Shown here piece after piece: positions 1-64,000 of a DNA stretch of 64,000 nt. Below the pieces are notes generated by a model. The model made no database searches. It was given only the letters and a program-made list of their open reading frames with translations, and had not been told where the DNA came from. The number at the start of each line of letters is the position of its first letter. The stretch's first letter is position 1. A program made the position numbers and the translations under genes. This stretch comes from Microbacterium croceum (GTDB lineage Bacteria > Actinomycetota > Actinomycetes > Actinomycetales > Microbacteriaceae): assembly GCF_023091245.1 (NCBI RefSeq), contig NZ_JAHWXN010000001.1, positions 1,550,001-1,614,000 on the forward strand. The letters run 5' to 3'.

Positions 1-252
1 CAGCGGTGCCCCGTCGACATCGCCGAGCGCCTCCCATCCGGCCCGTGCGCGCACCAGCAGGTCGAGGTAGTGGTCCTGGGAGTAGGCGTTGTTGAAGTTG
101 CGGGTCGCGCCGTGCGACGCACCCTCGTGGTGGCCGCGGGCGAAACGCTCCAGCACCACGGGCCGGCGCCCGCGCCGCGTCAGCTCCCAGGCCGTCGCCA
201 ACCCCATCACGCCGCCGCCGACCACCGCGACGTCCACCGCATCCGTCGTCAT
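1..252 (-). CDS. FAD-dependent oxidoreductase, sarcosine oxidase-like (N-terminal part only)
   Basis: The reading frame starts at an ATG (252-250) and runs off the left edge, so only 84 residues are visible. They open with a dinucleotide-binding fold (VAVVGGGVMGLATAWEL), then an acidic strand end (VVLERF) and the segment GASHGATRNF, which resembles the flavin-contact region of monomeric sarcosine oxidase and N-methyl-amino-acid oxidases of the DAO family. Such enzymes oxidise secondary or N-methylated amines to an imine with release of H2O2. The gene is divergent from guaB3 with a 69-nt gap. The substrate cannot be told from this fragment; a general DAO-family oxidase is the alternative. Confidence 0.75.
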   Translation of the reverse strand, partial: MTTDAVDVAVVGGGVMGLATAWELTRRGRRPVVLERFARGHHEGASHGATRNFNNAYSQDHYLDLLVRARAGWEALGDVDGAPL

Positions 253-309
253 GCCTGCCTCCCGATGTCGGATCCAGTCTCCCAGCCATCGCACGGCTCG
301 GCTCCCGGG

Positions 310-321
310 TAGGCTGGACGG
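310..321 (+). promoter_or_regulatory. -10 box of a leaderless promoter for guaB3
   Basis: TAGGCT lies at 310-315, followed by exactly 6 nt before the GTG at 322. This spacing puts the transcript start at or next to the start codon, and no Shine-Dalgarno sequence is present. The same arrangement recurs at many genes in the window. Confidence 0.55.
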
Positions 322-1443
322 GTGACCATGGAGATCGAGCTCGGCCGAGGAAAGCGCGCGCGTCGCGCGTACACGTTCGACGACATCGCGGTGGTGCCAT
401 CGAGGCGCACGCGCAACCCGGAGGACGTGTCGACCGCATGGACGATCGACGCCTTCGGCTTCGAGATCCCCGTGCTGGGAGCCCCGATGGACTCCGTCGT
501 GAGTCCGCAGACGGCGATCATGCTCGGGCAGCTCGGCGGGTTGGGGGTCCTCGATCTCGAGGGGCTGTGGACGCGCTACGAGAGCCCGGAGCCGCTGCTC
601 GCGCAGATCGCGGGGCTCGACGACGCGCAGGCGACCGTGCGCATGCAGGAGCTGTATGCGGAGCCGATCAAGCCCGAGCTCATCACACGCCGTCTCGCCG
701 AGATCCGCGACGCCGGTGTCACGGTCGCCGGCTCTCTGACGCCGCAGCGCACGCAGGAGTACTACGACACCGTCGCGGCTGCCGGGGTCGACCTGTTCGT
801 CATCCGCGGCACCACGGTGTCGGCCGAGCACGTGTCCAGCGTGGCCGAGCCCCTCAACCTGAAGAAGTTCATCTACGACCTCGACGTGCCCGTCATCGTG
901 GGAGGCGCGGCGACCTACACCGCCGCTCTGCACCTGATGCGTACGGGAGCGGCCGGGGTGCTCGTCGGCTTCGGTGGGGGAGCGGCGTCCACGACGCGCG
1001 CGACCCTCGGCATCCACGCCCCGATGGCCACGGCGGTCTCCGACGTCGCGGCGGCGCGTCGTGACTACCTCGACGAGTCCGGCGGACGTTACGTGCACGT
1101 GATCGCCGACGGCGGCGTCGGCACGTCCGGCGACATCGTCAAGGCGCTCGCCATGGGCGCGGACGCCGTCATGCTCGGCGTCGCGCTGGCCCGCGCCACC
1201 GATGCTCCCGGTCGCGGATTCCACTGGGGACCCGAGGCGCATCACCCCAAGCTGCCCCGTGGACACCGCGTGCATGTCGGCGGCATCGGCACGCTCGAAG
1301 AGATCCTGTACGGCCCCGCGCCCGTCGCGGACGGCACGGCGAACCTGATCGGCGCGCTGCGCAAGTCCATGGCGACCACCGGCTACTCGGACCTCAAGGA
1401 GTTCCAGCGGGTCGAGGTCGTGCTGGCTCCGTACGAGGCCTGA
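322..1443 (+). CDS. guaB3: GuaB3 family IMP dehydrogenase-related protein
   Basis: A 373-residue (beta/alpha)8 protein of the IMPDH/GMPR family without CBS domains, as expected for actinobacterial GuaB3. The N-terminal PDR segment (FDDIAVVPSRRTR), the GAPMDS motif, the phosphate-binding loops (IADGGVGTSGDIVKALAMGADAVMLG in two adjoining pieces) and the C-terminal YSDLKEFQRVE are all present. The loop that carries the catalytic cysteine in IMPDH reads GGGAASTTR here, so a serine (residue 223) stands in the cysteine position. Normal IMPDH chemistry is therefore doubtful. I used the GTG at 322 because of the upstream -10 box; ATG at 328 is the alternative. Confidence 0.9.
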   Translation: MTMEIELGRGKRARRAYTFDDIAVVPSRRTRNPEDVSTAWTIDAFGFEIPVLGAPMDSVVSPQTAIMLGQLGGLGVLDLEGLWTRYESPEPLLAQIAGLDDAQATVRMQELYAEPIKPELITRRLAEIRDAGVTVAGSLTPQRTQEYYDTVAAAGVDLFVIRGTTVSAEHVSSVAEPLNLKKFIYDLDVPVIVGGAATYTAALHLMRTGAAGVLVGFGGGAASTTRATLGIHAPMATAVSDVAAARRDYLDESGGRYVHVIADGGVGTSGDIVKALAMGADAVMLGVALARATDAPGRGFHWGPEAHHPKLPRGHRVHVGGIGTLEEILYGPAPVADGTANLIGALRKSMATTGYSDLKEFQRVEVVLAPYEA

Positions 1444-1460
1444 AGGCCGCACCAGACGCC

Positions 1461-2258
1461 GTGACATCCCCTTCGCTGTTCCCGCCCACGCTGCGTGAGG
1501 TCATGCTGCGCAGACGCTGGATCGGGATGCTGTTGCTGTGCCTCGTGGTGGCAGGCGTCTTCGCGTGGCTCGGACAGTGGCAGCTCGAACGGGCGATCGA
1601 GACCGATCCGCCGCCCGCCGGCGTGACGGAGCAGGTCCAGCCGCTTACGGACGTGCTCGGGCCGGGGGAGTACCTGCCCGAGCCGCTGGTCGGTCAGCGG
1701 GTGGAGACGGCAGGCTCGTGGGTCGCCGATGACTTCCTCGTGGTCTCGCACCGGTTCAACGACGGCGTCGAGGGCTACTGGGTCACCGGTCAGCTGCGCG
1801 TCGCGGAGCGCACGTCGATCGCCGTCGCCATCGGGTGGACGGCCGATCGCGCCGCCGCCGATGCGGCAGCCGCAACGCTGAACGAAGAGGCGGACGACGC
1901 GGAGGTGAAGATCAGCGGCCGTATCATCTCCGATGAGGGGCCGGGGGTCCCCCCGCAGGCGGAGCCGGAGCGGATGGACCGGATGTCGACGGCGGCGCTG
2001 CTCAGTCGCTGGCATGACATCGATCAGCTCGACGTCTACCGGCCGTATCTGGCGTCGACGACCGCGCTCGCGGGTCTCGACGACATCGACTCTCCCGCCC
2101 CCGAAGAGCTGTCGCCGGTCAACTGGTTGAACGTCTTCTACGCGGTCGAGTGGGCGATCTTCGCCGGCTTCGCGTTCTACCTCTGGTATCGCCTGGCCAA
2201 GGACGCCTGGGAGCGCGAGGTCGAGGAGTTCGAGGACGCCCAGGCCGCGTCCGCCTGA
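1461..2258 (+). CDS. SURF1 family cytochrome oxidase assembly protein
   Basis: A 265-residue membrane protein with two helices at its ends: one at about residues 17-37, followed by the family motif LGQWQLERA, and one near residues 222-244. The region between them is exposed outside. This is the SURF1 plan; family members help insert haem into subunit I of aa3-type cytochrome oxidase. The start is a GTG 17 nt after the guaB3 stop, so the two genes may be co-transcribed, though no functional link is obvious. No oxidase genes are in view. Several other GTG codons are not competitive because they would remove the first helix. Confidence 0.85.
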   Translation: MTSPSLFPPTLREVMLRRRWIGMLLLCLVVAGVFAWLGQWQLERAIETDPPPAGVTEQVQPLTDVLGPGEYLPEPLVGQRVETAGSWVADDFLVVSHRFNDGVEGYWVTGQLRVAERTSIAVAIGWTADRAAADAAAATLNEEADDAEVKISGRIISDEGPGVPPQAEPERMDRMSTAALLSRWHDIDQLDVYRPYLASTTALAGLDDIDSPAPEELSPVNWLNVFYAVEWAIFAGFAFYLWYRLAKDAWEREVEEFEDAQAASA

Positions 2259-2310
2259 CGGATTTCCGCGCTGATCTGCGGCGGATTTCTCACGCTCTGC
2301 GCGCGCACCA

Positions 2311-2332
2311 CCTCGGTGAGCACTCGGTGACC
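2311..2332 (-). promoter_or_regulatory. Candidate PhoP (Pho) box
   Basis: Read on the minus strand, two 11-nt direct repeats GGTCACCGAGT and GCTCACCGAGG stand head to tail. Their shared core resembles the GTTCACC unit of actinobacterial PhoP boxes, which also repeats every 11 nt. The box ends 15 nt before a -35 element, a position suited to activation. The downstream gene encodes a phosphate-scavenging nuclease/nucleotidase, which agrees with Pho control. Only two units are seen and both deviate from consensus in one base. Confidence 0.45.
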
Positions 2333-2347
2333 AATCGGCAAACACCA

Positions 2348-2376
2348 TTGAGGATGTCGGATCCCCTCCGTATGCT
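2348..2376 (+). promoter_or_regulatory. Promoter of the secreted nuclease gene
   Basis: TTGAGG (2348-2353) and TATGCT (2371-2376) are separated by 17 nt, a near-ideal housekeeping promoter. Transcription would begin near 2383, giving a leader of about 100 nt before the ATG at 2486. Confidence 0.6.
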
Positions 2377-2412
2377 CGCAACATGTGCGCACGCTGGGAG
2401 AGTTCCTTGCGT

Positions 2413-2452
2413 GTCGTGACAGATTCCCCAGAGTCGTGACGGATTCCCCAGA
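2413..2452 (+). repeat. Tandem 20-bp repeat in the leader of the nuclease gene
   Basis: Two adjacent 20-nt copies beginning GTCGTGAC and ending GATTCCCCAGA differ in one base (A at 2421, G at 2441). They lie in the untranslated leader between the predicted transcript start and the ribosome-binding site GAGGAGA (2471-2477). They could be a protein-binding site or a recent slippage duplication. Confidence 0.7.
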
Positions 2453-2485
2453 GAAGTCACACAACCGATCGAGGAGACAGCACCG

Positions 2486-5400
2486 ATGATGTCCGCCCCA
2501 CTCGATGAGAACCGCACGGTTCCCGTCCTGCATCGCACGCACAGGGGGCGCATCGGCGCTCTCGCCGTGACCTGCGTCGCCGCGCTGAGCTTCGGCTCGC
2601 TGACCGCCGTCCCCGCCTTCGCCGATCCCTCGGGCTCCGGCCTCGTGATCAACGAGGCCTACCTGTCCGGCGGGAGCGCCGGCGCCGCGTTCACGAACAA
2701 GTTCGTCGAACTGTACAACCCGACGAGCGCCCCGATCACGCTCGACGGCATGTCGTTGCAGTACCGATCGGCCACCGGCACGGGTAACTTCAACGGCGTC
2801 GCGCCTCTTACGGGTGTCGTCCCCGCCGGCGGCTATTACCTGGTGCAGGGCAACAGCAACGGCACGAACGGGGCTGCTCTGCCCACGCCGGATGCGGTCA
2901 CCACCCTCACACCCAGTGGTACGAACGGAACGCTCGCGCTGGTCGAGGGCACGACGGCGGTCGCTCTCACGCCGGGTTCGGCGGCCGGCGCCGACGGCGT
3001 CATCGACCTGCTCGGCTACGGCACCTCGAACACCTTCGAGGGCGCTGCGGCCACCGCTCCGGCCGGGAACGCCGACGTCAAGTCGCTGAACCGCACGAAC
3101 GGCGCCGACACCGATGACAACAAGGCGGACTTCTCGCTGTCGGCCACGATCACTCCGCAGAACTCCGGCGGCACCGACCCCGGTACCGACCCCGGCACCG
3201 ATCCCGGTACCGAGCCGGCGACGGCGACGATCGCCGAGGTGCAGGGGACGACCGACGTCTCGCCGTTCGACGGCAAGACCGTCACCGTGCAGGGCGTCGT
3301 CACCGGCGACTACCGCACCGGCGGCTACAAGGGCATCTCGATCCAGACGCAGGGCTCCGGTGGTGCCACCGATGCTACTCCCGGTGCCTCCGACGGCATC
3401 TTCGTCTTCCTGAACGCACTCGCTCCGGCGCTGGAGATCGGCGATCTCGTCTCCGTCACCGGCACCGTGAGCGAGTACTTCGGTCAGACCCAGATCGCCC
3501 CCTCCGCGCTCAGCGGCATCTCGGTGGTGACCGCAGGCGTGGGCGTTCCCGAGGCGACCCCGCTGCCCGACACCGTGGTCGGCGCCGACCGTGAGCAGTA
3601 CGAGAACATGCTCGTCGCTCCCACCGGCACCTACCGGCTCGCGTCGAGTCACCAGCTCTACAACTTCGGAACGCTCTGGCTGAACGCCGGTGACGACCTG
3701 AACGTCAAGAGCACAGAGACCACGCGCCCCGGCGACGATGCGGCGGCCATCGCTGCGGCCAACCGCGCGAACCGCATCTTCCTCGATGACGGGTGGTCCG
3801 TGCAGATCAACAACAACGCCCACACCGGCGAGCAGCCGTACTTCACGAAGGACGCGGTGGTCCGTAACGGCGACGTCGTCGACTTCAGCGACAGCGGCTA
3901 CATCCTGCAGTGGGGCTTCGACGACTGGCGGCTGCAGCCGATCGTCCCGATCGACGACTCGGCCTCGGCAGATCTGAAGGCCGGATTCGAGGCGAGCAAC
4001 CCGCGCACCGAGTCCGCGCCGGAGGTCGGCGGCGACGCGCAGGTCGCGTCGTTCAACGTCTACAACTACTTCACGACCCTGAAGTCCGAGAACTCGAACG
4101 CTCGTGGTGCGGCGAACGCAGCGCAGTTCGCGATCCAGAAGTCGAAGATCGTCGCGGCGATCAACGGACTCGACGCCGAGATCGTCTCGCTCATGGAGAT
4201 CGAGAACTCGGTCAAGCTCGGAAAGCCCATCGACACCGCACTCGCGGACCTGGTCGACGGGCTGAACGACGCGGCCGGCAGCGAGGTCTGGGCCTACGTG
4301 CCCACTCCGGATGCGCTGAACGACGCGGCGACGACCGACTACATCACCAACGCGATCATCTACAAGAAGGACGCGGTCTCGCCGGTCGGCGAGAGCGCGA
4401 CGGTCACGGATGAGACGGTCTGGGGCAACGCCCGCGAGCCGATCGCACAGGCGTTCGACATCGACGGTCGCGTCGTGAACGTGGTCGCGAACCACCTGAA
4501 GTCCAAGTCGCCGCCCACCGGTGCCGGCGCCGAGCCGGCCGACGGACAGGGCTTCTTCAACGCCGACCGCGTCGCGCAGGCCGAGGCCATCCTCGCGTTC
4601 ACCGAGGAGCTGGAAGAGACCTCGGGTTCCAGCGACACCCTGCTCATCGGTGACTTCAACGCGTACAGCGAGGAAGACCCCATCGACGTCTTCACCTCGA
4701 ACGGCTGGAGCGACCTCGTCGCCGACAAGACCGACGGCCAGTACACCTACTCGTTCGACGGTGAGCTCGGATCGCTCGACCACGTGATCGCCTCGCCCTC
4801 GCTGGCGTCGTCGATCACCGGAGCTGGCGTGTGGACCATCAACTCGCCCGAGTGGAGCGACCGCGGCTACGCGTTCGGCGCCGCGGAGGCCGGTACGCCG
4901 TTCCGCTCCAGCGACCACGACCCGATCATCGTCGGCGTCTCCTCGGAGATCCCGCCGGTGAGCATCGACGTCGTCACGATCAACGACTTCCACGGTCGGA
5001 TCGAGGCGGATGGCGCCGCTGCGGGAGCAGCCGTCGTGGCTGGAGCAGTCAAGCAGTTCCGTGAGGAGAACCCGAACACGATCTTCGCCGGAGCCGGCGA
5101 CCTGATCGGCGCCTCGACGTTCACCTCGTTCATCAACGACGACAACCCCACGATCGACGCGCTGAACGCGGCCGGGCTCGATGTGAGCGCCGCGGGCAAC
5201 CACGAGTTCGACCAGGGCTGGGAGGACCTGCGCGACCGCGTGCAGGATCGCGCGGACTGGGAGTACATCTCCTCGAACGTGTTCCTCACCGAGACCGGGG
5301 AGCCTGCGCTCGCGCCTGCCTGGGTCAAGGAGCTCGACGGCGTGAAGGTCGGCTTCATCGGGGCCGTGACGGAGGACCTCGACTCGCTGGTGTCCCCGGA

Positions 5401-7120
5401 AGGCATCGCCGACCTCGAGGTGCGCAGCATCGTCGACTCCGTGAACGCGGTGGCCGATGACCTGCGCGACGGCGACGAGTCCAACGGCGAGGCGGATGTC
5501 ATCATCCTGCTCGTGCACGAGGGGGCGTCGAGCGTGGAGCTGTCGAGCATCACGGAGGACTCTCCGCTGGGTGAGATCGTCTACGGCGTCGACCAGGACG
5601 TCGACGCGATCGTGTCGGCGCACACACACCTCGCGTACAACCACGTCATCGACGGCCGCCCGGTCGTCTCGGCGGGCCAGTACGGCGAGAACCTGGGTCT
5701 GATGAACCTCCAGGTCGACCCGAAGACGAAGGATCTGATCTCGATCACCAACGAGATCAAGCCCCTCACCTCCGCGGGCAAGCCGCTGTATCCCGCAGTG
5801 CCGGAGGTCGCGGACATCGTCGCGAAGGCGAAGGCCGAGGCCGACGTGCTCGGCGCGATCAAGGTCGGCGACATCTCGGCCGACTTCAATCGCGCACGTC
5901 AGAGTGACGGCAAGACGGAGAACCGGGGTGGCGAATCCACGATCGGCAACTTCGTGGCGGACGTGCAGCAGTGGTCCACCGGGGCGGACATCGCCCTGAT
6001 GAACCCCGGCGGCATCCGCGCCAACCTCACGTACGCCTCGACCGGAGCATCCGACCCCGACGGCAACGTGACCTACCGCGAGGCCGCCACGGTGCAGCCG
6101 TTCGCCAACACGCTGGTGACGCTGACGCTCACGGGTGCGCAGCTGAAGAGTGTGCTGGAGGAGCAGTGGCAGCCGGCGGGCTCCGCGCGTCCGTTCCTCA
6201 AGCTCGGCGTCTCGAAAGGTCTGGTGTACACCTACGACCCCACGGCAGCGCAGGGCTCGCGCGTCACCTCGATCACTCTGAACGGCACGGCGATCGATCC
6301 GGCGGCGAACTACACGGTCGCCGCCAACTCCTTCCTCGCCGCCGGTGGAGACAACTTCTTCACCTTCAAGGAGGGCACGGGCAAGCGCGACACCGGGAAG
6401 ATCGACCTGCAGTCGATGGTCGACTGGTTCGACGCGAACAAGACCGCTGCTCCCGACTACGCCCAGCGCGCGGTCGGTGTGACGGTCAGCCCGGCGGATG
6501 CCGACGGCTACAGCGCCGGTGACCAGGTGACGGTCGCCCTCTCCTCGCTGGCGTTCAGCGCAGGGGAGCCGGCTCCGGGAGCCGTGACGCTCTCGCTGGG
6601 CGACACGCAGCTCGCCACCGGAACGGTCGACCCTGCCGTGGTCGACACCACGGATGAAGGTGGGCGTGCGAGCCTGACGTTCACGGTGCCCTCGGGCGTC
6701 TTCGGCGAGCAGCAGCTCACCGTCGCGGTCGCCGGTACCGGGACCACGGTGCAGGTGCCGTTCACGATCGCCGGCGAAGAAGCGTTCGCAGGCACGATCG
6801 CGCTCGGCTCCACCAAGGTGACCGCGGGCAAGAAGCTGCAGATCACCGGCGAGGGCTACGTGCCGGGAGAGACCGTGACGATCGAGCTGCAGGCCAAGAA
6901 GGGCAAGCCGGTCGAGGTCGGCACCGTGCAGGTGGGTGCAGACGGGAAGTTCTCGACGTCGGTGACCGTGCCGAAGAGCGCTCCCTCTGGCAAGTACACC
7001 GTCTCGGCGGCTCAGGCCGATGGCGACGCGGCGACCGCCACGGTCACCGTGAACCGCGCCGGCGGCATCATCGGTGCGATCCTCGACTGGCTCTGGGATC
7101 TGCTGACCCGATGGTTCTGA
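2486..7120 (+). CDS. Secreted ExeM/NucH-type nuclease fused to a 5'-nucleotidase
   Basis: A 1544-residue exported protein. A signal peptide ends at about residue 46 (cut after AFA). Then follow a lamin-tail domain (about 50-190), a PGTD-repeat linker, an OB-fold segment (about 250-330), an exonuclease/endonuclease/phosphatase domain (about 515-815; LLIGDFNAYSEEDP and SSDHDPI are its metal/catalytic motifs), and a metallophosphatase domain starting at the DFHG near residue 834 with GNHEFD near 904 and HTH near 1045. The 5'-nucleotidase C-terminal domain begins near GGESTIGNF (about 1148), followed by Ig-like repeats and a short hydrophobic tail without a sorting motif. It should cut extracellular nucleic acid and dephosphorylate the nucleotides. 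The start follows GAGGAGA by 8 nt; ATG 2489 is also possible. Confidence 0.9.
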   Translation: MMSAPLDENRTVPVLHRTHRGRIGALAVTCVAALSFGSLTAVPAFADPSGSGLVINEAYLSGGSAGAAFTNKFVELYNPTSAPITLDGMSLQYRSATGTGNFNGVAPLTGVVPAGGYYLVQGNSNGTNGAALPTPDAVTTLTPSGTNGTLALVEGTTAVALTPGSAAGADGVIDLLGYGTSNTFEGAAATAPAGNADVKSLNRTNGADTDDNKADFSLSATITPQNSGGTDPGTDPGTDPGTEPATATIAEVQGTTDVSPFDGKTVTVQGVVTGDYRTGGYKGISIQTQGSGGATDATPGASDGIFVFLNALAPALEIGDLVSVTGTVSEYFGQTQIAPSALSGISVVTAGVGVPEATPLPDTVVGADREQYENMLVAPTGTYRLASSHQLYNFGTLWLNAGDDLNVKSTETTRPGDDAAAIAAANRANRIFLDDGWSVQINNNAHTGEQPYFTKDAVVRNGDVVDFSDSGYILQWGFDDWRLQPIVPIDDSASADLKAGFEASNPRTESAPEVGGDAQVASFNVYNYFTTLKSENSNARGAANAAQFAIQKSKIVAAINGLDAEIVSLMEIENSVKLGKPIDTALADLVDGLNDAAGSEVWAYVPTPDALNDAATTDYITNAIIYKKDAVSPVGESATVTDETVWGNAREPIAQAFDIDGRVVNVVANHLKSKSPPTGAGAEPADGQGFFNADRVAQAEAILAFTEELEETSGSSDTLLIGDFNAYSEEDPIDVFTSNGWSDLVADKTDGQYTYSFDGELGSLDHVIASPSLASSITGAGVWTINSPEWSDRGYAFGAAEAGTPFRSSDHDPIIVGVSSEIPPVSIDVVTINDFHGRIEADGAAAGAAVVAGAVKQFREENPNTIFAGAGDLIGASTFTSFINDDNPTIDALNAAGLDVSAAGNHEFDQGWEDLRDRVQDRADWEYISSNVFLTETGEPALAPAWVKELDGVKVGFIGAVTEDLDSLVSPEGIADLEVRSIVDSVNAVADDLRDGDESNGEADVIILLVHEGASSVELSSITEDSPLGEIVYGVDQDVDAIVSAHTHLAYNHVIDGRPVVSAGQYGENLGLMNLQVDPKTKDLISITNEIKPLTSAGKPLYPAVPEVADIVAKAKAEADVLGAIKVGDISADFNRARQSDGKTENRGGESTIGNFVADVQQWSTGADIALMNPGGIRANLTYASTGASDPDGNVTYREAATVQPFANTLVTLTLTGAQLKSVLEEQWQPAGSARPFLKLGVSKGLVYTYDPTAAQGSRVTSITLNGTAIDPAANYTVAANSFLAAGGDNFFTFKEGTGKRDTGKIDLQSMVDWFDANKTAAPDYAQRAVGVTVSPADADGYSAGDQVTVALSSLAFSAGEPAPGAVTLSLGDTQLATGTVDPAVVDTTDEGGRASLTFTVPSGVFGEQQLTVAVAGTGTTVQVPFTIAGEEAFAGTIALGSTKVTAGKKLQITGEGYVPGETVTIELQAKKGKPVEVGTVQVGADGKFSTSVTVPKSAPSGKYTVSAAQADGDAATATVTVNRAGGIIGAILDWLWDLLTRWF

Positions 7121-7140
7121 TGCCGTAGTCGGACACCACA

Positions 7141-7174
7141 AGAGGCCGCCGGGGGGATGACCCCGGCGGCCTCT
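7141..7174. terminator. Strong hairpin terminator after the nuclease gene
   Basis: A perfect 14-bp stem (7141-7154 with 7161-7174) encloses a 6-nt loop, 20 nt after the stop codon. There is no clear T-run, which is common in high-GC actinobacteria. It can act for either strand. Confidence 0.85.
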
Positions 7175-7200
7175 GCCGTGTCCGATGGTCTCGAGAGTGC

Positions 7201-7260
7201 GGAGATCGGCGAGATCTCGGACCGGATCCGAGCATCCGGTCCTGGATGCGGCGGATCTCC
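7201..7260. repeat. Structured dyad between convergent genes
   Basis: GGACCGGAT (7219-7227) pairs perfectly with ATCCGGTCC (7234-7242) around a 6-nt loop. Outside it GGAGATC (7201-7207) pairs with GATCTCC (7254-7260), and CGAGATCTCG at 7210-7219 is self-complementary. It lies between the nuclease and deoR-type stops and may end the regulator transcript or be a REP-like element. Confidence 0.5.
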
Positions 7261-7278
7261 GAGATTCGGCAGACCCCG

Positions 7279-8085
7279 CTACGGCGTGAGCACCTGCACG
7301 TCCGCCTGCGCGAGCGCCGCGGCGATGCGCGGAGGCGGGGGAGCGTCGGTGATGAGGTAGTCCGCGCGGTCGAGGTGCGCGATCTGGGCGAAGAAGCGCC
7401 GCCCGAGCTTCGAGGAGTCGGCGAGGATCGCGGTGCGCTCGGCGCGCTGCATCATCTCCGACATCATGGCGGCATCGCCGAGGTTCGACGCCGAGTACCC
7501 GGCCTCGTCGACCGCGCCGACTGCGATCAGCGCGAGGTCGCAGCGGATGTCGACCTCGGGGCCCCCGGGCGTCATGGTGAACGTCACGGGTCCCGTCGTG
7601 GCCTGGGTGATCGAGCGCACCGCGCCACCGAACACGTAGAGGTCGCGGAATGCCGAGGGGGCGATCTCCGCCGGGATGCGGAGGTTGTTGGTCGCGATCG
7701 TCAGGTCCTGGTGGTTGCGCAGAGCGCGGGTCACGGCGAGAGTCGTGGTGCCGGCGTTCATCATGATGACGGAGCCGTCCTCCACGAGACCAGCCGCGAT
7801 GCGGGCGATCCTCTCCTTCTCCTCGGTCTGCACGCGCATGCGCACGTCGAGGCCGCGGTCTTTGAGGGGGCCGCTCGCCGCGCTGACCGCGCCGCCGTGC
7901 GTGCGCACGAGCACCCCTTCGCGATCGAGCTGGTCGAGGTCCCTGCGGATCGTGTCGATCGAGACCCCGAAGTGCTCGGCGAGGTCGCTGACCGTCACCT
8001 GTCCCGTCTGTTCGACGTAGGTGGCGAGATCTGCCTTCCTTCCCGCAGGGAGGCGACGTCGTTGTGCCGGTCCTGGAGCATCCAT
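7279..8085 (-). CDS. DeoR family transcriptional regulator
   Basis: A 268-residue regulator with an N-terminal DeoR helix-turn-helix at about residues 16-68 (VSDLAEHFGVSIDTIRRDL followed by RTHGGAV) and a C-terminal sugar-phosphate-sensing domain of the isomerase-like fold, with the typical NAGTTT loop. It is divergent from the sugar ABC importer, so it most likely represses that importer and the following aldolase/kinase/isomerase genes until a phosphorylated sugar is bound. The inducer is not known. The 234-nt region between the two starts holds the probable operators. Confidence 0.88.
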   Translation of the reverse strand: MDAPGPAQRRRLPAGRKADLATYVEQTGQVTVSDLAEHFGVSIDTIRRDLDQLDREGVLVRTHGGAVSAASGPLKDRGLDVRMRVQTEEKERIARIAAGLVEDGSVIMMNAGTTTLAVTRALRNHQDLTIATNNLRIPAEIAPSAFRDLYVFGGAVRSITQATTGPVTFTMTPGGPEVDIRCDLALIAVGAVDEAGYSASNLGDAAMMSEMMQRAERTAILADSSKLGRRFFAQIAHLDRADYLITDAPPPPRIAAALAQADVQVLTP

Positions 8086-8224
8086 GCAGACATATTTAGC
8101 ACATCATCGGGACAAACGCGGCATACATGCGCAGAAAACCGCAACTTGGTCACGGTTCGGCCACGACCACATGAAATCCGCGTGTTTACGGGCCTATGGC
8201 GACGCATGACAGCAGGAGAACCCC

Positions 8225-8254
8225 TTGACGTTTCCGCAGATGTCGGCATAACAT
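8225..8254 (+). promoter_or_regulatory. Promoter of the sugar ABC importer operon
   Basis: TTGACG (8225-8230) and TAACAT (8249-8254) are 18 nt apart, about 65 nt before the start codon. A 9-mer AAAACCGCA occurs at 8135-8143 and again at 8260-8268, flanking this promoter, and GCAT-AC-ATGC at 8121-8130 is an inverted repeat; any of these could be DeoR contact sites. The rest of the 8086-8316 gap shows nothing else I recognise. Confidence 0.5.
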
Positions 8255-8319
8255 GGCTCAAAACCGCATGAACAAGCATTGAAGCGCGTGATGCGGCACG
8301 ATCTCGAAGAGGAGAAGTG

Positions 8320-9615
8320 ATGATCACAGTGGGGCGAGGGCGACGCATTCTGAAGCTCGCCGGCGCAGCAACAGCAGCCGTGACGGTCCTGGCAGTGGCG
8401 GGGTGCTCGGCAGGCGGCAGCGGAACCGATGGATCCGATGGCGGAGACGTCACCATCGAGTTCGCACAGTGGTGGGAGCCCGAGCTGCCGGACGGCGAGT
8501 TCCGTGCGCTCATCGACGAATTCGAGGATGCCAACCCGGGCATCACCGTCAAACTGGTCAGCGGTCCGTACGCATCGACCAAGGAACAGCTCTTCGCCGG
8601 CGCAGCGTCCGGCACCATGCCCGATGTCGTCGGCCTCGACGGCGCCTGGGTGAACGACTTCGCGTCGCAGGGGACGATCGCCGACCTCAGCGCGCTCATG
8701 AAGGAGTACGACTACGACGACAGCGAGCTGGCCAGCCAGATCCAGGTCGACGGCAGCACATACATGATCCCGGTCGTCAACTTCGTGTACCCGATGTTCA
8801 CGAATGACGACCTGCTCGCTCAGGCGGGCGTCGATGCACCTCCGGCCACCCGCAGCGAGTTCGCGGATGCCGCGGCGAAGGTCACCGCCCTCGGCGGCGA
8901 CGTCTCCGGCTGGGTGCTCCCGCTGTCGCTCGAGGCGCCGAACGGGGTGCAGAACGACGTCATGTCGTGGGTCTGGGCCTCCGGCGGATCGATGCTCAAG
9001 GATGGCCAGCCCGACCTCACCAACGACGACGTCACCTCCGCGGTGGAGTACATCGGCGGTCTGTGGGACGACGGCGTCATCGCCTCCGGTTCGTTCACGA
9101 TGAAGGAGCAGGACAAGGTCGAGGAGTTCACCAACGGCCGTGCCGGCATGATGATCGACTCGCTCGCGCACATCAACCTGATCCGTGAGACGAACCCCGA
9201 CCTGAAGTTCTCGATCTCGGCGATCCCCGCCGAGGACGGCTACGACGGCGAACGCGGCATCCCCTACGCCTCATGGGGCATCGGCGTCGCCGAGAACTCC
9301 GAGCACAAGGAAGCGGCCTTCAAGCTGGTGTCGTTCCTGATGAGCGAGAAGACGAACTCCGAGCTCTCGACGATGGCGAAGGCCTTCCCGGGGAACTCGA
9401 AGTCGGTGCCGGACTTCGTGAACGACGACGAACTGTTCAAGACGGCGTTCGACATCTACCAGGCGGGATACCCGGCGAACGAGTTCACCGGTCTTCCCGT
9501 GGCCGAGGAGCTCATGCGTCAGCTCGGCGAGCAGCTGCAGTCCGCATTCGACGGACAGCAGACGATCCCCGACGCCCTCAAGAAGGCGCAAGCGTCGTGG
9601 GAAGCGGAGTTCTGA
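8320..9615 (+). CDS. Sugar ABC transporter substrate-binding lipoprotein
   Basis: A 431-residue family 1 (MalE-like) binding protein. A short basic N-terminus and hydrophobic stretch lead to the lipobox VAGC near residue 28, so the mature protein should be anchored by lipid to the outer face of the membrane. The body carries the usual features of sugar binders (EFAQWWEPE near the N-lobe, MMIDSLAHI, PYASWGIGVAENS). The ATG at 8320 is preferred over the GTG at 8317 because AGGAG (8310-8314) is 5 nt upstream of it. It is the first gene of the sugar cassette. The sugar bound cannot be read from the sequence. Confidence 0.9.
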   Translation: MITVGRGRRILKLAGAATAAVTVLAVAGCSAGGSGTDGSDGGDVTIEFAQWWEPELPDGEFRALIDEFEDANPGITVKLVSGPYASTKEQLFAGAASGTMPDVVGLDGAWVNDFASQGTIADLSALMKEYDYDDSELASQIQVDGSTYMIPVVNFVYPMFTNDDLLAQAGVDAPPATRSEFADAAAKVTALGGDVSGWVLPLSLEAPNGVQNDVMSWVWASGGSMLKDGQPDLTNDDVTSAVEYIGGLWDDGVIASGSFTMKEQDKVEEFTNGRAGMMIDSLAHINLIRETNPDLKFSISAIPAEDGYDGERGIPYASWGIGVAENSEHKEAAFKLVSFLMSEKTNSELSTMAKAFPGNSKSVPDFVNDDELFKTAFDIYQAGYPANEFTGLPVAEELMRQLGEQLQSAFDGQQTIPDALKKAQASWEAEF

Positions 9616-9638
9616 GCCTCCTCCTCCCCGCATGAACC

Positions 9639-9670
9639 GGGTGCCGCATCGCCAGCGTGGTGCGGCACCC
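9639..9670 (+). promoter_or_regulatory. Intercistronic hairpin between binding-protein and permease genes
   Basis: A perfect 10-bp stem (GGGTGCCGCA at 9639-9648 with TGCGGCACCC at 9661-9670) and a 12-nt loop lie in the 79-nt gap after the binding-protein stop. Such hairpins in importer operons usually stabilise or attenuate the transcript so that the binding protein is made in excess. It has no T-run, so full termination is unlikely. Confidence 0.6.
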
Positions 9671-9694
9671 ACCAACCAAGGAGCCCGAGTTCCC

Positions 9695-10618
9695 ATGACC
9701 ATGAGAACGACCGACGACACCGAGGTGATCGTCACCGGAGTGGCACCGTCGCGCCGACGCCGGCAGCTGCGCAAGACCGCAGAGTCCTACGCCTTCCTCT
9801 CGCCCACGATGATCCTGCTCTTCGTGTTGATGATCGTGCCGATCGTCATGGTGATCGGGTACTCGTTCCAGGACAACGTCATCCTGAACAAGTCGCCCGA
9901 GTTCGTCGGGATCGCCAACTACGTCGAGATCCTCTCCGACCCGCGCTTCTGGAAGGCGACCGGCAACACGATCCTCTTCACGGTGGCGAGCGTGGTCGCG
10001 CACCTCATCCTCGGTCTCGGCTTCGCGATGATGCTCAACAGCCCGCTGCTCGGGCGCTTCTCGCGGTCGATCTTCCGGGCCCTCTACATCCTTCCGTGGC
10101 TGTTCACGGTCGCGGTCATCGCGGTCCTGTGGCGCATGCTGCTCGCGCCGAACGGCGTCGTCAACTTCCTGCTCAACACCGACATCGAATGGCTGGCGTC
10201 CCCGCAGCTCGCGCTGGGCACCATCATCTTCATCAACATCTGGGCGGGATACCCGTTCTTCATGGTGAGCCTGCTCGCCGGCCTGCAGGGTGTCCCCGCA
10301 GAACTGCATGAGGCGGCCACGGTCGACGGCGCCGGCAGCGTGCAGCGCTTCTGGAACGTCACCATCCCGCAGCTGCGTCCGATCATCGTGAGCCTGGTGC
10401 TGCTGGACCTGATCTGGACCTCCCAGCAGTTCGCCCTGATCTGGATGACGACGGGCGGTGGCCCGATCGACGTCACCGAGGTGCTCAGCACCTTCACCTA
10501 CAAGTTGGCCTTCGCCAAATACGACTTCTCGCTCGCCGCGACCTCGGCCGTCCTCGTGCTGCTGATGTCGATGGTGCTCGCCGTGTTCTACGTCCGTCAC
10601 CAGAAAGCGAGGGACTGA
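9695..10618 (+). CDS. Sugar ABC transporter permease, MalF-like
   Basis: A 307-residue inner-membrane permease with about six helices and the EAA loop reading ELHEAATVDGAGSVQRFWNVTIP, in which the G at the usual fixed position is present. AAGGAG at 9678-9683 points to the ATG at 9695. An upstream in-frame ATG at 9632 would lie before the intercistronic hairpin and is rejected. With the next gene it forms the membrane channel of the importer. No ATPase gene follows, so an unlinked shared MsmK/MalK-type ATPase must drive it. Confidence 0.9.
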   Translation: MTMRTTDDTEVIVTGVAPSRRRRQLRKTAESYAFLSPTMILLFVLMIVPIVMVIGYSFQDNVILNKSPEFVGIANYVEILSDPRFWKATGNTILFTVASVVAHLILGLGFAMMLNSPLLGRFSRSIFRALYILPWLFTVAVIAVLWRMLLAPNGVVNFLLNTDIEWLASPQLALGTIIFINIWAGYPFFMVSLLAGLQGVPAELHEAATVDGAGSVQRFWNVTIPQLRPIIVSLVLLDLIWTSQQFALIWMTTGGGPIDVTEVLSTFTYKLAFAKYDFSLAATSAVLVLLMSMVLAVFYVRHQKARD

Positions 10619-10620
10619 TC

Positions 10621-11466
10621 ATGGCTCTCACCGTCAGGAACCAACAGCGGGCGTCCAAGGCCGCCCTCACGATCGGGCTCATCATCGGCGCCGTCTTCGC
10701 CGCCGGCCCCGTGCTGTGGATGCTCTCGAGCTCCTTCAAGTCGAACACGCAGATCTTCGAGCTCCCGCCGCGGCTGGTGACCGACACCTTCTCGTTCGAC
10801 GCGTATGTGGCGATCTTCACCAACCCCGAGACGATGCGGTTCTTCCTGAACAGCTATATCGTCGCCGGCTCGGTCACCATCCTCACCCTGATCGTGGCGA
10901 TCCAGGCGGCCTACGCCTTCAGCCGCTTCGAGTTCCGGGGCAAGCGCATCCTGAACGTGGTGATCGTCAGCGTGCAGGCCGTCCCGCCCATCACGCTGCT
11001 GATCCCGTACTTCGGACTCATGGTCGCGCTGGGGCTCTACAACTCCTACGCGGGGCTGATCCTCACCTACATGGTGTTCACGCTGCCCTACGCGATCATC
11101 ATGATGACCGGCTACTTCAACACCCTTCCGAAGGAGCTCGACGAGGCCGTCCGGGTGGACGGCGCAGGATCCATGACAGCGCTCTGGCGGATCCTCGTTC
11201 CGATCTCGGTACCCGGCATCGTCTCGGTCGGCATCTACACGTTCATGATCGCGTGGAACGAGTACCTGTTCGCGCTGACGCTGACGCGCACGATCGACAT
11301 GCGCACGGTGCCGATCGGCATCCAGCTCCTCATGGGGCAGCACTCCTACGAGTGGAACCAGATCATGGCCATGAGCGTGCTCGGCTCGATCCCCGTGCTC
11401 ATCCTCTTCCTCTTCTTCCAGCGGTACTTCATCAGCGGCCTCACCGCCGGATCCGTGAAGAGCTGA
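10621..11466 (+). CDS. Sugar ABC transporter permease, MalG-like
   Basis: A 281-residue permease, 2 nt after its partner. It has six predicted helices, the N-terminal segment GPVLWMLSSSFKS characteristic of the second permease of family 1 sugar importers, and an EAA loop (ELDEAVRVDGAGSMTALWRILVP). It pairs with the MalF-like protein in the membrane. The gene order binding protein, MalF-like, MalG-like is standard for carbohydrate uptake. Confidence 0.9.
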   Translation: MALTVRNQQRASKAALTIGLIIGAVFAAGPVLWMLSSSFKSNTQIFELPPRLVTDTFSFDAYVAIFTNPETMRFFLNSYIVAGSVTILTLIVAIQAAYAFSRFEFRGKRILNVVIVSVQAVPPITLLIPYFGLMVALGLYNSYAGLILTYMVFTLPYAIIMMTGYFNTLPKELDEAVRVDGAGSMTALWRILVPISVPGIVSVGIYTFMIAWNEYLFALTLTRTIDMRTVPIGIQLLMGQHSYEWNQIMAMSVLGSIPVLILFLFFQRYFISGLTAGSVKS

Positions 11467-11513
11467 CAACGTCCCGTCCCGGGCTCCGACCACCACGAAA
11501 CAGGAGAAATCAA

Positions 11514-12377
11514 GTGCTCTACACCGGCAAATCCATCCTCGACGTCGCGAATGAGAACAACTTCGCCATCCCGGCGTTCAACATCAGCGACTGGGCGATG
11601 TTCAACGGCATCATCGACATCAGCGAGGAGCTGTCCGCACCGGTCATCATCGCGATCCACCCGGACGAGGTCTCGCACATCACGACCGACCTGATCGCCG
11701 CCATGCACTCCCGTGCGCACCGCGCCAGCGTCCCCGTGGCGATCCACTGGGATCACGGCGGTACCTACGAGCAGATGATCATGGCGATCAAGGCCGGATT
11801 CACCTCCGTGATGATCGACGCATCGCTGCTCCCCTTCGATGAGAACGTCGCCCTCACGCGCAAGGTCGTCGAAGCCGCGCACGCCGTCGGCATCCAGGTC
11901 GAGGGCGAGCTCGGAACCATCGGCGCGAACGACAGCTACGGGGAGTCCGGCGCCGCCGAGATCATCTACACGAACCCGGATGACGCGGTGCGCTTCGTGC
12001 AGGAGACCGGCGTCGACAGCCTCGCCATCGCGATCGGCACCTCGCACGGCCTGTACCCCGCGGAGAAGAACCCGGAGCTGCGCCACGACCTGCTCGAGCA
12101 GATCAAGGCCGCAGTCGGCATCCCGCTCGTGCTGCACGGCGGATCCTCGAACCCCGACTCCGAGCTGCGTCGTGCAGTGGAACTCGGTGTGAACAAGATC
12201 AACATCTCGAGCGACATCAAGGTCTCGTACCACAACCGCATGCGTGAGATCCTCGGCACCGACGAGCGTCTGCGTGAGCCGAACGCGATCCAGCCCGAGC
12301 CGATCGCCGCCATGAAGGTCACCGCGGCTGAGAAGATCAGACTGTTCGGCGCAGACGGCAAGGCCGACCTGTACTGA
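11514..12377 (+). CDS. Class II ketose-bisphosphate aldolase
   Basis: A 287-residue zinc aldolase of the fructose/tagatose-bisphosphate family. The metal and catalytic segments are visible: HWDHGGTYEQ (Asp-His pair), EGELGTIG (glutamate ligand), GTSHGLY and LHGGSS (histidine ligands and phosphate loop), and NKINISSDIK near the C-terminal phosphate site. It should split a ketose 1,6-bisphosphate into glyceraldehyde 3-phosphate and dihydroxyacetone phosphate. The GTG start follows AGGAG (11502-11506) by 7 nt. Its place between the importer and a sugar kinase argues for a dedicated catabolic role rather than general glycolysis. Fructose versus tagatose cannot be decided. Confidence 0.88.
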   Translation: MLYTGKSILDVANENNFAIPAFNISDWAMFNGIIDISEELSAPVIIAIHPDEVSHITTDLIAAMHSRAHRASVPVAIHWDHGGTYEQMIMAIKAGFTSVMIDASLLPFDENVALTRKVVEAAHAVGIQVEGELGTIGANDSYGESGAAEIIYTNPDDAVRFVQETGVDSLAIAIGTSHGLYPAEKNPELRHDLLEQIKAAVGIPLVLHGGSSNPDSELRRAVELGVNKINISSDIKVSYHNRMREILGTDERLREPNAIQPEPIAAMKVTAAEKIRLFGADGKADLY

Positions 12378-12413
12378 CCGGTAGCGCGTTTCGAGGGTGA
12401 GGGCGATCGACGG

Positions 12414-13622
12414 ATGATCGAAGTCGTGGACAGGCAGCTCGTGCTCGGGCTTGGCGGCACAGTCGACTACGAACTGCGGTGGGACTCCGCGGTGTTCGAT
12501 CGGCTGGCGTTCGAGCACCGTGTGCGCCGGCACGAGCTGACCGCGTCGGCGCCGATCGTCGATGAGCGTTCGCTCCTGGTCGCCGTCCTCGCTCTCGTCG
12601 CGGCGGGGATCGGGGCGGAGAGGTTCGTCGCGTCGTCAGAGGTTGTCGAGGCGTTCACCTCCCACTTCGACTACGCGACGACCCTGGGCGGGACCGGAGT
12701 GCGGGCCGGTCTCGTGCTCGACAGCCTCGGCATCCCCAGCGTGCAGCATCTGGTGAGCATCGACGACAACGTGCGCCGGCTGCTACCGCCGAGGGTGTCC
12801 TTCGTGTCCTCTGCCACGAAGGACACCCTCGACCCGCACCTGATCGTGCAGTACCCCGTCGGCGCCCGTGTGCGGCTGCTGGACGGTGACATCATCTCGC
12901 CCAGCGCGAACCGGCTGATCTTCGCGAACGACCCCCCGAATCGCGAGATGCGTCTGGCACCCGCGCTGGGCGAGGTGCTCGGGACGGCCGGGGTGTTCCT
13001 GGTGTCGGGCTTCAACACCATGCAGGACCACGCACTGCTCGTGCAGCGGCTGGATGAGCTGCAGCAGGCCATGCGCGCACTGCCTGCCGACGCGCTGGTC
13101 TACTACGAGGATGCCGGCTTCTACACCCGCGCCTTCTCGGAGACCGTCCGGGCGCAACTGCTGCCGCGCATCGATGTGTACGGCATGAATGAGGACGAGC
13201 TGCAGGAGTACCTCGGCCGCACGGTCGACCTGCTCGACCCCGTCGACGTGACCCGCGCGCTCGCGGAGATCCGCGCCATCATCGCCGTCCCCGCCCTCGT
13301 CGTGCATACCCGATACTGGGCGCTCGCGGTGGGCCCGCACGCCGCCGCGCACCGCGCGGCATTGGAGAGCGCGGTACGCGTGTCCGCGACACGGTACCGC
13401 CTCGGAGACGGGTTCACCGCCGCGGACGCCGCGAAGACCGACGGCATGGATCGGCATCGTGGAGGAGCGGCGCTGGTCGCTGCGGTCGAGGACGCGGTGG
13501 CGGACGCCGTCGGCGTACCGGCGTTCTCGCTCGATGTCGAGACGCCCACGACGATCGGCCTCGGAGACACCTTCGTCGGCGGATTCCTCGCCGCGCACGC
13601 TCGGGATGGAGGACAGCGGTGA
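12414..13622 (+). CDS. ADP-dependent sugar kinase (glucokinase/phosphofructokinase family)
   Basis: A 402-residue protein that I assign to the ADP-dependent kinase family best known from archaeal modified glycolysis. Seen in the sequence: an N-terminal GGTVDYEL segment, GGTGVRAGL, the stretch SPSANRLIFANDPPNR, SGFNTMQD, the NXXE motif (NEDE) that positions magnesium, and the GXGD catalytic motif (TIGLGDTFVGGF) close to the C-terminus. Family members use ADP, not ATP, to phosphorylate glucose or fructose 6-phosphate. Following an aldolase and preceding an isomerase, a sugar-phosphate kinase role is likely. A PfkB-type ATP kinase is less likely, as length and motifs differ. The start follows a GAGGGTGAGGG stretch. 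Confidence 0.78.
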   Translation: MIEVVDRQLVLGLGGTVDYELRWDSAVFDRLAFEHRVRRHELTASAPIVDERSLLVAVLALVAAGIGAERFVASSEVVEAFTSHFDYATTLGGTGVRAGLVLDSLGIPSVQHLVSIDDNVRRLLPPRVSFVSSATKDTLDPHLIVQYPVGARVRLLDGDIISPSANRLIFANDPPNREMRLAPALGEVLGTAGVFLVSGFNTMQDHALLVQRLDELQQAMRALPADALVYYEDAGFYTRAFSETVRAQLLPRIDVYGMNEDELQEYLGRTVDLLDPVDVTRALAEIRAIIAVPALVVHTRYWALAVGPHAAAHRAALESAVRVSATRYRLGDGFTAADAAKTDGMDRHRGGAALVAAVEDAVADAVGVPAFSLDVETPTTIGLGDTFVGGFLAAHARDGGQR

Positions 13623-14596
13623 AGCCGATCGTCCTCGCATCGAACCGGCCACCGGAGCGCTTCTACCGGGGAGGAGCGGCGCTGTGCGCCTTCCGTGGCG
13701 AGTACGGCAGCCCGGCGCACGAGCCCGAGGACTGGGTCGCATCGACCACGACCGTCCGCGGTGAGGAATCGCTCGGCCTGACCACGCTCCCCGGCGGTCG
13801 CGTGCTGCGCGATGCGATCGAGGAGGACCCGACCGGCTGGCTCGGCGACGCCCACGCCCGGCGCTGGGGTGCGGACGCCCGGCTGCTCGTGAAGCTCCTG
13901 GACGCGGGGCAACGACTGCCGGTGCACGCGCACCCGCATGACGACTTCGCCGCGCGTCACCTCGGACGCGCGCACGGCAAGGCCGAGGCCTGGTACATCC
14001 TCGAGGGCGGCCCCGTGCACATCGGTCTGCGCGAGGAGGTCTCGCAGGAGGTCCTCGCCGACCTCGTCTCCCGCCAGGACGTCGACGCTCTCCTCGGTCT
14101 CTTGCACGAGATCCCGGTGCGGCCCGGCGATGTGGTGTGGGTGCCCGCCGGTGAGCTGCACGCGATCGGTGCCGGCGTGCTGCTGCTCGAGCTGCAGCAG
14201 CCGGAGGACCTGTCGATCCTGCTCGAGTGGGACGGCTTCGCGATCGACGGACCGGGGGAGGGCCACCTCGGATTGGGCTTCGACCTCGCGCTCACCGCTG
14301 TGACGACCACCGCGCGCAGTGCCGTCGAGATGGGAGCGCTCGTGCACGCTGCGCCCCCGTCCGGCTCGGTGCTCCCCCGAGCCGCCGACGAGTACTTCCG
14401 CCTGGAGCGGCTGCCCGTTCACGGTGCCGCCGCGATCGCGCCCGGCTTCTCGGTCGTGGTGGTCGTCCGAGGCGTCGCCGACCTCGGTGGTCTCGCGCTC
14501 GCCGCGGGAGCGACAGTGCTCGTCCCCGCCGCAGCGGGGCGCGTGCAGGTGAGCGGCGAAGCCGAACTGCTGATCGCCCGTCCTCCCGCGCCCTGA
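13619..14596 (+). CDS. manA: Class I mannose-6-phosphate isomerase
   Basis: A 325-residue cupin-type isomerase that interconverts mannose 6-phosphate and fructose 6-phosphate. The zinc site is visible as HAHPHDDF (two histidines), a glutamate in the KAEAWYIL segment, and the later histidine in GELHAIGAG. The protein is shorter than typical ManA (about 400), matching the compact GmuF/YvyI-like branch. Its GTG overlaps the kinase stop by 4 nt (GTGA), so the two are translationally coupled. Together isomerase, kinase and aldolase could turn an imported hexose or hexose phosphate into triose phosphates. Confidence 0.85.
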
Positions 14597-14643
14597 GCGG
14601 CGGCCGGGGCCGGGCGAAGGATCGAGCGTCGATCGGCGGCGGC

Positions 14644-14655
14644 TAGACTGGACCC
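14644..14655 (+). promoter_or_regulatory. -10 box of a leaderless promoter for the DUF3817-guaA operon
   Basis: TAGACT (14644-14649) is followed by 6 nt and the ATG at 14656, with no Shine-Dalgarno sequence. Confidence 0.55.
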
Positions 14656-15147
14656 ATGCCCGAACCGAAAGTCGCCAGCTTTCCGGCGATCCGCGGTGCG
14701 CTGAAGTTCTACCAGATCGCGTCGATCATCACCGGAGTGATGCTGCTCCTGCTGGTCGCCGAGATGGTGCTGAAGTACACGCCGATCCACCTCGAGCTCT
14801 TCGCCGGAGGATCGGGTGGGCCGCTCTGGTTCGCGCCGGTCGTCGAAGGCCCCGAGGGACTCGAGTCGACGGGCGACGGTCTCAACCTGTCGCTGTTCAT
14901 CCTCGTGGCCCACGGTTGGTTCTACGTCGTGTACCTCTTCGCGTGCTTCCGGATGTGGAGCCTCATGCGTTGGCCGTTCCTTCGCTTCATCCTGCTCGCG
15001 CTCGGTGGCGTCATCCCGCTGCTGTCCTTCATCATGGAGGCGATCGTCGCTCGCGACGTCAAGTCCTACCTCGCCACCAGGGAGGCCGCCGCCGCATCGA
15101 CAGGCGCGGCGACCGACCCGAGAACCGCCCCGGAAGGTGTCCGTTGA
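14656..15147 (+). CDS. DUF3817 domain membrane protein
   Basis: A 163-residue integral membrane protein with an N-terminal helix (about 19-41), a periplasmic-side loop and two further helices near residues 77-95 and 107-130, ending in a polar alanine-rich tail. It matches the DUF3817 family, which commonly sits next to guaA in actinobacteria; its function is not known. Its stop overlaps the guaA start codon, so it is translated together with GMP synthase. Confidence 0.85.
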
Positions 15148-16730
15148 CCGAGCAGTCCGAGACCCAGCAGCGCCCCGCGCTCGTCGTCGACTTCGGCGCG
15201 CAGTACGCGCAGCTGATCGCCCGTCGTGTCCGCGAGGCGGGCGTCTACAGCGAGATCGTCCCGCACACCGCCACGGCGGAGGAGATCGCGGCGAAGAACC
15301 CGGTGGCCATCATCCTCTCCGGCGGACCTTCGTCGGTGTACGAGGAGGGCGCCCCGCGCCTGGACCCGGCGGTCTTCGACCTCGGCGTGCCCACGCTCGG
15401 CATCTGCTACGGATTCCAGTACATGGCGCAGACCCTCGGCGGCGAGGTCGCCAACACCGGTCTGCGCGAGTACGGCGCGACGGACGCTGTCATCACGGGT
15501 GACGGCGGAACCCTGCTGGGCGGTCAGCCCGTCGAGCAGAACGTCTGGATGAGCCACGGCGACCAGGTCGCCACGGCCCCCGAGGGCTTCGACGTGCTCG
15601 CGACGACGGATGCCACCAAGGTCGCGGCCTTCGCGAACGAGGAGCGCGGCTTCTACGGTGTGCAGTGGCACCCCGAGGTCAAGCACTCCGACCACGGCCA
15701 GCGCGTGATCGAGAACTTCCTGCACAAGGGTGCGGGACTCGCCTCCGACTGGAACAGCGGCAACGTGATCGCCGAGCAGATCGAGCGCATCCGCGAGCAG
15801 GTCGGAGATGCCCGCGTGATCTCGGCGCTCTCCGGAGGCGTCGACTCCGCGGTCTCCACGGCCCTCGTGCACAAGGCGATCGGCGATCAGCTCACCGCGG
15901 TGTTCGTCGACCACGGCCTGCTGCGCAAGGGCGAGCGCGAGCAGGTCGAGCAGGACTACGTCGAGTCCACCGGGGTGCGTCTGATCACGGTCGATGCAGC
16001 CGATACGTTCCTCGGTCACCTCCAGGGGGTGACCGACCCGGAGGAGAAGCGCAAGATCATCGGCCGCGAGTTCATCCGCGCGTTCGAGAAGGTGCAGCTC
16101 GACCTCGTCGCCGAGGCGAAGGCTTCGGGTGGCGCCCCGGTCAAGTTCCTCGTGCAGGGCACGCTGTACCCCGATGTCGTCGAGTCCGGCGGCGGTGCGG
16201 GCACGGCGAACATCAAGTCGCACCACAACGTGGGCGGGTTGCCGGATGACCTCGACTTCGAGCTGATCGAGCCGCTGCGCGCGCTGTTCAAGGATGAGGT
16301 GCGCGCGATCGGCCGCGAGCTCGGCATCCCCGAGGCCATCGTCGGCCGGCAGCCGTTTCCGGGGCCCGGCCTCGGCATCCGGATCATCGGTGAGGTCACC
16401 GCTGACCGTCTCGAGATCCTGCGTGAGGCCGACGCCATTGCCCGCGAAGAGCTGACGAAGGCCGGTCTCGACCAGGAGATCTGGCAGTGCCCGGTCGTGC
16501 TGCTCGCCGACGTGCGCTCGGTGGGTGTGCAGGGCGACGGCCGTACCTACGGCCACCCGATCGTGCTGCGCCCGGTGTCGAGCGAAGACGCCATGACCGC
16601 CGACTGGACGCGTCTGCCGTACGACGTGCTGTCGAAGATCTCCAACCGCATCACCAACGGGGTGCGTGACGTCAACCGCGTGGTGCTCGACGTCACGTCG
16701 AAGCCGCCGGGGACGATCGAGTGGGAGTAG
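15144..16730 (+). CDS. guaA: GMP synthase (glutamine-hydrolysing)
   Basis: A 528-residue two-domain enzyme that converts XMP, glutamine and ATP into GMP. The N-terminal class I amidotransferase has the nucleophile elbow GICYGFQYM and the histidine-glutamate pair in GVQWHPE. The synthetase part has the PP-loop SGGVDSAV (about residue 230) and the C-terminal dimerisation domain ending KPPGTIEWE. The likely start is a TTG at 15144 that overlaps the preceding stop (TTGA), with GGAAGGTG just upstream (15132-15139). GuaB3 lies about 14 kb away and is not part of this operon. Confidence 0.96.
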
Positions 16731-16738
16731 GGAGCGCG

Positions 16739-18127
16739 ATGCTCCCCGATGCGGCGCCGGTTCTCCCCGACGCCGAGTACCTCGTGCTGTCGAGCCGCCT
16801 GATCCCGGGGCTCGACGGCGGGTACACGATCGCCACGCTCGCGCGCGCCCGGCAACTCGCCGGCGCCGGTGTCGCAGACGGTGCCGGACCGCAGCTGCTG
16901 ACGTTCGACCCGGGAACGCGCGAGGCTCATGCCGAGCACCGCGCGACGTTCCACCAGAGCGGCGCGCTCACCGACACCTCGCGCATGCGCAACCTGTTCG
17001 ATGAGGCACGGGATCACGACGGCGGCGCGGCTGCCTGGCTGCGCGCGACCGCGGACCCCGCTCTCACCGCGCGCGACGGCGTCGAGTACCGCACCATCAC
17101 GGACACGGCAGGGCGGCCGTTCGTCGCGCTCCCTGTCATCTCCGGCGACCCCGACTGGCACCTGAGTCGCGAGGCCGTGCAGATCTTCGACGCCGACGGC
17201 ACTGCGGTCGGGGGAGTAGCAGGTTTCGGCGGTCTGTACCTGGCGTGGCTGCGGCACATCGCGGCCGGCCTGGGCGAGCGACCGATCGTGGTGATCTGCG
17301 AGTCGCGTCAGCTCGGCGAGCTCATCGCCTCGTGGGCGGACCCGCGCGTGCGCATCGTCCACACGATCCACACGATCCACCTCGAGGCGCCGTACACGGC
17401 AGACGCCCCGATGAACACGCTCTGGACCCGCTGGCTGGGTCTTGCCGATCGCTTCGACGCGGTCGTCTGGCCGACGGCGACCCAGCGCGACGACGTCGTG
17501 GCCCGTTTCGGCGCGAGCGCCCACCACGCGGTCGTCCCGAATCCGATCCCCGCCGTCACGCGGCGCGATGACCTGCGTGAGGACGGCCTCGTCGTCGTGC
17601 TCGGTCGGCTGGCACCGGGCAAGAGGGTGGACCAGGCGATCCGTGCTTTCCTGGCCGCGGATGTGCCGGGGACGCGCATGGAGATCTGGGGCGGGGGGGC
17701 GGAGCAGGACCGCCTCGCCGGCCTGATCGACGAGCTCGGCGCCTCCGACCGCGTCGTGCTCTCGGGGTACACCGATGACCCCGGTCGCGTGCTCGATCGT
17801 GCCGCGCTGGTGGTGACGGCGACGGCCTTCGAAGGACAGCCGCTGTCGATCGTCGAGGCGCTGCTGCACGGGGCGCCGGTCGTCTCGTACGACGCGCGTT
17901 ACGGCATCCGCGACGTGCTGCAGCAGGGGGGCGGCGTGCTGGTGCCCGGTGGCGACGTGGATGCGCTCGGGGAAGCCCTGCGGCGTGTGCTCACGGACGA
18001 CGAGCTCCGCGCCCGGTTGAGCGCGGAGGGTCCCGCCGTCGCTGCAGCGTGGAGTCCCGAGCGCTCGCTCGCCGCCCTCACCGCCGTGATCGCCGACGTC
18101 GTTCAGCGCCCCTCGCGTCGCGCCTGA
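16739..18127 (+). CDS. Family 4 glycosyltransferase, TagE/GtfA-like
   Basis: A 462-residue GT-B glycosyltransferase. The C-terminal donor domain carries VVLGRLAPGKRVDQAI, the family 4 glutamate motif EGQPLSIVEAL, and DARYGIRDVL-GGGVLVPGGD, the latter close to the pattern of TagE-type enzymes that glucosylate polyglycerol phosphate or of accessory GtfA proteins. It probably adds sugars to a cell-envelope polymer. The ATG at 16739 directly follows GGGAG (16730-16734); a GTG at 16721 inside guaA is the alternative and would add six residues. The gene follows guaA in tight linkage but has no purine role. Confidence 0.75.
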   Translation: MLPDAAPVLPDAEYLVLSSRLIPGLDGGYTIATLARARQLAGAGVADGAGPQLLTFDPGTREAHAEHRATFHQSGALTDTSRMRNLFDEARDHDGGAAAWLRATADPALTARDGVEYRTITDTAGRPFVALPVISGDPDWHLSREAVQIFDADGTAVGGVAGFGGLYLAWLRHIAAGLGERPIVVICESRQLGELIASWADPRVRIVHTIHTIHLEAPYTADAPMNTLWTRWLGLADRFDAVVWPTATQRDDVVARFGASAHHAVVPNPIPAVTRRDDLREDGLVVVLGRLAPGKRVDQAIRAFLAADVPGTRMEIWGGGAEQDRLAGLIDELGASDRVVLSGYTDDPGRVLDRAALVVTATAFEGQPLSIVEALLHGAPVVSYDARYGIRDVLQQGGGVLVPGGDVDALGEALRRVLTDDELRARLSAEGPAVAAAWSPERSLAALTAVIADVVQRPSRRA

Positions 18128-18129
18128 TC

Positions 18130-18177
18130 GGTCGCTCCCGGCTCCGGTCGCTCCTGGACCCGGTCGCTCCTGGGCCC
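18130..18177 (+). repeat. Three tandem 16-bp repeats
   Basis: Three head-to-tail units of 16 nt each begin GGTCGCTCC (18130, 18146, 18162) and differ only in their second halves. They sit just after the glycosyltransferase stop. No hairpin is formed; slippage duplication is the simplest origin. Confidence 0.7.
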
Positions 18178-18243
18178 GTCGAGCGCACTCTTCGCGACCG
18201 GAGGACCACTCGGAAGAGAATCTCCGGAAAAACTTATGAGGGA

Positions 18244-18273
18244 TGTCGATCCCGGTCGTTTCCGTTCGACGTC
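18244..18273 (+). promoter_or_regulatory. Candidate ECF42-type promoter
   Basis: TGTCGA (18244-18249), a 17-nt spacer and CGACGTC (18267-18273) match my recollection of the promoter recognised by ECF42 sigma factors (TGTCGA in the -35 and a CGA/TC-rich -10). The distance to the YCII gene fits a leader of about 40 nt. The downstream sigma factor is of this group, so autoregulation is expected. Confidence 0.5.
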
Positions 18274-18320
18274 TTTAGTGAGAGGGTCGACAGACGGCCC
18301 AGAGACCAAGGAGAAACCTC

Positions 18321-18749
18321 ATGAAGTACATGCTGATCATGCGCTCGACCGACGAAGCCGTCGCTGCGTACAAGGAGATGCCGTTCGAGCAGGTCATCGA
18401 GGCCATGGGAAAGTACAACGAGTCCATGATCAAGGCCGGCGTCCTCGCCGCTGGTGAAGGGCTGACCGATGCGGCCGAGGGCTTCGTCGTCGACTTCAGC
18501 GCCGAGACACCTCTGATCACCGACGGCCCCTACGGCGAGACCAAGGAGCTGTTCAACGGCTTCTGGATCCTCGAGGTCTCCAGCCGCGAGGAGGCGGCGG
18601 AGTGGGCGAGTCGTGCCCCGCTCGGACCGGGTTCGTTCCTCGAGGTACGCCGCGTGACCGACATGTCGGACTTCCCGGCGGACAACGAGTGGATCCAGAA
18701 GGAAGCGGGCTGGCGCGAAGAAGAAGAAGCGCGTCGCGCTCAGCAGTGA
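18321..18749 (+). CDS. YCII-related (DGPF domain) protein
   Basis: A 142-residue soluble protein of the YCII/DGPF family: an alpha-beta ferredoxin-like fold beginning MKYMLIMRS and containing the signature TDGPYGETKE near residue 74. DGPF proteins are the standard genomic partners of ECF42 sigma factors, whose gene follows after 1 nt. Their biochemical role is not settled. AAGGAG (18308-18313) lies 7 nt before the start, in contrast to the leaderless genes nearby. The acidic-basic C-terminal tail is atypical but short. Confidence 0.88.
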   Translation: MKYMLIMRSTDEAVAAYKEMPFEQVIEAMGKYNESMIKAGVLAAGEGLTDAAEGFVVDFSAETPLITDGPYGETKELFNGFWILEVSSREEAAEWASRAPLGPGSFLEVRRVTDMSDFPADNEWIQKEAGWREEEEARRAQQ

Positions 18750-18750
18750 G

Positions 18751-20043
18751 ATGAGCGACGCCCCTCCTGACAGCGCGACGGCGCGCTCCGCACCCGGCTC
18801 CGGGGCGACGGAGCGCGCCGTCGCCGCGGTGTGGCGCATCGAATCCGCCCGCATCGTCGGAACGCTCACGAGACTGGTCGGCGACTTCGGGCTCGCCGAG
18901 GACCTGGCGCAGGAGGCGCTTCTCGATGCCCTCCGGCAGTGGCCTCTCGAGGGAGTGCCCCGCAATGCTGCCGCGTGGCTCACCGCGGTCGCGAAGCGCA
19001 AGGCGATCGACAGCTGGCGTCGTCAGGAGCGGCTCGACGACCGCATCGCCGTGATCGCCCACGATCTGGAGCGGGAGCAGGCCGAGGCGCCGGATGCGCC
19101 GTGGGACCCGGATGCGGTCGACGACGACGTGCTGCGGCTGATCTTCATCTCGTGCCACCCCGTGCTGTCGCGCGAGGCGCAGGTGGCGCTCACTCTGCGT
19201 GTCGTGGCCGGTCTGTCGAGCGATCAGATCGCGCGGGCGTTTCTGGTGCCGACGGCCACGGTGCAGCAGCGGATCGTGCGGGCGAAGAAGACCCTCGCTG
19301 CGGCGCACGTGCCCTTCGAGACGCCGCCCCGCGACGAGCACCCGGCACGGCTTGGAGCGATCCTCGGGGTGTTGTATCTGATCTTCAACGAAGGCCATTC
19401 CGCGAGCAGCGGCTCCGACTGGATGCGCCCCGAGTTGAGCGACGAGGCCATCCGGCTCGCGCGCGTGCTGGCGGCGCTGATGCCGCGCGAGCGCGACGTG
19501 CACAGTCTCGTCGCCCTCATGGAGCTGACGGCTGCGCGGTTTCCCGCCCGGGTCGACGCGCATGGCGACCCGGTGCTGCTGGCGGATCAGGATCGTGCAC
19601 GCTGGGACCGGGGTCGCATCGCTCGCGGTCGTGCCGCACTGGCCACGGCGGATGCACTCGGTGCAGGCCGTGGTCCGTACGGCCTGCAGGCGGCGATCGC
19701 CGAGTGCCACGCGATCGCGCCGTCCGTGGAGGAGACCGACTGGGACCGCATCGTCTTGCTGTACGAGGCGCTCGGCCGCATCGCGCCGTCGCCCGTGGTC
19801 GAGCTCAACCGCGCGGCCGCCGTGGCCATGGCGACGGGGCCGGCATCCGCTCTGCGCATCGTCGACCAGCTTGCCGCCTCGGGTGCCCTCGCCGGCTATC
19901 ACCTGCTCCCTGCGACCAGAGCGGAACTGCTGCTGCGCCTCGGTCGCGAGCAGGAGGCCAGAGGAGAGTTCGCCGCCGCGGCCGCGCTCGCCGGCAACGA
20001 CCGGGAGCGGGGGCTGCTCGAGGCCAAGGCCGCGGGGCGCTGA
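18751..20043 (+). CDS. ECF42-type RNA polymerase sigma factor
   Basis: A 430-residue sigma factor, about twice the length of a plain ECF sigma. Region 2 is near residues 35-100 (GDFGLAEDLAQEALLDAL, KAIDSWRRQERLDD) and region 4 near 140-190 (LSSDQIARAFLVPTATVQQRI). After it comes the long C-terminal extension with helical, TPR-like repeats (DUF6596) typical of the group, which replaces an anti-sigma factor in controlling activity. It is co-transcribed with the DGPF gene. No anti-sigma gene is adjacent. Confidence 0.9.
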   Translation: MSDAPPDSATARSAPGSGATERAVAAVWRIESARIVGTLTRLVGDFGLAEDLAQEALLDALRQWPLEGVPRNAAAWLTAVAKRKAIDSWRRQERLDDRIAVIAHDLEREQAEAPDAPWDPDAVDDDVLRLIFISCHPVLSREAQVALTLRVVAGLSSDQIARAFLVPTATVQQRIVRAKKTLAAAHVPFETPPRDEHPARLGAILGVLYLIFNEGHSASSGSDWMRPELSDEAIRLARVLAALMPRERDVHSLVALMELTAARFPARVDAHGDPVLLADQDRARWDRGRIARGRAALATADALGAGRGPYGLQAAIAECHAIAPSVEETDWDRIVLLYEALGRIAPSPVVELNRAAAVAMATGPASALRIVDQLAASGALAGYHLLPATRAELLLRLGREQEARGEFAAAAALAGNDRERGLLEAKAAGR

Positions 20044-20059
20044 GGTCGCGCACACGACG

Positions 20060-20100
20060 AACCGCCCCGATCGTCAGCAGGGCCGACGATCGGGGCGGTT
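20060..20100. terminator. Bidirectional terminator between the sigma factor and GlsB genes
   Basis: A perfect 16-bp stem (20060-20075 with 20085-20100) with a 9-nt loop. The stem ends in A-T pairs on both sides (AACCGCC/GGCGGTT), so it can serve both convergent transcripts. Confidence 0.88.
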
Positions 20101-20118
20101 CTGGTGACCGCAGTGCGG

Positions 20119-20391
20119 TCAGTCGCGCACCTTCTGGCCGCGTCCGGCGATCAGACCGTAGATCAGCAGCACGATGATCGAGCCGCCGATGGCGAGGAGC
20201 CAGGTGCCCAGGTCCCAGAACTCGGTCAGCGGGCGGTTCAGGATCAGGCTGCCGAGCCACCCGCCGAGGATGGCGCCGACGACACCGAGCAGCAGGGTGA
20301 TGAACCATCCGCCGCCCTGCTTGCCGGGAAGGATCAGCTTCGCGATGGCTCCAGCGATGAGGCCGAGAAGAAGGAATCCGAGAAAGCTCAT
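20119..20391 (-). CDS. GlsB/YeaQ/YmgE family stress membrane protein
   Basis: A 90-residue membrane protein with three predicted helices and glycine-rich turns (GLIAGAIAKLILPGKQGGG, GAILGGWLGSLI). This is the transglycosylase-associated/GlsB family found in general stress regulons; the molecular role is unclear. I start it at the ATG whose codon is 20391-20389, because GGAG lies 6 nt upstream of it. A longer in-frame reading starting at 20490 would add a basic, unrelated 33-residue leader and is rejected. Confidence 0.85.
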   Translation of the reverse strand: MSFLGFLLLGLIAGAIAKLILPGKQGGGWFITLLLGVVGAILGGWLGSLILNRPLTEFWDLGTWLLAIGGSIIVLLIYGLIAGRGQKVRD

Positions 20392-20501
20392 GGTCAGCTC
20401 CAATGTTTCGTGAGCCCCGGGGTACCAGGGCTCGTGCCGCCCACTCTGGCCGCACGTCGAGCGCGGAGCCATCCCCTTGCGCGGCACCACTCGGATATGC
20501 G

Positions 20502-20535
20502 AAGAGGCCCGCCTCCTCGCGGAGACGGGCCTCTT
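20502..20535 (-). terminator. Terminator of the Bax inhibitor-1 gene
   Basis: A 10-bp stem AAGAGGCCCG/CGGGCCTCTT with further imperfect pairing inside, 14 nt after the stop of the minus-strand gene. Confidence 0.75.
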
Positions 20536-20548
20536 TCGTATGTGGATG

Positions 20549-21469
20549 TCAGTTGCTGCGGGCGATCGCGATGATCCGCAGGATCTCGATGTAGAGCCAG
20601 ACCACGGTGACCATGATGCCGAAGGCGCCGAGCCAGCCGTACTGGCGCGGAGCGCCGTTGCGCACGCCCTGCTGGATCTGGTCGAAGTCGAGCACCAGCG
20701 AGTAGGCGGCCATGATCACGACGAGGACGCCGATGATCAGACCCAGCGGGATGCCGAGGAACGGCTTAGCGCTGAGGAGTCCGAAGGCGTTGTCGTTGAT
20801 GCCGGTCCACATGAGCACGACGTTCAGGAGCGAGAAGACCAGGTAGCCCATCATCGCGATCATGAAGATCTTGGTGGCCTTCTTCGATGCGCGGATCTTG
20901 CCGCTGGCGAAGAGTGCCAGGGTCACACCGACGACGGAGACGGTCGCGAGCGTGGCCTGGACGACGATTCCCGGGTACAGGACCTCGAAGAAGGCCGAGA
21001 TGCCACCGATGAAGAGACCCTCGAAAGCCGCGTAGGCGAAGATCAGTGCCGGACGCACCTTCTTGCGCGAGGTGAAGGTGATGACCATCGCGAGGACGAA
21101 GCCGGCGAGCGCGCCGACGATCCACGGCAGCATGTTCGGCTGGAAGTCGCTGTAGGGGTTGTACGCGGGGGCCGAGACGCCGCCGAGCGTCCAGACCCAG
21201 CCGATCGCGGCGGTGACCAGCAGGATGCCGAACAGGCCGGCGGTCTTCCACACCGTGTCCTCGACCGACATGCGGTCGGTCTCGATGGCGCCGGCCGGAG
21301 GAGCGGCGTACATGCCCTCGAGCTGGGCGTTGGTCGCCGCGTCGATTCCGGCGTGCTGGAAGGAGGCGTTCTGCGCACCCTGAGCAGCCTGCGGTCCGCC
21401 CGGGTAGGTCGCGACGTTGCGCGGATCCTGCTGCTTGAACGCAGGGTTGTTGAATGCGAAGTTGCTCAT
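20549..21469 (-). CDS. Bax inhibitor-1/YccA family membrane protein
   Basis: A 306-residue protein. A polar N-terminal part of about 85 residues, rich in Asn, Pro and Gln, precedes seven predicted membrane helices (about 92-300). It belongs to the actinobacterial branch of the BI-1/YccA (TMBIM) family, which has been linked to calcium leak and stress tolerance. The closing segment VWLYIEILRIIAI, with an acidic residue inside the last helix, is a usual family feature. It is divergent from the GDPD gene across a 90-nt gap. Confidence 0.87.
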   Translation of the reverse strand: MSNFAFNNPAFKQQDPRNVATYPGGPQAAQGAQNASFQHAGIDAATNAQLEGMYAAPPAGAIETDRMSVEDTVWKTAGLFGILLVTAAIGWVWTLGGVSAPAYNPYSDFQPNMLPWIVGALAGFVLAMVITFTSRKKVRPALIFAYAAFEGLFIGGISAFFEVLYPGIVVQATLATVSVVGVTLALFASGKIRASKKATKIFMIAMMGYLVFSLLNVVLMWTGINDNAFGLLSAKPFLGIPLGLIIGVLVVIMAAYSLVLDFDQIQQGVRNGAPRQYGWLGAFGIMVTVVWLYIEILRIIAIARSN

Positions 21470-21559
21470 TGGTGGGCCTCACTCCAAAAGGGTGTCGTAG
21501 GTCGCTTCCTTCTAAGATACCCGGGAGGTGCCACGGGTGGGGTGTTCTACGCTGAGAGC

Positions 21560-22546
21560 GTGCCCAGGAAATCTCCCCTCGTCATCGGGCATCGCGGTGC
21601 GCCCGGCTACCGTCCGGAACACAGCCGCTCGTCGTACGAGCTCGCGCTCGCGATGGGCGTCGATGCCGTGGAACCGGATGTCGTCGCCACCAAGGACGGC
21701 GTGCTGGTGGTGCGGCACGAGAACGAGATCTCCGGCACCACCGACATCGCCGACCATCCGCAGTTCGCGGATCGGAAGACCACGAAGCGCGTCGACGGGC
21801 AGGCGCTGACCGGCTGGTTCACGGAGGACTTCACGTGGGCGGAGCTGTCGACCCTACGGGTGCGCGAGCGACTGCCCGAGGTGAGGCTCTCGAGCGCGAG
21901 CTTCGACGGCTCGCAGGCGATCCTGCGGCTGGTGGACGTGCTCGACATCGTGCGCGAAGGTTCCGTGGAGCATGGCCGCGAGATCGGCGTGGTCCTGGAG
22001 GTCAAGCACGCGACGTACTTCGCGAGCATCGGCATGGAGCTCGCGCCGCTCATCGAACGCGACCTGAAGGCGGCCGGATGGGCCGACGGCGAGCTCCCGC
22101 TGATCATCGAGAGCTTCGAGTCGACGGTGCTCGCACAGCTGCGGGATCGGGGCATCCCCGCCTCCTACATCTACCTGATCGAGGCCTCCGGTCGGCCCTA
22201 CGACCTCCTGGTCGCCCAGGGCACGCGGGCGCCCACCTACAAGGCCACCGTGACCCCGCAGGGTCTCGGCGACCTCGTCGGCCGCGTGGACGGCATCAGC
22301 GTCGACAAGAAGATGCTGCTCGCCCGCGGCAACACGATCGTGCCGGATGCGCACGCCAGAGGGCTCCAGGTCTTCACCTGGACCTGTCGGCCCGAGAACG
22401 GATTCCTCTCTCCGGAGTTCCGCGGTTCCGGTGGAGGCGGTGCTTACGGCGACTACGAGGCCGAGTGGGGCGTGATCGCGCGCACCGGCGTCGACGGCGT
22501 CTTCGTCGACCATCCCGATCTGGGCGTGGGGTTCTTCCGCAGCTGA
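21560..22546 (+). CDS. Glycerophosphodiester phosphodiesterase
   Basis: A 328-residue GDPD-family TIM barrel. The catalytic start IGHRGAPGYRPEHS, the metal ligands in AVEPDVVATKDGVLVVRHE and the late VFTWTCRPEN are present. No signal peptide is seen, so it should act in the cytoplasm, releasing glycerol 3-phosphate from glycerophosphodiesters. The start is a GTG 6 nt after the box TACGCT (21548-21553), a leaderless arrangement. A long in-frame extension upstream crosses the antisense BI-1 gene and is not real. Confidence 0.93.
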   Translation: MPRKSPLVIGHRGAPGYRPEHSRSSYELALAMGVDAVEPDVVATKDGVLVVRHENEISGTTDIADHPQFADRKTTKRVDGQALTGWFTEDFTWAELSTLRVRERLPEVRLSSASFDGSQAILRLVDVLDIVREGSVEHGREIGVVLEVKHATYFASIGMELAPLIERDLKAAGWADGELPLIIESFESTVLAQLRDRGIPASYIYLIEASGRPYDLLVAQGTRAPTYKATVTPQGLGDLVGRVDGISVDKKMLLARGNTIVPDAHARGLQVFTWTCRPENGFLSPEFRGSGGGGAYGDYEAEWGVIARTGVDGVFVDHPDLGVGFFRS

Positions 22547-22579
22547 GGCGCCGTCAGTGCGCGCACCGAGGTGCCGGCG

Positions 22580-22978
22580 TCACAGTGTTCGATCGAACGC
22601 GCCCTTGCGGCTGGAGACGATCTCCTTGCCGAGTGGCATGAGTGAGATCGGCACCATCTTGAAATCGGCGATGCCCATCGGGATGCCGATGATCGTGATG
22701 CACAGCGCGAGGCCCGAGATGATGTGGCCGATCGCCAGCCACCAGCCGGCCAGGATGACCCAGAGCACGTTGCCGAGGAACGACCCGACCCCCGCGGTGG
22801 GCCTGCTCACGACCTCGCGGCCGAACGGCCAGATCGCATAGCGGGCGATACGGAACGAGGCGATCGCCCACGGGATCGTGACGATCGGGATGCACAGCAG
22901 CACGCCGGCCAACAGGTACCCGAGGAACAGGGCCCAGCCGGCCAGGATGACCCAGATGATGTTGAGGATCGTGCGCAT
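22580..22978 (-). CDS. YccF domain membrane protein
   Basis: A 132-residue membrane protein made of two similar halves, each with the family pattern NIIWVILAGW...IPWAIASFRIA and NVLWVILAGW...IPMGIADFKM, which identifies the YccF family. Four helices are predicted. Function is unknown. It is convergent with the GDPD gene (33-nt gap). Confidence 0.9.
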   Translation of the reverse strand: MRTILNIIWVILAGWALFLGYLLAGVLLCIPIVTIPWAIASFRIARYAIWPFGREVVSRPTAGVGSFLGNVLWVILAGWWLAIGHIISGLALCITIIGIPMGIADFKMVPISLMPLGKEIVSSRKGAFDRTL

Positions 22979-23067
22979 CCTCCGATCATGTCACCTGTGA
23001 TCGTCTCCTCCTGAGCATCCGCCCCGAGGTCCCGAGGTACCAGCGGCTCTGATGCCAGACTGGCCGC

Positions 23068-24072
23068 ATGAGTGGAATCGTCGTCGACGCCGTCAGCAGA
23101 TCATTCGGATCGGTCCAGGCCGTGCGCGGCGCGACCCTCCGCGCCGAGGAAGGGCGGGTGACCGGGCTCGTCGGGCCCAACGGCGCAGGCAAGACCACGC
23201 TGCTGCTGATGCTCGCATCGCTGCTCGCCCCCGACTCCGGCAGCATCAGGATCGGGGGCGTGGATCCGGCATCGGACCCGCTGGCCGCCCGGCGTCTGCT
23301 GGGGTGGATGCCCGACGCACTGGGGGCGTGGCCCTCGCTCACCGCACGCGAGACGATCGTCACCACAGCGCGGCTGTACGGCATCTCCCGGACCGATGCG
23401 GCTCCCCGCGCCGCGCAGCTGCTCGACCTCGTCGGACTCGCCGAGCTCGCCGATTCGCCTGCCAAGGTGCTCTCCCGCGGGCAGAAGCAGAAGCTTGGAC
23501 TGGCGAGGGCCCTCGTGCACGATCCGCAGGTGCTGCTGCTCGACGAACCGGCGTCGGGACTGGACCCCGAGGCCCGTGTGCAGCTGCGGGTGCTGCTGCG
23601 GCGTCTCGCCGCCGAAGGCCGCACGGTGCTGATCTCCAGCCACGTCCTCTCCGAACTCGAAGAGGTCGTGGACGACGCCGTGTTCCTGGTCGCGGGCGCG
23701 GTCGTCGACGCTGCACCGGCCCAGGCGAGCGCTCGGGCGTGGCGGATCCGACTCGCCGGCGCCTCGGCCGAACGGCTGAATGCGGACTCCTGGCAGGTCG
23801 CCTCGACACTGGGCGTGGCGCCCGAGTCGCTCGGTGCCGATCGTGGCGCGGTGCTTCTCGGTCTGCCGAGCGAGGAAGCGGCCGCCGACGCCCTGCGGCG
23901 CCTGGTCGAGGCGGGACTACCGGTATCGGAGTTCGCGCCGGCCCAGAGCGCGCTCGAGCACACCTTCCTGGCGCTCAGGGAGCAGGAGGCGCATCAGGCC
24001 CCGGCATCGCCGCCGCCTCCTCCCGCACCGGCCCCTCCCACCCACCCCACTTCGACGGAGGCCGACGCATGA
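23068..24072 (+). CDS. ABC transporter ATP-binding protein
   Basis: A 334-residue ATPase of the ABC-2/CcmA class. Walker A is GLVGPNGAGKTT (about residue 35), the signature is LSRGQKQKLGL, and Walker B is VLLLDEPASGLD. The last 110 residues hold a DUF-like accessory part and a proline-rich tail. The sequence CAGACT six nt before the ATG may be a variant leaderless -10 box. It energises the permease encoded next, with which it overlaps by 4 nt. The exported substrate is unknown. Confidence 0.9.
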   Translation: MSGIVVDAVSRSFGSVQAVRGATLRAEEGRVTGLVGPNGAGKTTLLLMLASLLAPDSGSIRIGGVDPASDPLAARRLLGWMPDALGAWPSLTARETIVTTARLYGISRTDAAPRAAQLLDLVGLAELADSPAKVLSRGQKQKLGLARALVHDPQVLLLDEPASGLDPEARVQLRVLLRRLAAEGRTVLISSHVLSELEEVVDDAVFLVAGAVVDAAPAQASARAWRIRLAGASAERLNADSWQVASTLGVAPESLGADRGAVLLGLPSEEAAADALRRLVEAGLPVSEFAPAQSALEHTFLALREQEAHQAPASPPPPPAPAPPTHPTSTEADA

Positions 24073-25085
24073 GCATCTCGCACATCACCACGATCGCCCG
24101 GCTCGAACTGACCCAGCGGCTGCGCAGCGTCGGTTGGTACATCCTGCTCGGCGTGTTCGCCGTCGTGCTGCTCGGCGTCACGATCCTGGCCTACGCGGTG
24201 TACTCCTGGAACGATTTCGGCGGTGCCGGCGTCTACTCGATCGTCGTGAACATGGTGCTGCTGCTGGTCGTGCTGGTCTCGCCCACTCTCAGCGGCAACA
24301 CGATCAACGGCGACCGCGATGCCGCCACGCTCGCGGCGGTGCAGGTGACGGCGGCGTCCACCGGCGACATCATGATCGGCAAGCTGCTCGCCGCTGTCGC
24401 GACCGGCGGTGCGTTCCTCGTGGTGGCCGTGCCTTTCCTGGCGGTCTCGCTGATCGGTGGGGGCGCCGATCTGAGCGTGCTGCTGGTGTCGCTGCTCGTG
24501 CTGATCGTCGAGATCGTCATCGTCGCGGCGATCGGGGTGGGGCTGAGCGGACTCATCGCGCGTCCGCTGTTCTCGGTCGCGACGACCTATCTGGTCGTGG
24601 CGGGCCTCGTGATCGGCACCCTCATCGCCTTCGCGCTCGGCGGGCTTGCGGTGCGCAGCGAGGCGACGACGTACTCGCGGCCCTACGATTCCGCGGGCAA
24701 CGTCGACTGCGAGAACTGGGAGACCTACACCTACGAGGTGCCGCGGTTCGATCTCGTCTGGTGGGCGCTCGCCGCGAACCCGTTCGTGGTGCTCGCCGAC
24801 GCGACGCCGACCGAGTTCTCCAAGGACGGCTATCCGGTCGATCTGTTCGGCCAGATCAAGCTCGGCGTGCGGACGGCGCAGCTGTCGCCGCTCGAACAGC
24901 GCTGGGACGACTGCGACATCGAGGGGAACTACCCGACGGCACGGGAGACGATCGACTCGACCGTGCCGAGCTGGTTCGTGGGACTCGGCGTGCAGGTCGT
25001 GCTCGCCGGTTCGCTGTTCGCCGGCGCCTGGGCGCGCACGCGAACCCCCGCGCGCCGCCTGCCCCCGGGCACGCGTATCGCTTGA
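24069..25085 (+). CDS. ABC-2 type transporter permease
   Basis: A 338-residue membrane protein with six predicted helices (first near residue 22-44, last near 305-325). A large extracytoplasmic loop of about 110 residues lies before the last helix and contains two cysteines (NVDCENWE and WDDCDIEG) that could form a disulphide. It starts at the ATG that overlaps the ATPase stop (ATGA). It is the channel partner of the upstream ATPase. Confidence 0.87.
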   Translation: MSISHITTIARLELTQRLRSVGWYILLGVFAVVLLGVTILAYAVYSWNDFGGAGVYSIVVNMVLLLVVLVSPTLSGNTINGDRDAATLAAVQVTAASTGDIMIGKLLAAVATGGAFLVVAVPFLAVSLIGGGADLSVLLVSLLVLIVEIVIVAAIGVGLSGLIARPLFSVATTYLVVAGLVIGTLIAFALGGLAVRSEATTYSRPYDSAGNVDCENWETYTYEVPRFDLVWWALAANPFVVLADATPTEFSKDGYPVDLFGQIKLGVRTAQLSPLEQRWDDCDIEGNYPTARETIDSTVPSWFVGLGVQVVLAGSLFAGAWARTRTPARRLPPGTRIA

Positions 25086-25177
25086 CGGTCGGCGGCGGTC
25101 GGCGGCGAACCGCAACCCCGTGTTCACGCGGCGTACATCCGCGGGTCGTGCGGTGGCCACGCGACATCGGTGGGGTG

Positions 25178-25203
25178 GTCGGGTACCCGTTCGCGCACCC
25201 GAC
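25178..25203 (+). promoter_or_regulatory. Leader hairpin before the surface-protein gene
   Basis: GTCGGGT (25178-25184) and ACCCGAC (25197-25203) form a 7-bp stem with a 12-nt loop that ends 2 nt before the AGGAG ribosome-binding site. It could affect translation. The rest of the 129-nt gap shows only a short GGTCGGCGGC duplication. Confidence 0.4.
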
Positions 25204-25214
25204 ACAGGAGTCCC

Positions 25215-28200
25215 ATGTCCCGCCTGCTCCGCGGGGTCGCAGTCTCGGTGGTCGGCGCTCTCAGCGCTGCCGCCCTGCTCGCCGCCCCCGCCGCCGCCAT
25301 CGGCGCCACGTCCGACAACACACCCACCGCGATCCAGGAGGCGGAGGCAGCACCCGGCCTGGTGCTGAACGAGATCGTCTACGACGCGGCCCAGACGGGT
25401 CTCGCCGATCAGGTCGAGATCTACAACGCCGGTGAGACGACCGTCTCCCTCGACGGCTGGAAGATCTCGGACGAGAAGCGTGACGCCTTCGGTCAGGCGC
25501 CGGAGGGCACCACCCTGGCGCCGGGGGAGTTCCTGGTGCTCGTGAAGGACATCGACTTCCCTTTCGGCCTCGGCAAGGGTGATGAGGTCGTGCTCTACGA
25601 TCCGAGCGGCGCCGAGGTCGACGCCTACGCCTACGCCAACACCGCGCCGATCGCGGTCTGGGCCCGCTGCCCCGATGGAACCGGCGAGTGGGCGCACGCG
25701 ACTGCGGCGACGCCCGGTGGCGCGAACGACTGCTCGGTCGCCCCGGTGGACGGTTCGATCGTGATCAACGAGGTCGACTCGCAGCCGGCGGACTGGGTGG
25801 AGTTCTACAACCCCGGCACGGCGGCCCTCGACATCTCGGGCTACGAGATCCGCGACAACTCCGATGACCACCGCTGGCAGTTCCGGCCGGGAACCACGAT
25901 CGGCGCCGGCGCCTACCTGGTGGTCGAGGAGGGCACGATCGGCCTGGTGTCCGGTATCGAGACCGCCTTCCGCGATCCGATCGGCATCGGCAGCGCCGAC
26001 CGCATCCGCCTCTTCGACGCCACCGGTGCGCTGATCGACGACACGCTGCCCTGGAGTGGTCACGCTGCGATCGGCGGCGACGCCGCGGCGGCCACGCTCG
26101 CCCGCTGCCCCGACGGCGCGGGCGCCTTCGTGCTCGCCCACCCGACGCCCGGAGCCACGAACGCCTGCGTCACGCCGGATGTGGTGATCAACGAGATCGA
26201 GTCGAACGGCGACGCCACCGACTGGGTCGAGGTGCTCAACACCGGCACGACCGCGGTCGACCTGTCGGGGTGGACCGTGATGGACAACGACCCGAACGGC
26301 CACGCCGACCAGGCGACTCCGCTCCCGGCGGGCACGCTGCTCGCTCCCGGCGCGTACTTCGTGTTCGACCAGCCGACGAACTTCGTCTTCGGCCTCGGCA
26401 ACGGCGACACGGTCACCCTTCGCGACGCCACCGGCAACACGGTCGACGAGCATGTCTACACCGCGCACGCCGCGGGTGTGCTGGCGCGCTGCGCCGATGG
26501 GACCGGCGAGTTCGTCGACATCGCGGTGTCGACCAAGGGGCTGCGCAACGCGTGCGGCAACCCCGTGCGCATCAACGAGGTCGAGTCCGACGGAGGATCT
26601 CCGGACGACTGGATCGAGCTGGTCAACCCGACCGACAGCGCGGTCGATGTGTCGGGCGTGGTCGTGAAGGACGACGACGACGCGCACGCCTTCACGGTGC
26701 CGGCCGGCACCACGATCGCCGCGGGCGGCTACCTGGTGATCGAGCGCGAGTCCCTCGGCTTCGGACTCGGCCGCGGTGACGCCGTGCGCCTGTTCGACGG
26801 AGACCTGCTCGTGGACAGCACGACGTGGGGAGCGGGACACGCCGCCACCACGTGGGGACGCTGCCCCGACACCACGGGCGCGTTCGGCGTGACGGAGAAG
26901 CCGACCAAGGGCATGGCCAATGTGTGCGCGGGCGAGATCGCGGTGACGCCGTGGCCCGGTTCCGCCGACGTGCGGGTGCTCGACGACGTGCCGACCTTCC
27001 TGGAGGACTCCTCGGGTCTGGACGTGCAGGAGACCGCCGACGGCGCGTTCCTGTGGGCGGTGGACAACGGCGAAGGCCGCATCTGGAAGCTCGAGGCGCA
27101 CGCCGACGGTTCGGTGGAGAAGGTCGACGGCTGGACGGACGGCAAGCGCGTGCGCTTCCAGAAGGATGCCTCGAACCCCGGTGCTGCGGGCCCCGATACG
27201 GAGGGCATCACGGTCGACGGCGATGGCTTCGTGTACGTGGCCTCGGAGCGCGACAACAGCGCGAAGGGCGTCAATCAGAACATCGTGCTGAGGGTCGATC
27301 CCGATGCGGCAGCCGGTGACCTGGTGGCCCAGCAGCAGTGGGACCTCACTGCCCTGCTCCCCACGGTCGGCGCGAACCTCGGCATGGAGGCGGTGCAGTG
27401 GGTTCCGGATGCCGCACTCGCCGGGAAGCTGTTCGACGACAACACCGGCGCAGCCTATGACCCCGCCGACTACGCGGGACACGGCTCGGGGCTCTTCTTC
27501 GTCGCGGTCGAGGACAACGGGCACGTGTACGGCTTCGCGCTCGCCGCGGACGGGGGCGCGACCCTCGTCTCGGAGATCGCTCCCGGCCTGACCGGGGTCA
27601 TGGCGCTGGACTACGACAGCGTCCGCGACGTGCTCTGGGCCGTGTGCGACGACGGATGCCAGGGGCGCTCGGCCGAGATCACGCTGAACGGCACCGCGAA
27701 GCCGGGCCTCGCGCACCATGCGCGTCCGGCCGGGATGCCCGACATCAACAACGAGGGATTCGCGACGGCTCCGGCCTCGCTGTCGGTCGACGGTCAGCGA
27801 CCGGTCTGGTGGTTCGCGGACGGCTTCGCCTCGCAGTCGCTGCGCACCGGCACCCTGCCGGGCAGCGACGACGAGACGCCGGGCACGAACCCGCCGCTCC
27901 CCGGTTCCGCACTGAACGACGACAACCGCAACGGCGTCACGATCAACCCCTCGGTCGCCGCGGCAGGGCAGCAGGTCATCGTGACGGTCGGCGACGCACA
28001 GGCCGGAACCGAGGTCTCGGTCTGGATGTACTCCGACCCGCAGCAATTGGTCTCGGGGGCGCTGGACGCCTCCGGCCGCATCACCGTCACCATCCCCGCG
28101 GACGCGGCAGCCGGTGCGCATCGGATCGCGGTGTACGACGCCGACGGCGACCTGATCGGCTGGGGCGACCTGCGCGTCACCGCGGCATCGGGTGGTGCCA

Positions 28201-28340
28201 CGGACGGCGGCGGCACAGGCGCAGGCGAAGGCGGCCTCGCGAACACCGGCGGCGCCCTCCCGGTGGCGGCAACGGCACTCGCGCTGCTGCTGCTGTCGGC
28301 GGGCGGCGTCATGGTGGCGCGGCGCCGCCGCACGGTCTGA
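25215..28340 (+). CDS. Sortase-type surface protein with four lamin-tail domains and a beta-propeller-like region
   Basis: A 1041-residue exported protein. After a signal peptide (cut near residue 29-31, AAA-IGA) come four lamin-tail domains, each opening with a VxNEI/V motif: LVLNEIVYD (about 50), IVINEVDS (about 185), VVINEIES (about 325) and VRINEVES (about 455). From about 590 to 895 is a region resembling the esterase-like phytase/SdiA-regulated beta-propeller family (SGLDVQE, DTEGITVDG, GMEAVQWV). An Ig-like domain and glycine linker lead to LANTGG (residue 1008), a membrane helix and a basic tail, the signal of class E sortases. AGGAG is 4 nt before this ATG. A ligand or enzyme activity cannot be stated. 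Confidence 0.85.
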   Translation: MSRLLRGVAVSVVGALSAAALLAAPAAAIGATSDNTPTAIQEAEAAPGLVLNEIVYDAAQTGLADQVEIYNAGETTVSLDGWKISDEKRDAFGQAPEGTTLAPGEFLVLVKDIDFPFGLGKGDEVVLYDPSGAEVDAYAYANTAPIAVWARCPDGTGEWAHATAATPGGANDCSVAPVDGSIVINEVDSQPADWVEFYNPGTAALDISGYEIRDNSDDHRWQFRPGTTIGAGAYLVVEEGTIGLVSGIETAFRDPIGIGSADRIRLFDATGALIDDTLPWSGHAAIGGDAAAATLARCPDGAGAFVLAHPTPGATNACVTPDVVINEIESNGDATDWVEVLNTGTTAVDLSGWTVMDNDPNGHADQATPLPAGTLLAPGAYFVFDQPTNFVFGLGNGDTVTLRDATGNTVDEHVYTAHAAGVLARCADGTGEFVDIAVSTKGLRNACGNPVRINEVESDGGSPDDWIELVNPTDSAVDVSGVVVKDDDDAHAFTVPAGTTIAAGGYLVIERESLGFGLGRGDAVRLFDGDLLVDSTTWGAGHAATTWGRCPDTTGAFGVTEKPTKGMANVCAGEIAVTPWPGSADVRVLDDVPTFLEDSSGLDVQETADGAFLWAVDNGEGRIWKLEAHADGSVEKVDGWTDGKRVRFQKDASNPGAAGPDTEGITVDGDGFVYVASERDNSAKGVNQNIVLRVDPDAAAGDLVAQQQWDLTALLPTVGANLGMEAVQWVPDAALAGKLFDDNTGAAYDPADYAGHGSGLFFVAVEDNGHVYGFALAADGGATLVSEIAPGLTGVMALDYDSVRDVLWAVCDDGCQGRSAEITLNGTAKPGLAHHARPAGMPDINNEGFATAPASLSVDGQRPVWWFADGFASQSLRTGTLPGSDDETPGTNPPLPGSALNDDNRNGVTINPSVAAAGQQVIVTVGDAQAGTEVSVWMYSDPQQLVSGALDASGRITVTIPADAAAGAHRIAVYDADGDLIGWGDLRVTAASGGATDGGGTGAGEGGLANTGGALPVAATALALLLLSAGGVMVARRRRTV

Positions 28341-28347
28341 AGATCGG

Positions 28348-28377
28348 AGGGGTGACGGGAACGCATCCGTCACCCCT
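28348..28377 (+). terminator. Terminator after the surface-protein gene
   Basis: An 11-bp stem (AGGGGTGACGG with CCGTCACCCCT) and an 8-nt loop, 7 nt after the stop codon and followed by TTC. Confidence 0.85.
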
Positions 28378-28419
28378 TCGGCGTCTCCGCTCCCGTGCCG
28401 CCGTGTCGGTGCCGCGGCC

Positions 28420-28434
28420 TAGACTCATAAGGCC
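28420..28434 (+). promoter_or_regulatory. -10 box close to the helicase start
   Basis: TAGACT (28420-28425) is 9 nt before the ATG at 28435. The transcript would start within 3 nt of the ATG, so it is leaderless or nearly so. Confidence 0.5.
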
Positions 28435-30894
28435 ATGACCGAAGCTCCTCTCATCGTTCCCGGAACCGCCGGCCCGCAGGGTCAGGACGACCTCCTCGCC
28501 GGCCTCAACCCGCAGCAGCTCGAAGCGGTGACCTACCGCGGCCCCGCGCTGCTCATCGTGGCCGGTGCCGGTTCCGGAAAGACCAGCGTGCTCACGCGGC
28601 GCATCGCGTCGCTGTTGCGCAGTCGTGAGGCGTGGCCGAGTCAGATCCTCGCGATCACCTTCACCAACAAGGCCGCGGGAGAGATGCGCGAGCGCGTCGC
28701 AGGGCTGGTCGGCGATGTGGCCCGCGGCATGTGGATCTCCACGTTCCACTCCGCCTGCGTGCGCATCCTGCGACGCGAGGCCGAGCAGTTCGGCTTCACC
28801 AAGACCTTCACGATCTACGACTCCGGCGATTCCCGTGCGCTCCTCAAGCGCCTGGTCAAGGAGCACGAGGCAGACGCGTACGGTCTGACCCCCGCCGCCG
28901 TGCAGTCGCGCATCTCCAAGCTCAAGAACGAGTTGTCTGATGCCGAGTCCTACGCCCGCGACGCGAACATGTCGGATCCGGCGGAGCGCATCTTCGTCGA
29001 GCTGTTCGCGGACTACCAGCGCCAGCTGCGCAAGGCGAACGCCTTCGACTTCGACGATCTCATCGGCCAGACGGTGTATCTCTTCCGCGCCTTCCCCCAG
29101 GTCGCCGACACCTATCGTCGACGCTTCCGGCACATCCTGGTCGACGAGTACCAGGACACCAACCACGCGCAGTACGCGCTGATCCACGAGCTCACCCGGC
29201 CGGTCTCCGCCGCGGCCGCCCCCGACCCGTACGCCTCGAACGGCATGATGATCTTCGAGCCCGAGCCGGCGGCGAACCCTGACGCCCCCGAAGGCGGAGC
29301 CTCGCTCACGGTGGTCGGTGACTCCGACCAGTCGATCTACGCCTTCCGGGGCGCCGACATCCGCAACATCAGCGAGTTCGAGCGCGATTTCCCCGGCGCA
29401 CAGGTGGTGCTGCTCGAGCAGAACTACCGGTCGACGCAGAACATCCTCTCGGCGGCCAACGCAGTCATCGGCAACAACTTCGACCGCAAGGACAAGAAGC
29501 TCTGGAGCGACAAGGGCGACGGCGACGCGATCATCGGCTTCACCGGGTACTCGCAGCACGACGAGGCCCAGTTCGTCGCCGACGAGATCGAGGCGCTGCA
29601 TCGTGCCGGCATGCCGTACTCCGAGATGGCGGTCTTCTACCGCACGAACTCGCAGTCGCGTGCGCTGGAGGAGATCTTCATCCGCTCGGCCGTGCCCTAT
29701 AAGGTCATGGGCGGTACGAAGTTCTACGATCGCGCCGAGATCAAGGATGCGTTGGCCTACCTGATCGCGGTCGCGAACCCGGCCGACGACATGTCGGTCC
29801 GCCGCATCCTGAACAAACCGCGCCGCGGCATCGGCGACGTCACGGAGACGGCGATCGCCCGATTCGCCGAAGAACACGACATGAGCTTCCGCGATGCGCT
29901 GGCGCACCCGACGCAGCTCGGTTTCGGCCCCAAGATCCAGGCCGCGATCGCCCAGCTCGATGCCGTGCTCGCCGAGGCGACCGCGATCATGCTCCCCGCG
30001 TCGGGGGAGCTCCCGCCACCCACCACCGTGGCCGAGGGACTCAGCCTGCTGCTCTCGAAGAGCGGCTACCTCGATGCCCTCCGCGCCAGCCGTGACCCGC
30101 AGGACGAGGCGCGGGTCGAGAACCTCGACGAGTTCGTCGCCGTCACACGGGACTTCGCCCGCAACAACCCGGAGGGCACGATCGTCGACTTCCTGACGGA
30201 GGTGGCGCTGGTCTCCGACGCCGACGACCTCGAAGACGAATCCGGCACGGTGTCGCTCATGACGATGCACACCGCCAAGGGGCTGGAGTACGACGCGGTC
30301 TTCGTCACGGGTGTCGAGGAGGACCTCATCCCGCACCGCATCTCGGCGGGTGAGCCGGGTGGCCCGCAGGAGGAGCGCCGGCTGTTCTACGTCGGCATCA
30401 CGCGTGCGCGCAAGCGTCTGCACCTCTCGCTCGCCATGACCCGCGCGCAGTTCGGCGAGGTCACGGTCGCGATGCCGAGCCGCTTCCTGCAGGAGATCCC
30501 CGCGGCGCTGATCGACTGGCGCCAGTCGCCCGGTGACGTGAACTCGCGCGGCGGCATGCAGTCGCGCGCCCTCAACGCCCGCCGCCCCGGGGGCTTCGGG
30601 TCGTCGAGCTCGGGGTCCGGCGATCGCTTCGGCGTGAAAGCCCTCCCCGGCAGGGACTCGCTCAAGCCGCTGTCGACCGCGATGGATCGGTTCCCGAACC
30701 GCGTCACCGCCAAGGTGCGCGACAACGGCGACCTGGAGCTCACGGCGGGCGACCGCATCCGGCACACGGACTTCGGTGAGGGGCGGGTGGACGCGGTCAC
30801 CGGAGAGGGGGCGAAGCGCATCGCGCATGTGCGGTTCGACACGTCCGGGCAGAAGAAGCTGCTCATCAAGGTCGCGCCGATCGAGAAGATCTAG
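28435..30894 (+). CDS. pcrA: ATP-dependent DNA helicase UvrD/PcrA
   Basis: An 819-residue superfamily 1A helicase that unwinds DNA 3' to 5' in repair and replication restart. Motifs in order: Walker A VAGAGSGKTS (about residue 43), Walker B DEYQDTN, GDSDQSIYAFRGAD, EQNYRST, TMHTAKGLEYDAVFVTG and TRARKRL. An insertion of roughly 50 residues follows DEYQDTN, seen as a Pro/Ala-rich loop. The C-terminus ends in a Tudor-like module (RHTDFGEGRVDAV) of the sort that contacts RNA polymerase in PcrA. The window also holds LigD-type polymerase and ligase genes downstream. Confidence 0.95.
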   Translation: MTEAPLIVPGTAGPQGQDDLLAGLNPQQLEAVTYRGPALLIVAGAGSGKTSVLTRRIASLLRSREAWPSQILAITFTNKAAGEMRERVAGLVGDVARGMWISTFHSACVRILRREAEQFGFTKTFTIYDSGDSRALLKRLVKEHEADAYGLTPAAVQSRISKLKNELSDAESYARDANMSDPAERIFVELFADYQRQLRKANAFDFDDLIGQTVYLFRAFPQVADTYRRRFRHILVDEYQDTNHAQYALIHELTRPVSAAAAPDPYASNGMMIFEPEPAANPDAPEGGASLTVVGDSDQSIYAFRGADIRNISEFERDFPGAQVVLLEQNYRSTQNILSAANAVIGNNFDRKDKKLWSDKGDGDAIIGFTGYSQHDEAQFVADEIEALHRAGMPYSEMAVFYRTNSQSRALEEIFIRSAVPYKVMGGTKFYDRAEIKDALAYLIAVANPADDMSVRRILNKPRRGIGDVTETAIARFAEEHDMSFRDALAHPTQLGFGPKIQAAIAQLDAVLAEATAIMLPASGELPPPTTVAEGLSLLLSKSGYLDALRASRDPQDEARVENLDEFVAVTRDFARNNPEGTIVDFLTEVALVSDADDLEDESGTVSLMTMHTAKGLEYDAVFVTGVEEDLIPHRISAGEPGGPQEERRLFYVGITRARKRLHLSLAMTRAQFGEVTVAMPSRFLQEIPAALIDWRQSPGDVNSRGGMQSRALNARRPGGFGSSSSGSGDRFGVKALPGRDSLKPLSTAMDRFPNRVTAKVRDNGDLELTAGDRIRHTDFGEGRVDAVTGEGAKRIAHVRFDTSGQKKLLIKVAPIEKI

Positions 30895-30935
30895 TCCGCA
30901 TCGCGGGCCGCTCACGGCGGGTTAGGCTGACAGAT

Positions 30936-32081
30936 ATGGCCCTGTTCTCCCGCCGCAAGAAGTCCGGTGACGATGTCGTCGCCCCCGCATCCGACGTCTC
31001 CGAGGTCGAGGGCGATGCCCCCGCCGATGCGGACGTGACTGCCCCGACCGCAGAGCCGGAGGTCGAAGCCCCCCGCATCGGCATCTCGGTGCAGGCGTTC
31101 CGCGGTGTCGGAGAAGCAGCTGGCCCCGCGGTCGCGCTGCCTGACCAGAACGAGCAGCCGGGCGGCTCCGACGACTCCACGGCCCGCGCTGCCCAGACCA
31201 CCGCGACGGCGAACCCGCCCCGCCCTGCAGAACCCGTCGAGCGCCGTCTGCCGCTCGCTCCGGCGCTGCCGCCGGAGCAGACCGAGACGGTCGCGGGCAT
31301 GAAGGACAACGTCCTGCTGCGCGAGGCGCTGAAGGAGATCGAAGCGGGCGCCACCAACGAGCAATTGCTCGGCGTCATGCGCCAGGCGCTGCAGGGGCAC
31401 CTCTACATCCGCGTCAACGGCGACGCCCGTGCGCAGATCGCCGAGGGCAAGCCGCTGGCGGTGGCCGTCGTGCGCGATGAGGAGCGTCAGTTCATGCTCG
31501 CGTTCAGCTCGGCCGCCGCCGTGCGCGACTCCGTGCAGCTCGAGCAGGATCCCGCAGCGACCTCCGCGGTCGCACAGCCGGTCACCGCCGTACTGCAGCA
31601 GGTCGTCGCCGGCGACTTCGCCGGCCTGATCGTCGACAACGCCTCGGCCCCGCACCGGGTCGTGTTTCCCACGGAGCTGCTGCAGAAGACCCTCGAGCAG
31701 GCCGATGTCGACATGACCGTCAAGACGATCCTCGCGACGCCGCGGGCCCAGGATTCGGCGACCAAGGTCGGGGAGGCCCTCGCCACCACGCGCATGTGGG
31801 TGGCCGTGAACGACGGCACCGACACGGGACAGGTCGGCATCGCCGAGGCGCAGACCACGGACGGCAAGCGGTTCCTGCAGCTGTTCACGCATCCGCTCGA
31901 GGTGATCGCGCTCGGTCGAGGTGATCGCCCGTTGCCCTTCACACCCGATCAGCTCGCGAAGGTGCTCTCCAGCCACACCGCGATGGCCGGCGTCATCGTC
32001 GATTCGGCAGGACCGTCGATGATCGTCGAGCGCGACGCCCTGGCACCGGTGCTCGCGCTCGCCGTCGATCTCGACGACTGA
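30936..32081 (+). CDS. SseB family protein
   Basis: A 381-residue cytoplasmic protein. The first 115 residues are low-complexity, acidic and proline/alanine-rich; an SseB N-terminal domain follows (about 130-250: DNVLLREALKEI, GHLYIRVNG, FMLAFSSAAAV) and a second related part closes the protein. SseB-type domains are widespread but poorly understood. TAGGCT (30923-30928) lies 7 nt before the ATG, so it has its own leaderless-type promoter although it follows the helicase by only 41 nt. Confidence 0.78.
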   Translation: MALFSRRKKSGDDVVAPASDVSEVEGDAPADADVTAPTAEPEVEAPRIGISVQAFRGVGEAAGPAVALPDQNEQPGGSDDSTARAAQTTATANPPRPAEPVERRLPLAPALPPEQTETVAGMKDNVLLREALKEIEAGATNEQLLGVMRQALQGHLYIRVNGDARAQIAEGKPLAVAVVRDEERQFMLAFSSAAAVRDSVQLEQDPAATSAVAQPVTAVLQQVVAGDFAGLIVDNASAPHRVVFPTELLQKTLEQADVDMTVKTILATPRAQDSATKVGEALATTRMWVAVNDGTDTGQVGIAEAQTTDGKRFLQLFTHPLEVIALGRGDRPLPFTPDQLAKVLSSHTAMAGVIVDSAGPSMIVERDALAPVLALAVDLDD

Positions 32082-32145
32082 CGTCGCGGAAGGACCGTCT
32101 CCTCCGGGGGTTCCGCCGGGAACGCCCGCGCCCTAGTGTCGGAGC

Positions 32146-33201
32146 ATGGCCTCCGAGCGCGTGACCGTGACCGTCGCCGACACCGACGGAGAGCGCGACG
32201 TCGTGCTCTCCAGTCCGAACCGGGTGGTGTGGCCTGATGTCGGCATCACCAAGGCGGAGCTGGCGGAGTACGTGCAGCGTGTCTCCGTGCCGTTCCTCTC
32301 AGCGAACGGCGGGCGTCCGGTCTCGCTCGAACGGTTTCGCGACGGGGTCGGCAGTGACGGCTTCTTCTCCAAGAACCCTCCGAAGGGCACGCCCGACTAC
32401 GTCGACGCCGTCACGGTGACCTACAACAGCGGGCGCCAGCATCCGCAGCTCGTGCTCAACCGTGCGAGCGCGGTCGTGTGGGCCGTGCAGATGAACACGA
32501 TCGTGTTCCATCCGTGGGCGTCGCTCGCGGCCGACGCCGACAACCCGATCGAGCTGCGGATCGACCTGGACCCCCAACCCGGCACGGACTTCGCCGACGC
32601 CGTGCGCGCCGCGCATGTGCTGCGGGAGGTGCTGCAGGAGGCGGGGCTGGAGGCGTTCGCGAAGACCAGCGGCAACCGCGGACTGCACGTCTTCGCGCCC
32701 ATCGAGCCGGCCCATGAGTTCCTCGACGTGCGTCATGCGGTGATCGCTGCGGGGCGTGAGCTGGAGCGGCGGATGCCCGAGCAGGTGACCATGAACTGGT
32801 GGAAGGAGGAACGCGGAGAGCGGATCTTCGTCGACTTCAACCAGGCCAACCGCGACCGCACCATGGCGGGCGCCTACAGCCCGCGTGCCCTCCCCGCGGC
32901 GACGGTGTCGACCCCGGTGCATTGGGAGGAGTTGGACGGCCTCGACCCCACGCGCTTCACGGTGCGCAGCATCCCGCAGCGGCTCGATGACGTGGGGGAC
33001 CCGTGGGCGCCGATGCAGGATGCGCCCGGACGCATCGACACCCTGCTGGAGTGGTGGGCGCGTGACGTCGAGAACGGGCTGGGGGAGTTGTCGTTCCCTC
33101 CGGAGTTCCCCAAGATGCCGGGGGAGCCGCCCCGGGTGCAGCCGAGCAAGAAGGTCGCCGCGAACTGGGACGACGACGCCACACCGGCCGAGAAGAGCTG
33201 A
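32146..33201 (+). CDS. LigD-type DNA polymerase/primase domain protein
   Basis: A 351-residue archaeo-eukaryotic primase-like polymerase of the LigD POL family, used in non-homologous end joining and gap filling. Metal-binding residues are seen in RIDLDPQPG (two aspartates) and FVDFNQ (third aspartate), and nucleotide contacts in SGNRGLHVFAP. It stands alone: neither a nuclease nor a ligase domain is fused to it. The ligase gene is convergent 6 nt downstream, and no Ku gene is in this window. A TAGTGT box 6 nt before the ATG suggests leaderless expression. Confidence 0.92.
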   Translation: MASERVTVTVADTDGERDVVLSSPNRVVWPDVGITKAELAEYVQRVSVPFLSANGGRPVSLERFRDGVGSDGFFSKNPPKGTPDYVDAVTVTYNSGRQHPQLVLNRASAVVWAVQMNTIVFHPWASLAADADNPIELRIDLDPQPGTDFADAVRAAHVLREVLQEAGLEAFAKTSGNRGLHVFAPIEPAHEFLDVRHAVIAAGRELERRMPEQVTMNWWKEERGERIFVDFNQANRDRTMAGAYSPRALPAATVSTPVHWEELDGLDPTRFTVRSIPQRLDDVGDPWAPMQDAPGRIDTLLEWWARDVENGLGELSFPPEFPKMPGEPPRVQPSKKVAANWDDDATPAEKS

Positions 33202-33207
33202 CCGCGC

Positions 33208-34251
33208 TCAGGCCAGCACGTCGGCGAGGTCGTAGCCGGCGACCGTGTCGAGCTGATCGTAAGTGCACGATCGGGCATCGCGGTCGGGGCGCCAGCGCTC
33301 GAACTGCACGGTGTGCCGGAAGCGCGCTCCTTCGAGCTGGTCATAGCGCACCTCGAGCACACGCTCGGGGCGCAGCCTCACGAACGACACGTCCTTCGCC
33401 CCGCTGAAGCGCGAGCGCTCGCCCACTCCCGTGACCGCGTCGCCGGCCTCGTCGCGCTCCACCAGCGGTGCCAGCTCCGTCACCAGCTCCTGGCGGCGTA
33501 CGTCACTCCACGCAGCCACCCCGCCGACCTGGCGCAGGCTGCCGTCGTCACCGTACAGCCCGACCAGCAGGGAGCCGACCCCCGAACCCGACTTGTGGAT
33601 GCGATACCCGAGCGCGACCACATCGGCGGTGCGTGCGTGCTTGATCTTGATCAGCGTGCGCTTGCCGGGGGCGTAGGGCTCGGCGAGCGGCTTGGCGACC
33701 ACGCCGTCGAGTCCTGCCCCCTCGAACTCCGCCAACCAGCGGACGGCGGCCTCGCGGTCACGGGTGGTGCGCGTGAGGTGCAGCGGGTGCGGCACATCGG
33801 CCAGCAGCCGTTCGAGGCGCTGCCGGCGGTCTTCGAACGGCGTCGCGCGCAGATCGTCATCGCCCTCGGCGAGCAGGTCGAAGGCGATGAACATCGCCGG
33901 GGTCTCGGCGGACAAACGGGCGACGCGGGATGCCGCGGGATGGATGCGCTGACTCAACGCCTCCCAATCGAGGCGCTGGGCGCCCTCGGGCCCGGTGGCG
34001 ACCACGATCTCGCCGTCGAGCAGGCACGGACCGGGCAGCAGCGTCGGGATGGCCTCGACCAGTTCGGGGAAGTACCGCGTCAGCGGCTTCGCACCGCGGG
34101 AGCCGATCTCGACGGTCGTGCCGTCCCACGAGATGAGGCCGCGGAAGCCGTCCCACTTGGGCTCATACAGCAGCCCGCCCGGGGTCTTCGCAGGGTCGGG
34201 CACCGTCGCTGCGGCTTTGGCCAGCATCGGCGCAGGGATCTCGTAGCGCAT
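33208..34251 (-). CDS. ATP-dependent DNA ligase, LigD/LigC type
   Basis: A 347-residue ligase with a nucleotidyltransferase domain and an OB-fold. Motif I is EPKWDGFRG with adenylated Lys32; SRGAKPLTRYFPE is motif Ia-III region, LLDGEIV, DGVVAKP (motif IV) and LIKIKHARTADVV (motif V) follow. The size fits a bare catalytic ligase such as LigC or the ligase module of LigD. It seals nicks with ATP and probably works with the convergently encoded POL protein in end joining. No Ku-binding or nuclease part is attached. Confidence 0.92.
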   Translation of the reverse strand: MRYEIPAPMLAKAAATVPDPAKTPGGLLYEPKWDGFRGLISWDGTTVEIGSRGAKPLTRYFPELVEAIPTLLPGPCLLDGEIVVATGPEGAQRLDWEALSQRIHPAASRVARLSAETPAMFIAFDLLAEGDDDLRATPFEDRRQRLERLLADVPHPLHLTRTTRDREAAVRWLAEFEGAGLDGVVAKPLAEPYAPGKRTLIKIKHARTADVVALGYRIHKSGSGVGSLLVGLYGDDGSLRQVGGVAAWSDVRRQELVTELAPLVERDEAGDAVTGVGERSRFSGAKDVSFVRLRPERVLEVRYDQLEGARFRHTVQFERWRPDRDARSCTYDQLDTVAGYDLADVLA

Positions 34252-34306
34252 GGCTCCATCCTGGCGTCGCCATCGCCGTGGCGGAAGAGCACGCGAGGCG
34301 GCTTCT

Positions 34307-34395
34307 CAACTCAGGATGAACCTCGCCGGGGGTGGAGGGTGAGTCGCAGATTCCGGCGGCTCGCCCAGGTGCTGGGCACGGAGCGTCCTGAGTTG
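34307..34395. repeat. Inverted 10-mers bounding an 89-nt intergenic segment
   Basis: CAACTCAGGA (34307-34316) and TCCTGAGTTG (34386-34395) are perfect inverted copies 69 nt apart in the gap between the ligase start and the oxidoreductase stop. The arms are too far apart for an ordinary terminator; a small mobile or REP-like element is possible. I see nothing else in this 152-nt gap. Confidence 0.5.
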
Positions 34396-34403
34396 TGGAC
34401 GCG

Positions 34404-35855
34404 TCAGCCGAAGAGATCGGCCAGCGCGTGGGGGAGTCCGGCATCGGCGAGGGCCGTACGGGCGGCATGCCAGCCGGCCATGCCGTTCACCCCCGGACCC
34501 GGAGGGGTCGCGGACGAGGCGAGGTAGACGCCGCGCATCGGAGTGCGCCAGGGAGTGGGAGACAGCGTGGGTCGCCGCACGGCCTGCACGAGGCTGAAGA
34601 CGCCGCCGGAGATATCGCCGCCGATCTCGGCCGGGTTGACGGCCTCGCGTGAGGAGGCCGGCACGGCGTGGTGGGCGACGATGCGATCGCGGAACCCGGG
34701 GGCGAACCGCTCGACCTGCGCTGTTATGAGGGAGGTCGGATCGAGATCGGACCCGGCAGGCACGTGGATGTACGCCCAGAACACCGCCCGCCCGTCGGGA
34801 GCCCGTGACGGATCGAACACCGAGGGCTGCACGGCGAGCACGTACGGCCGGTCGCTCACGCGTCCCTGCGCCACGGCATTCTCGCTCGCCCAGATCTCGT
34901 CGCGCGTGCCACCGATATGCACGGTGGGCGCCCGCGCGACATCGGCGTGGGCCCACGGGACCGGCCCGTCCAGCGCGAAGTCGACCTTCGCCGCCCCTGG
35001 CCCGTAGCGGTACGCGGTCAGCGCTTTCGCGTAGCGCGAGGGGATGTCGGGGTGGGTCAGCGCCAGGCGCGGCGAGCTGTTCAGCAGCAGCAGGTCGCCG
35101 CGCGCCGGGTCGCCCCAGTCGAGAGTGCGCAGGTCGGTGACGTGCGTCCCGGTCTCGACGGTGCCGCCGTGCGCCACAAGGTCGGACACCAGGGCGTCGG
35201 CGATGCGCTGGGCTCCGCCGCGCGGATACATCCACCCTCCGGCGTGTGCGTGGGCGGCCAGCAGCAGGCCGGCCGCGGCACCGGAGAGCGATGGCAACCG
35301 CGTGTTGGCATGAGCGACCACGCCGGCCATGAGCGCCGCGGCCTCCTCGGTGCGCAACGCGCGCCGTGAGAACAGGGCACTCTGGTCGATCATCCGCGCG
35401 ACGTACCGTGCTGCCGTGACGGGGTCGTGGGGGACGCGCAACAGGGCGTTCCCGGTGAAGTCTCCGAGGCCGTCGATGTGGCGGGCGAGCGGCCTCAGTC
35501 TTCTGGTCCAGGCGGCGCCGTCGACGCCCAGCCCGCGTGCTGTGCGGTCGATGTCGCGCCAGGCGATTGCCGCTCGCGCGTCGTCGAGGGGGTGCGCGTA
35601 GGAGATCTCGGGGCGGATCCAGTCGATCCGCTCGGCCAGTCCGAACGCGCGGAAGAACGGCGAGGCGAGGGCGGCGGGGTGCACGGCGGAGCAGACATCA
35701 TGCCGGAACCCGGGGAGTGTGGATTCGAGCGTGCGCACGCCGCCGCCGATCGTCTCCGCGGCTTCGAGCACCCGCACCCGGTAGCCGGCGCGGGCGAGCG
35801 CGACCGCGGCGGCGAGACCGTTCGGCCCTGACCCGACGATCGTTGCCCGTGACAT
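34404..35855 (-). CDS. FAD-dependent oxidoreductase, phytoene desaturase-like
   Basis: A 483-residue flavoenzyme of the NAD(P)-binding Rossmann/amine-oxidase-desaturase superfamily. The N-terminus carries the dinucleotide fold IVGSGPNGLAAAVALARAGY followed by VRVLEAAETIGGGVRT. A second conserved stretch (YPRGGAQRIADALVSDLV) and a C-terminal FAD motif (GVYLASSATPPGPGVNGMAGWHAA) complete it. These agree with the CrtI-like family often annotated as carotenoid or retinol dehydrogenase, but no carotenoid genes are near, so the substrate stays open. The box GAGACT six nt before the ATG may be a -10 variant. Starting at the GTG 3 nt upstream is equally possible. Confidence 0.78.
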   Translation of the reverse strand: MSRATIVGSGPNGLAAAVALARAGYRVRVLEAAETIGGGVRTLESTLPGFRHDVCSAVHPAALASPFFRAFGLAERIDWIRPEISYAHPLDDARAAIAWRDIDRTARGLGVDGAAWTRRLRPLARHIDGLGDFTGNALLRVPHDPVTAARYVARMIDQSALFSRRALRTEEAAALMAGVVAHANTRLPSLSGAAAGLLLAAHAHAGGWMYPRGGAQRIADALVSDLVAHGGTVETGTHVTDLRTLDWGDPARGDLLLLNSSPRLALTHPDIPSRYAKALTAYRYGPGAAKVDFALDGPVPWAHADVARAPTVHIGGTRDEIWASENAVAQGRVSDRPYVLAVQPSVFDPSRAPDGRAVFWAYIHVPAGSDLDPTSLITAQVERFAPGFRDRIVAHHAVPASSREAVNPAEIGGDISGGVFSLVQAVRRPTLSPTPWRTPMRGVYLASSATPPGPGVNGMAGWHAARTALADAGLPHALADLFG

Positions 35856-35961
35856 CACGCCAGTCTCGCATGCGGGTGCGCGCGCCGTGCGTCCCCGGTG
35901 CGGGGAGATCGGTTCGAGAATCGGTCGGCGGACGCGCTCAGACGTGCGATCCTGGAGAGTG

Positions 35962-36450
35962 ATGAAAGAAGTTCAGGGGCCGACCCCCGCAGGCACCTCC
36001 CGTCCATATCGCTCGCTGCCCGAAGCATTGCGTGCGCACCGCATCGACCCGTCGAACCATGAGTTCATCACCGGCATCATGGATGCCGTCGGCATCAGCT
36101 CGTACATCGACCGCGGCCGCTACATCGAGGCCATCCGCCGCGGAGAGGGCGCTGCCCTTCACATCGGCAAGACCTACACGAACGGCTTCACGGAGGACGA
36201 GCACATCGTCGTCGGCTCGACCGCTCTGCGGCTGCAGCCGAGCGAGGGCCGCGCGCCGTTGTTCTACGTGAGCCACCCGAGCGAGTTCATCCCGCTGACG
36301 CCGCCCCGCGCGGCCAAGCGCACGACGACCCCGCGCGTTGCCGCCGCTCCCCGCGAGCGTGCGTCGAAGCCGGTCGAGGAGCGCGACTACGGCGTGTGCG
36401 ATGTCTGCTTCATGGTGAAGACCCCGGCTGGCGGCTGCGGCTGCAACTGA
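35962..36450 (+). CDS. Uncharacterised protein with a cysteine-rich tail
   Basis: A 162-residue soluble protein I do not recognise. Residues 1-100 are mixed alpha-beta (RSLPEALRAHRIDPSNHEF, GKTYTNGFTEDEHIVVG), then a basic, alanine-rich linker leads to the tail CDVCFMVKTPAGGCGCN. Four cysteines in a CxxC...CxC arrangement at the very C-terminus suggest a zinc knuckle or another metal site. GGAG at 35954-35957 favours the ATG at 35962 over the GTG at 35959. Codon use is like the neighbours. No linked gene suggests a role. Confidence 0.75.
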   Translation: MKEVQGPTPAGTSRPYRSLPEALRAHRIDPSNHEFITGIMDAVGISSYIDRGRYIEAIRRGEGAALHIGKTYTNGFTEDEHIVVGSTALRLQPSEGRAPLFYVSHPSEFIPLTPPRAAKRTTTPRVAAAPRERASKPVEERDYGVCDVCFMVKTPAGGCGCN

Positions 36451-36456
36451 TCGCTC

Positions 36457-36491
36457 GAGCCGACGGACGTGCTCCGCACGGCCGTCGGCTC
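36457..36491. terminator. Bidirectional terminator overlapping the AraC stop
   Basis: GAGCCGACGG and CCGTCGGCTC form a 10-bp stem, extended after one mismatch by CGTGC/GCACG to a 3-nt loop. Its right arm covers the last bases of the convergent araC-type gene. Confidence 0.8.
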
Positions 36492-37290
36492 AGCCCGCGA
36501 GCTGCGACAGGCGATACCGACCGGGGGTCATCCCGACGAGCGGCGTGAACTGCTCGATGCACTGACTGGTCGTCGCCCATCCGCACGCCGCGGCCGTGTC
36601 GGTCACCGAGGTGCCGTCGGCGAGCAGGACGAGTGCGCGATGCACACGCAGCTGAAGTCGCCACTGCCGGTACCCCATGCCCGTCTCCTGCTGGAACAGG
36701 CGGCTCAACGTGCGCTCGGCTGTGCCCGTGCGTGCGCTGATCCCGCCGAGCGACACCGGCACCGCGAGGTCCTCCTCGACGATGCGCGCCGCCTCGCGCA
36801 GGCGCGGATCATGCGGTTCCGGCAGATGCAGCGGCTGCTCGGGCGCGGTGACCGCCTCATCCACGATGACGCGACGCAGGTGGTCGAGCGCGTCGGCGCT
36901 GCGGGAGCGGTCGGATGTCATCGCCAGCACCGCCTCGCGGGCGAGCGGTGTCGCGACGAGAACCGCTGGCGCGGCCGGAAGCAGGGCCGCGAGCTCATCG
37001 CCGAGGTGGACGATGCGCATGTCCGTGCGCCCGTGCGCGCGATGACGGTGCTCGGCGCCGGCGGGCACCCACGCCATTCGGGTCGATGGCGCGATCCAGG
37101 CGCCGTCGTCGGTGAGCAGCGACAGCACGCCGGATGCGGCATGCACGAGGTGCCCCAGAGGATGGGCGTGACGGGGTGAGGTCTCGGCGTGCGCGAACCG
37201 GTAGGCGCCCTCCATCGGCAGCGCCGCGGGGGAATCAAAGTCGACGAGGTGCAGATCGACGAGTCGAGGAGATTGGCGGGTATTCGACAT
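36490..37290 (-). CDS. AraC family transcriptional regulator
   Basis: A 266-residue regulator with an N-terminal cupin-like ligand domain (about 10-130; SPRHAHPLGHLVHAASG) and a C-terminal AraC DNA-binding domain with two helix-turn-helix units (VSLGGISARTGTAERTLSRLFQQETG and VTDTAAACGWATTSQCIEQF, given in parts). It is divergent from the CynX-like transporter across about 55 nt, which it probably controls. TAAACT (minus strand, 37304-37299) lies 8 nt before the ATG, so a leaderless start is likely. The inducer is unknown. Confidence 0.88.
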   Translation of the reverse strand: MSNTRQSPRLVDLHLVDFDSPAALPMEGAYRFAHAETSPRHAHPLGHLVHAASGVLSLLTDDGAWIAPSTRMAWVPAGAEHRHRAHGRTDMRIVHLGDELAALLPAAPAVLVATPLAREAVLAMTSDRSRSADALDHLRRVIVDEAVTAPEQPLHLPEPHDPRLREAARIVEEDLAVPVSLGGISARTGTAERTLSRLFQQETGMGYRQWRLQLRVHRALVLLADGTSVTDTAAACGWATTSQCIEQFTPLVGMTPGRYRLSQLAG

Positions 37291-37344
37291 CACAATGCAG
37301 TTTACGTGTTTCCTGACAGGGGGAGCGAATGCTGGACTCGAGGC

Positions 37345-38619
37345 ATGACCACGATGCAGGAACCGTTCGACACCGCTCCGATCCCGGCGACCGCGCCATC
37401 CGTCCGACGCGGCGCGGTGCTCACCGGGATATACGTGGGGGTGGGGCTCCTCATGATCGCCCTGAACCTCCGCATGGGTGTCGCGTCGGTCGGGCCGGTG
37501 CTCCCTGCGATCGAGCAGGAGCTCGGCATCCCCGCAGCAGCGGCCGGACTGCTGACCACGATCCCGGTGTTCGCCTTCGGGGCCTTCGCGTTCCTCACTC
37601 CGGCGTTGACGCGCTGGATCGGGCTGCACCGGCTGCTCGCGCTCACGATGGTCGTCGTGGCGGTCGGCATCGGCATCCGCCTCCTTCCGTCTCCGCTGGC
37701 GCTCTTCGGCGGCACGGTGCTGGTGGGCGCGGGGATCGCGGTGGCGAACGTGTGCATGCCTGCAGTGATCAAGCAGGACTTCGCGCACCGCCTCGGGCTG
37801 ATGATGGGTCTGTACTCCACGGTGCTGTTCCTCGGCGCTGCCGCGGCTGCCGCCCTCACCGTGCCGTTCATGGTCGCGCTCGACGGATCCTGGCGGGGTG
37901 CCCTGGGGCTCTGGGCGATCCCGGCGGTGCTCGCCCTGTTGATCTGGACTCCGCGGGCGATCCGCAGCGTCGCCGACTCGCCGATGGTGGCGGGAGCGCC
38001 CGGCGATGCGATCACGGAGTCTCCAGACGAGCCGCGCCTCGGGATGCTGCTGCGCGATCCGGTCGCGTGGGCGGTCACCGGATTCATGGGTTTGCAGAGC
38101 TTGAGCTATTACGCGGCCCTGACCTGGATCCCCACCCTGCTGCACGACGCCGGGGTTCCGGCGTCCGAGGCCGGACTGCTGCTGTCGTATTCGAGTCTGC
38201 CGGGGATCGCGGCGGCGCTGCTGGTGCCGACGATGCTGCGTCATATCCGGCAGACGTGGTTCCCGGTCGTGGCCTCAGCGTTGCTGTGCGCGGCAGGACT
38301 CACCGGTCTGCTCGTGGCGCCGGCCGGCGCCGCGGCGTGGGTGTGGATGACGCTGCTCGGCTTCGGTCAGGGCGCCGCGATCGCGCTGTCGTTGACCTAC
38401 ATCGTGCTCCGCGCGCCCGACGCGAGGCGCACCGCGCACCTGTCGACCATGGCGCAGGGAATCGGATATCTGCTGGCCGGACTCGGGCCGATCGGACTCG
38501 GCCTGCTGCACGCCGTCGTCGGCGGATGGACCGCTCCTGTGGCGGCGCTCGTCGTGCTGCTCGGGGTCCAGGCCGTGATGGGCGCTGCGGCGAGCCGAGA
38601 GCGCCACGTGCGCTCCTGA
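37345..38619 (+). CDS. MFS transporter, CynX/NimT family
   Basis: A 424-residue major facilitator with 12 predicted helices. The first helix region LLMIALNLRMGVASVGPVLP and the following segment with GLLTTIPVFAFGAFA fit the CynX/NimT branch, whose members export or import small anions such as cyanate or nitroimidazole-type drugs. The start is uncertain: ATG 37345 and ATG 37354 are in frame, and GAGG at 37340-37343 is well placed only for the latter. A divergent AraC regulator suggests inducible expression. The substrate is unknown. Confidence 0.85.
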   Translation: MTTMQEPFDTAPIPATAPSVRRGAVLTGIYVGVGLLMIALNLRMGVASVGPVLPAIEQELGIPAAAAGLLTTIPVFAFGAFAFLTPALTRWIGLHRLLALTMVVVAVGIGIRLLPSPLALFGGTVLVGAGIAVANVCMPAVIKQDFAHRLGLMMGLYSTVLFLGAAAAAALTVPFMVALDGSWRGALGLWAIPAVLALLIWTPRAIRSVADSPMVAGAPGDAITESPDEPRLGMLLRDPVAWAVTGFMGLQSLSYYAALTWIPTLLHDAGVPASEAGLLLSYSSLPGIAAALLVPTMLRHIRQTWFPVVASALLCAAGLTGLLVAPAGAAAWVWMTLLGFGQGAAIALSLTYIVLRAPDARRTAHLSTMAQGIGYLLAGLGPIGLGLLHAVVGGWTAPVAALVVLLGVQAVMGAAASRERHVRS

Positions 38620-38648
38620 GCGGTCGAGCCGTCGACGCGGGCTGCTGC

Positions 38649-39884
38649 TCAGACGAACGCGCTCATCCCGGTGATGTCGCGACCGAGCAGCAGCGCCTGC
38701 ACGCTCTCGGTTCCCTCGTAGGTGTGGATCGCCTCGATGTCGGCCATGTGCTGCATCACGCCGTTCTCGAGCAGGATGCCGTTGCCGCCGAGCAGATCGC
38801 GGGCGATAGCGGCGACGCGGCGGGCGGCCCGGGTGTTGTGGAACTTCGCGAGCGAGGCCTGGGTCGGGCGCAGCTCGCCCGCGGTCTCGAGGTCGGCGAG
38901 GCGACGGCAGTACAGCTGCATCGCCGTGACGTCCTCGAGCATGTGGGTCAGCCGCTCCTGCACCATCTGAAACTTCGCCAGCGGCTTGCCGAACTGCACC
39001 CGCTGCGTGGCGTATGCGAGCGCAGCCTCGTAGCAGGCAGTGGCATGACCGAGCGCCGACCAGGCGACGCCGGAGCGGGTGGCGTAGAGCACGACGGAGG
39101 CGTCCTTGAAGCTCTTCGTGCCGGGCAGCACGGCGTCGAGCGGTAAGCGCACGTCGTCGAGCTCGATGTGCGCCTGGTGGATGGCACGCAGTGATGCTTT
39201 GCCGCGGATGACGGATCCGGTATAGCCGGGGGTGTCCTGCTCGACCAGGAAGCAGCGCACGGCGCCGTGCTCCGGTGCGGTCTCGTCATCGACGCGAGCC
39301 CACACGAAGCTGATGCCGCCGGAGGCGCCGTTGCCGATCCACTTCTTCGTGCCCCGGAGCACCCAGGTGTCACCGTCGCGCCGCGCCATGGTCTCGAGCG
39401 AGACGGAGTCGGAGCCGTGGTCGGGTTCGGTCAGGGCGAAGGATCCGAGCACGGAGCCGTCTGCCAGCGCGGTGAGCCACTTCTCCTGCTGCGCTTCGGA
39501 GCCGAACAGTGCCAGGGTGCGCAGGGCGAGTCCGCCCTGCACCGCGAGGATCGTGCCGAGCGAGCCGTCGCCGCGCGAGATCTCCATGTTCACGAGCCCT
39601 GCGGCGAGGGGCGAGAGCCGAGTGAGAGCAGGATGCTCGATGCCGTCGACCACGAGGTCCATCTCGCCCATCCGCCGGGCGGCCTCGAGCGGATACTCCG
39701 CGCGGTCCCAGGCGTCCGCCATCTGCGGGGCGACCTCGTCGATGTACGCCTTGGCGCGGTCCCACGCGGCACGGTCCGCCGCGGGGATGTCGGAGAACAC
39801 GGCGTAGTAGTCGCCGTCCTGGCGTCCGGTGACGTCGTACGACGAGACGCGCTCGCCGGGGAACGGGGAAGCTTCGGTGCGCAT
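38649..39884 (-). CDS. Acyl-CoA dehydrogenase, glutaryl-CoA dehydrogenase-like
   Basis: A 411-residue flavoprotein of the acyl-CoA dehydrogenase family. FAD-binding and middle-domain motifs are [12 protein letters not shown] and [14 protein letters not shown]; the C-terminal helical domain contains [16 protein letters not shown] and [26 protein letters not shown] in adjoining pieces. The glutamate of YEGT is the catalytic base in the glutaryl-CoA dehydrogenase branch, which this protein resembles most. AAGGAG lies 5 nt before the ATG. A TetR-type regulator is encoded 82 nt upstream on the same strand and is its probable repressor. Confidence 0.88.
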
Positions 39885-39902
39885 GATGACTCCTTCGTGG
39901 CA

Positions 39903-39939
39903 CCAAGTATCGTACTCGCCGAAACTCGGTTTCACGACA
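39903..39939 (-). promoter_or_regulatory. Promoter and candidate TetR operator of the acyl-CoA dehydrogenase gene
   Basis: On the minus strand, the box TACGAT sits next to the inverted repeats AGTA-N3-TACT and, 12 nt further upstream, GAAAC-N3-GTTTC. Short dyads overlapping and just upstream of a -10 box are usual for TetR repressors. The arms are only 4-5 bp, so this is tentative. Confidence 0.4.
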
Positions 39940-39966
39940 GGATGTCGTGGGGAGCGCGCTGCCGGG

Positions 39967-40638
39967 TCAGCCCAGCTCGGCGCGCACGCGCCGGGTGACC
40001 TCGGCGATCGGCATCGACCGGGGGAAGACAGCCACCACAAGGTCGTCGGCCGAGGGCTCGGCGACGGCATCCTGCTGCACGCCGAAGCGCCGCATCGCGA
40101 CGTCGAGCGCCTGACGCAGCGTCGACGCCGGCACGCGCTTGCCGCGCAGCATCTGGCGCAGCACATGGTTGTGCACGGCCGTGATGACGGCGGCGTAGCT
40201 GACGGCGTCGAGCGGGTCGAGGTCGGGAAGCGACTCGCGCAGGTACTCGTCGAACAGGCGTTCGTAGCGGAACACCGCCACGATCTCCCGTTCGCGCAGC
40301 GCGGGGATCTGCCGCACGAGCTCGTAGCGTCGTCTGGCCACATCGGGCTCGGCGGCGAAGTGCCGGAAGACGAGCATCGCGCCGTCGGCGACGGTCGACC
40401 AGGGGTCGCCTTCGGAGACGGAGAAGTGCTCGCGCAGCACATCGAGCAGCAGCTCATGGTCGGCGAAGACGACGTCATCCTTGCCGCCGAACTGTCGGAA
40501 GAAGGTCGAGCGCGATACTCCTGCGGCCCGGGCGATCTGCTCGACCGAGGTCTGTTCGAAACCGTGTTCGGCGAACAGGTCGAGTGCGGCGGCGACGACG
40601 CGCGTCGCGTTCGCGGCGGCGGAAGAGGTTTCGCTCAT
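39967..40638 (-). CDS. TetR family transcriptional regulator
   Basis: A 223-residue regulator. The N-terminal helix-turn-helix is classic ([39 protein letters not shown] in two parts, residues 16-52), followed by a helical ligand domain. It is encoded just upstream of, and in the same direction as, the acyl-CoA dehydrogenase, so an acyl-CoA or fatty-acid ligand is plausible but not shown. It is divergent from sucC with a 147-nt gap that holds the sucC promoter. Confidence 0.88.
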
Positions 40639-40714
40639 CCTCTGATGCTAGGTCACCGTCCTCCGATGCGTGCGGAAGCGCCGGCGCGGGCAGGGGGCGC
40701 TCAGGGCGAGGTAG

Positions 40715-40720
40715 TAGGCT
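40715..40720 (+). promoter_or_regulatory. -10 box of the sucCD promoter
   Basis: TAGGCT is well separated from the GTG start, so unlike its neighbours sucC has a leader of about 60 nt and a Shine-Dalgarno sequence (GAAGGAA at 40774-40780). Confidence 0.5.
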
Positions 40721-40730
40721 GGGGGACTGG

Positions 40731-40750
40731 TCGATGTCTCGACATCGAGA
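40731..40750 (+). promoter_or_regulatory. Inverted repeat in the sucC leader (candidate operator)
   Basis: Two overlapping dyads occupy this site: TCGATGTC-N2-GACATCGA (40731-40748) and TCTCGA-CA-TCGAGA (40737-40750). They start about 5-10 nt after the predicted transcript start, where a bound repressor would block transcription. The second dyad has the shape of a MarR- or GntR-type operator. A small RNA hairpin is the alternative. Confidence 0.5.
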
Positions 40751-40785
40751 GAATTACCAGACAGCAGCCCAGTGAAGGAACCACA

Positions 40786-41952
40786 GTGGATCTGTACGAG
40801 TACCAGGCACGAGACGTTTTCGAAAAGTACGGAGTGCCGGTTCTCGCCGGCATCGTCGCGGACACCCCTGAAGAGGTGAGGGCGGCTGCAGAGAAGATCG
40901 GCGGAGTCGTCGTCGTCAAGGCTCAGGTCAAGACCGGCGGCCGTGGAAAGGCAGGCGGCGTCAAGGTCGCCAAGACCCCCGACGAGGCGTACGAGGCGGC
41001 CAAGGCCATTCTCGGACTCGACATCAAGGGCCACATCGTCAAGCGCGTCATGGTCGCCCAGGGTGCCCGCATCGCCGAGGAGTTCTACTTCTCTGTGCTG
41101 CTCGACCGGGCCAACCGCTCCTACCTGAGCCTCTGCTCGGTCGAGGGCGGCATGGAGATCGAGGAGCTCGCCGTCGAGCGCCCCGAGGCGCTCGCCCGTG
41201 TCGAGGTCAACCCGCTCACGGGTATCGACAAGGCGAAGGCGGTCGAGATCGCCCGCGCGGCGAACTTCCCCGAGGACCTCATCGAGAAGGTCTCCGACGT
41301 CTTCGTGAAGCTCTTCGACGTCTACAAGGGCGAGGATGCGACGCTCGTCGAGGTCAACCCGCTGGTACGCACCGAAGAGGGCGACATCATCGCGCTCGAC
41401 GGCAAGGTCACCCTGGACGACAACGCCTCCGAGATCCGCCACCCCGAGCACGAGGCACTCGAGGACAAGGACGCAGCCGACCCGCTCGAGGCCAAGGCCA
41501 AGAAGAGCGGCCTGAACTACGTGAAGCTCGACGGCGAGGTCGGCATCATCGGCAACGGCGCGGGCCTGGTCATGTCGACGCTCGACGTGGTCGCCTACGC
41601 CGGTGAGAACCACAACGGCGTCAAGCCGGCCAACTTCCTCGACATCGGCGGCGGCGCCTCGGCCGAGGTCATGGCCGCCGGCCTCGACGTCATCCTCGGC
41701 GACCCGCAGGTCAAGAGCGTGTTCGTGAACGTCTTCGGCGGCATCACGGCGTGCGACGCCGTCGCCAACGGCATCAAGGGCGCGCTCGAGACGCTCGGCG
41801 CCACGGCATCCAAGCCGCTGGTCGTTCGTCTCGACGGCAACCGCGTCGACGAGGGTCGCGCGATCCTCGCCGAGTACGCGCACCCGCTCGTCACCCTGGC
41901 CGCCACGATGGACGAGGGCGCCGACAAGGCCGCCGAGCTCGCCAACGCCTGA
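40786..41952 (+). CDS. sucC: Succinate-CoA ligase, beta subunit
   Basis: A 388-residue ATP-grasp protein of the TCA cycle. It begins [19 protein letters not shown], the usual SucC start, and contains [19 protein letters not shown] (nucleotide site), VEVNPL and the C-terminal CoA-ligase domain with [12 protein letters not shown] and [11 protein letters not shown]. With SucD it interconverts succinyl-CoA and succinate with substrate-level phosphorylation. The start is a GTG 5 nt after GAAGGAA. Confidence 0.97.
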
Positions 41953-42882
<930 letters not shown>

Positions 42883-42901
42883 TCTGAGCTACGCTTGATC
42901 T

Positions 42902-42934
42902 GAAGGCCCCGGACTCCACTCTGGGGCCTTCTTT
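42902..42934 (+). terminator. Terminator of the sucCD operon
   Basis: GAAGGCCCC and GGGGCCTTC form a 9-bp stem with a 12-nt loop, followed by TTT: a classical intrinsic terminator 19 nt after the sucD stop. Confidence 0.9.
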
Positions 42935-42968
42935 CATGCCCGGGAGCAGCCCCGGTATTGCGGCCGGT

Positions 42969-43030
42969 CCGAACTTCTGCGGCCTGTGCGCGCATGATCG
43001 GCCGCCGAAGTTCGGATTGGCCGCAGAAGT
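42969..43030. repeat. Palindromic intergenic element
   Basis: A 16-nt arm (42969-42984) and its near-perfect inverse (43000-43015, one mismatch) face each other across 15 nt. A third partial copy, GGCCGCAGAAGT, follows at 43019-43030. The unit contains CTTCTGCGGCC. It lies between two dedicated terminators, so it is not needed for termination and looks like a REP-type repeat. Confidence 0.6.
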
Positions 43031-43055
43031 AGGCGGCCTCGGGCATCAGACACGT

Positions 43056-43083
43056 GTCGAGGATGCGAAGTCGAGGATGCGAA
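43056..43083. repeat. Exact tandem 14-bp duplication
   Basis: Two identical copies of GTCGAGGATGCGAA abut each other just before the terminator of the purine permease gene. Confidence 0.75.
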
Positions 43084-43114
43084 GAGGGGCGGATGCCGCA
43101 GCATCCGCCCCTCT
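43083..43114 (-). terminator. Terminator of the purine permease gene
   Basis: A perfect 14-bp stem (AGAGGGGCGGATGC with its complement) and a 4-nt loop end 15 nt after the minus-strand stop codon. Confidence 0.88.
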
Positions 43115-43128
43115 CGTGAATCGGTGCG

Positions 43129-44601
43129 TCAGATACCGACGCCGAAGAGCGACTCGATGGGACCGCGCGCGAAGAACAGCACGAACCCGGCGGCGACGGC
43201 CCAGAGCAGCGGGCTGATCTTCTTGGCCTTGCCCGACAGCGACTGCACGAGCACCCAGCTCACGAAGCCGGCGCCGATACCGTTGGCGATCGAGTAGGTC
43301 AGCGGCATCACGGTCACGGTGAGGAACACCGGCAGCAGCACGCTGAAGTCGCTCAGATCGATGTACTTGATCTGCGCCATCATCATGGCACCGACGATGA
43401 TCAGCGCGGCCGCGGCGATCTCCGTCGGGACGATCGAGGTGAGCGGGGTCAGGAACATCGCCAGGAGGAAGATCCCACCCGTGACCACGTTCGCCAGGCC
43501 CGTGCGCGCGCCCTCGCCGATGCCGGCGCCGGACTCGATGAACACGGTGCTCGACGACGAGGAGGTGGCACCACCGGCGATGGCGCCGACGCCCTCGACG
43601 ATCAGTGCCGACTTGATGCGGGGGAAGTCGCCCTTCTCATCGGCCAGGCCGGCTTCCTTCGCGAGGCCGGTCATGGTGCCCATGGCGTCGAAGAAGTTCG
43701 AGAACACCAGGGTGAACACGATCATGACGAGGGCGACGAGGCTGACCTTGTTAAAGTCGAATCCGAAGTCCACGGCTCCGATCAGGCTCAGGTCGGGCAG
43801 GCTGACGGGCGAGCCGGTGAGCGCGGGGACCGTGAGGCTCCAGCCGCCAGGGTTGACCGCGCCATCAGCGCCGATCTGCGGGCCGAGGTGCCAGATCGCC
43901 TCGACGATCACGGCGAGCACGGTGCCGGAGACGAGTCCGATCAGCAGCCCGCCCTTGACCTTGCGGGCGACGAGGATGCCGGTGAGGATCAGGGTCGCGA
44001 CGAACAGCACGGTCGGCACGGTCGCGATCGAGCCGCCGATGCCGAGGCCGACGGGCGGGGACGCGGCGCCGGTCGCCGTGACGAAGCCCGAGTTGACGAA
44101 GCCGATGAACGCGATGAAGAAGCCGATACCGACCGTGATGGCGATCTTGAGCTGGAAGGGCACGGCGTCGAAGATCAGCTTGCGCAGACCGGTCGCGGCC
44201 AGCAGCACGATCACGATGCCGTTGATCATCACGAGCGCCATGGCCTCGGCCCAGGTGACCTGGCCGACCACGGAGAACGCGACGAACGCGTTGATGCCGA
44301 GGCCGGCGGCGAAGCCGAAGGGCAGCCGCGTGACGAGGCCGAACAGGATCGTCATGATGCCGGCGGTGAGCGCGGTGGCGGCGCCGACAGCGCTGAAGTT
44401 CAGCGTCGTGCCGTCGACATCGGCGGCGCCGGTGAGGATGATCGGGTTGAGGATCACGATGTACGCCATCGTGACGAACGTCACCAGGCCACCTCGGATC
44501 TCGGTGCCGACGGTGGAACCGCGCTTGCTGATCTCGAAGAACCGGTCGAGCGCGTTCTTCGGTTCGGCAGTCGCAGGGGCAGGGGACGGGGCAGTTGTCA
44601 T
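43129..44601 (-). CDS. NCS2 family purine permease, AzgA/PbuG type
   Basis: A 490-residue inner-membrane transporter with about 13-14 predicted helices. The N-terminal DRFFEISKRGSTVGTEIRGGLVTFVTMAYI (in parts) and the segments FGFAAGLGINAFVAF and FSNFFDAMGTMTGLAKEAGL identify the AzgA-type guanine/hypoxanthine/adenine permeases. It probably salvages purine bases, in keeping with purN and purH downstream. GGAGG lies 9 nt before the ATG; longer in-frame readings upstream are antisense shadow. It is convergent with sucCD. Confidence 0.92.
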   Translation of the reverse strand: MTTAPSPAPATAEPKNALDRFFEISKRGSTVGTEIRGGLVTFVTMAYIVILNPIILTGAADVDGTTLNFSAVGAATALTAGIMTILFGLVTRLPFGFAAGLGINAFVAFSVVGQVTWAEAMALVMINGIVIVLLAATGLRKLIFDAVPFQLKIAITVGIGFFIAFIGFVNSGFVTATGAASPPVGLGIGGSIATVPTVLFVATLILTGILVARKVKGGLLIGLVSGTVLAVIVEAIWHLGPQIGADGAVNPGGWSLTVPALTGSPVSLPDLSLIGAVDFGFDFNKVSLVALVMIVFTLVFSNFFDAMGTMTGLAKEAGLADEKGDFPRIKSALIVEGVGAIAGGATSSSSSTVFIESGAGIGEGARTGLANVVTGGIFLLAMFLTPLTSIVPTEIAAAALIIVGAMMMAQIKYIDLSDFSVLLPVFLTVTVMPLTYSIANGIGAGFVSWVLVQSLSGKAKKISPLLWAVAAGFVLFFARGPIESLFGVGI

Positions 44602-44694
44602 CGGGGGAACCTCCGCAGGAGACGATATCGTGTCGTCCGCACCCGCGCGCGCCCCCAGGAGCCTGCGGGGTTCTCGTCGTAGTCTCGAATCGCT

Positions 44695-46083
44695 ATGCAA
44701 CGCCTCCTCGTCGCGCTCCTCGCCGCCTTCGACGCCGTCATCGCCGCCGCGGTCGGCCTCGCCGTGCTGCTCGCGCCGCTGACCCTGCTGTGGACCCTCG
44801 CCTTCGGGGCGACCGCGGACTGGGGCGCGCTCTGGCCGCTCACCGGAACGCTCTGGGGATTCGGGCACGGCGTGCCGCTCGACGTGACCATTCCCTCGGA
44901 ACTGCTGGTCGCGCTCACGATCCCCGCGGCAGCCGCGAACTTCATCGTGTCGGTGACGCCGCTGGCCTTCCTTCTGTTCACGGTGCTCTTCGCCGCGCGT
45001 TCCGGTGCACGCGCCGCCAAGGCGGGTGCCTGGCTCATCGGTGCCCTCTCGGGTGCCGCGGTGTTCGCGATCATCGCTGCCGGCGTCGCCCTCTCCTCCC
45101 GGCTGGAGGGGGCGCAGACCTCGTTGCCCCTCGCGATCATCCTGCCGAGCACCGCCTACCTGACCGGCGCGGTGTGCGGCGCGGTCAGGATCGCCTGGGA
45201 AGACGGCGACGGGGGCCCGCTCGATCGTCTGCACGACCTCGTCGACACCTGGGGTGACTGGACTCCCGTACCCGCCTCGATCGTGCGCGGTGCGGCCTTC
45301 GCGGTGATGGGGGTGACCGCCGCTGCTGCCACCGCTGTGGCGCTCATGACGCTGCTGCGCGGCGGTGAGGTGGTCGCGCTGTTCCAGGCGTCGCGAGTGG
45401 ATGCGCTCGGTGCCACCGTGATGGCCCTCGGCCAGTTCGCATATCTCCCGACACTCATCGTGTGGGCCGCCTCGTGGATTGCCGGGCCCGGATTCGCGGT
45501 CGGCGTCGGCACGGCCGTCTCTCCGGCCGGTACGCAGCTCGGCGTCGTGCCCGGCATCCCGATCCTGGGGCTGCTCCCCGAGAACAGCTCGATCTGGATG
45601 CTCATCGTCGTGCTGGTCCCGATCGCCGCCGGAGCCGTCGCCGGATGGGCCGTCCGCTCGCGACTGGTCTGGGAGGGCACGCCGCTGGCCCTGCTGCCGC
45701 GCGCGGTCATCGCCGTCGGCATCGGTGCGGTCGTCGCGGGCATCGCTGCGGTCGCTGCTGCCCTCGCCCACGGTTCGATGGGGCCGGGGCGGCTGGTGGA
45801 GGTCGGGCCCGCACCCGTTCCGTTCGCACTGGCTCTCGGGGGAGAGGTGCTGCTCGGCGCCGCGATCCTGCTGCTCTCGCCGCGCCATCGCGACGAGCTG
45901 GCCGAGGAACGCACCGACCGCTGGAACGCCGAGATGGCGGGCATCCCGACGGTGGACTGGGCCACGATCGACCGGGCGCCCGAGATCGCGCAGACGGATG
46001 CTGCGCGCTCGGCCGATGACACGGCACCGCTCGACGACCTCGGCAGGTTCACGGCCCCGGACGCGACCGACCGGCGCGACTGA
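44695..46083 (+). CDS. DUF6350 family membrane protein
   Basis: A 462-residue polytopic membrane protein with about ten predicted helices and a polar C-terminal tail of roughly 60 residues. It matches the DUF6350 (PerM-like) family that sits before purN in many actinobacteria; its role is not established, though cell-division annotation exists for relatives. TAGTCT (44680-44685) is 9 nt upstream of the ATG. PurN follows after 60 nt with its own promoter box, so co-regulation with purine synthesis is uncertain. Confidence 0.82.
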   Translation: MQRLLVALLAAFDAVIAAAVGLAVLLAPLTLLWTLAFGATADWGALWPLTGTLWGFGHGVPLDVTIPSELLVALTIPAAAANFIVSVTPLAFLLFTVLFAARSGARAAKAGAWLIGALSGAAVFAIIAAGVALSSRLEGAQTSLPLAIILPSTAYLTGAVCGAVRIAWEDGDGGPLDRLHDLVDTWGDWTPVPASIVRGAAFAVMGVTAAAATAVALMTLLRGGEVVALFQASRVDALGATVMALGQFAYLPTLIVWAASWIAGPGFAVGVGTAVSPAGTQLGVVPGIPILGLLPENSSIWMLIVVLVPIAAGAVAGWAVRSRLVWEGTPLALLPRAVIAVGIGAVVAGIAAVAAALAHGSMGPGRLVEVGPAPVPFALALGGEVLLGAAILLLSPRHRDELAEERTDRWNAEMAGIPTVDWATIDRAPEIAQTDAARSADDTAPLDDLGRFTAPDATDRRD

Positions 46084-46131
46084 CCGCTGCCGCAGAGCCG
46101 ACGCACGGCAGGAGCGGGCCGCGCGCCCCGG

Positions 46132-46143
46132 TAGACTGGGCGC
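46132..46143 (+). promoter_or_regulatory. -10 box of a leaderless promoter for purN
   Basis: TAGACT (46132-46137) is followed by 6 nt and the GTG at 46144; no ribosome-binding site is present. Confidence 0.55.
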
Positions 46144-46731
46144 GTGCTCACGGTCGCCGTTCTCATCTCGGGCACCGGCTCGAATCTTCGCGCCCTCCTC
46201 GAGGCCGCTCGCCATCCCGACTTCCCCGCTCGGGTGGTCGTCGTCGGCGCCGACCGCGAGGCCGACGGTCTGGCCCATGCCGAGGAGTTCGGCATCCCCA
46301 GCTTCACCGTCCCCTGGCACGAGCACGACAGCCGTGAGGCCTGGGGCGAGGAGCTGGCCCGCCAGCTGCGGGTCTGGACGCCCGACCTGGTCGTGCTCTC
46401 CGGTCTCATGCGGCTGCTGCCGCCGGCGGTGGTGGCGGAGTTCTCACCGGCCCTGATCAACACGCATCCGGCTTTCCTCCCGGAGTTCCCCGGCGCCCAC
46501 GGTGTGCGCGATGCGCTCGCGGCCGGCGTCGCGCAGACGGGGGCGAGCGTGATCGTCGTCGATGACGGCGTCGACACCGGTCCGATCCTGGCGCAGGAGC
46601 GCGTGCCGATCCTCTCCGGTGACACCGAGCACACCCTGCACGAGCGCATCAAGCCGGTCGAACGACGGCTCCTGATCGATGTGGTCCGCGGTATCGCCAC
46701 CGGCGAGATCGCGCTGACCTCCTCCTCCTGA
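46144..46731 (+). CDS. purN: Phosphoribosylglycinamide formyltransferase
   Basis: A 195-residue enzyme of purine synthesis that transfers a formyl group from 10-formyltetrahydrofolate to GAR. The phosphate loop [15 protein letters not shown] opens the protein, and the catalytic Asn and His lie in [16 protein letters not shown], with the catalytic Asp in [14 protein letters not shown]. Length is normal. It is followed after 50 nt by purH, the usual actinobacterial pairing. Confidence 0.95.
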
Positions 46732-46781
46732 TCTTCCCTCCTCCCACCGACGCACGTCCCTCACGCACGAAGGAGCCCTTC

Positions 46782-48389
46782 ATGGCCGGCCCCCGCCACG
46801 ACCCCTCGCTCTACCGCGATCGCGACACGGTGCCGATCCGTCGCGCTCTCATCTCGGTCAGTGACAAGAGCGGGCTGCTGACGCTCGCCGCCGCTCTCGC
46901 CGAGGCTGGCGCCGAGATCGTCTCCACCGGCTCCACGGCCGCCACGATCCGCGAGGCCGGATTCGAGGTCACCGACGTCGCCGCCGTGACCGGCGTGGCC
47001 GAGATGCTGGACGGACGGGTGAAGACCCTGCACCCGAAGATCCACGGCGGTCTGCTGGCCGACCTGCGTCTCGAGGACCATGAGCGCCAGCTCGACGAGC
47101 TGGACATCACCCCGTTCGACCTCGTCGTGGTCAACCTGTATCCCTTCGTCGAGACCGTCGCCTCCGGCGCGGTCGGCGACGACGTGGTCGAGCAGATCGA
47201 TATCGGCGGCCCCGCGATGGTGCGCGCCGCGGCGAAGAACCACGCGAACGTCGCGATCGTCGTCTCGCCGCAGTCGTACCCCGCCGTCGTCGCGGCCATC
47301 GCAGAGGGCGGCACGTCGCTGTCGCAGCGCCGGGAACTCGCCGCCCGCGCCTTCGCGCACACCGCGGCCTATGACACGGCCGTCGCCTCCTGGTTCGCCG
47401 AGGGCACGCTGAACGCCGAGGGCGACCTGCCCGCTCACCTGACGATCCAGGCCGAGCGCCTCGCCACCCTCCGCTACGGCGAGAACTCGCACCAGCGTGG
47501 CGCGATCTACACCCGCTCCGGTGGCCACGGCATCGCCCAGGCCACGCAGCTGCAGGGCAAGGAGATGTCGTACAACAACTACGTCGACGCCGATGCCGCC
47601 CTCCGCGCCGCCTACGACATGATCAAGCCCGCTGTGGCGATCATCAAGCACGCCAACCCCTGCGGCATCGCGACCACGGCTCCGAACGCGCTCGACCCGA
47701 TCGCCAGCGCGCACCTGCGCGCACACGAGTGCGACCCGGTCTCGGCGTACGGCGGAGTGATCGCGGCGAACGGCACCGTCACGCTCAAGATGGCGGAGAA
47801 CCTCAAGGACATCTTCACCGAGGTCATCGTGGCCCCGTCGTTCGAGCCGGCCGCGCTCGAGGTGTTCAAGGCGAAGAAGAACCTGCGTCTGCTGCAGCTG
47901 CCGGAGGACTGGCAGCAGGAGCGCATGGACGTGCGTCTCGTCTCCGGCGGACTCCTGCTGCAGGACGCCGACCGCTTCCCCGACGACATCGTCTCGGTCG
48001 CGAAGAACTGGGAGCTCGTCTCGGGCGAGCGCCCGAGTGACGAGGAGATGGAGAACCTCATCTTCGCGTGGAAGGCGTGCCGCGCGGTGAAGTCGAACGC
48101 GATCGTGCTCGCCAAGGACAACGCCACGGTCGGTGTCGGCATGGGCCAGGTCAACCGCGTCGACTCGTGCCGCCTCGCGGTCGAGCGCGCAGGGGATCGG
48201 GCGGCCGGTTCGGTCGCGGCGTCCGACGCGTTCTTCCCGTTCGCCGACGGCGCCCAGGTGCTGATCGACGCCGGCGTCACGGCGATCGTGCAGCCGGGTG
48301 GTTCGGTGCGCGACGAGGAGGTCGTCGATGCCGCCCGCAAGGCCGGCGTCACGATGTTCTTCACCGGAGAGCGTCACTTCTTCCACTGA
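46782..48389 (+). CDS. purH: Bifunctional AICAR transformylase/IMP cyclohydrolase
   Basis: A 535-residue enzyme catalysing the last two steps of IMP synthesis. The N-terminal MGS-like cyclohydrolase domain ([40 protein letters not shown]) is followed by the transformylase domain ([23 protein letters not shown] with its catalytic Lys-His, and the terminal [13 protein letters not shown]). AAGGAG (46770-46775) precedes the ATG. It ends in a hairpin shared with the convergent operon. Confidence 0.97.
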
Positions 48390-48424
48390 GTCGGTACTTC
48401 GGGGGCGGCTGCTTCCTCGCCCCA

Positions 48425-48504
48425 CCGAGACCCCTCACCGTCATCGAAACCCCCTCGTGCAGACGTCTGCACGAGGGGGTTTCGGCGTCGACGGTGGGTC
48501 TCGG
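48425..48504. terminator. Nested 80-nt palindrome between convergent operons
   Basis: The core, 48445-48484, is a perfect 40-bp palindrome with no loop. Outside it CCGAGACCC plus ACCGTC (48425-48433, 48437-48442) pair with GACGGT plus GGGTCTCGG (48490-48495, 48496-48504), leaving only a 3-nt bulge and short linkers. It should stop transcription from both purH and the minus-strand operon, and can extrude as a cruciform. Confidence 0.85.
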
Positions 48505-48527
48505 CAATCTCCGGTGCCGAGCCCCGC

Positions 48528-49076
48528 TCAGAGGATCACGATCGCCGACATCGCGACCGTGGACGCCGCCATGGTGGCGTGGTGCAGCCGGTGCACCCAG
48601 GAGCGTTCCGTGCGTAGCGCGATCGCACCCAGGAGGATGGCGCCCAGGCCGAATGCGCCGGCCATCAGCTGCGGCATCATCGCGCCCCCGCCGTGCACGT
48701 GCGCGTCCGGCGGGGGAACGGCGTCCGGCGCGGTCACCGCGTCCGGGGTCATCGTCGTCATGAGGAGGATCAGCGCAGCCGTGGAGACGAGCCCGAGGGC
48801 GAGGTGACCGGTCAGCGCCGCCGATTCGGCACCCGCGGGAGCCCGGCTCGCGCGTGGGGAGCGGCAGCGTGCGGCGAGAGCGAGGGCGGCGGGGAGCATC
48901 ACGGCGAACCACACGATCGGTGGCAGCAGTGCGAGCGTCATCGCATCGGCCATGCCGATGACCATGAGCGCGGCGGCGGCGATCTCGGCATGACCGACAC
49001 CGCGTCGCATGAGCGCGAGCGATCCCACACCGACCAGCGCCGCCGCCAGCGCGAAGACGTGCAGGAGGTCGCTCAC
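48528..49076 (-). CDS. Small membrane protein, DUF5134-like
   Basis: A 182-residue protein with five predicted helices. It contains a short proline/histidine loop (DAVPPPDAHVHGGG) and a methionine-rich border (MMTTMTPD) that might touch metal. I place it tentatively near DUF5134-type actinobacterial membrane proteins; no function is known. It is the last gene of the amine-oxidase operon, overlapping the C45 gene by 4 nt, so it is at least co-translated. Copper handling for the amine oxidase is a speculative option. Confidence 0.7.
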   Translation of the reverse strand: MSDLLHVFALAAALVGVGSLALMRRGVGHAEIAAAALMVIGMADAMTLALLPPIVWFAVMLPAALALAARCRSPRASRAPAGAESAALTGHLALGLVSTAALILLMTTMTPDAVTAPDAVPPPDAHVHGGGAMMPQLMAGAFGLGAILLGAIALRTERSWVHRLHHATMAASTVAMSAIVIL

Positions 49077-50173
49077 CGTGACGACGCGGTCGGTGCGTCG
49101 TCGCGGACCGACACCCGACGCCAGGCGGCGGCGGACACATCGGCCGGCGCCGCCGCCGCGAACGCGATCGCCCCCTCTGCGACATCCAGTGCGATCGTGA
49201 GCTTCGTCTCCCAGCGCAGGTGCTCCGGCTGGTCGGCCCGCGCGCGCACCGAGATCGGCGCATCGGGGATCGCCCCGAAGGCGAGCGCTCGCTCCCGATC
49301 GTCGACGATGGCCGCGAGATCAGCCGCATCGGTCAGGCACTGGTAGCGGGGCACGCTCGTGGTCTCGTACGGCGAGTACTCGCCCGCGGCGAGCTCGGCA
49401 TCGAGGAAGTGGTTCGTGTGCGCCAGGGTCTGTCCGCGCGGGGCGGGGAGCACCGCGACGCCGGCCGGGGAGACCTCCACGGCCGCCGCCGAGGGCGTCC
49501 GTCCGTCGAACGCGACGACCGTGAGCACGCTCGACGCGGCGAGGGGGACGGAGCGGGCCAGCTCGACGGCCTCGGCGAGCGTGCTCGCGCGGTCGAGGAT
49601 CATCCGGGCGAGCACATGTACCGGCACCCCGGGCTGCGACCCGTCCGACCGGTGATGGAGGATGTTGAAGTGCACACCGACGCCGCGGTCGTTCACACCG
49701 ATCTTGGCCGGTTGGCCGAACTCGCAGAACGTCACGACGCGCGCCCCGGAGGCCGACCGCAGTCGCCGCACCACGGTCTCGTTCGAGAGCGTCTCGTGCC
49801 AGTCCCAGGTCTGCAGCGTGCGGGGCGGCGTCGCATCGTCGGGCACGTGCACGACGGTCGAGCACTCCATCGACGGGGTCATCCGCGCGAGGATCTCGGT
49901 GCGTGCCGTGAGCAGATGCACATCGATGAGCGGCAACCCGCTCCCTTCGGCGATGCCGGCGAACTCCGCGGCGATCTCGGGGGCGGCGGACTCGGTGGCC
50001 GCGCGGCAGTCCTCCGCGACCGCCCTGGCGCTGTCGGCGCTCACGCCGGACTGCGCGAACAGCCGCAGGTACGAGTCCCGTGCACCGCGCAGCTGGGGCG
50101 ACCACTGTGCGCCGAACCGGACGCCCTCGTCGTGCGGAGCATCCGCATCAGAGAACCACTCGTGCACGATCAT
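49073..50173 (-). CDS. C45 family autoproteolytic acyltransferase/hydrolase
   Basis: A 366-residue Ntn-type protein related to acyl-CoA:6-aminopenicillanate acyltransferase. Precursors cut themselves to expose an N-terminal cysteine; here Cys104 in the context SMECSTVV is the predicted nucleophile. Later family segments include TWDWHETLSNE and GVNDRGVGVHFNIL. Family members make or break amide bonds of acylated amines, amino acids or peptides. It overlaps both neighbours by 4 nt inside a peptide-uptake and amine-oxidation operon, which suggests hydrolysis of an imported amide. No signal peptide is seen, so it should act in the cytoplasm. Confidence 0.82.
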   Translation of the reverse strand: MIVHEWFSDADAPHDEGVRFGAQWSPQLRGARDSYLRLFAQSGVSADSARAVAEDCRAATESAAPEIAAEFAGIAEGSGLPLIDVHLLTARTEILARMTPSMECSTVVHVPDDATPPRTLQTWDWHETLSNETVVRRLRSASGARVVTFCEFGQPAKIGVNDRGVGVHFNILHHRSDGSQPGVPVHVLARMILDRASTLAEAVELARSVPLAASSVLTVVAFDGRTPSAAAVEVSPAGVAVLPAPRGQTLAHTNHFLDAELAAGEYSPYETTSVPRYQCLTDAADLAAIVDDRERALAFGAIPDAPISVRARADQPEHLRWETKLTIALDVAEGAIAFAAAAPADVSAAAWRRVSVRDDAPTASSR

Positions 50174-50814
50174 TCCCGACCTCCGATGCGCTCGACCAGC
50201 TCAGCGACGTCGCCGTAGGGGCATCCGCGGGCGCGCGAGGCGGCGGCCACCCGCTGCCGCACCTCGTGCGGCTTGTCCTGGCTGACCTTGAACACCGCGC
50301 GCTGCTCGAGGATCTCGAACCGGAACGACACGATGCCTCCGACGATCCGCTCGAAGGTGGGCAGCGAGCTCGTCATGTCCCAGGCCGTCGGTTCGAGCGC
50401 TTCGAGCTCCTCGACCGTGCGCGTCACGACGTGCATCCCGTCGACGGCATCCTCGAGCACCGTGACCCTGGCCGTGAGATGCACGGCCGCGTAGTCCCAG
50501 GTGGGCACGTTCGGGTCGTCGGCGTACGTGGTGGGGGAGACGTAGTCATGAGGACCCGAGAACACCAGGAGCACGACGTCGCCGTCCGAGAGCTGCTGCC
50601 ACTGCGGGTTCTTGCGCGCGATGTGTCCCAGGAGCTCGCCGCCGACGAAGCCGCCGTCCGGGGCCATCCGTTCGATGATGACGGGCGTGTGCGTGACGGT
50701 GGGCGCGCCCTCCGCTCCGCCGCCGTTCGAGACGACCAGGGCGAACGGATGGCGCCGCACGAGTTCGTTCACCTCGTGCTGCGAGGGGGCGAGGTACTTC
50801 TCGAATTCGTACAT
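50170..50814 (-). CDS. PaiB-like FMN-binding protein
   Basis: A 214-residue FMN-binding split-barrel protein of the PaiB family (often called FMN-binding negative transcriptional regulator). It starts MYEFEKYLAPSQHEV and contains VTHTPVIIE, GHIARKNPQWQ, FSGPHDYVSPT and WDYAAVHLTA, all typical. PaiB relatives have been connected with polyamine acetylation and protease control, which is of interest beside an amine oxidase, but many are probably flavin-dependent enzymes or sensors. The ATG at 50814 is used; a longer frame from 50847 runs into the preceding P1 gene. It lies 2 nt after that gene. Confidence 0.87.
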   Translation of the reverse strand: MYEFEKYLAPSQHEVNELVRRHPFALVVSNGGGAEGAPTVTHTPVIIERMAPDGGFVGGELLGHIARKNPQWQQLSDGDVVLLVFSGPHDYVSPTTYADDPNVPTWDYAAVHLTARVTVLEDAVDGMHVVTRTVEELEALEPTAWDMTSSLPTFERIVGGIVSFRFEILEQRAVFKVSQDKPHEVRQRVAAASRARGCPYGDVAELVERIGGRE

Positions 50815-50816
50815 GG

Positions 50817-51836
50817 TCAGCCCGCCGCGCAGAGGATGGCGTCCCACGCGGTCTCACCGGCGAGGGTGGCCACCGCGGTGGAGTTCAGCGACAGTCGGCC
50901 GCGCGAGGTGCCGGGATCCTCGGGCAGCGCGACCTCATCGGTCGTGAGCGCGAACAGGGTGTCGCCGTCGAGCGGGGTATGGAACGGCTGGATGCCGCGG
51001 TGCATCGAGCTGTGCACCTGCAGACCGAACTGCTTCAGCTCGACATCGGACAGCTGCACGTTGGTGATCACGGCGGTGATCGTGGTGTTGCCCGACATCG
51101 AGTCGACCAGTCGCGACTCCCCGATCGCCTCTTCGTAGTCGAGCGCGGGATGCCGGCGCTCGCCGGTGGTCGCATCGAAGTTGCCGCGGATGATCCTGCC
51201 CGCGCGGTCCAGGATCACGCCGTAGGGGTTGAGCACCGTGACCACGAGCACCTTCACGTCGCCGACCTGCCGGAACGCGGCGCCCTGTCCCGTGAATTCG
51301 ATGCGTGCCGGGTCCACCTTGCCGGACGACGCCGAAGCCCCGCCGCCCACGCGTCCGACCTCGATGACGCCTTCGCGCGCGGCGTGGAGTGCCGCCTTGC
51401 CGAGCGTGGTGTCGGGGAAGACCGAGTTGTCGCGCACCGAATAGTCGTAGATGATCGCCCCGGACACGAGCTGGAGCTGGTCGAACCCGGAGCGGTGCTC
51501 AGCGCGTGCGAACAGCGCCTCGGAGACCCCCGCGACGGCGGAGAGCCCGTACACGGAGCCGCCGGCGAGGCAGATCGCGTGGTTGTAGCCGTAGAGTCCG
51601 CTCGCCCCCACCGCGCCGCCGCGGCGGTCGGTGAAGGTCCTGGCCCCGGCGGGGATCGACAGCACCGTCGCCCCGGTCGGCCCCTCGGCATACTCGGCGG
51701 TGCCCAGGAGCACGCCGGGGAAGTCGTATTCGACCTGTCCGCGGTCCGTGCCGTGCACGGGGGTCAGGGCGTAGTCGCCGTTGGAGCGACGGGGACCCGC
51801 GGGGAGGACGGGGGCGAGACGGTGGATGTCGGTCAC
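50817..51836 (-). CDS. P1 family aminopeptidase (DmpA/BapA-like)
   Basis: A 339-residue self-processing peptidase. The signature is complete: GGSVYGLSAVAGVSEAL, GKVDPARIEF, and the cleavage site GNTTITAVITN, where the chain should split between Asn250 and Thr251 to free the catalytic N-terminal residue. FHTPLDGDTLFAL follows as in the family. Known members remove N-terminal residues from L-, D- or beta-peptides and amino acid amides; some, such as BapA and DmpA, take beta-alanyl amides. Its GTG overlaps the stop of the ATPase gene (GTGA). It probably processes what the importer brings in. Confidence 0.88.
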   Translation of the reverse strand: MTDIHRLAPVLPAGPRRSNGDYALTPVHGTDRGQVEYDFPGVLLGTAEYAEGPTGATVLSIPAGARTFTDRRGGAVGASGLYGYNHAICLAGGSVYGLSAVAGVSEALFARAEHRSGFDQLQLVSGAIIYDYSVRDNSVFPDTTLGKAALHAAREGVIEVGRVGGGASASSGKVDPARIEFTGQGAAFRQVGDVKVLVVTVLNPYGVILDRAGRIIRGNFDATTGERRHPALDYEEAIGESRLVDSMSGNTTITAVITNVQLSDVELKQFGLQVHSSMHRGIQPFHTPLDGDTLFALTTDEVALPEDPGTSRGRLSLNSTAVATLAGETAWDAILCAAG

Positions 51837-52618
51837 GATGAGAGCTCCTGGAACAGTTGACGCGAATAGGGATGGCTGGGCAGGTCGTAGAACACCTCGG
51901 CGGGTGCGTGCTCGACGATCTCGCCGGCGCGCATCACCGCCAGGTGATGGGAGATGTAGCGCACGGCGGCGAGATCGTGGGAGATGAACAGGGCCGCGAA
52001 GCCGTGCTCGGCCTGCAGATCCTGGATGAGGTTGAGGATCTGCGCCTGCACCGAGACGTCGAGCGCGCTGACGGCCTCGTCGAACACGATGAACGCCGGA
52101 TGCGTGACGAGGGCGCGGGCGACGCTCACGCGCTGGAGCTGCCCTCCGGAGAGCTGGTGCGGGCGACGGGCGGCGAACGACGATGGCAGTCCGACCCGTT
52201 CGAGCATCGCCACCGCGCGCTCGTCTGCGGCCGAGCTGCGCCGCTCGTGCACGAGCAGCGGCTCCAACACCGACGACAGCACGGTCGAGCGGGGATCGAG
52301 CGCCCACCGGGGATGCTGCAGCACCGCCTGCATCCGGCCGGCGCGAGACCGCAGGCTGCGCGCGAGCGGAGCGCCCTGGAACCGCACGGCGCCGGAATCG
52401 GGACGCTGCAGCCCGAGCACGACGGAACCCGTCGTGGTCTTGCCCGATCCGGACTCGCCGACCAGGCCGAGGGTCTCGCCGGGGGCGACCGCGAACGACA
52501 CATGCGACATGGCCCTGACCTCGCGCCGGTTCGTGCCGATGCCGGACGTGAAGGCGACGCTGACGTCGTCGAGCTCGACGGTGGGTGCCGCGGTCGACGC
52601 GGAGGGAACGGCGCTCAT
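51833..52618 (-). CDS. Peptide-type ABC transporter ATP-binding protein (DppF/OppF-like)
   Basis: A 261-residue ATPase with Walker A GESGSGKTTTG, signature LSGGQLQRVSVARAL, and Walker B FIVFDEAVSALD, in which Ala replaces the usual Pro after the Asp-Glu pair. It is short for DppF, ending soon after HPYSRQLF without the usual C-terminal extension. GGAGGTG 5 nt before the ATG and a 4-nt overlap with the preceding gene show coupling. It forms the ATPase pair with the DppD-like protein. Confidence 0.92.
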   Translation of the reverse strand: MSAVPSASTAAPTVELDDVSVAFTSGIGTNRREVRAMSHVSFAVAPGETLGLVGESGSGKTTTGSVVLGLQRPDSGAVRFQGAPLARSLRSRAGRMQAVLQHPRWALDPRSTVLSSVLEPLLVHERRSSAADERAVAMLERVGLPSSFAARRPHQLSGGQLQRVSVARALVTHPAFIVFDEAVSALDVSVQAQILNLIQDLQAEHGFAALFISHDLAAVRYISHHLAVMRAGEIVEHAPAEVFYDLPSHPYSRQLFQELSS

Positions 52619-53610
52619 GCCGACACCTCCTCTCCGGGGCGCGGCCCCGCGCGGTGATCGGCCTCGACGAGCTCCACCGCACGGATGCAGAGGCTGTGGC
52701 GCGCGCCGAGGGGTTCGGGCCGCACGAGCTCGCACGTGTCGATGCGGTGGGCGCAGCGCGCGGCGAAGGCGCATCCCTGCGATTCGCCGTGCAGCACCGG
52801 CGGCGATCCCGGGATGCTCGACAGCCGCTCGCCACGCTTCGCCCGCGACGGATCGGTCGCCGCGAGTGCCCGTGCGTACGGGTGCACGGGGCTGCCGAGC
52901 ACGGCGGACGCAGGGCCGCGCTCCACGACGCGCCCGGCATACATGACCGCGACCTCGTCGCACCAGCGCGCGACGGCGGGGAGGTCGTGGCTGAGCCAGA
53001 GGATCGTGGTGCCCTGTTCGCGGGCCTGCGCGAACAGCAGCCGCATGACCTCCTCGCGCACCTGGCTGTCGAGCGCCGCCGTGGGCTCGTCGGCGATGAG
53101 GAGCTTCGGGCGCCGGCACATCGCCATGGCGATCGCGACGCGCTGCGCCATGCCTCCCGAGATCTGATGCGGGAACAGCCGCACGACACGGGCGGGGTCG
53201 GTGATCAGCATCGACTCGAGCAGCTCCACCTGGCGGCGGGGCGACCCGTCGTCGCCGACGGCGCGGAGCACGAGCTTCAGCTGGGCGCCGATGCGCATCG
53301 TCGGGTCGAGCGAGCCGATCGGGTCCTGCGCGATGTAGGCGAGGGTGTCGCGGCGGTAGGCGCGGAGCGCGTCGTCGTCGAGGCCGAGCACGTCGATGCC
53401 GTCGACGTCGAGCGCGCCGCGGACGATTCGCGCCGCACGCGGCTGCAGGCGGCCGATGACCGCGGCGAGCGTGGACTTCCCGGAACCGGACTCCCCGACG
53501 ATCGCGACGGAGCTGCCGTCGGCGACGTCGAGATCCACCCCGTCGAGGGCGCGGACCGTGGTGGCGCCCGTGAAATCGAGGGCCAGGTCGCTGATGTGCA
53601 CGGCGGTCAT
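52615..53610 (-). CDS. Peptide-type ABC transporter ATP-binding protein (DppD/OppD-like)
   Basis: A 331-residue ATPase with Walker A GESGSGKSTLA, signature ISGGMAQRVAIAMAM, Walker B LLIADEPTAALD and the C-terminal oligopeptide domain with its cysteine cluster (GCAFAARCAHRIDTC) typical of OppD/DppD, thought to hold an iron-sulphur cluster in some relatives. The start overlaps the preceding permease stop by 4 nt. Confidence 0.93.
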   Translation of the reverse strand: MTAVHISDLALDFTGATTVRALDGVDLDVADGSSVAIVGESGSGKSTLAAVIGRLQPRAARIVRGALDVDGIDVLGLDDDALRAYRRDTLAYIAQDPIGSLDPTMRIGAQLKLVLRAVGDDGSPRRQVELLESMLITDPARVVRLFPHQISGGMAQRVAIAMAMCRRPKLLIADEPTAALDSQVREEVMRLLFAQAREQGTTILWLSHDLPAVARWCDEVAVMYAGRVVERGPASAVLGSPVHPYARALAATDPSRAKRGERLSSIPGSPPVLHGESQGCAFAARCAHRIDTCELVRPEPLGARHSLCIRAVELVEADHRAGPRPGEEVSA

Positions 53611-54491
53611 CGGAGGGACCTCGTCTCTCGCGGTTCGAATCGGTCGCGGAGGCCGTCGCCGATGATGTTGATGCACAGGATCGAGATCACCAGCACGACG
53701 CCGGGGATGATCACGAGCTGCGGGGCCTGGGTCATGTAGAGCATCCCCTGCTGGATCAGGAGTCCGAGGGAGGCCTCCGGCACCTGCACTCCGAAGCCGA
53801 GGAAGCTCAGCCCGCCTTCGACCAGGATCGCGACGGAGAGCGCGTAGCTCGCCTGCACGGCGATGGTGCCCGAGATGTTCGGCAGCAGGCGGCGCGCGAA
53901 GATCACCGGGGTGCGCACGCCGCTGATGCGGGCGGAGATGATGAAGTCGCGCTCGGCCACGCCGCGGGTGGCGATGCGCACGACTCTGGTCATGAGGGGG
54001 ATCGTGATCACGACGATGCTGATGATCGCCGCAGGGCGTCCCGGTCCCAGCAGTGCGGAGACGAGGATCGCCAGCACCAGAGCGGGGAACGCGTAGAGCA
54101 CATCGGCGACGCGCATGACCACCTCGTTCGCCGCGCCGCCGTAATAACCGGCCAGCATGCCGAGCAGGGTGCTGACGACGGCCGAGCACACGACGGCGAC
54201 GATCGAGACCACCAGGGTCGTCGCCGTCCCCTGGAACAGTCGGGGCAGCAGCGAGCGGCCGAGGTTGTCGGTGCCGATCGGCGCGAGCGCGGACGGGCCC
54301 TCCAGGCGCCCGCCGACGGTGGCGCTCGTCGATCCGGTGATGCCGGTGAGCACCGCGATCACCGTCACGATCACGATCACGCCGAGCACGATGATCGCGG
54401 TGCGCAGCACGGCGTCGCTGCGACGCCAGGCGCCGCGCGTGGCCTGGCTCGCCGCACGGACGCGGTAGGTGGCTGTGGGTGCGACGCTCAT
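53607..54491 (-). CDS. Peptide-type ABC transporter permease (DppC-like)
   Basis: A 294-residue permease. After an N-terminal helix (about 31-53) and a periplasmic loop with the segment GPSALAPIGTDNLGRSLLPRLFQGT (in parts; the GTDxLGRD-like motif is the DppC mark) come five helices and the EAA-type loop AERDFIISARISGVR. It pairs with the DppB-like subunit and overlaps it by 4 nt. Confidence 0.93.
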   Translation of the reverse strand: MSVAPTATYRVRAASQATRGAWRRSDAVLRTAIIVLGVIVIVTVIAVLTGITGSTSATVGGRLEGPSALAPIGTDNLGRSLLPRLFQGTATTLVVSIVAVVCSAVVSTLLGMLAGYYGGAANEVVMRVADVLYAFPALVLAILVSALLGPGRPAAIISIVVITIPLMTRVVRIATRGVAERDFIISARISGVRTPVIFARRLLPNISGTIAVQASYALSVAILVEGGLSFLGFGVQVPEASLGLLIQQGMLYMTQAPQLVIIPGVVLVISILCINIIGDGLRDRFEPRETRSLR

Positions 54492-55453
54492 CGGCGGCTC
54501 CCTCCGGTCAGGCGCAGGCGCGGATCCAGCGCGTTGGCGAGGAGGTCGACCAGCAGGCTCGCGACGATGAAGACGATCGCGGCGAGCAGCACGGCGCTCT
54601 GCACGATCGCGTAGTCGCGGCGCCCGAGCGCCGTCTGCAGGTATGACCCCATGCCGGGGATGTCGAACACGAACTCCACGATCACGGTGCCGCCCAGCAG
54701 CACGGCGACCAGTGCGCCGACGATCGTGAGGATCGGTGCGGCGGCGTTGCGCAGCACGTGATGCCGCACGATGAACCAGGGCGTCTCGCCACGCGCCACC
54801 GCCGCCTGCACGTGCGGTTCCACGAGCACGTTCATCACCGCATCCCTCGTGTTGCGGGCGACGACGGCGATGCAGCCGACGGTCAGGACTGCGACGGGGA
54901 GCACGAGGGCGCCGAAGAACCGCCCCGGATCGACGGCGAACGGCGCGAACCGCCCGACCGAGACCCCGAGACCGAGCGTGGAGACCGTGAAGACCACGAC
55001 CCCGGCGAGCAGGAACTCGGGGATGCTGATGCCGAGGGCGCTGATGATGCGTCCGACGGCTCCGGCCGAGCCCTCGGAGCGGAGCGCGGCGAGGAAGCCG
55101 AGCGGGATCCCCACGAGCAGAGTCACCACGATGGTGAGCAGGGCGATCGTCGCCGTGACGGGGAGACGGGCGGCGAACTCCTCCGACACCGACACGTTCG
55201 AGACGAACGAGTAGCCGAGGTCACCGGTGAGGACGCCGAAGAGCCAGTGGAAGTACTGGGCGACCACCGGGTCGTCGAGTCCGGACTCGGCCACCGCCTG
55301 GGCCCGCTGCGCCTCGGTGGCGAGCGGACCCAGGACGAGGTCGATGTAGTCGCCCGGCATGAGACGCACGGACGTGAAGATCAGCACCGAGACGACGAGC
55401 AGCGTCAGCAGTGCGGCGCCGATGCGCCGGAGCGACCACAGAGCGACGGCCAT
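54488..55453 (-). CDS. Peptide-type ABC transporter permease (DppB-like)
   Basis: A 321-residue permease starting with the usual basic helix (LRRIGAALLTLLVVSVLIF), followed by RLMPGD, a periplasmic domain with GDLGYSF, and five further helices with an EAA loop (NVLVEPHVQAAVARGETPW). Dpp/Opp family importers move di-/oligopeptides, nickel, or glutathione-like and amine conjugates. It lies 1 nt after the binding-protein gene. Confidence 0.93.
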   Translation of the reverse strand: MAVALWSLRRIGAALLTLLVVSVLIFTSVRLMPGDYIDLVLGPLATEAQRAQAVAESGLDDPVVAQYFHWLFGVLTGDLGYSFVSNVSVSEEFAARLPVTATIALLTIVVTLLVGIPLGFLAALRSEGSAGAVGRIISALGISIPEFLLAGVVVFTVSTLGLGVSVGRFAPFAVDPGRFFGALVLPVAVLTVGCIAVVARNTRDAVMNVLVEPHVQAAVARGETPWFIVRHHVLRNAAAPILTIVGALVAVLLGGTVIVEFVFDIPGMGSYLQTALGRRDYAIVQSAVLLAAIVFIVASLLVDLLANALDPRLRLTGGSRR

Positions 55454-55454
55454 G

Positions 55455-57065
55455 TCAGCTGGCGCGGAACTGGGTGATGTACCGGAGGAAGTTGCCGTAG
55501 CCCTCGTCGCTGCTCAGCGTCGGGGACAGTGAGGCGGTGTTCCATCCGAGGGTGGAGGGGCGCAGCACCAGCGGGACCATCTCGCTCTGCTCGTCGGCGA
55601 GGGTGCACAGGTTCTCGAACACCGCGGCGCGGTCGGCGCCCGGTGCGGTCGAGTATCCGTCGGCGATGAGTCCGTCGAGCTTGTCGGAGCCCTTCATGAA
55701 GACGGCCGAGAAGCCGGCGACCTCGGGGTTCCACCACGTCGTGACCATAGCCGGGTCCGCATAGCCGGCGAACCAGCTCAGCGCCAGGTCGAAGTCGGCA
55801 GGGCTGCCGTAGACGGCTGCGGAGTAGGTGGCGTAGTCGACCTGCTGGATCTCGACGGTCACGCCGATCTCGGCGAGGTTCTGCTGCATGACCTGCGCGA
55901 TCTGGGCGAGCACCGGCTCGTCGGTGTACACGACCAGGTCCAGTTCGAGACCGCCGATCTCATCGATCACGGCCTTCGCCGCCGCCACGTCGCGTGCGGC
56001 GGAGGGAAGGTCCGCGGCGACGCAGGCGTCGGGGAGTCCGGCCGGGGTGACGCCGGTCGCGGCCGTCGAGCCGCCGAACGCCAGTTCGTTGATCGCATCC
56101 CGATCGATCGCGCTGTTGATCGCGAACCGCACGTCCTGATCCTGCAGCGCCTCATCGCCGGTGAGCGAGTTGATCATCAGATAGTGGAAGTCGGTATTGC
56201 GCTGGCCGACGACCGTCACGTCCTTCGCATTCGCGAGGAGTTCGGCGGAGTCGATCGAGTTCAGCACCGCGAAGTCCGCGGAGCCGTCCCGGAGTGCAGC
56301 GGCCCTGGTGGCCTCATCACCGACGATGTCGATCGTCAGCGTCGAGAACCCGAGGGATGCGGCGTCGGGGTGGTGCTCGTTCGGCTCGAAGGTCCACTCC
56401 TCGTCCTGACGGTGCGCGGTCGCCACGAGCGGGCCGGTGCCGACCATCTCGGTCGTGATGTCGACCTCACCCGATTCGATCTCGGCCATCGGCAGCACGG
56501 CGGCCGGTGTGTTGGCGAGCGCGGCGAGGAAGGGGGCGTAGGGCTCGGAGAGCGTGACGGTGACCTCGAGGTCACCGGTCGCCTCGATCGACGTGATGGG
56601 GCCGAGCTGGCCGGTCCAGGTCGTCGGGGTGTCGAGGAGGCGCTGGAGGCTGCCGACCACGTCGGCCGCCGTCATCGCGCGTCCGTTCGAGAACACGGCG
56701 TCGTCGGCGAGCGTGAAGACGTACTCGGTGTCGCTCGGCGTCTCCCACGAGGTGGCGAGCGAAGGGGCGACGTCGAGGTTCTCGTCGATGGTGGTGAGCG
56801 TCTCGTAGGAGAGCCCCTCCAGCATCCAGGAGCGCGCGGTCGCCGCTCCCTGCGGATCCAGGCCGCTGGCCTCGGCGGTGTCGTAGTCCACCTGGACGAC
56901 GAGCTCGCCGCCGCCGTCGAAGGCGTCGTCGGACACGGCGAGGAAGCCGGGTGCGACCTCGTTCTGGGTGGGTTCGGTATCGGGTGAGGCGCCGGCGGCG
57001 CATCCGGTGAGGGCGAGGACGGCGACGGCGGTGAACGCCACCCCCGCGCGAGCTGCAGAGTGCAT
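55455..57065 (-). CDS. Family 5 ABC transporter substrate-binding lipoprotein
   Basis: A 536-residue binding protein (DppA/OppA family). The signal peptide ends in the lipobox LTGC near residue 20, so it is lipid-anchored outside the membrane. Conserved pieces are GLSYETLTTIDENLDVAPSLATSWE (in parts), YVFTLADDAVFSNGRAMTAADV and the late WFAGYADPAMVTTWW. Its ATG is preferred because GAAGGGAAAC lies just upstream; a frame reaching 57185 is a shadow. It is the second gene of the operon, after the amine oxidase. The ligand cannot be predicted. Confidence 0.92.
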   Translation of the reverse strand: MHSAARAGVAFTAVAVLALTGCAAGASPDTEPTQNEVAPGFLAVSDDAFDGGGELVVQVDYDTAEASGLDPQGAATARSWMLEGLSYETLTTIDENLDVAPSLATSWETPSDTEYVFTLADDAVFSNGRAMTAADVVGSLQRLLDTPTTWTGQLGPITSIEATGDLEVTVTLSEPYAPFLAALANTPAAVLPMAEIESGEVDITTEMVGTGPLVATAHRQDEEWTFEPNEHHPDAASLGFSTLTIDIVGDEATRAAALRDGSADFAVLNSIDSAELLANAKDVTVVGQRNTDFHYLMINSLTGDEALQDQDVRFAINSAIDRDAINELAFGGSTAATGVTPAGLPDACVAADLPSAARDVAAAKAVIDEIGGLELDLVVYTDEPVLAQIAQVMQQNLAEIGVTVEIQQVDYATYSAAVYGSPADFDLALSWFAGYADPAMVTTWWNPEVAGFSAVFMKGSDKLDGLIADGYSTAPGADRAAVFENLCTLADEQSEMVPLVLRPSTLGWNTASLSPTLSSDEGYGNFLRYITQFRAS

Positions 57066-57102
57066 GTCGGTGTTTCCCTTCGGGATGTCGGACGACGGCG
57101 GA

Positions 57103-59130
57103 TCAGCCGTGGTGCGACGACGGGCGGACAGAGAGGTGATGCAGGTGGTGCTCGGTGCGTGCAGCGCCGGCGTCCTCGTGAGCACAGGCGCATGCGGTGG
57201 GGGAGGCCGGGACGTCGAGGGTCGGGTTCCGGTCGAAGAAGTCGTGGGGTTTCAGAGTGAAGCCGCAGGTGTCGACGGGCATGATCGGCCAGTCCTCCGT
57301 GCGGGGGAAGTGCGTGAGGCCGAACGTGTGCCAGAGCACCAGGTCGGCGCCGTCGAGTGAGGCGTCATCGGCCACGAAGGCGGGCAGCCCCTGCTCCGGG
57401 GCGCTCTGGTTGACCACGTCGCCCGCGGGGTAGCGCTCGTCGGGGTCGTATGCGGTGACCCAGAGGTCGGAGGTCGCGAAGCGGGCTCGGGACGCGATCA
57501 CCGATTCGGGCTGCGCGAGGAGCACCGGCTTGCCCTCCGGCGTCAGCACGTAGGAGGTCGGACGGCCGAGGCGGTTCTTCGCGGTCGCACTGCTGATGCG
57601 CCACGTCCGATCGACGGTCGCGTTGGCCCGGCGCCGCCCCTCCTGCTCGCTGCGCAGACGGGTCTTCGTGAAGCCGATCGCGCTACCGTGCAGGTTGTCG
57701 TCGTCGATCGGGAGTGCCCCCACGTCCACCTCGTCGATCACCGCGGGCCCGTCGTCGACCGCCATGTCCAGGCGGGCGCAGAACAGGTGCTGGTGGTACG
57801 GGGCAGCGAGCCCTGGCGCGAGCTCGCTGGCGAACCTGCTGGTGCGCTCGTCATAGGCCGCGGTGAACACGAGCCCCGTCGCCTTCGCCTCGAACTCGAT
57901 CTTGCCGTCGAGGTACAGGTACCAGTAGAACCCGTAGTCGTAGTTGCCGACCGTGACGAAGAACGAGATCACGAGACGCCGTTGGCGCCGGACGTCGCTC
58001 GTGCCGGTGAACTGCTCGGTGTGCTTCCACAGCACGCCTGCATCCTCCTCGTGGATGCAGATCGCGTTCGGGAGCACCTTGACATCGCCACGGGCATCGG
58101 CGATCGGGACGTCGAGATACGTGATGTCGCCGACGCAGTCACAGCCGAGTTCGAGGGAGTTCACGAGTCGGCCGAGCAGGTACTCGCCCGTGTCGAAGTA
58201 GTTCTGCCAGAAGCGCACGGGCCCGGGGTCGCCGTAGGGCACCAGCATCTCGGCGACGGAGGCACGGTGCACGATGGGGCGCACGCGCCCCTCGTCCTCG
58301 AAGCCGATGCCGTGCAGGATGAGCCCCTCGCGCATGTCGTAGCCGATGCGCAGCGACCACTTCTCCCAAGAGATCACGTCACCGTCGAACGAGAAGCTCG
58401 GGCCTTCGGGCTGCTGGATCACGATCGGCTTCTGCGTCGTGCGCTCGGGGCCGAACGTGCCGGGCACATGGTAGTCGCCGGTCTCCTGCGGGATCGGCAT
58501 CACGCCGGTGTCGATCACGTCGACGACGGTGCGGCTCGCCAGGTCGACATAGGCGACGAGGCCGTCGATCGGGTGCGCCCACGGCATGGTCTGCGGCGTC
58601 GGCTGGTGGTGGCCGAGCACACGGGCAAGTCGGCGTCCCTGCTCGCCTTCGATCGGGTAGCGGCCCGCGGAGAGGCCGGCCAGGGCGACGGTGCTCGGGT
58701 CGTCGATGCCTCGCGCGGCCAGGGCGGTCGCCCACCGCTCGTCAGCGCCGATCAGCTCACGGATGATCCCGTGCTCCTCCTGCAGCAGCGGCACCTGTCC
58801 GTCGCGATCGGGGTCGATGTCGACGTCTCTCGCGAGCGTTCCGCTGCCGAGATCCACGGAGAGCGCCCGTGCGCGTCCGCTGTCGACGTCGAGGAGCTGC
58901 ACGCGCGCCCGGCGGGGGACGCTGCGACCGGCGGCGACCTCCCGGCGATCGGGCTCGTCGAGTCCGATGTAGGCGATGCGGTGTGCATCGTCGAGGGCGC
59001 CGTTCGCCCGGAGGATCTCGGAGACGCGCTGCAGCTCGTCCGCGGAGAGCGTCGCGTACGGCGCACCGGATTCATCGCCGAGGCGGCGCGAGCGCTGGAC
59101 GTGGTCGGACGTGGAACAGCTGCAGTTCAT
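57103..59130 (-). CDS. Copper-containing primary amine oxidase
   Basis: A 675-residue copper/topaquinone amine oxidase that turns primary amines into aldehydes, ammonia and H2O2. The cofactor precursor is Tyr397 in GNYDYG; the catalytic base is Asp313 in YFDTGEYLLG; copper ligands are His446 and His448 (YHQHLF) with the third His in LVLWHTFGLTH. These four positions have the same spacing as in Arthrobacter phenylethylamine oxidase. The end carries the usual HFPRTEDWPIMP. No signal peptide is evident. GGAG is 5 nt before the ATG; an in-frame extension of 324 codons is not real. It opens the ten-gene operon. Confidence 0.95.
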   Translation of the reverse strand: MNCSCSTSDHVQRSRRLGDESGAPYATLSADELQRVSEILRANGALDDAHRIAYIGLDEPDRREVAAGRSVPRRARVQLLDVDSGRARALSVDLGSGTLARDVDIDPDRDGQVPLLQEEHGIIRELIGADERWATALAARGIDDPSTVALAGLSAGRYPIEGEQGRRLARVLGHHQPTPQTMPWAHPIDGLVAYVDLASRTVVDVIDTGVMPIPQETGDYHVPGTFGPERTTQKPIVIQQPEGPSFSFDGDVISWEKWSLRIGYDMREGLILHGIGFEDEGRVRPIVHRASVAEMLVPYGDPGPVRFWQNYFDTGEYLLGRLVNSLELGCDCVGDITYLDVPIADARGDVKVLPNAICIHEEDAGVLWKHTEQFTGTSDVRRQRRLVISFFVTVGNYDYGFYWYLYLDGKIEFEAKATGLVFTAAYDERTSRFASELAPGLAAPYHQHLFCARLDMAVDDGPAVIDEVDVGALPIDDDNLHGSAIGFTKTRLRSEQEGRRRANATVDRTWRISSATAKNRLGRPTSYVLTPEGKPVLLAQPESVIASRARFATSDLWVTAYDPDERYPAGDVVNQSAPEQGLPAFVADDASLDGADLVLWHTFGLTHFPRTEDWPIMPVDTCGFTLKPHDFFDRNPTLDVPASPTACACAHEDAGAARTEHHLHHLSVRPSSHHG

Positions 59131-59151
59131 GGAGTCTCCGTCGGAAGTCGG

Positions 59152-59185
59152 TGCCGGAACGTCTGCGTGCCGGAACGTTCCGGCA
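59152..59185. promoter_or_regulatory. LacI-type operator: perfect palindrome plus half-site
   Basis: TGCCGGAACGTTCCGGCA (59168-59185) is a perfect 18-bp palindrome with the central CG favoured by LacI proteins. The half-site TGCCGGAACGT occurs again at 59152-59162, 16 nt away. The palindrome covers the predicted transcript start of the amine-oxidase operon. Confidence 0.8.
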
Positions 59186-59187
59186 AA

Positions 59188-59215
59188 AGTATGCGAAAAG
59201 CGTGTTGCAGCGCAA
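59188..59215 (-). promoter_or_regulatory. Promoter of the amine-oxidase operon
   Basis: On the minus strand, TTGCGC (59215-59210) and CATACT (59193-59188) are 16 nt apart. The transcript would begin near 59181, inside the palindromic operator, an arrangement suited to repression. Confidence 0.55.
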
Positions 59216-59258
59216 GACCCGATGTGTTTCGAGTGGATTACGACTGCGGCGGTGTGGC

Positions 59259-59271
59259 TAGACTCGGCCGC
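59259..59271 (+). promoter_or_regulatory. -10 box of a leaderless promoter for the LacI gene
   Basis: TAGACT (59259-59264) is followed by 7 nt and the ATG at 59272, with no Shine-Dalgarno sequence. Confidence 0.55.
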
Positions 59272-60291
59272 ATGCAAGAGCCACGGCGCGCCCGATTGAT
59301 CGATGTCGCTCGGCGCGCAGGTGTCGGCAAGACCACCGCGTCCGACGCGCTCAGCGGGGGCGGACGCGTCTCTCCCGCCACCCGGGAAGCCGTGCTGGCG
59401 GCCGCCGCAGATCTCGGGTACTCCGTGAACACGGCGGCGCGGCACCTCCGTGGCGGGGCCATCGGGACCATCGGGATCGTCCTGCCCGAGGTCGTCTCCC
59501 GCTCGTCGTACTACATGGCGTTCACGTTCGGCATCGTCACCAGCGCCGCCGCGCACGACATCGACGTCACGATCGTCAGCCCCTCGGTCTCGTCCGGCCG
59601 CTCGCGACCGATCCGCGCGGACGGACTCATCATCGGCGACCCGCTCTCCGGCGACGCGGCGCTGCCCGCGCTGATGTCGTCGGGGATCCCGATCGTCACG
59701 CAGGAGCATCTGCCGGATGACATCGCCGGCACGCCGGACGGCGTGCTCTGGTCGTCGCACGAGACGGCCATGCTGCGGCTCTTCGACGAGATCGACGTCA
59801 CCGGAGCCCGCCACCCCGCCCTCCTGGTGGCGCCTGATGCCACCGACTGGTCCCGCCAGCTCGTCTCCGGCTATCGCCAGGGCTGCGCGGCGCGCGACCT
59901 CGACCCGGTGATCGCCCCGATCTCGTTCGAGGCGCCGTGGCACGAGGTGCGCGAGGCGACCGAGAAGCTGCTGCAGACGCATCCGGGGACGGACGTGATC
60001 ATCTGCGGCCCTGACTCGAGCGCGATCGAGGTCGTGGCCGTGCTGGGGCGGATGGGCCGCACGGTCGGCGACGACATCACGGTGGTCTCGTGCGTCGACC
60101 ATCCGTCGCTCCCGTTCCTGACACCGTCGATCACCTCGATCGATCTGCGTCCTCGCGACTCGGGCGTCGCCTGTGCGGAGCTGCTCATCGACCTGCTCGA
60201 CGGACGCGTGGCATCGGGCACGGACGTGGAGTTCCCGATCGACGTGGTGGCGAGGGAGTCCACCGCGCAGCCGCTGCGGGTGCGCCGGTGA
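59272..60291 (+). CDS. LacI family transcriptional regulator
   Basis: A 339-residue repressor. Residues 8-60 are a LacI DNA-binding domain (LIDVARRAGVGKTTASDALSG, RVSPATREAVLAAAADLGYS) and the rest a periplasmic-binding-protein-like effector domain (IGIVLPEV near residue 64; ITVVSCVDHPSLPFL near the end). It is divergent from the amine-oxidase operon, whose promoter carries a LacI-type palindrome, so it is the probable repressor. The effector is unknown. The CoA-transferase gene overlaps its stop by 4 nt and belongs to the same transcript. Confidence 0.9.
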   Translation: MQEPRRARLIDVARRAGVGKTTASDALSGGGRVSPATREAVLAAAADLGYSVNTAARHLRGGAIGTIGIVLPEVVSRSSYYMAFTFGIVTSAAAHDIDVTIVSPSVSSGRSRPIRADGLIIGDPLSGDAALPALMSSGIPIVTQEHLPDDIAGTPDGVLWSSHETAMLRLFDEIDVTGARHPALLVAPDATDWSRQLVSGYRQGCAARDLDPVIAPISFEAPWHEVREATEKLLQTHPGTDVIICGPDSSAIEVVAVLGRMGRTVGDDITVVSCVDHPSLPFLTPSITSIDLRPRDSGVACAELLIDLLDGRVASGTDVEFPIDVVARESTAQPLRVRR

Positions 60292-61439
60292 GCGCGCCGC
60301 TCGACGGCATCGTCGTCGCGGATTTCTCCCGTGTGCTCGCCGGGCCCCTCGCCACGATGACGCTCGCCGACCTCGGCGCCAGGGTGATCAAGGTCGAGCG
60401 GCCGGGAACCGGCGACGACACCCGTGCCTGGGGTCCGCCGTACGCCGCGTCCGGCATCACGACGTACTTCGAGTCCGCCAACCGGGGGAAGGAGTCGGTG
60501 ACGCTGGACCTCACCGACCCTGCCGATGTGGCGCGGGCGCACGAGCTCATCGCCCGCAGCGATGTGGTGATCGAGAACTTCCGTCCCGGCTTGTTCGCCA
60601 AGCTCGGATTCGAGTGGGAGGCGCTCTCCGCCGTCCACCCAAGGCTCGTGTCCGTGTCGGTCAGCGGATTCGGCCTCGGGGCCGGCGCCGAACTGCCGGG
60701 GTACGACTTCGTGGCGCAGGCCGTGGGCGGTCTGATGCACATCACCGGTGACGCCGACGGCGATGCGATGAAGGCCGGCGTCGCGCTGGTCGACGTGCTC
60801 ACCGGCAAGGACGCGGTGATCGGCATCCTCGCCGCCCTGCGGCGACGCGAGCGCACCGGGCGTGGTTCCCGGATCGAGGTCAACCTGCTGTCGAGTCTTC
60901 AGGCGGCCCTGGTGAATCAGGTGTCTGCGCATCTGGGAGCAGGCGCAGAGCCGGGGCGTCTCGGTAATCGCCACCCGTCCATCGCGCCCTACGAGTCGCT
61001 GCGCTGTGCTGATGCGCCCATCGCGGTGGCGTGCGGCAACGATGCCCAGTTCGCCCGGATGACCCGCGAGCTCGGGCGACCGGAACTCGCGGACGACGAT
61101 CGCTTTCTGCGGAACCCGGATCGGGTCGCGCATCGGGATGCCCTGGTCGCCGAGCTCGAGTCCGCTCTCGCGCACGACACCGCCGCGGCCTGGGCGGACC
61201 GGCTGAACCGGATCGGAGTGGCGGCGGGTGTGGTCAACTCGATCGGCGACGGCATCGCTCTGGCCGACCGGCTCGGACTCGAGCCCGTGTGGGAGGCCGT
61301 GGGCGTCGACGGGCGCCGTTCGCGGCAGATCCGGTCGCCGCTGACCTGGACCCCGGAGATCCCGGTGTCCGCAGCCGCGCCGCCCCTGCTCGGAGAGCAC
61401 GACGCCCAGGTGCGCGCCTGGCTGGACGCGGACGGCTAG
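60288..61439 (+). CDS. CaiB/BaiF family (class III) CoA-transferase
   Basis: A 383-residue CoA-transferase of family III. VVADFSRVLAGPLATMTLADLGARVIKVE at the N-terminus is typical, and the catalytic aspartate should be the one in AGVALVDVLTGKDAVIG, which stands where family members have their nucleophile. It moves CoA between carboxylic acids; the acids here are unknown. It starts at a GTG overlapping the lacI stop, so it is controlled with the regulator. Its stop TAG shares the tetranucleotide CTAG with the stop of the convergent PucR gene. Confidence 0.9.
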   Translation: MSAPLDGIVVADFSRVLAGPLATMTLADLGARVIKVERPGTGDDTRAWGPPYAASGITTYFESANRGKESVTLDLTDPADVARAHELIARSDVVIENFRPGLFAKLGFEWEALSAVHPRLVSVSVSGFGLGAGAELPGYDFVAQAVGGLMHITGDADGDAMKAGVALVDVLTGKDAVIGILAALRRRERTGRGSRIEVNLLSSLQAALVNQVSAHLGAGAEPGRLGNRHPSIAPYESLRCADAPIAVACGNDAQFARMTRELGRPELADDDRFLRNPDRVAHRDALVAELESALAHDTAAAWADRLNRIGVAAGVVNSIGDGIALADRLGLEPVWEAVGVDGRRSRQIRSPLTWTPEIPVSAAAPPLLGEHDAQVRAWLDADG

Positions 61440-62785
61440 AGCGGGAGGTCGCGGAGCGCGATCCAGAGCTCGGCGGCCACGTCCGGATCATCGAGCGAGA
61501 CACCCAGCAGCTTCTCCGCCGCCAGGATGCGCGGACGGATGGTGTTGCGATGCACGCCCAGCTCGCGGGCGGTGCGTTCGGCCTGCTGCCGATGGCGCAG
61601 ATAGGCGGCCACGGTCATACGCAGATCCGGGTCTGTCTCCGCGAGTGCGGTCACCCAGCGGCGGGCCCGCGCGTGCGGGTCGATCCGGAGGCCGTCGGCG
61701 GCGGAGGAGCGGTGCTGCGCGACGATGCGTGCGGCGGTCGCGGCGACGTCCTCCAGGGCGACCTCGCCGCTGAGGATGCCGGAGCCCGCGGTCGGCGCTG
61801 AGCCGGCGGGCCACAGCGTGACGTGCGCTCCCTCGACGTCGACGGCACGCCCGAGAGAGCCGACGGCGGGCTCCGCGCTCGCCAGCACGCGGAGCAGCAT
61901 CGGCAGCTCCACGCCCGATGCGGCGGCCAGCGCCCGGGCGGCGGCGGCCTCCCCGCGGAGGGCGAGCGCGGTGATCCAGTCCTCGGGAGGCGTCGGCCCG
62001 CCCGCCTCTCGGGCGGTCAGCAGGCGCAGGAGTGCCGTGGCGGTGAGCGCGAGCTGACGGTCGGAGCCGCCGAACGGCCTCCCCGCCCCCAGGGCCAGGG
62101 CGCCGCGGGTGCGCTCGCCGTCCGTGACCGCGTGGGCGACAACGGTCGAGCCGTGCGACACGAAGGATGCCGCTTCGACTCCCGAGCGCAGCAGCGACCG
62201 CTCGACATCGGCACGCACGGAGGGCAGCATGCCCTCCAGCGAGCGCGGGTGCAGCAACGCCGGAGCGGTGGTGCGACCGAGTGGCAGCCAGGCCACCCAT
62301 CCGCCGATCGCCTGCGCCATCACCCGCACCACGGCCGCAACAGGGTCGGGTCCGGCTGCGGCCTGCACGAGTCGGGTATGGGCGTGAGCGGTGCGGACCG
62401 CCTCCTCCTGCCCGCCGCGTCCGGCGACCGACCAGAACGCCCGCGAGACGTCGAGGAAGGGCGCCCCGTCCGGAACCTCGAAGATCGGGACCCCCGCAGA
62501 TCGGCAGCGTTCGACCAGAGCAGGCGGTGCGTGCTCCCAGCCCTCGCCGAGTCCGATCCCGATCGCGCCGATGCTCTGCGCGGCGAGGCGGTCGACGTAC
62601 GCGTCCGCCGTCGCGGCGCGCAGCGGGATGCCGGTCGTGAGCAGGAGCTCGCCGCCGTCGAGATAGCGTCCGGGATCTTCGAGCTCCGAGACATGGACGC
62701 CGGTGATGACGCGTGCGGCGTCGAAGGGGGCCAACGGGCGCAGGGAACTGCCGGCCACACTGACGAGCTCTCCGAGGGACACCAT
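61436..62785 (-). CDS. PucR family transcriptional regulator
   Basis: A 449-residue regulator with an N-terminal PucR sensor domain (about residues 1-115; ELEDPGRYLDGGELLLTTG) and a C-terminal PucR helix-turn-helix (LRHRQQAERTARELGVHRNTIRPRI near residue 410). Such proteins control catabolism of purines, amino acids or GABA. It is divergent from the GabT-like aminotransferase gene, its likely target. I start it at the ATG whose codon ends at 62783; a frame reaching 62842 adds 19 residues that cross the candidate operator. Confidence 0.87.
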   Translation of the reverse strand: MVSLGELVSVAGSSLRPLAPFDAARVITGVHVSELEDPGRYLDGGELLLTTGIPLRAATADAYVDRLAAQSIGAIGIGLGEGWEHAPPALVERCRSAGVPIFEVPDGAPFLDVSRAFWSVAGRGGQEEAVRTAHAHTRLVQAAAGPDPVAAVVRVMAQAIGGWVAWLPLGRTTAPALLHPRSLEGMLPSVRADVERSLLRSGVEAASFVSHGSTVVAHAVTDGERTRGALALGAGRPFGGSDRQLALTATALLRLLTAREAGGPTPPEDWITALALRGEAAAARALAAASGVELPMLLRVLASAEPAVGSLGRAVDVEGAHVTLWPAGSAPTAGSGILSGEVALEDVAATAARIVAQHRSSAADGLRIDPHARARRWVTALAETDPDLRMTVAAYLRHRQQAERTARELGVHRNTIRPRILAAEKLLGVSLDDPDVAAELWIALRDLPL

Positions 62786-62793
62786 GCCCTCAT

Positions 62794-62808
62794 TGTGCGT
62801 GATGCACA
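62794..62808. promoter_or_regulatory. Candidate PucR operator
   Basis: TGTGC-N5-GCACA is an exact 5-bp inverted repeat in the 89-nt region between the divergent pucR-type and aminotransferase genes, close to the regulator start. It is short, so it remains tentative. Confidence 0.4.
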
Positions 62809-62861
62809 GTCGTCTCGTAAAGACTGGGCGAAGTGTGCCCATGGACGAATGCGCTTCACCC

Positions 62862-62874
62862 TAGCGTCGACCTC
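62862..62874 (+). promoter_or_regulatory. -10 box of a leaderless promoter for the aminotransferase
   Basis: TAGCGT (62862-62867) precedes the ATG at 62875 by 7 nt; no ribosome-binding site is seen. Confidence 0.45.
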
Positions 62875-64000
62875 ATGACCTCCGTTCCCCACCTGCTCAC
62901 CGAGATCCCCGGGCCGCGATCGCGTGCGCTCCACGCGCAGCGCGGTGCCGCCGTCGCCTCCGGATTCGGCGTCACCCTGCCCGTGTTCATCGCCGGCGCC
63001 GGCGACTCGACCCTCGAAGACGTCGACGGCAATACGCTCATCGACCTCGCATCCGGCATCGCCGTCACCAGCGTCGGCGCGGCCAACCCCCGCGTGCGGC
63101 GAAACGTCACGGCACAGCTCGACCGCTTCACCCACACCTGCTTCATGGTGACCGAGTACGAGGGCTTCGTCCGCGTCGCCGAATGGCTCAACGATCATGT
63201 GCCCGGCGATTTCGAGAAGAAGACCGGCCTGTTCAGCACCGGGGCGGAGGCCGTCGAGAACGCGGTGAAGATCGCTCGCGCCCACTCCGGTCGACCGGGG
63301 ATCCTGGTGATCGACGAGGCGTACCACGGCCGGTCGCTGCTGACCATGGCCATGACGGCGAAGGAGCACCCGTACAAGACCTCGTTCGGCCCGTTCCCCG
63401 GCGACGTCGTGCGCGGGCCCAACGCGAATCCCCTCCGCGGCGCCGGAGCAGACGAGGCCCTCGCCGAGATCGAGCGCCTTATCCTCGCGCACGGCGCCGA
63501 GCACTTCGCGGCCCTCGTCGTCGAACCGATCCAGGGCGAGGGCGGGTTCATCGTCCCCGCCGAGGGCTTCCTCGCAGGTCTCCGTCGCCTCGCAGACGCC
63601 TACGGCATCATCCTGGTCATCGACGAGATCCAGACCGGCCTCGGACGCACGGGACGTCTGTTCGCGAGCGAGCACGACGCGATCGCCGGCGACATCACGC
63701 TGACCGCGAAGGCGCTCGGCGGCGGGCTGCCCCTGAGCGCCGTCACCGGCCGCGCCGACATCATGGATGCCGTACACACGGGCGGCCTCGGCGGTACCTA
63801 CGCGGGCAACCCGCTGGCCTGCGCGGCCGCACTGGCCGTGTTCGAGGTGCTCGAGGAACCGGACCTGCTCCCACGCGTCGCCGGCATCGAACAGCGCATC
63901 CGCCGCCACCTCGAACCGCTCCTGATCGAGCTCGACCAGGTCGCAGAGGTCCGGGGTCGCGGGGCGATGATGGCGATCGAGTTCGCCGACCCCGGAACGC
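62875..64000 (+). CDS. gabT: Class III aminotransferase, 4-aminobutyrate transaminase-like (cut by window end)
   Basis: The first 375 residues of a PLP enzyme; the C-terminus lies beyond the window. The pattern VTEYEGFVRVAEWLNDHVPG, FSTGAEAVENAVKIAR, VVEPIQGEGGFIVP and DEIQTGLGRTGRLFA is that of GabT, and the PLP lysine is Lys279 (LTAKALGGGLPLS). It should transfer the amino group of GABA (or beta-alanine or another omega-amino acid) to 2-oxoglutarate. A PucR regulator is divergent. It may handle an omega-amino acid freed by the peptidase/amidase operon 12 kb away. The gene name is the best fit, not a certainty. Confidence 0.87.
   Translation, partial: MTSVPHLLTEIPGPRSRALHAQRGAAVASGFGVTLPVFIAGAGDSTLEDVDGNTLIDLASGIAVTSVGAANPRVRRNVTAQLDRFTHTCFMVTEYEGFVRVAEWLNDHVPGDFEKKTGLFSTGAEAVENAVKIARAHSGRPGILVIDEAYHGRSLLTMAMTAKEHPYKTSFGPFPGDVVRGPNANPLRGAGADEALAEIERLILAHGAEHFAALVVEPIQGEGGFIVPAEGFLAGLRRLADAYGIILVIDEIQTGLGRTGRLFASEHDAIAGDITLTAKALGGGLPLSAVTGRADIMDAVHTGGLGGTYAGNPLACAAALAVFEVLEEPDLLPRVAGIEQRIRRHLEPLLIELDQVAEVRGRGAMMAIEFADPGT

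Follow-up and report, generated by a model that had tools for sequence, protein, structure and literature searches.

A conserved Microbacterium locus as a candidate pathway for the catabolism of desferrioxamine-type siderophores

The window analysed here, 64,000 nucleotides of the Microbacterium croceum genome, carries a locus that probably catabolises desferrioxamine-type siderophores as a source of carbon and nitrogen. These siderophores are hydroxamate polyamides in which N-hydroxycadaverine alternates with succinate, and it is the combination of enzymes for a five-carbon diacid, N-hydroxylamine chemistry and polyamide hydrolases that points to such a substrate. Gene content, conservation, the operator, family relations and catalytic residues were computed; from these we infer the substrate, the order of steps, the bond specificities and repression.

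A gene block larger than the ten-gene operon

The earlier note described a ten-gene same-strand operon, and we find it as described: all genes lie on the minus strand (48528-59130), with junctions of 37, 1, -4, -4, -4, -4, 2, -4, and -4 nt, counted from the first gene. Pfam and NCBIfam profiles match a copper amine oxidase, SBP_bac_5, two BPD_transp_1, two ABC_tran, Peptidase_S58, FMN_bind_2, and an AAT/C45 proenzyme. The operon is nevertheless only part of a larger unit, since lacI-caiB, a PucR regulator, an aminotransferase, a glutaryl-CoA dehydrogenase, and an aldehyde dehydrogenase adjoin it. The lacI gene (59272..60291, plus strand; Peripla_BP_3 and LacI matches), present at all 11 Microbacterium loci, is followed by caiB (60288..61439, plus strand), and this pair and the operon diverge from a common promoter region. 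The block is adjoined by pucR (61436..62842, minus strand; family match), which lies next to caiB in 10 of 10 Microbacterium loci of sufficient length (11 in total), and by the aminotransferase, glutaryl-CoA dehydrogenase, and aldehyde dehydrogenase operon, which extends beyond the window end.

Five genes encode a Dpp/Opp-type importer, all on the minus strand: a substrate-binding lipoprotein (536 aa, 55455..57065; SBP_bac_5, 216 bits; lipobox LTGC identified by eye), DppB-like (54488..55453) and DppC-like (53607..54491) permeases, and DppD-like (52615..53610) and DppF-like (51833..52618) ATPases, the last four assigned by Pfam/NCBIfam family matches. The search for a close solved relative of the binding protein returned nothing above 104 bits. 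That protein belongs to a peptide family, an observation we count against a desferrioxamine-type substrate. The last gene of the operon encodes a small membrane protein (182 aa, 48528..49076, minus strand) that matches nothing in Pfam or NCBIfam; it is present as the earlier note had it, but occurs in only seven of 13 Microbacterium and Frigoribacterium loci, and we rejected it as a core part.

Of 149 Microbacterium genomes, 11 carry copper amine oxidase and C45 genes on the same strand at a distance of about 7 kb. In all 11 carriers the nine genes from the amine oxidase to the C45 hydrolase keep their order together with lacI and caiB (in one, G023, the contig ends within the C45 gene), so the gene order that the earlier note proposed to look for in relatives is conserved within the genus; in other actinobacterial families the block also occurs, rearranged. 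The search for distant relatives used two peptide patterns and was not exhaustive; it found 89 relatives, of which 80 were kept. Among them are 28 distant modules (a 5-kb contig, L052, is excluded from these counts, and G327/L164 duplicates L079 and hence is not an independent case) and 38 loci without the module, 10 of them shorter than 10 kb. All genome and locus counts ignore the relatedness of the genomes. Eight of the 28 distant modules include both CaiB and glutaryl-CoA dehydrogenase inside the locus, and the other 20 lack both in the stretch examined. A plasmid search with the P1-type hydrolase gave four records (Nonomuraea gerenzanensis, two from Variovorax, and one from Sinorhizobium), and the Nonomuraea record (L171) has the full module. 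One of the Variovorax plasmid regions holds a P1-Dpp-P1 cluster of a different kind.

The gap that separates lacI from the amine oxidase gene contains a perfect 18-bp palindrome, TGCCGGAACGTTCCGGCA (59168..59185), a probable LacI-type operator. It is found exactly in all 11 Microbacterium lacI-amine oxidase gaps and in 14 of the 28 distant loci, in none of the 38 other P1 loci, and at this single site in its own genome; in two genomes it stands next to a LacI homologue with the module absent from the stretch examined. A conserved operator in the common promoter region favours joint control, and a LacI-type repressor acting on this one site would control the operon and probably caiB too. Our scan for consensus promoters and terminators found none.

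Amide hydrolases and the copper amine oxidase

The gene that the earlier note called a P1 aminopeptidase (50817..51836, minus strand) does match Peptidase_S58, but the label does not hold: the Pfam S58 score is 52 bits against 428 bits for the nylon hydrolase NylC, and we rejected a DmpA-type aminopeptidase as the best name. NylC, the 6-aminohexanoate-oligomer endohydrolase (PDB 5xyg, 3axg), is the nearest sequence, with 62% identity across 319 aa, and the predicted self-cleavage site of the window protein, Asn250-Thr251, aligns with Asn266-Thr267 of NylC. The Asn-Thr pair is conserved in all 51 copies from 46 loci. Whereas NylC is known from the breakdown of nylon oligomers, the neighbours of the module hydrolase are an importer, a NohD-type protein, a C45 hydrolase, and a five-carbon route.

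In a phylogenetic tree NylC nests inside a clade of module hydrolases, and the nylonase may therefore come from the module lineage. Chemically, desferrioxamine amounts to nylon-5,4 with N-hydroxyl groups, so that, if the proposed substrate is correct, the natural substrate behind the nylon enzyme would be a siderophore. Nylon oligomers themselves were set aside as the natural substrate, since their six-carbon units should need neither glutaryl-CoA dehydrogenase nor NohD. The portions available of PMC12967654 and PMC11991193 do not make the connection between NylC and siderophores, though the two co-occur in PMC12967654.

The second hydrolase is a C45 autoproteolytic amide hydrolase or acyltransferase (49073..50173, minus strand) that scores 207 bits with C45_proenzyme, for which the family cut-off is 85 bits. 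Its predicted nucleophile, Cys104, is kept in all 43 loci that have a match. An early candidate for its role was a Tan-like activity on beta-alanyl amines.

The first gene of the operon encodes a copper amine oxidase of 675 aa (57103..59130, minus strand; PF01179, 485 bits) in which no obvious signal peptide was visible by eye. The assignment is borne out by the family score, the TPQ motif (GNYDYG at 395), and copper-ligand and further motifs (YHQH at 445, LTHFP at 605, NYFDTG at 310). His607 is kept in 30 of 30 loci; it is the only catalytic residue in this check, the other four of the five positions being neighbours of catalytic residues. The best solved relative is the phenylethylamine oxidase of Arthrobacter (AGAO, 757 bits), with which the TPQ and copper motifs are shared. 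AGAO acts on an aromatic monoamine, whereas the window enzyme probably acts on an aliphatic omega-amine.

A NohD-type protein and its replacement

The protein described earlier as PaiB-like and FMN-binding (50170..50814, minus strand) matches FMN_bind_2, but heme proteins are nearer to it than that label suggests. It scores 167 bits with NohD, 119-147 bits with piperazate synthases, and 66 bits with PaiB, and we rejected the PaiB transcriptional repressor as the best label. NohD (PDB 9oqs-9or1) is the closest solved relative, although the identity is only 49% and, going by their titles, the structures were solved with N-hydroxylated ornithine, not N-hydroxycadaverine. Our literature search did not find a paper on NohD; most subscription journals and bioRxiv lie outside its coverage, and the depositors may have more in print. 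On sequence grounds the window protein is a probable heme N-hydroxylamine dehydratase.

The predicted heme ligand His64 and catalytic Thr105 and Lys176 are present and, with Asn69, are kept in all 30 loci having a match; this is not decisive, as PaiB has the same four residues according to the available part of PMC13274692. Comparison by eye gives a mixed signal: NohD letters A59 and V96 are kept (as A66 and V103), but R144 differs, and at two further positions the window protein shows the substitutions of a NohD variant, D173P and R176V. A fold search with a predicted model of middling confidence (pLDDT 69) did not separate NohD (E = 7e-16) from piperazate synthase (E = 2e-16).

If the PaiB-type protein were instead a heme or flavin sensor, the locus could serve the catabolism of non-hydroxylated amides of cadaverine or 5-aminovalerate, such as acyl-cadaverines or short polyamides. 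Every gene apart from PaiB or its MOSC counterpart fits such substrates, for which the amine oxidase and the five-carbon route would be enough; neither a PaiB-type nor a MOSC protein occurs in eight of the 28 distant loci, and the PaiB of Bacillus binds heme without making an N-N bond, as far as the accessible text of PMC13274692 goes. We nevertheless consider this explanation unlikely. The score of 167 bits with NohD stands against 66 with PaiB, and the PaiB-type proteins of three modules (L061, L062, and L167) are 82%-84% identical to NohD. Moreover, where the PaiB-type protein is missing, it is in six of the 28 distant modules substituted by a YcbX/mARC-like protein with MOSC, FAD, NAD, and 2Fe-2S domains. 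The PaiB-type protein occurs in 14 of the 28 and both together in none, a mutual exclusion with P = 0.008 when the relatedness of the genomes is ignored. The sister-module protein, absent from the window, resembles some bacterial YcbX proteins in having these domains on one chain, and reviews give hydroxylamines and hydroxamic acids as reduction substrates of mARC (PMC10637980, in the portion available).

The five-carbon route and the proposed substrate

The enzymes beside the operon resemble the known route from 5-aminovalerate through glutarate, all four enzyme types of which are present together (GabT/DavT, semialdehyde dehydrogenase, CoA-transferase, and glutaryl-CoA dehydrogenase); here, the route is tied to amide and N-hydroxylamine chemistry. 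The class III aminotransferase of the GABA/5-aminovalerate type (62875..64000, plus strand; family match) is cut by the window end and finishes at the equivalent of position 64200. It is followed beyond the window by the glutaryl-CoA dehydrogenase (64197-65381) and the aldehyde dehydrogenase (65378-66826), both family matches, and in 10 of 10 Microbacterium loci examined the three adjoin the module with their order unchanged. The best solved relative of the aminotransferase is GABA transaminase (488 bits), and its scores lie below the NCBIfam equivalog cut-offs (506.0 against 506.65 bits for TIGR00700; 586.8 against 639 for PRK06058). The glutaryl-CoA dehydrogenase is placed by its solved relatives (516 bits to 3swo), and its score with GlutCoADH_Des is 186 bits, below the NCBIfam cut-off of 470. 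It is found in 11 of 11 carriers and 32 of 138 non-carriers (P = 4e-7, ignoring relatedness). CaiB, a family III CoA-transferase, is probably of the glutarate type judging from its best NCBIfam match, succinate--glutarate CoA-transferase, in which membership is not established (314 bits; cut-off, 750).

The earlier note read the operon as a single pathway for taking up an amide-linked amine, hydrolysing it in the cytoplasm, and oxidising the freed amine. This outline survives and the gene order is conserved, but the unit is larger and the chemistry given was incomplete; the NohD-like and NylC-type proteins narrow the likely substrate to a hydroxamate polyamide containing a five-carbon amine. 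The importer would take up the siderophore, free of iron, or fragments of it. Internal amide bonds would fall to the NylC-type hydrolase, while the C45 hydrolase would cleave the acyl bonds that remain, perhaps hydroxamate bonds, leaving succinate and pieces of the N-hydroxycadaverine type. The NohD-type enzyme could then dehydrate the N-hydroxylamine end to an imine, which would hydrolyse to an aldehyde, and the amine oxidase could convert the free amine end to an aldehyde. Aldehyde dehydrogenase and aminotransferase would lead on to glutarate, which the CoA-transferase would convert to glutaryl-CoA with succinyl-CoA as donor; glutaryl-CoA dehydrogenase would then yield crotonyl-CoA.

The same enzymes might instead serve siderophores built on N5-hydroxyornithine or N6-hydroxylysine, whether peptidic or aerobactin-like. 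The NohD structure titles name N-hydroxylated ornithine and a peptide-type importer would suit peptidic siderophores, yet this seems improbable. Ornithine is degraded to glutamate semialdehyde, which makes glutaryl-CoA dehydrogenase superfluous, and lysine reaches glutaryl-CoA via oxoadipate, which leaves no role for the CoA-transferase; in addition, the NylC relatives cut straight-chain polyamides, going by their PDB names.

Bacterial amidases have been reported to degrade iron-free desferrioxamines, which then serve as a carbon and nitrogen source (PMC5805875; PMC11800396, in the part available). Mesorhizobium loti LU and Azospirillum irakense resemble our proposal in hydrolysing desferrioxamine amides and using the siderophore as a carbon source (PMC5805875; PMC12364333, in part). 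They differ in that the enzyme there was described as serine-peptidase-like, and the portions of these sources available name no genes; this description of the deferrioxamine B-degrading enzyme of M. loti (PMC5805875), and not as a Thr or Cys type, we count against the proposal. No gene set for desferrioxamine catabolism appeared among the literature matches listed, in a search whose coverage leaves out most subscription journals and bioRxiv. The breakdown by soil bacteria is known without genes being named in those matches, some of them available in part, and each step finds a candidate in this locus. The locus would also suggest a natural substrate for NylC-type nylonases, place NohD in a pathway, and serve as a potential marker of siderophore turnover in soil. 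Deferoxamine is a medicine too, and its microbial breakdown is thus of practical interest. The broadest form of the proposal is that the locus accounts genetically for desferrioxamine catabolism, with a complete import-cleave-dehydrate-oxidise route to glutaryl-CoA that actinobacteria share, one conserved operator, NohD dehydration and MOSC reduction as interchangeable steps, and a NylC from a hydrolase lineage with the siderophore as natural substrate; we put this only just above an even call.

Breakdown could alternatively serve to release iron from an imported and cleaved ferric complex, with the siderophore not used as food. The genome itself has no IucA/IucC match and encodes five PF01497 ferric-siderophore-type binding proteins elsewhere, so it possibly depends on the siderophores of others. 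We regard this as very unlikely: the identified genes of the locus include no transporter of an iron family, no ferric reductase, and no iron regulator; the LacI and PucR regulators, together with the full glutaryl-CoA route, indicate use as food; and the bacterial degradation reported in the available part of PMC11800396 targets the iron-free form. For catabolism of desferrioxamine-type siderophores, we count as support that IucA/IucC siderophore synthetases are found in none of the 11 carriers, compared with 12 of the 149 Microbacterium genomes overall.

Extent of the locus and its conservation in Microbacterium

Gene coordinates and family profile matches bore out the ten genes and all of the junctions described in an earlier note. 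Upstream of the operon and divergent from it lies lacI (59272-60291, plus strand), paired with a family III CoA-transferase gene, caiB (60288-61439, plus strand), and beyond caiB is pucR (61436-62842, minus strand). Genes for an aminotransferase, a glutaryl-CoA dehydrogenase (GcdH), and an aldehyde dehydrogenase (ALDH), overlapping one another by 4 nt, follow pucR and continue past the window end. The best solved relatives of the first two are GABA transaminase (488 bits) and glutaryl-CoA dehydrogenase (516 bits); CaiB and the aminotransferase both fall below equivalog cut-offs.

The note's proposal that the ten operon genes belong together agrees with gene order in relatives. Of 149 Microbacterium genomes, 11 have the P1 gene (E <= 1e-60), and these are exactly the genomes where the copper amine oxidase (CuAO) and C45 genes lie together (C45 alone matches in 30 of the 149, and CuAO in 73). 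All 11 carriers have the order CuAO-DppABCDF-P1-PaiB-C45 with divergent lacI-caiB. pucR is next in 10 of 10 loci long enough (the locus of genome G023 is an 11.8-kb contig), and the aminotransferase, GcdH, and ALDH genes adjoin in 10 of 10 loci examined, the G023 contig stopping short of them. All 11 carriers have GcdH (E <= 1e-90), versus 32 of 138 non-carriers, a comparison that ignores the relatedness of the genomes. Since protein identity among the genus loci is as low as 47% in C45 and 58% in PaiB, this conservation does not merely reflect recent copying.

The M. croceum genome has a second CuAO outside the window (G000:C1:1730748-1732643), 47% identical to that of the operon. Within the window, G+C falls to 0.63 at 8001-12000, compared with about 0.70 across most of its length; this stretch is possibly acquired DNA. 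Three loci of other Microbacterium genomes (L038, L040, and L041) lack both P1 and CuAO; their C45 genes stand with a gene for LacI and with another Dpp importer. They may represent a related cluster that takes up and hydrolyzes some other amide.

Linkage and the putative operator beyond the genus

An alignment of seven P1 proteins was the basis for a pattern scan of the species-genome collection, which turned up 89 relatives; 80 loci were kept and scored for module genes by tblastn (L052, a 5-kb contig, is excluded from the counts). CuAO, importer, P1, PaiB, C45, LacI, and CaiB are all present in 13 Microbacterium/Frigoribacterium loci. Among 28 distant loci (their titles name 27 actinobacteria and one "Rhizobiales"), we matched C45 in 25, LacI in 24, PaiB in 14, CuAO in 13, CaiB and GcdH in eight each, and a YcbX/mARC-like MOSC protein in six. 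At the cut-offs used, none of these seven was matched in 38 further P1 loci, mostly from Chloroflexota and other MAGs (10 of the 38 are shorter than 10 kb). The order of module genes varies between families (in Prauserella, for example, PaiB-CuAO is divergent from the importer), so the linkage has survived rearrangement. In the plasmid collection, Nonomuraea gerenzanensis (L171) has LacI, CuAO, importer, P1, PaiB, C45, GcdH, ALDH, CaiB, and a GntR regulator.

A putative operator, the 18-bp palindrome TGCCGGAACGTTCCGGCA (59168-59185) between lacI and the CuAO gene, is found without mismatch in 11 of 11 Microbacterium gaps, in 13 of 13 named Microbacterium/Frigoribacterium loci, in 14 of the 28 distant loci, and in none of the 38 other P1 loci. 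One distant locus, L066, has it with a single mismatch. The 14-bp core of the palindrome matches the M. croceum genome exactly at one site and with one mismatch at three. Among 394 Actinomycetes genomes, the operator is present in six including M. croceum: four at the module (one, G327, being the same stretch as locus L079) and two beside a LacI homologue, where the module is absent from the stretch examined (the G482 contig stops at the operator). Two genomes other than that of M. croceum carry two tandem copies of it next to a LacI homologue (L165:8052-8104 and L166:15722-15776), the P1 module being absent from the stretches examined; in L165 the pair adjoins a gene that by eye resembles a carbon-nitrogen (nitrilase-type) hydrolase.

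The PaiB-type and MOSC proteins

The PaiB-type protein of the window scores 167 bits against NohD, 119-147 against piperazate synthases, and 66 against PaiB, and NohD is 82%-84% identical to the PaiB-type proteins of modules L061, L062 (Nonomuraea), and L167. PDB titles for NohD give "N-hydroxylamine dehydratase," heme, and N-hydroxylated ornithine; our literature search found no published account of NohD. All 30 loci with a match conserve His64, Asn69, Val103, Thr105, and Lys176, and 27 of them conserve Ala66. The four main residues are present in PaiB as well, according to an excerpt of PMC13274692, and are therefore not decisive for NohD identity. A fold search ranks piperazate synthases first (2e-16), NohD level with them (7e-16), and PaiB at 9e-11, and thus does not separate NohD from piperazate synthase. 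Aligned by eye, the window protein keeps the NohD letters at A59 and V96, positions that the depositors changed in variants, and near the C-terminus has two letters in common with a NohD variant.

PaiB and MOSC never occur together in the 28 distant loci, and eight have neither, counts that ignore kinship of the genomes. PaiB accompanies 11 of the 13 distant CuAO genes, and CuAO is absent from all six MOSC loci. PMC10637980 describes mARC as a reductase of hydroxylamines and hydroxamic acids and states that some bacterial YcbX proteins hold the whole electron chain within one polypeptide, as does the module MOSC protein. Two unrelated proteins of N-OH chemistry sharing one slot are the strongest hint of an N-hydroxylated substrate.

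A kinase (APH)-class III aminotransferase fusion was matched in four of the six MOSC loci (L059, L065, L070, and L075). Pfam confirmed both domains in single chains of about 1,000 residues from Streptomyces and Acrocarpospora module loci (L059:508-3468, L065:477-3527, and L060:11375-14674, the last locus lacking both PaiB and MOSC). The MOSC reductase gene is apparently split across two frames in one Streptomyces locus (L059:12087-13915) and is a single frame in L065.

The P1 hydrolase and the candidate substrate

P1 and NylC are 62% identical and have the Asn-Thr site in common. A tree built from 90 P1 proteins (midpoint-rooted for drawing only) places NylC inside a 52-row clade with 51 module-locus proteins (100/100) and inside a 19-row subset with 18 of them (98/92). 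Solved P1 relatives, as named in the PDB, act on nylon-6 and nylon-6,6. Stripped of its N-OH groups, desferrioxamine would correspond to a nylon-5,4.

The predicted five-carbon route disfavors a four-carbon (putrescine) or six-carbon (nylon-6) main product. The N-OH enzymes call for a hydroxylamine in the substrate, and polyamide hydrolases with an importer of peptide size call for an oligomer. Judged from the gene content, siderophores of N-hydroxycadaverine would fit on all three counts, which makes desferrioxamine the candidate substrate. Recycling of the cell's own IucA/IucC-type siderophore is unlikely, because IucA/IucC is found in none of the 11 carriers (12 of 149 Microbacterium genomes overall). 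The C45 step of the proposed route is a guess. In the excerpted account of PMC11800396, bacterial amidases break down desferrioxamine, in its iron-free form only, as a carbon and nitrogen source. Deferrioxamine B is a sole carbon source for Mesorhizobium loti LU, whose degrading enzyme is described as serine-peptidase-like (PMC5805875), and according to PMC12364333 the enzymatic degradation reported was amide hydrolysis inside the cell, for carbon use.

A Variovorax boronicumulans plasmid (L172) has an annotated cluster of two P1 peptidase genes and a Dpp-type importer, which is a more distant use of the pairing of P1 with a Dpp-type importer.
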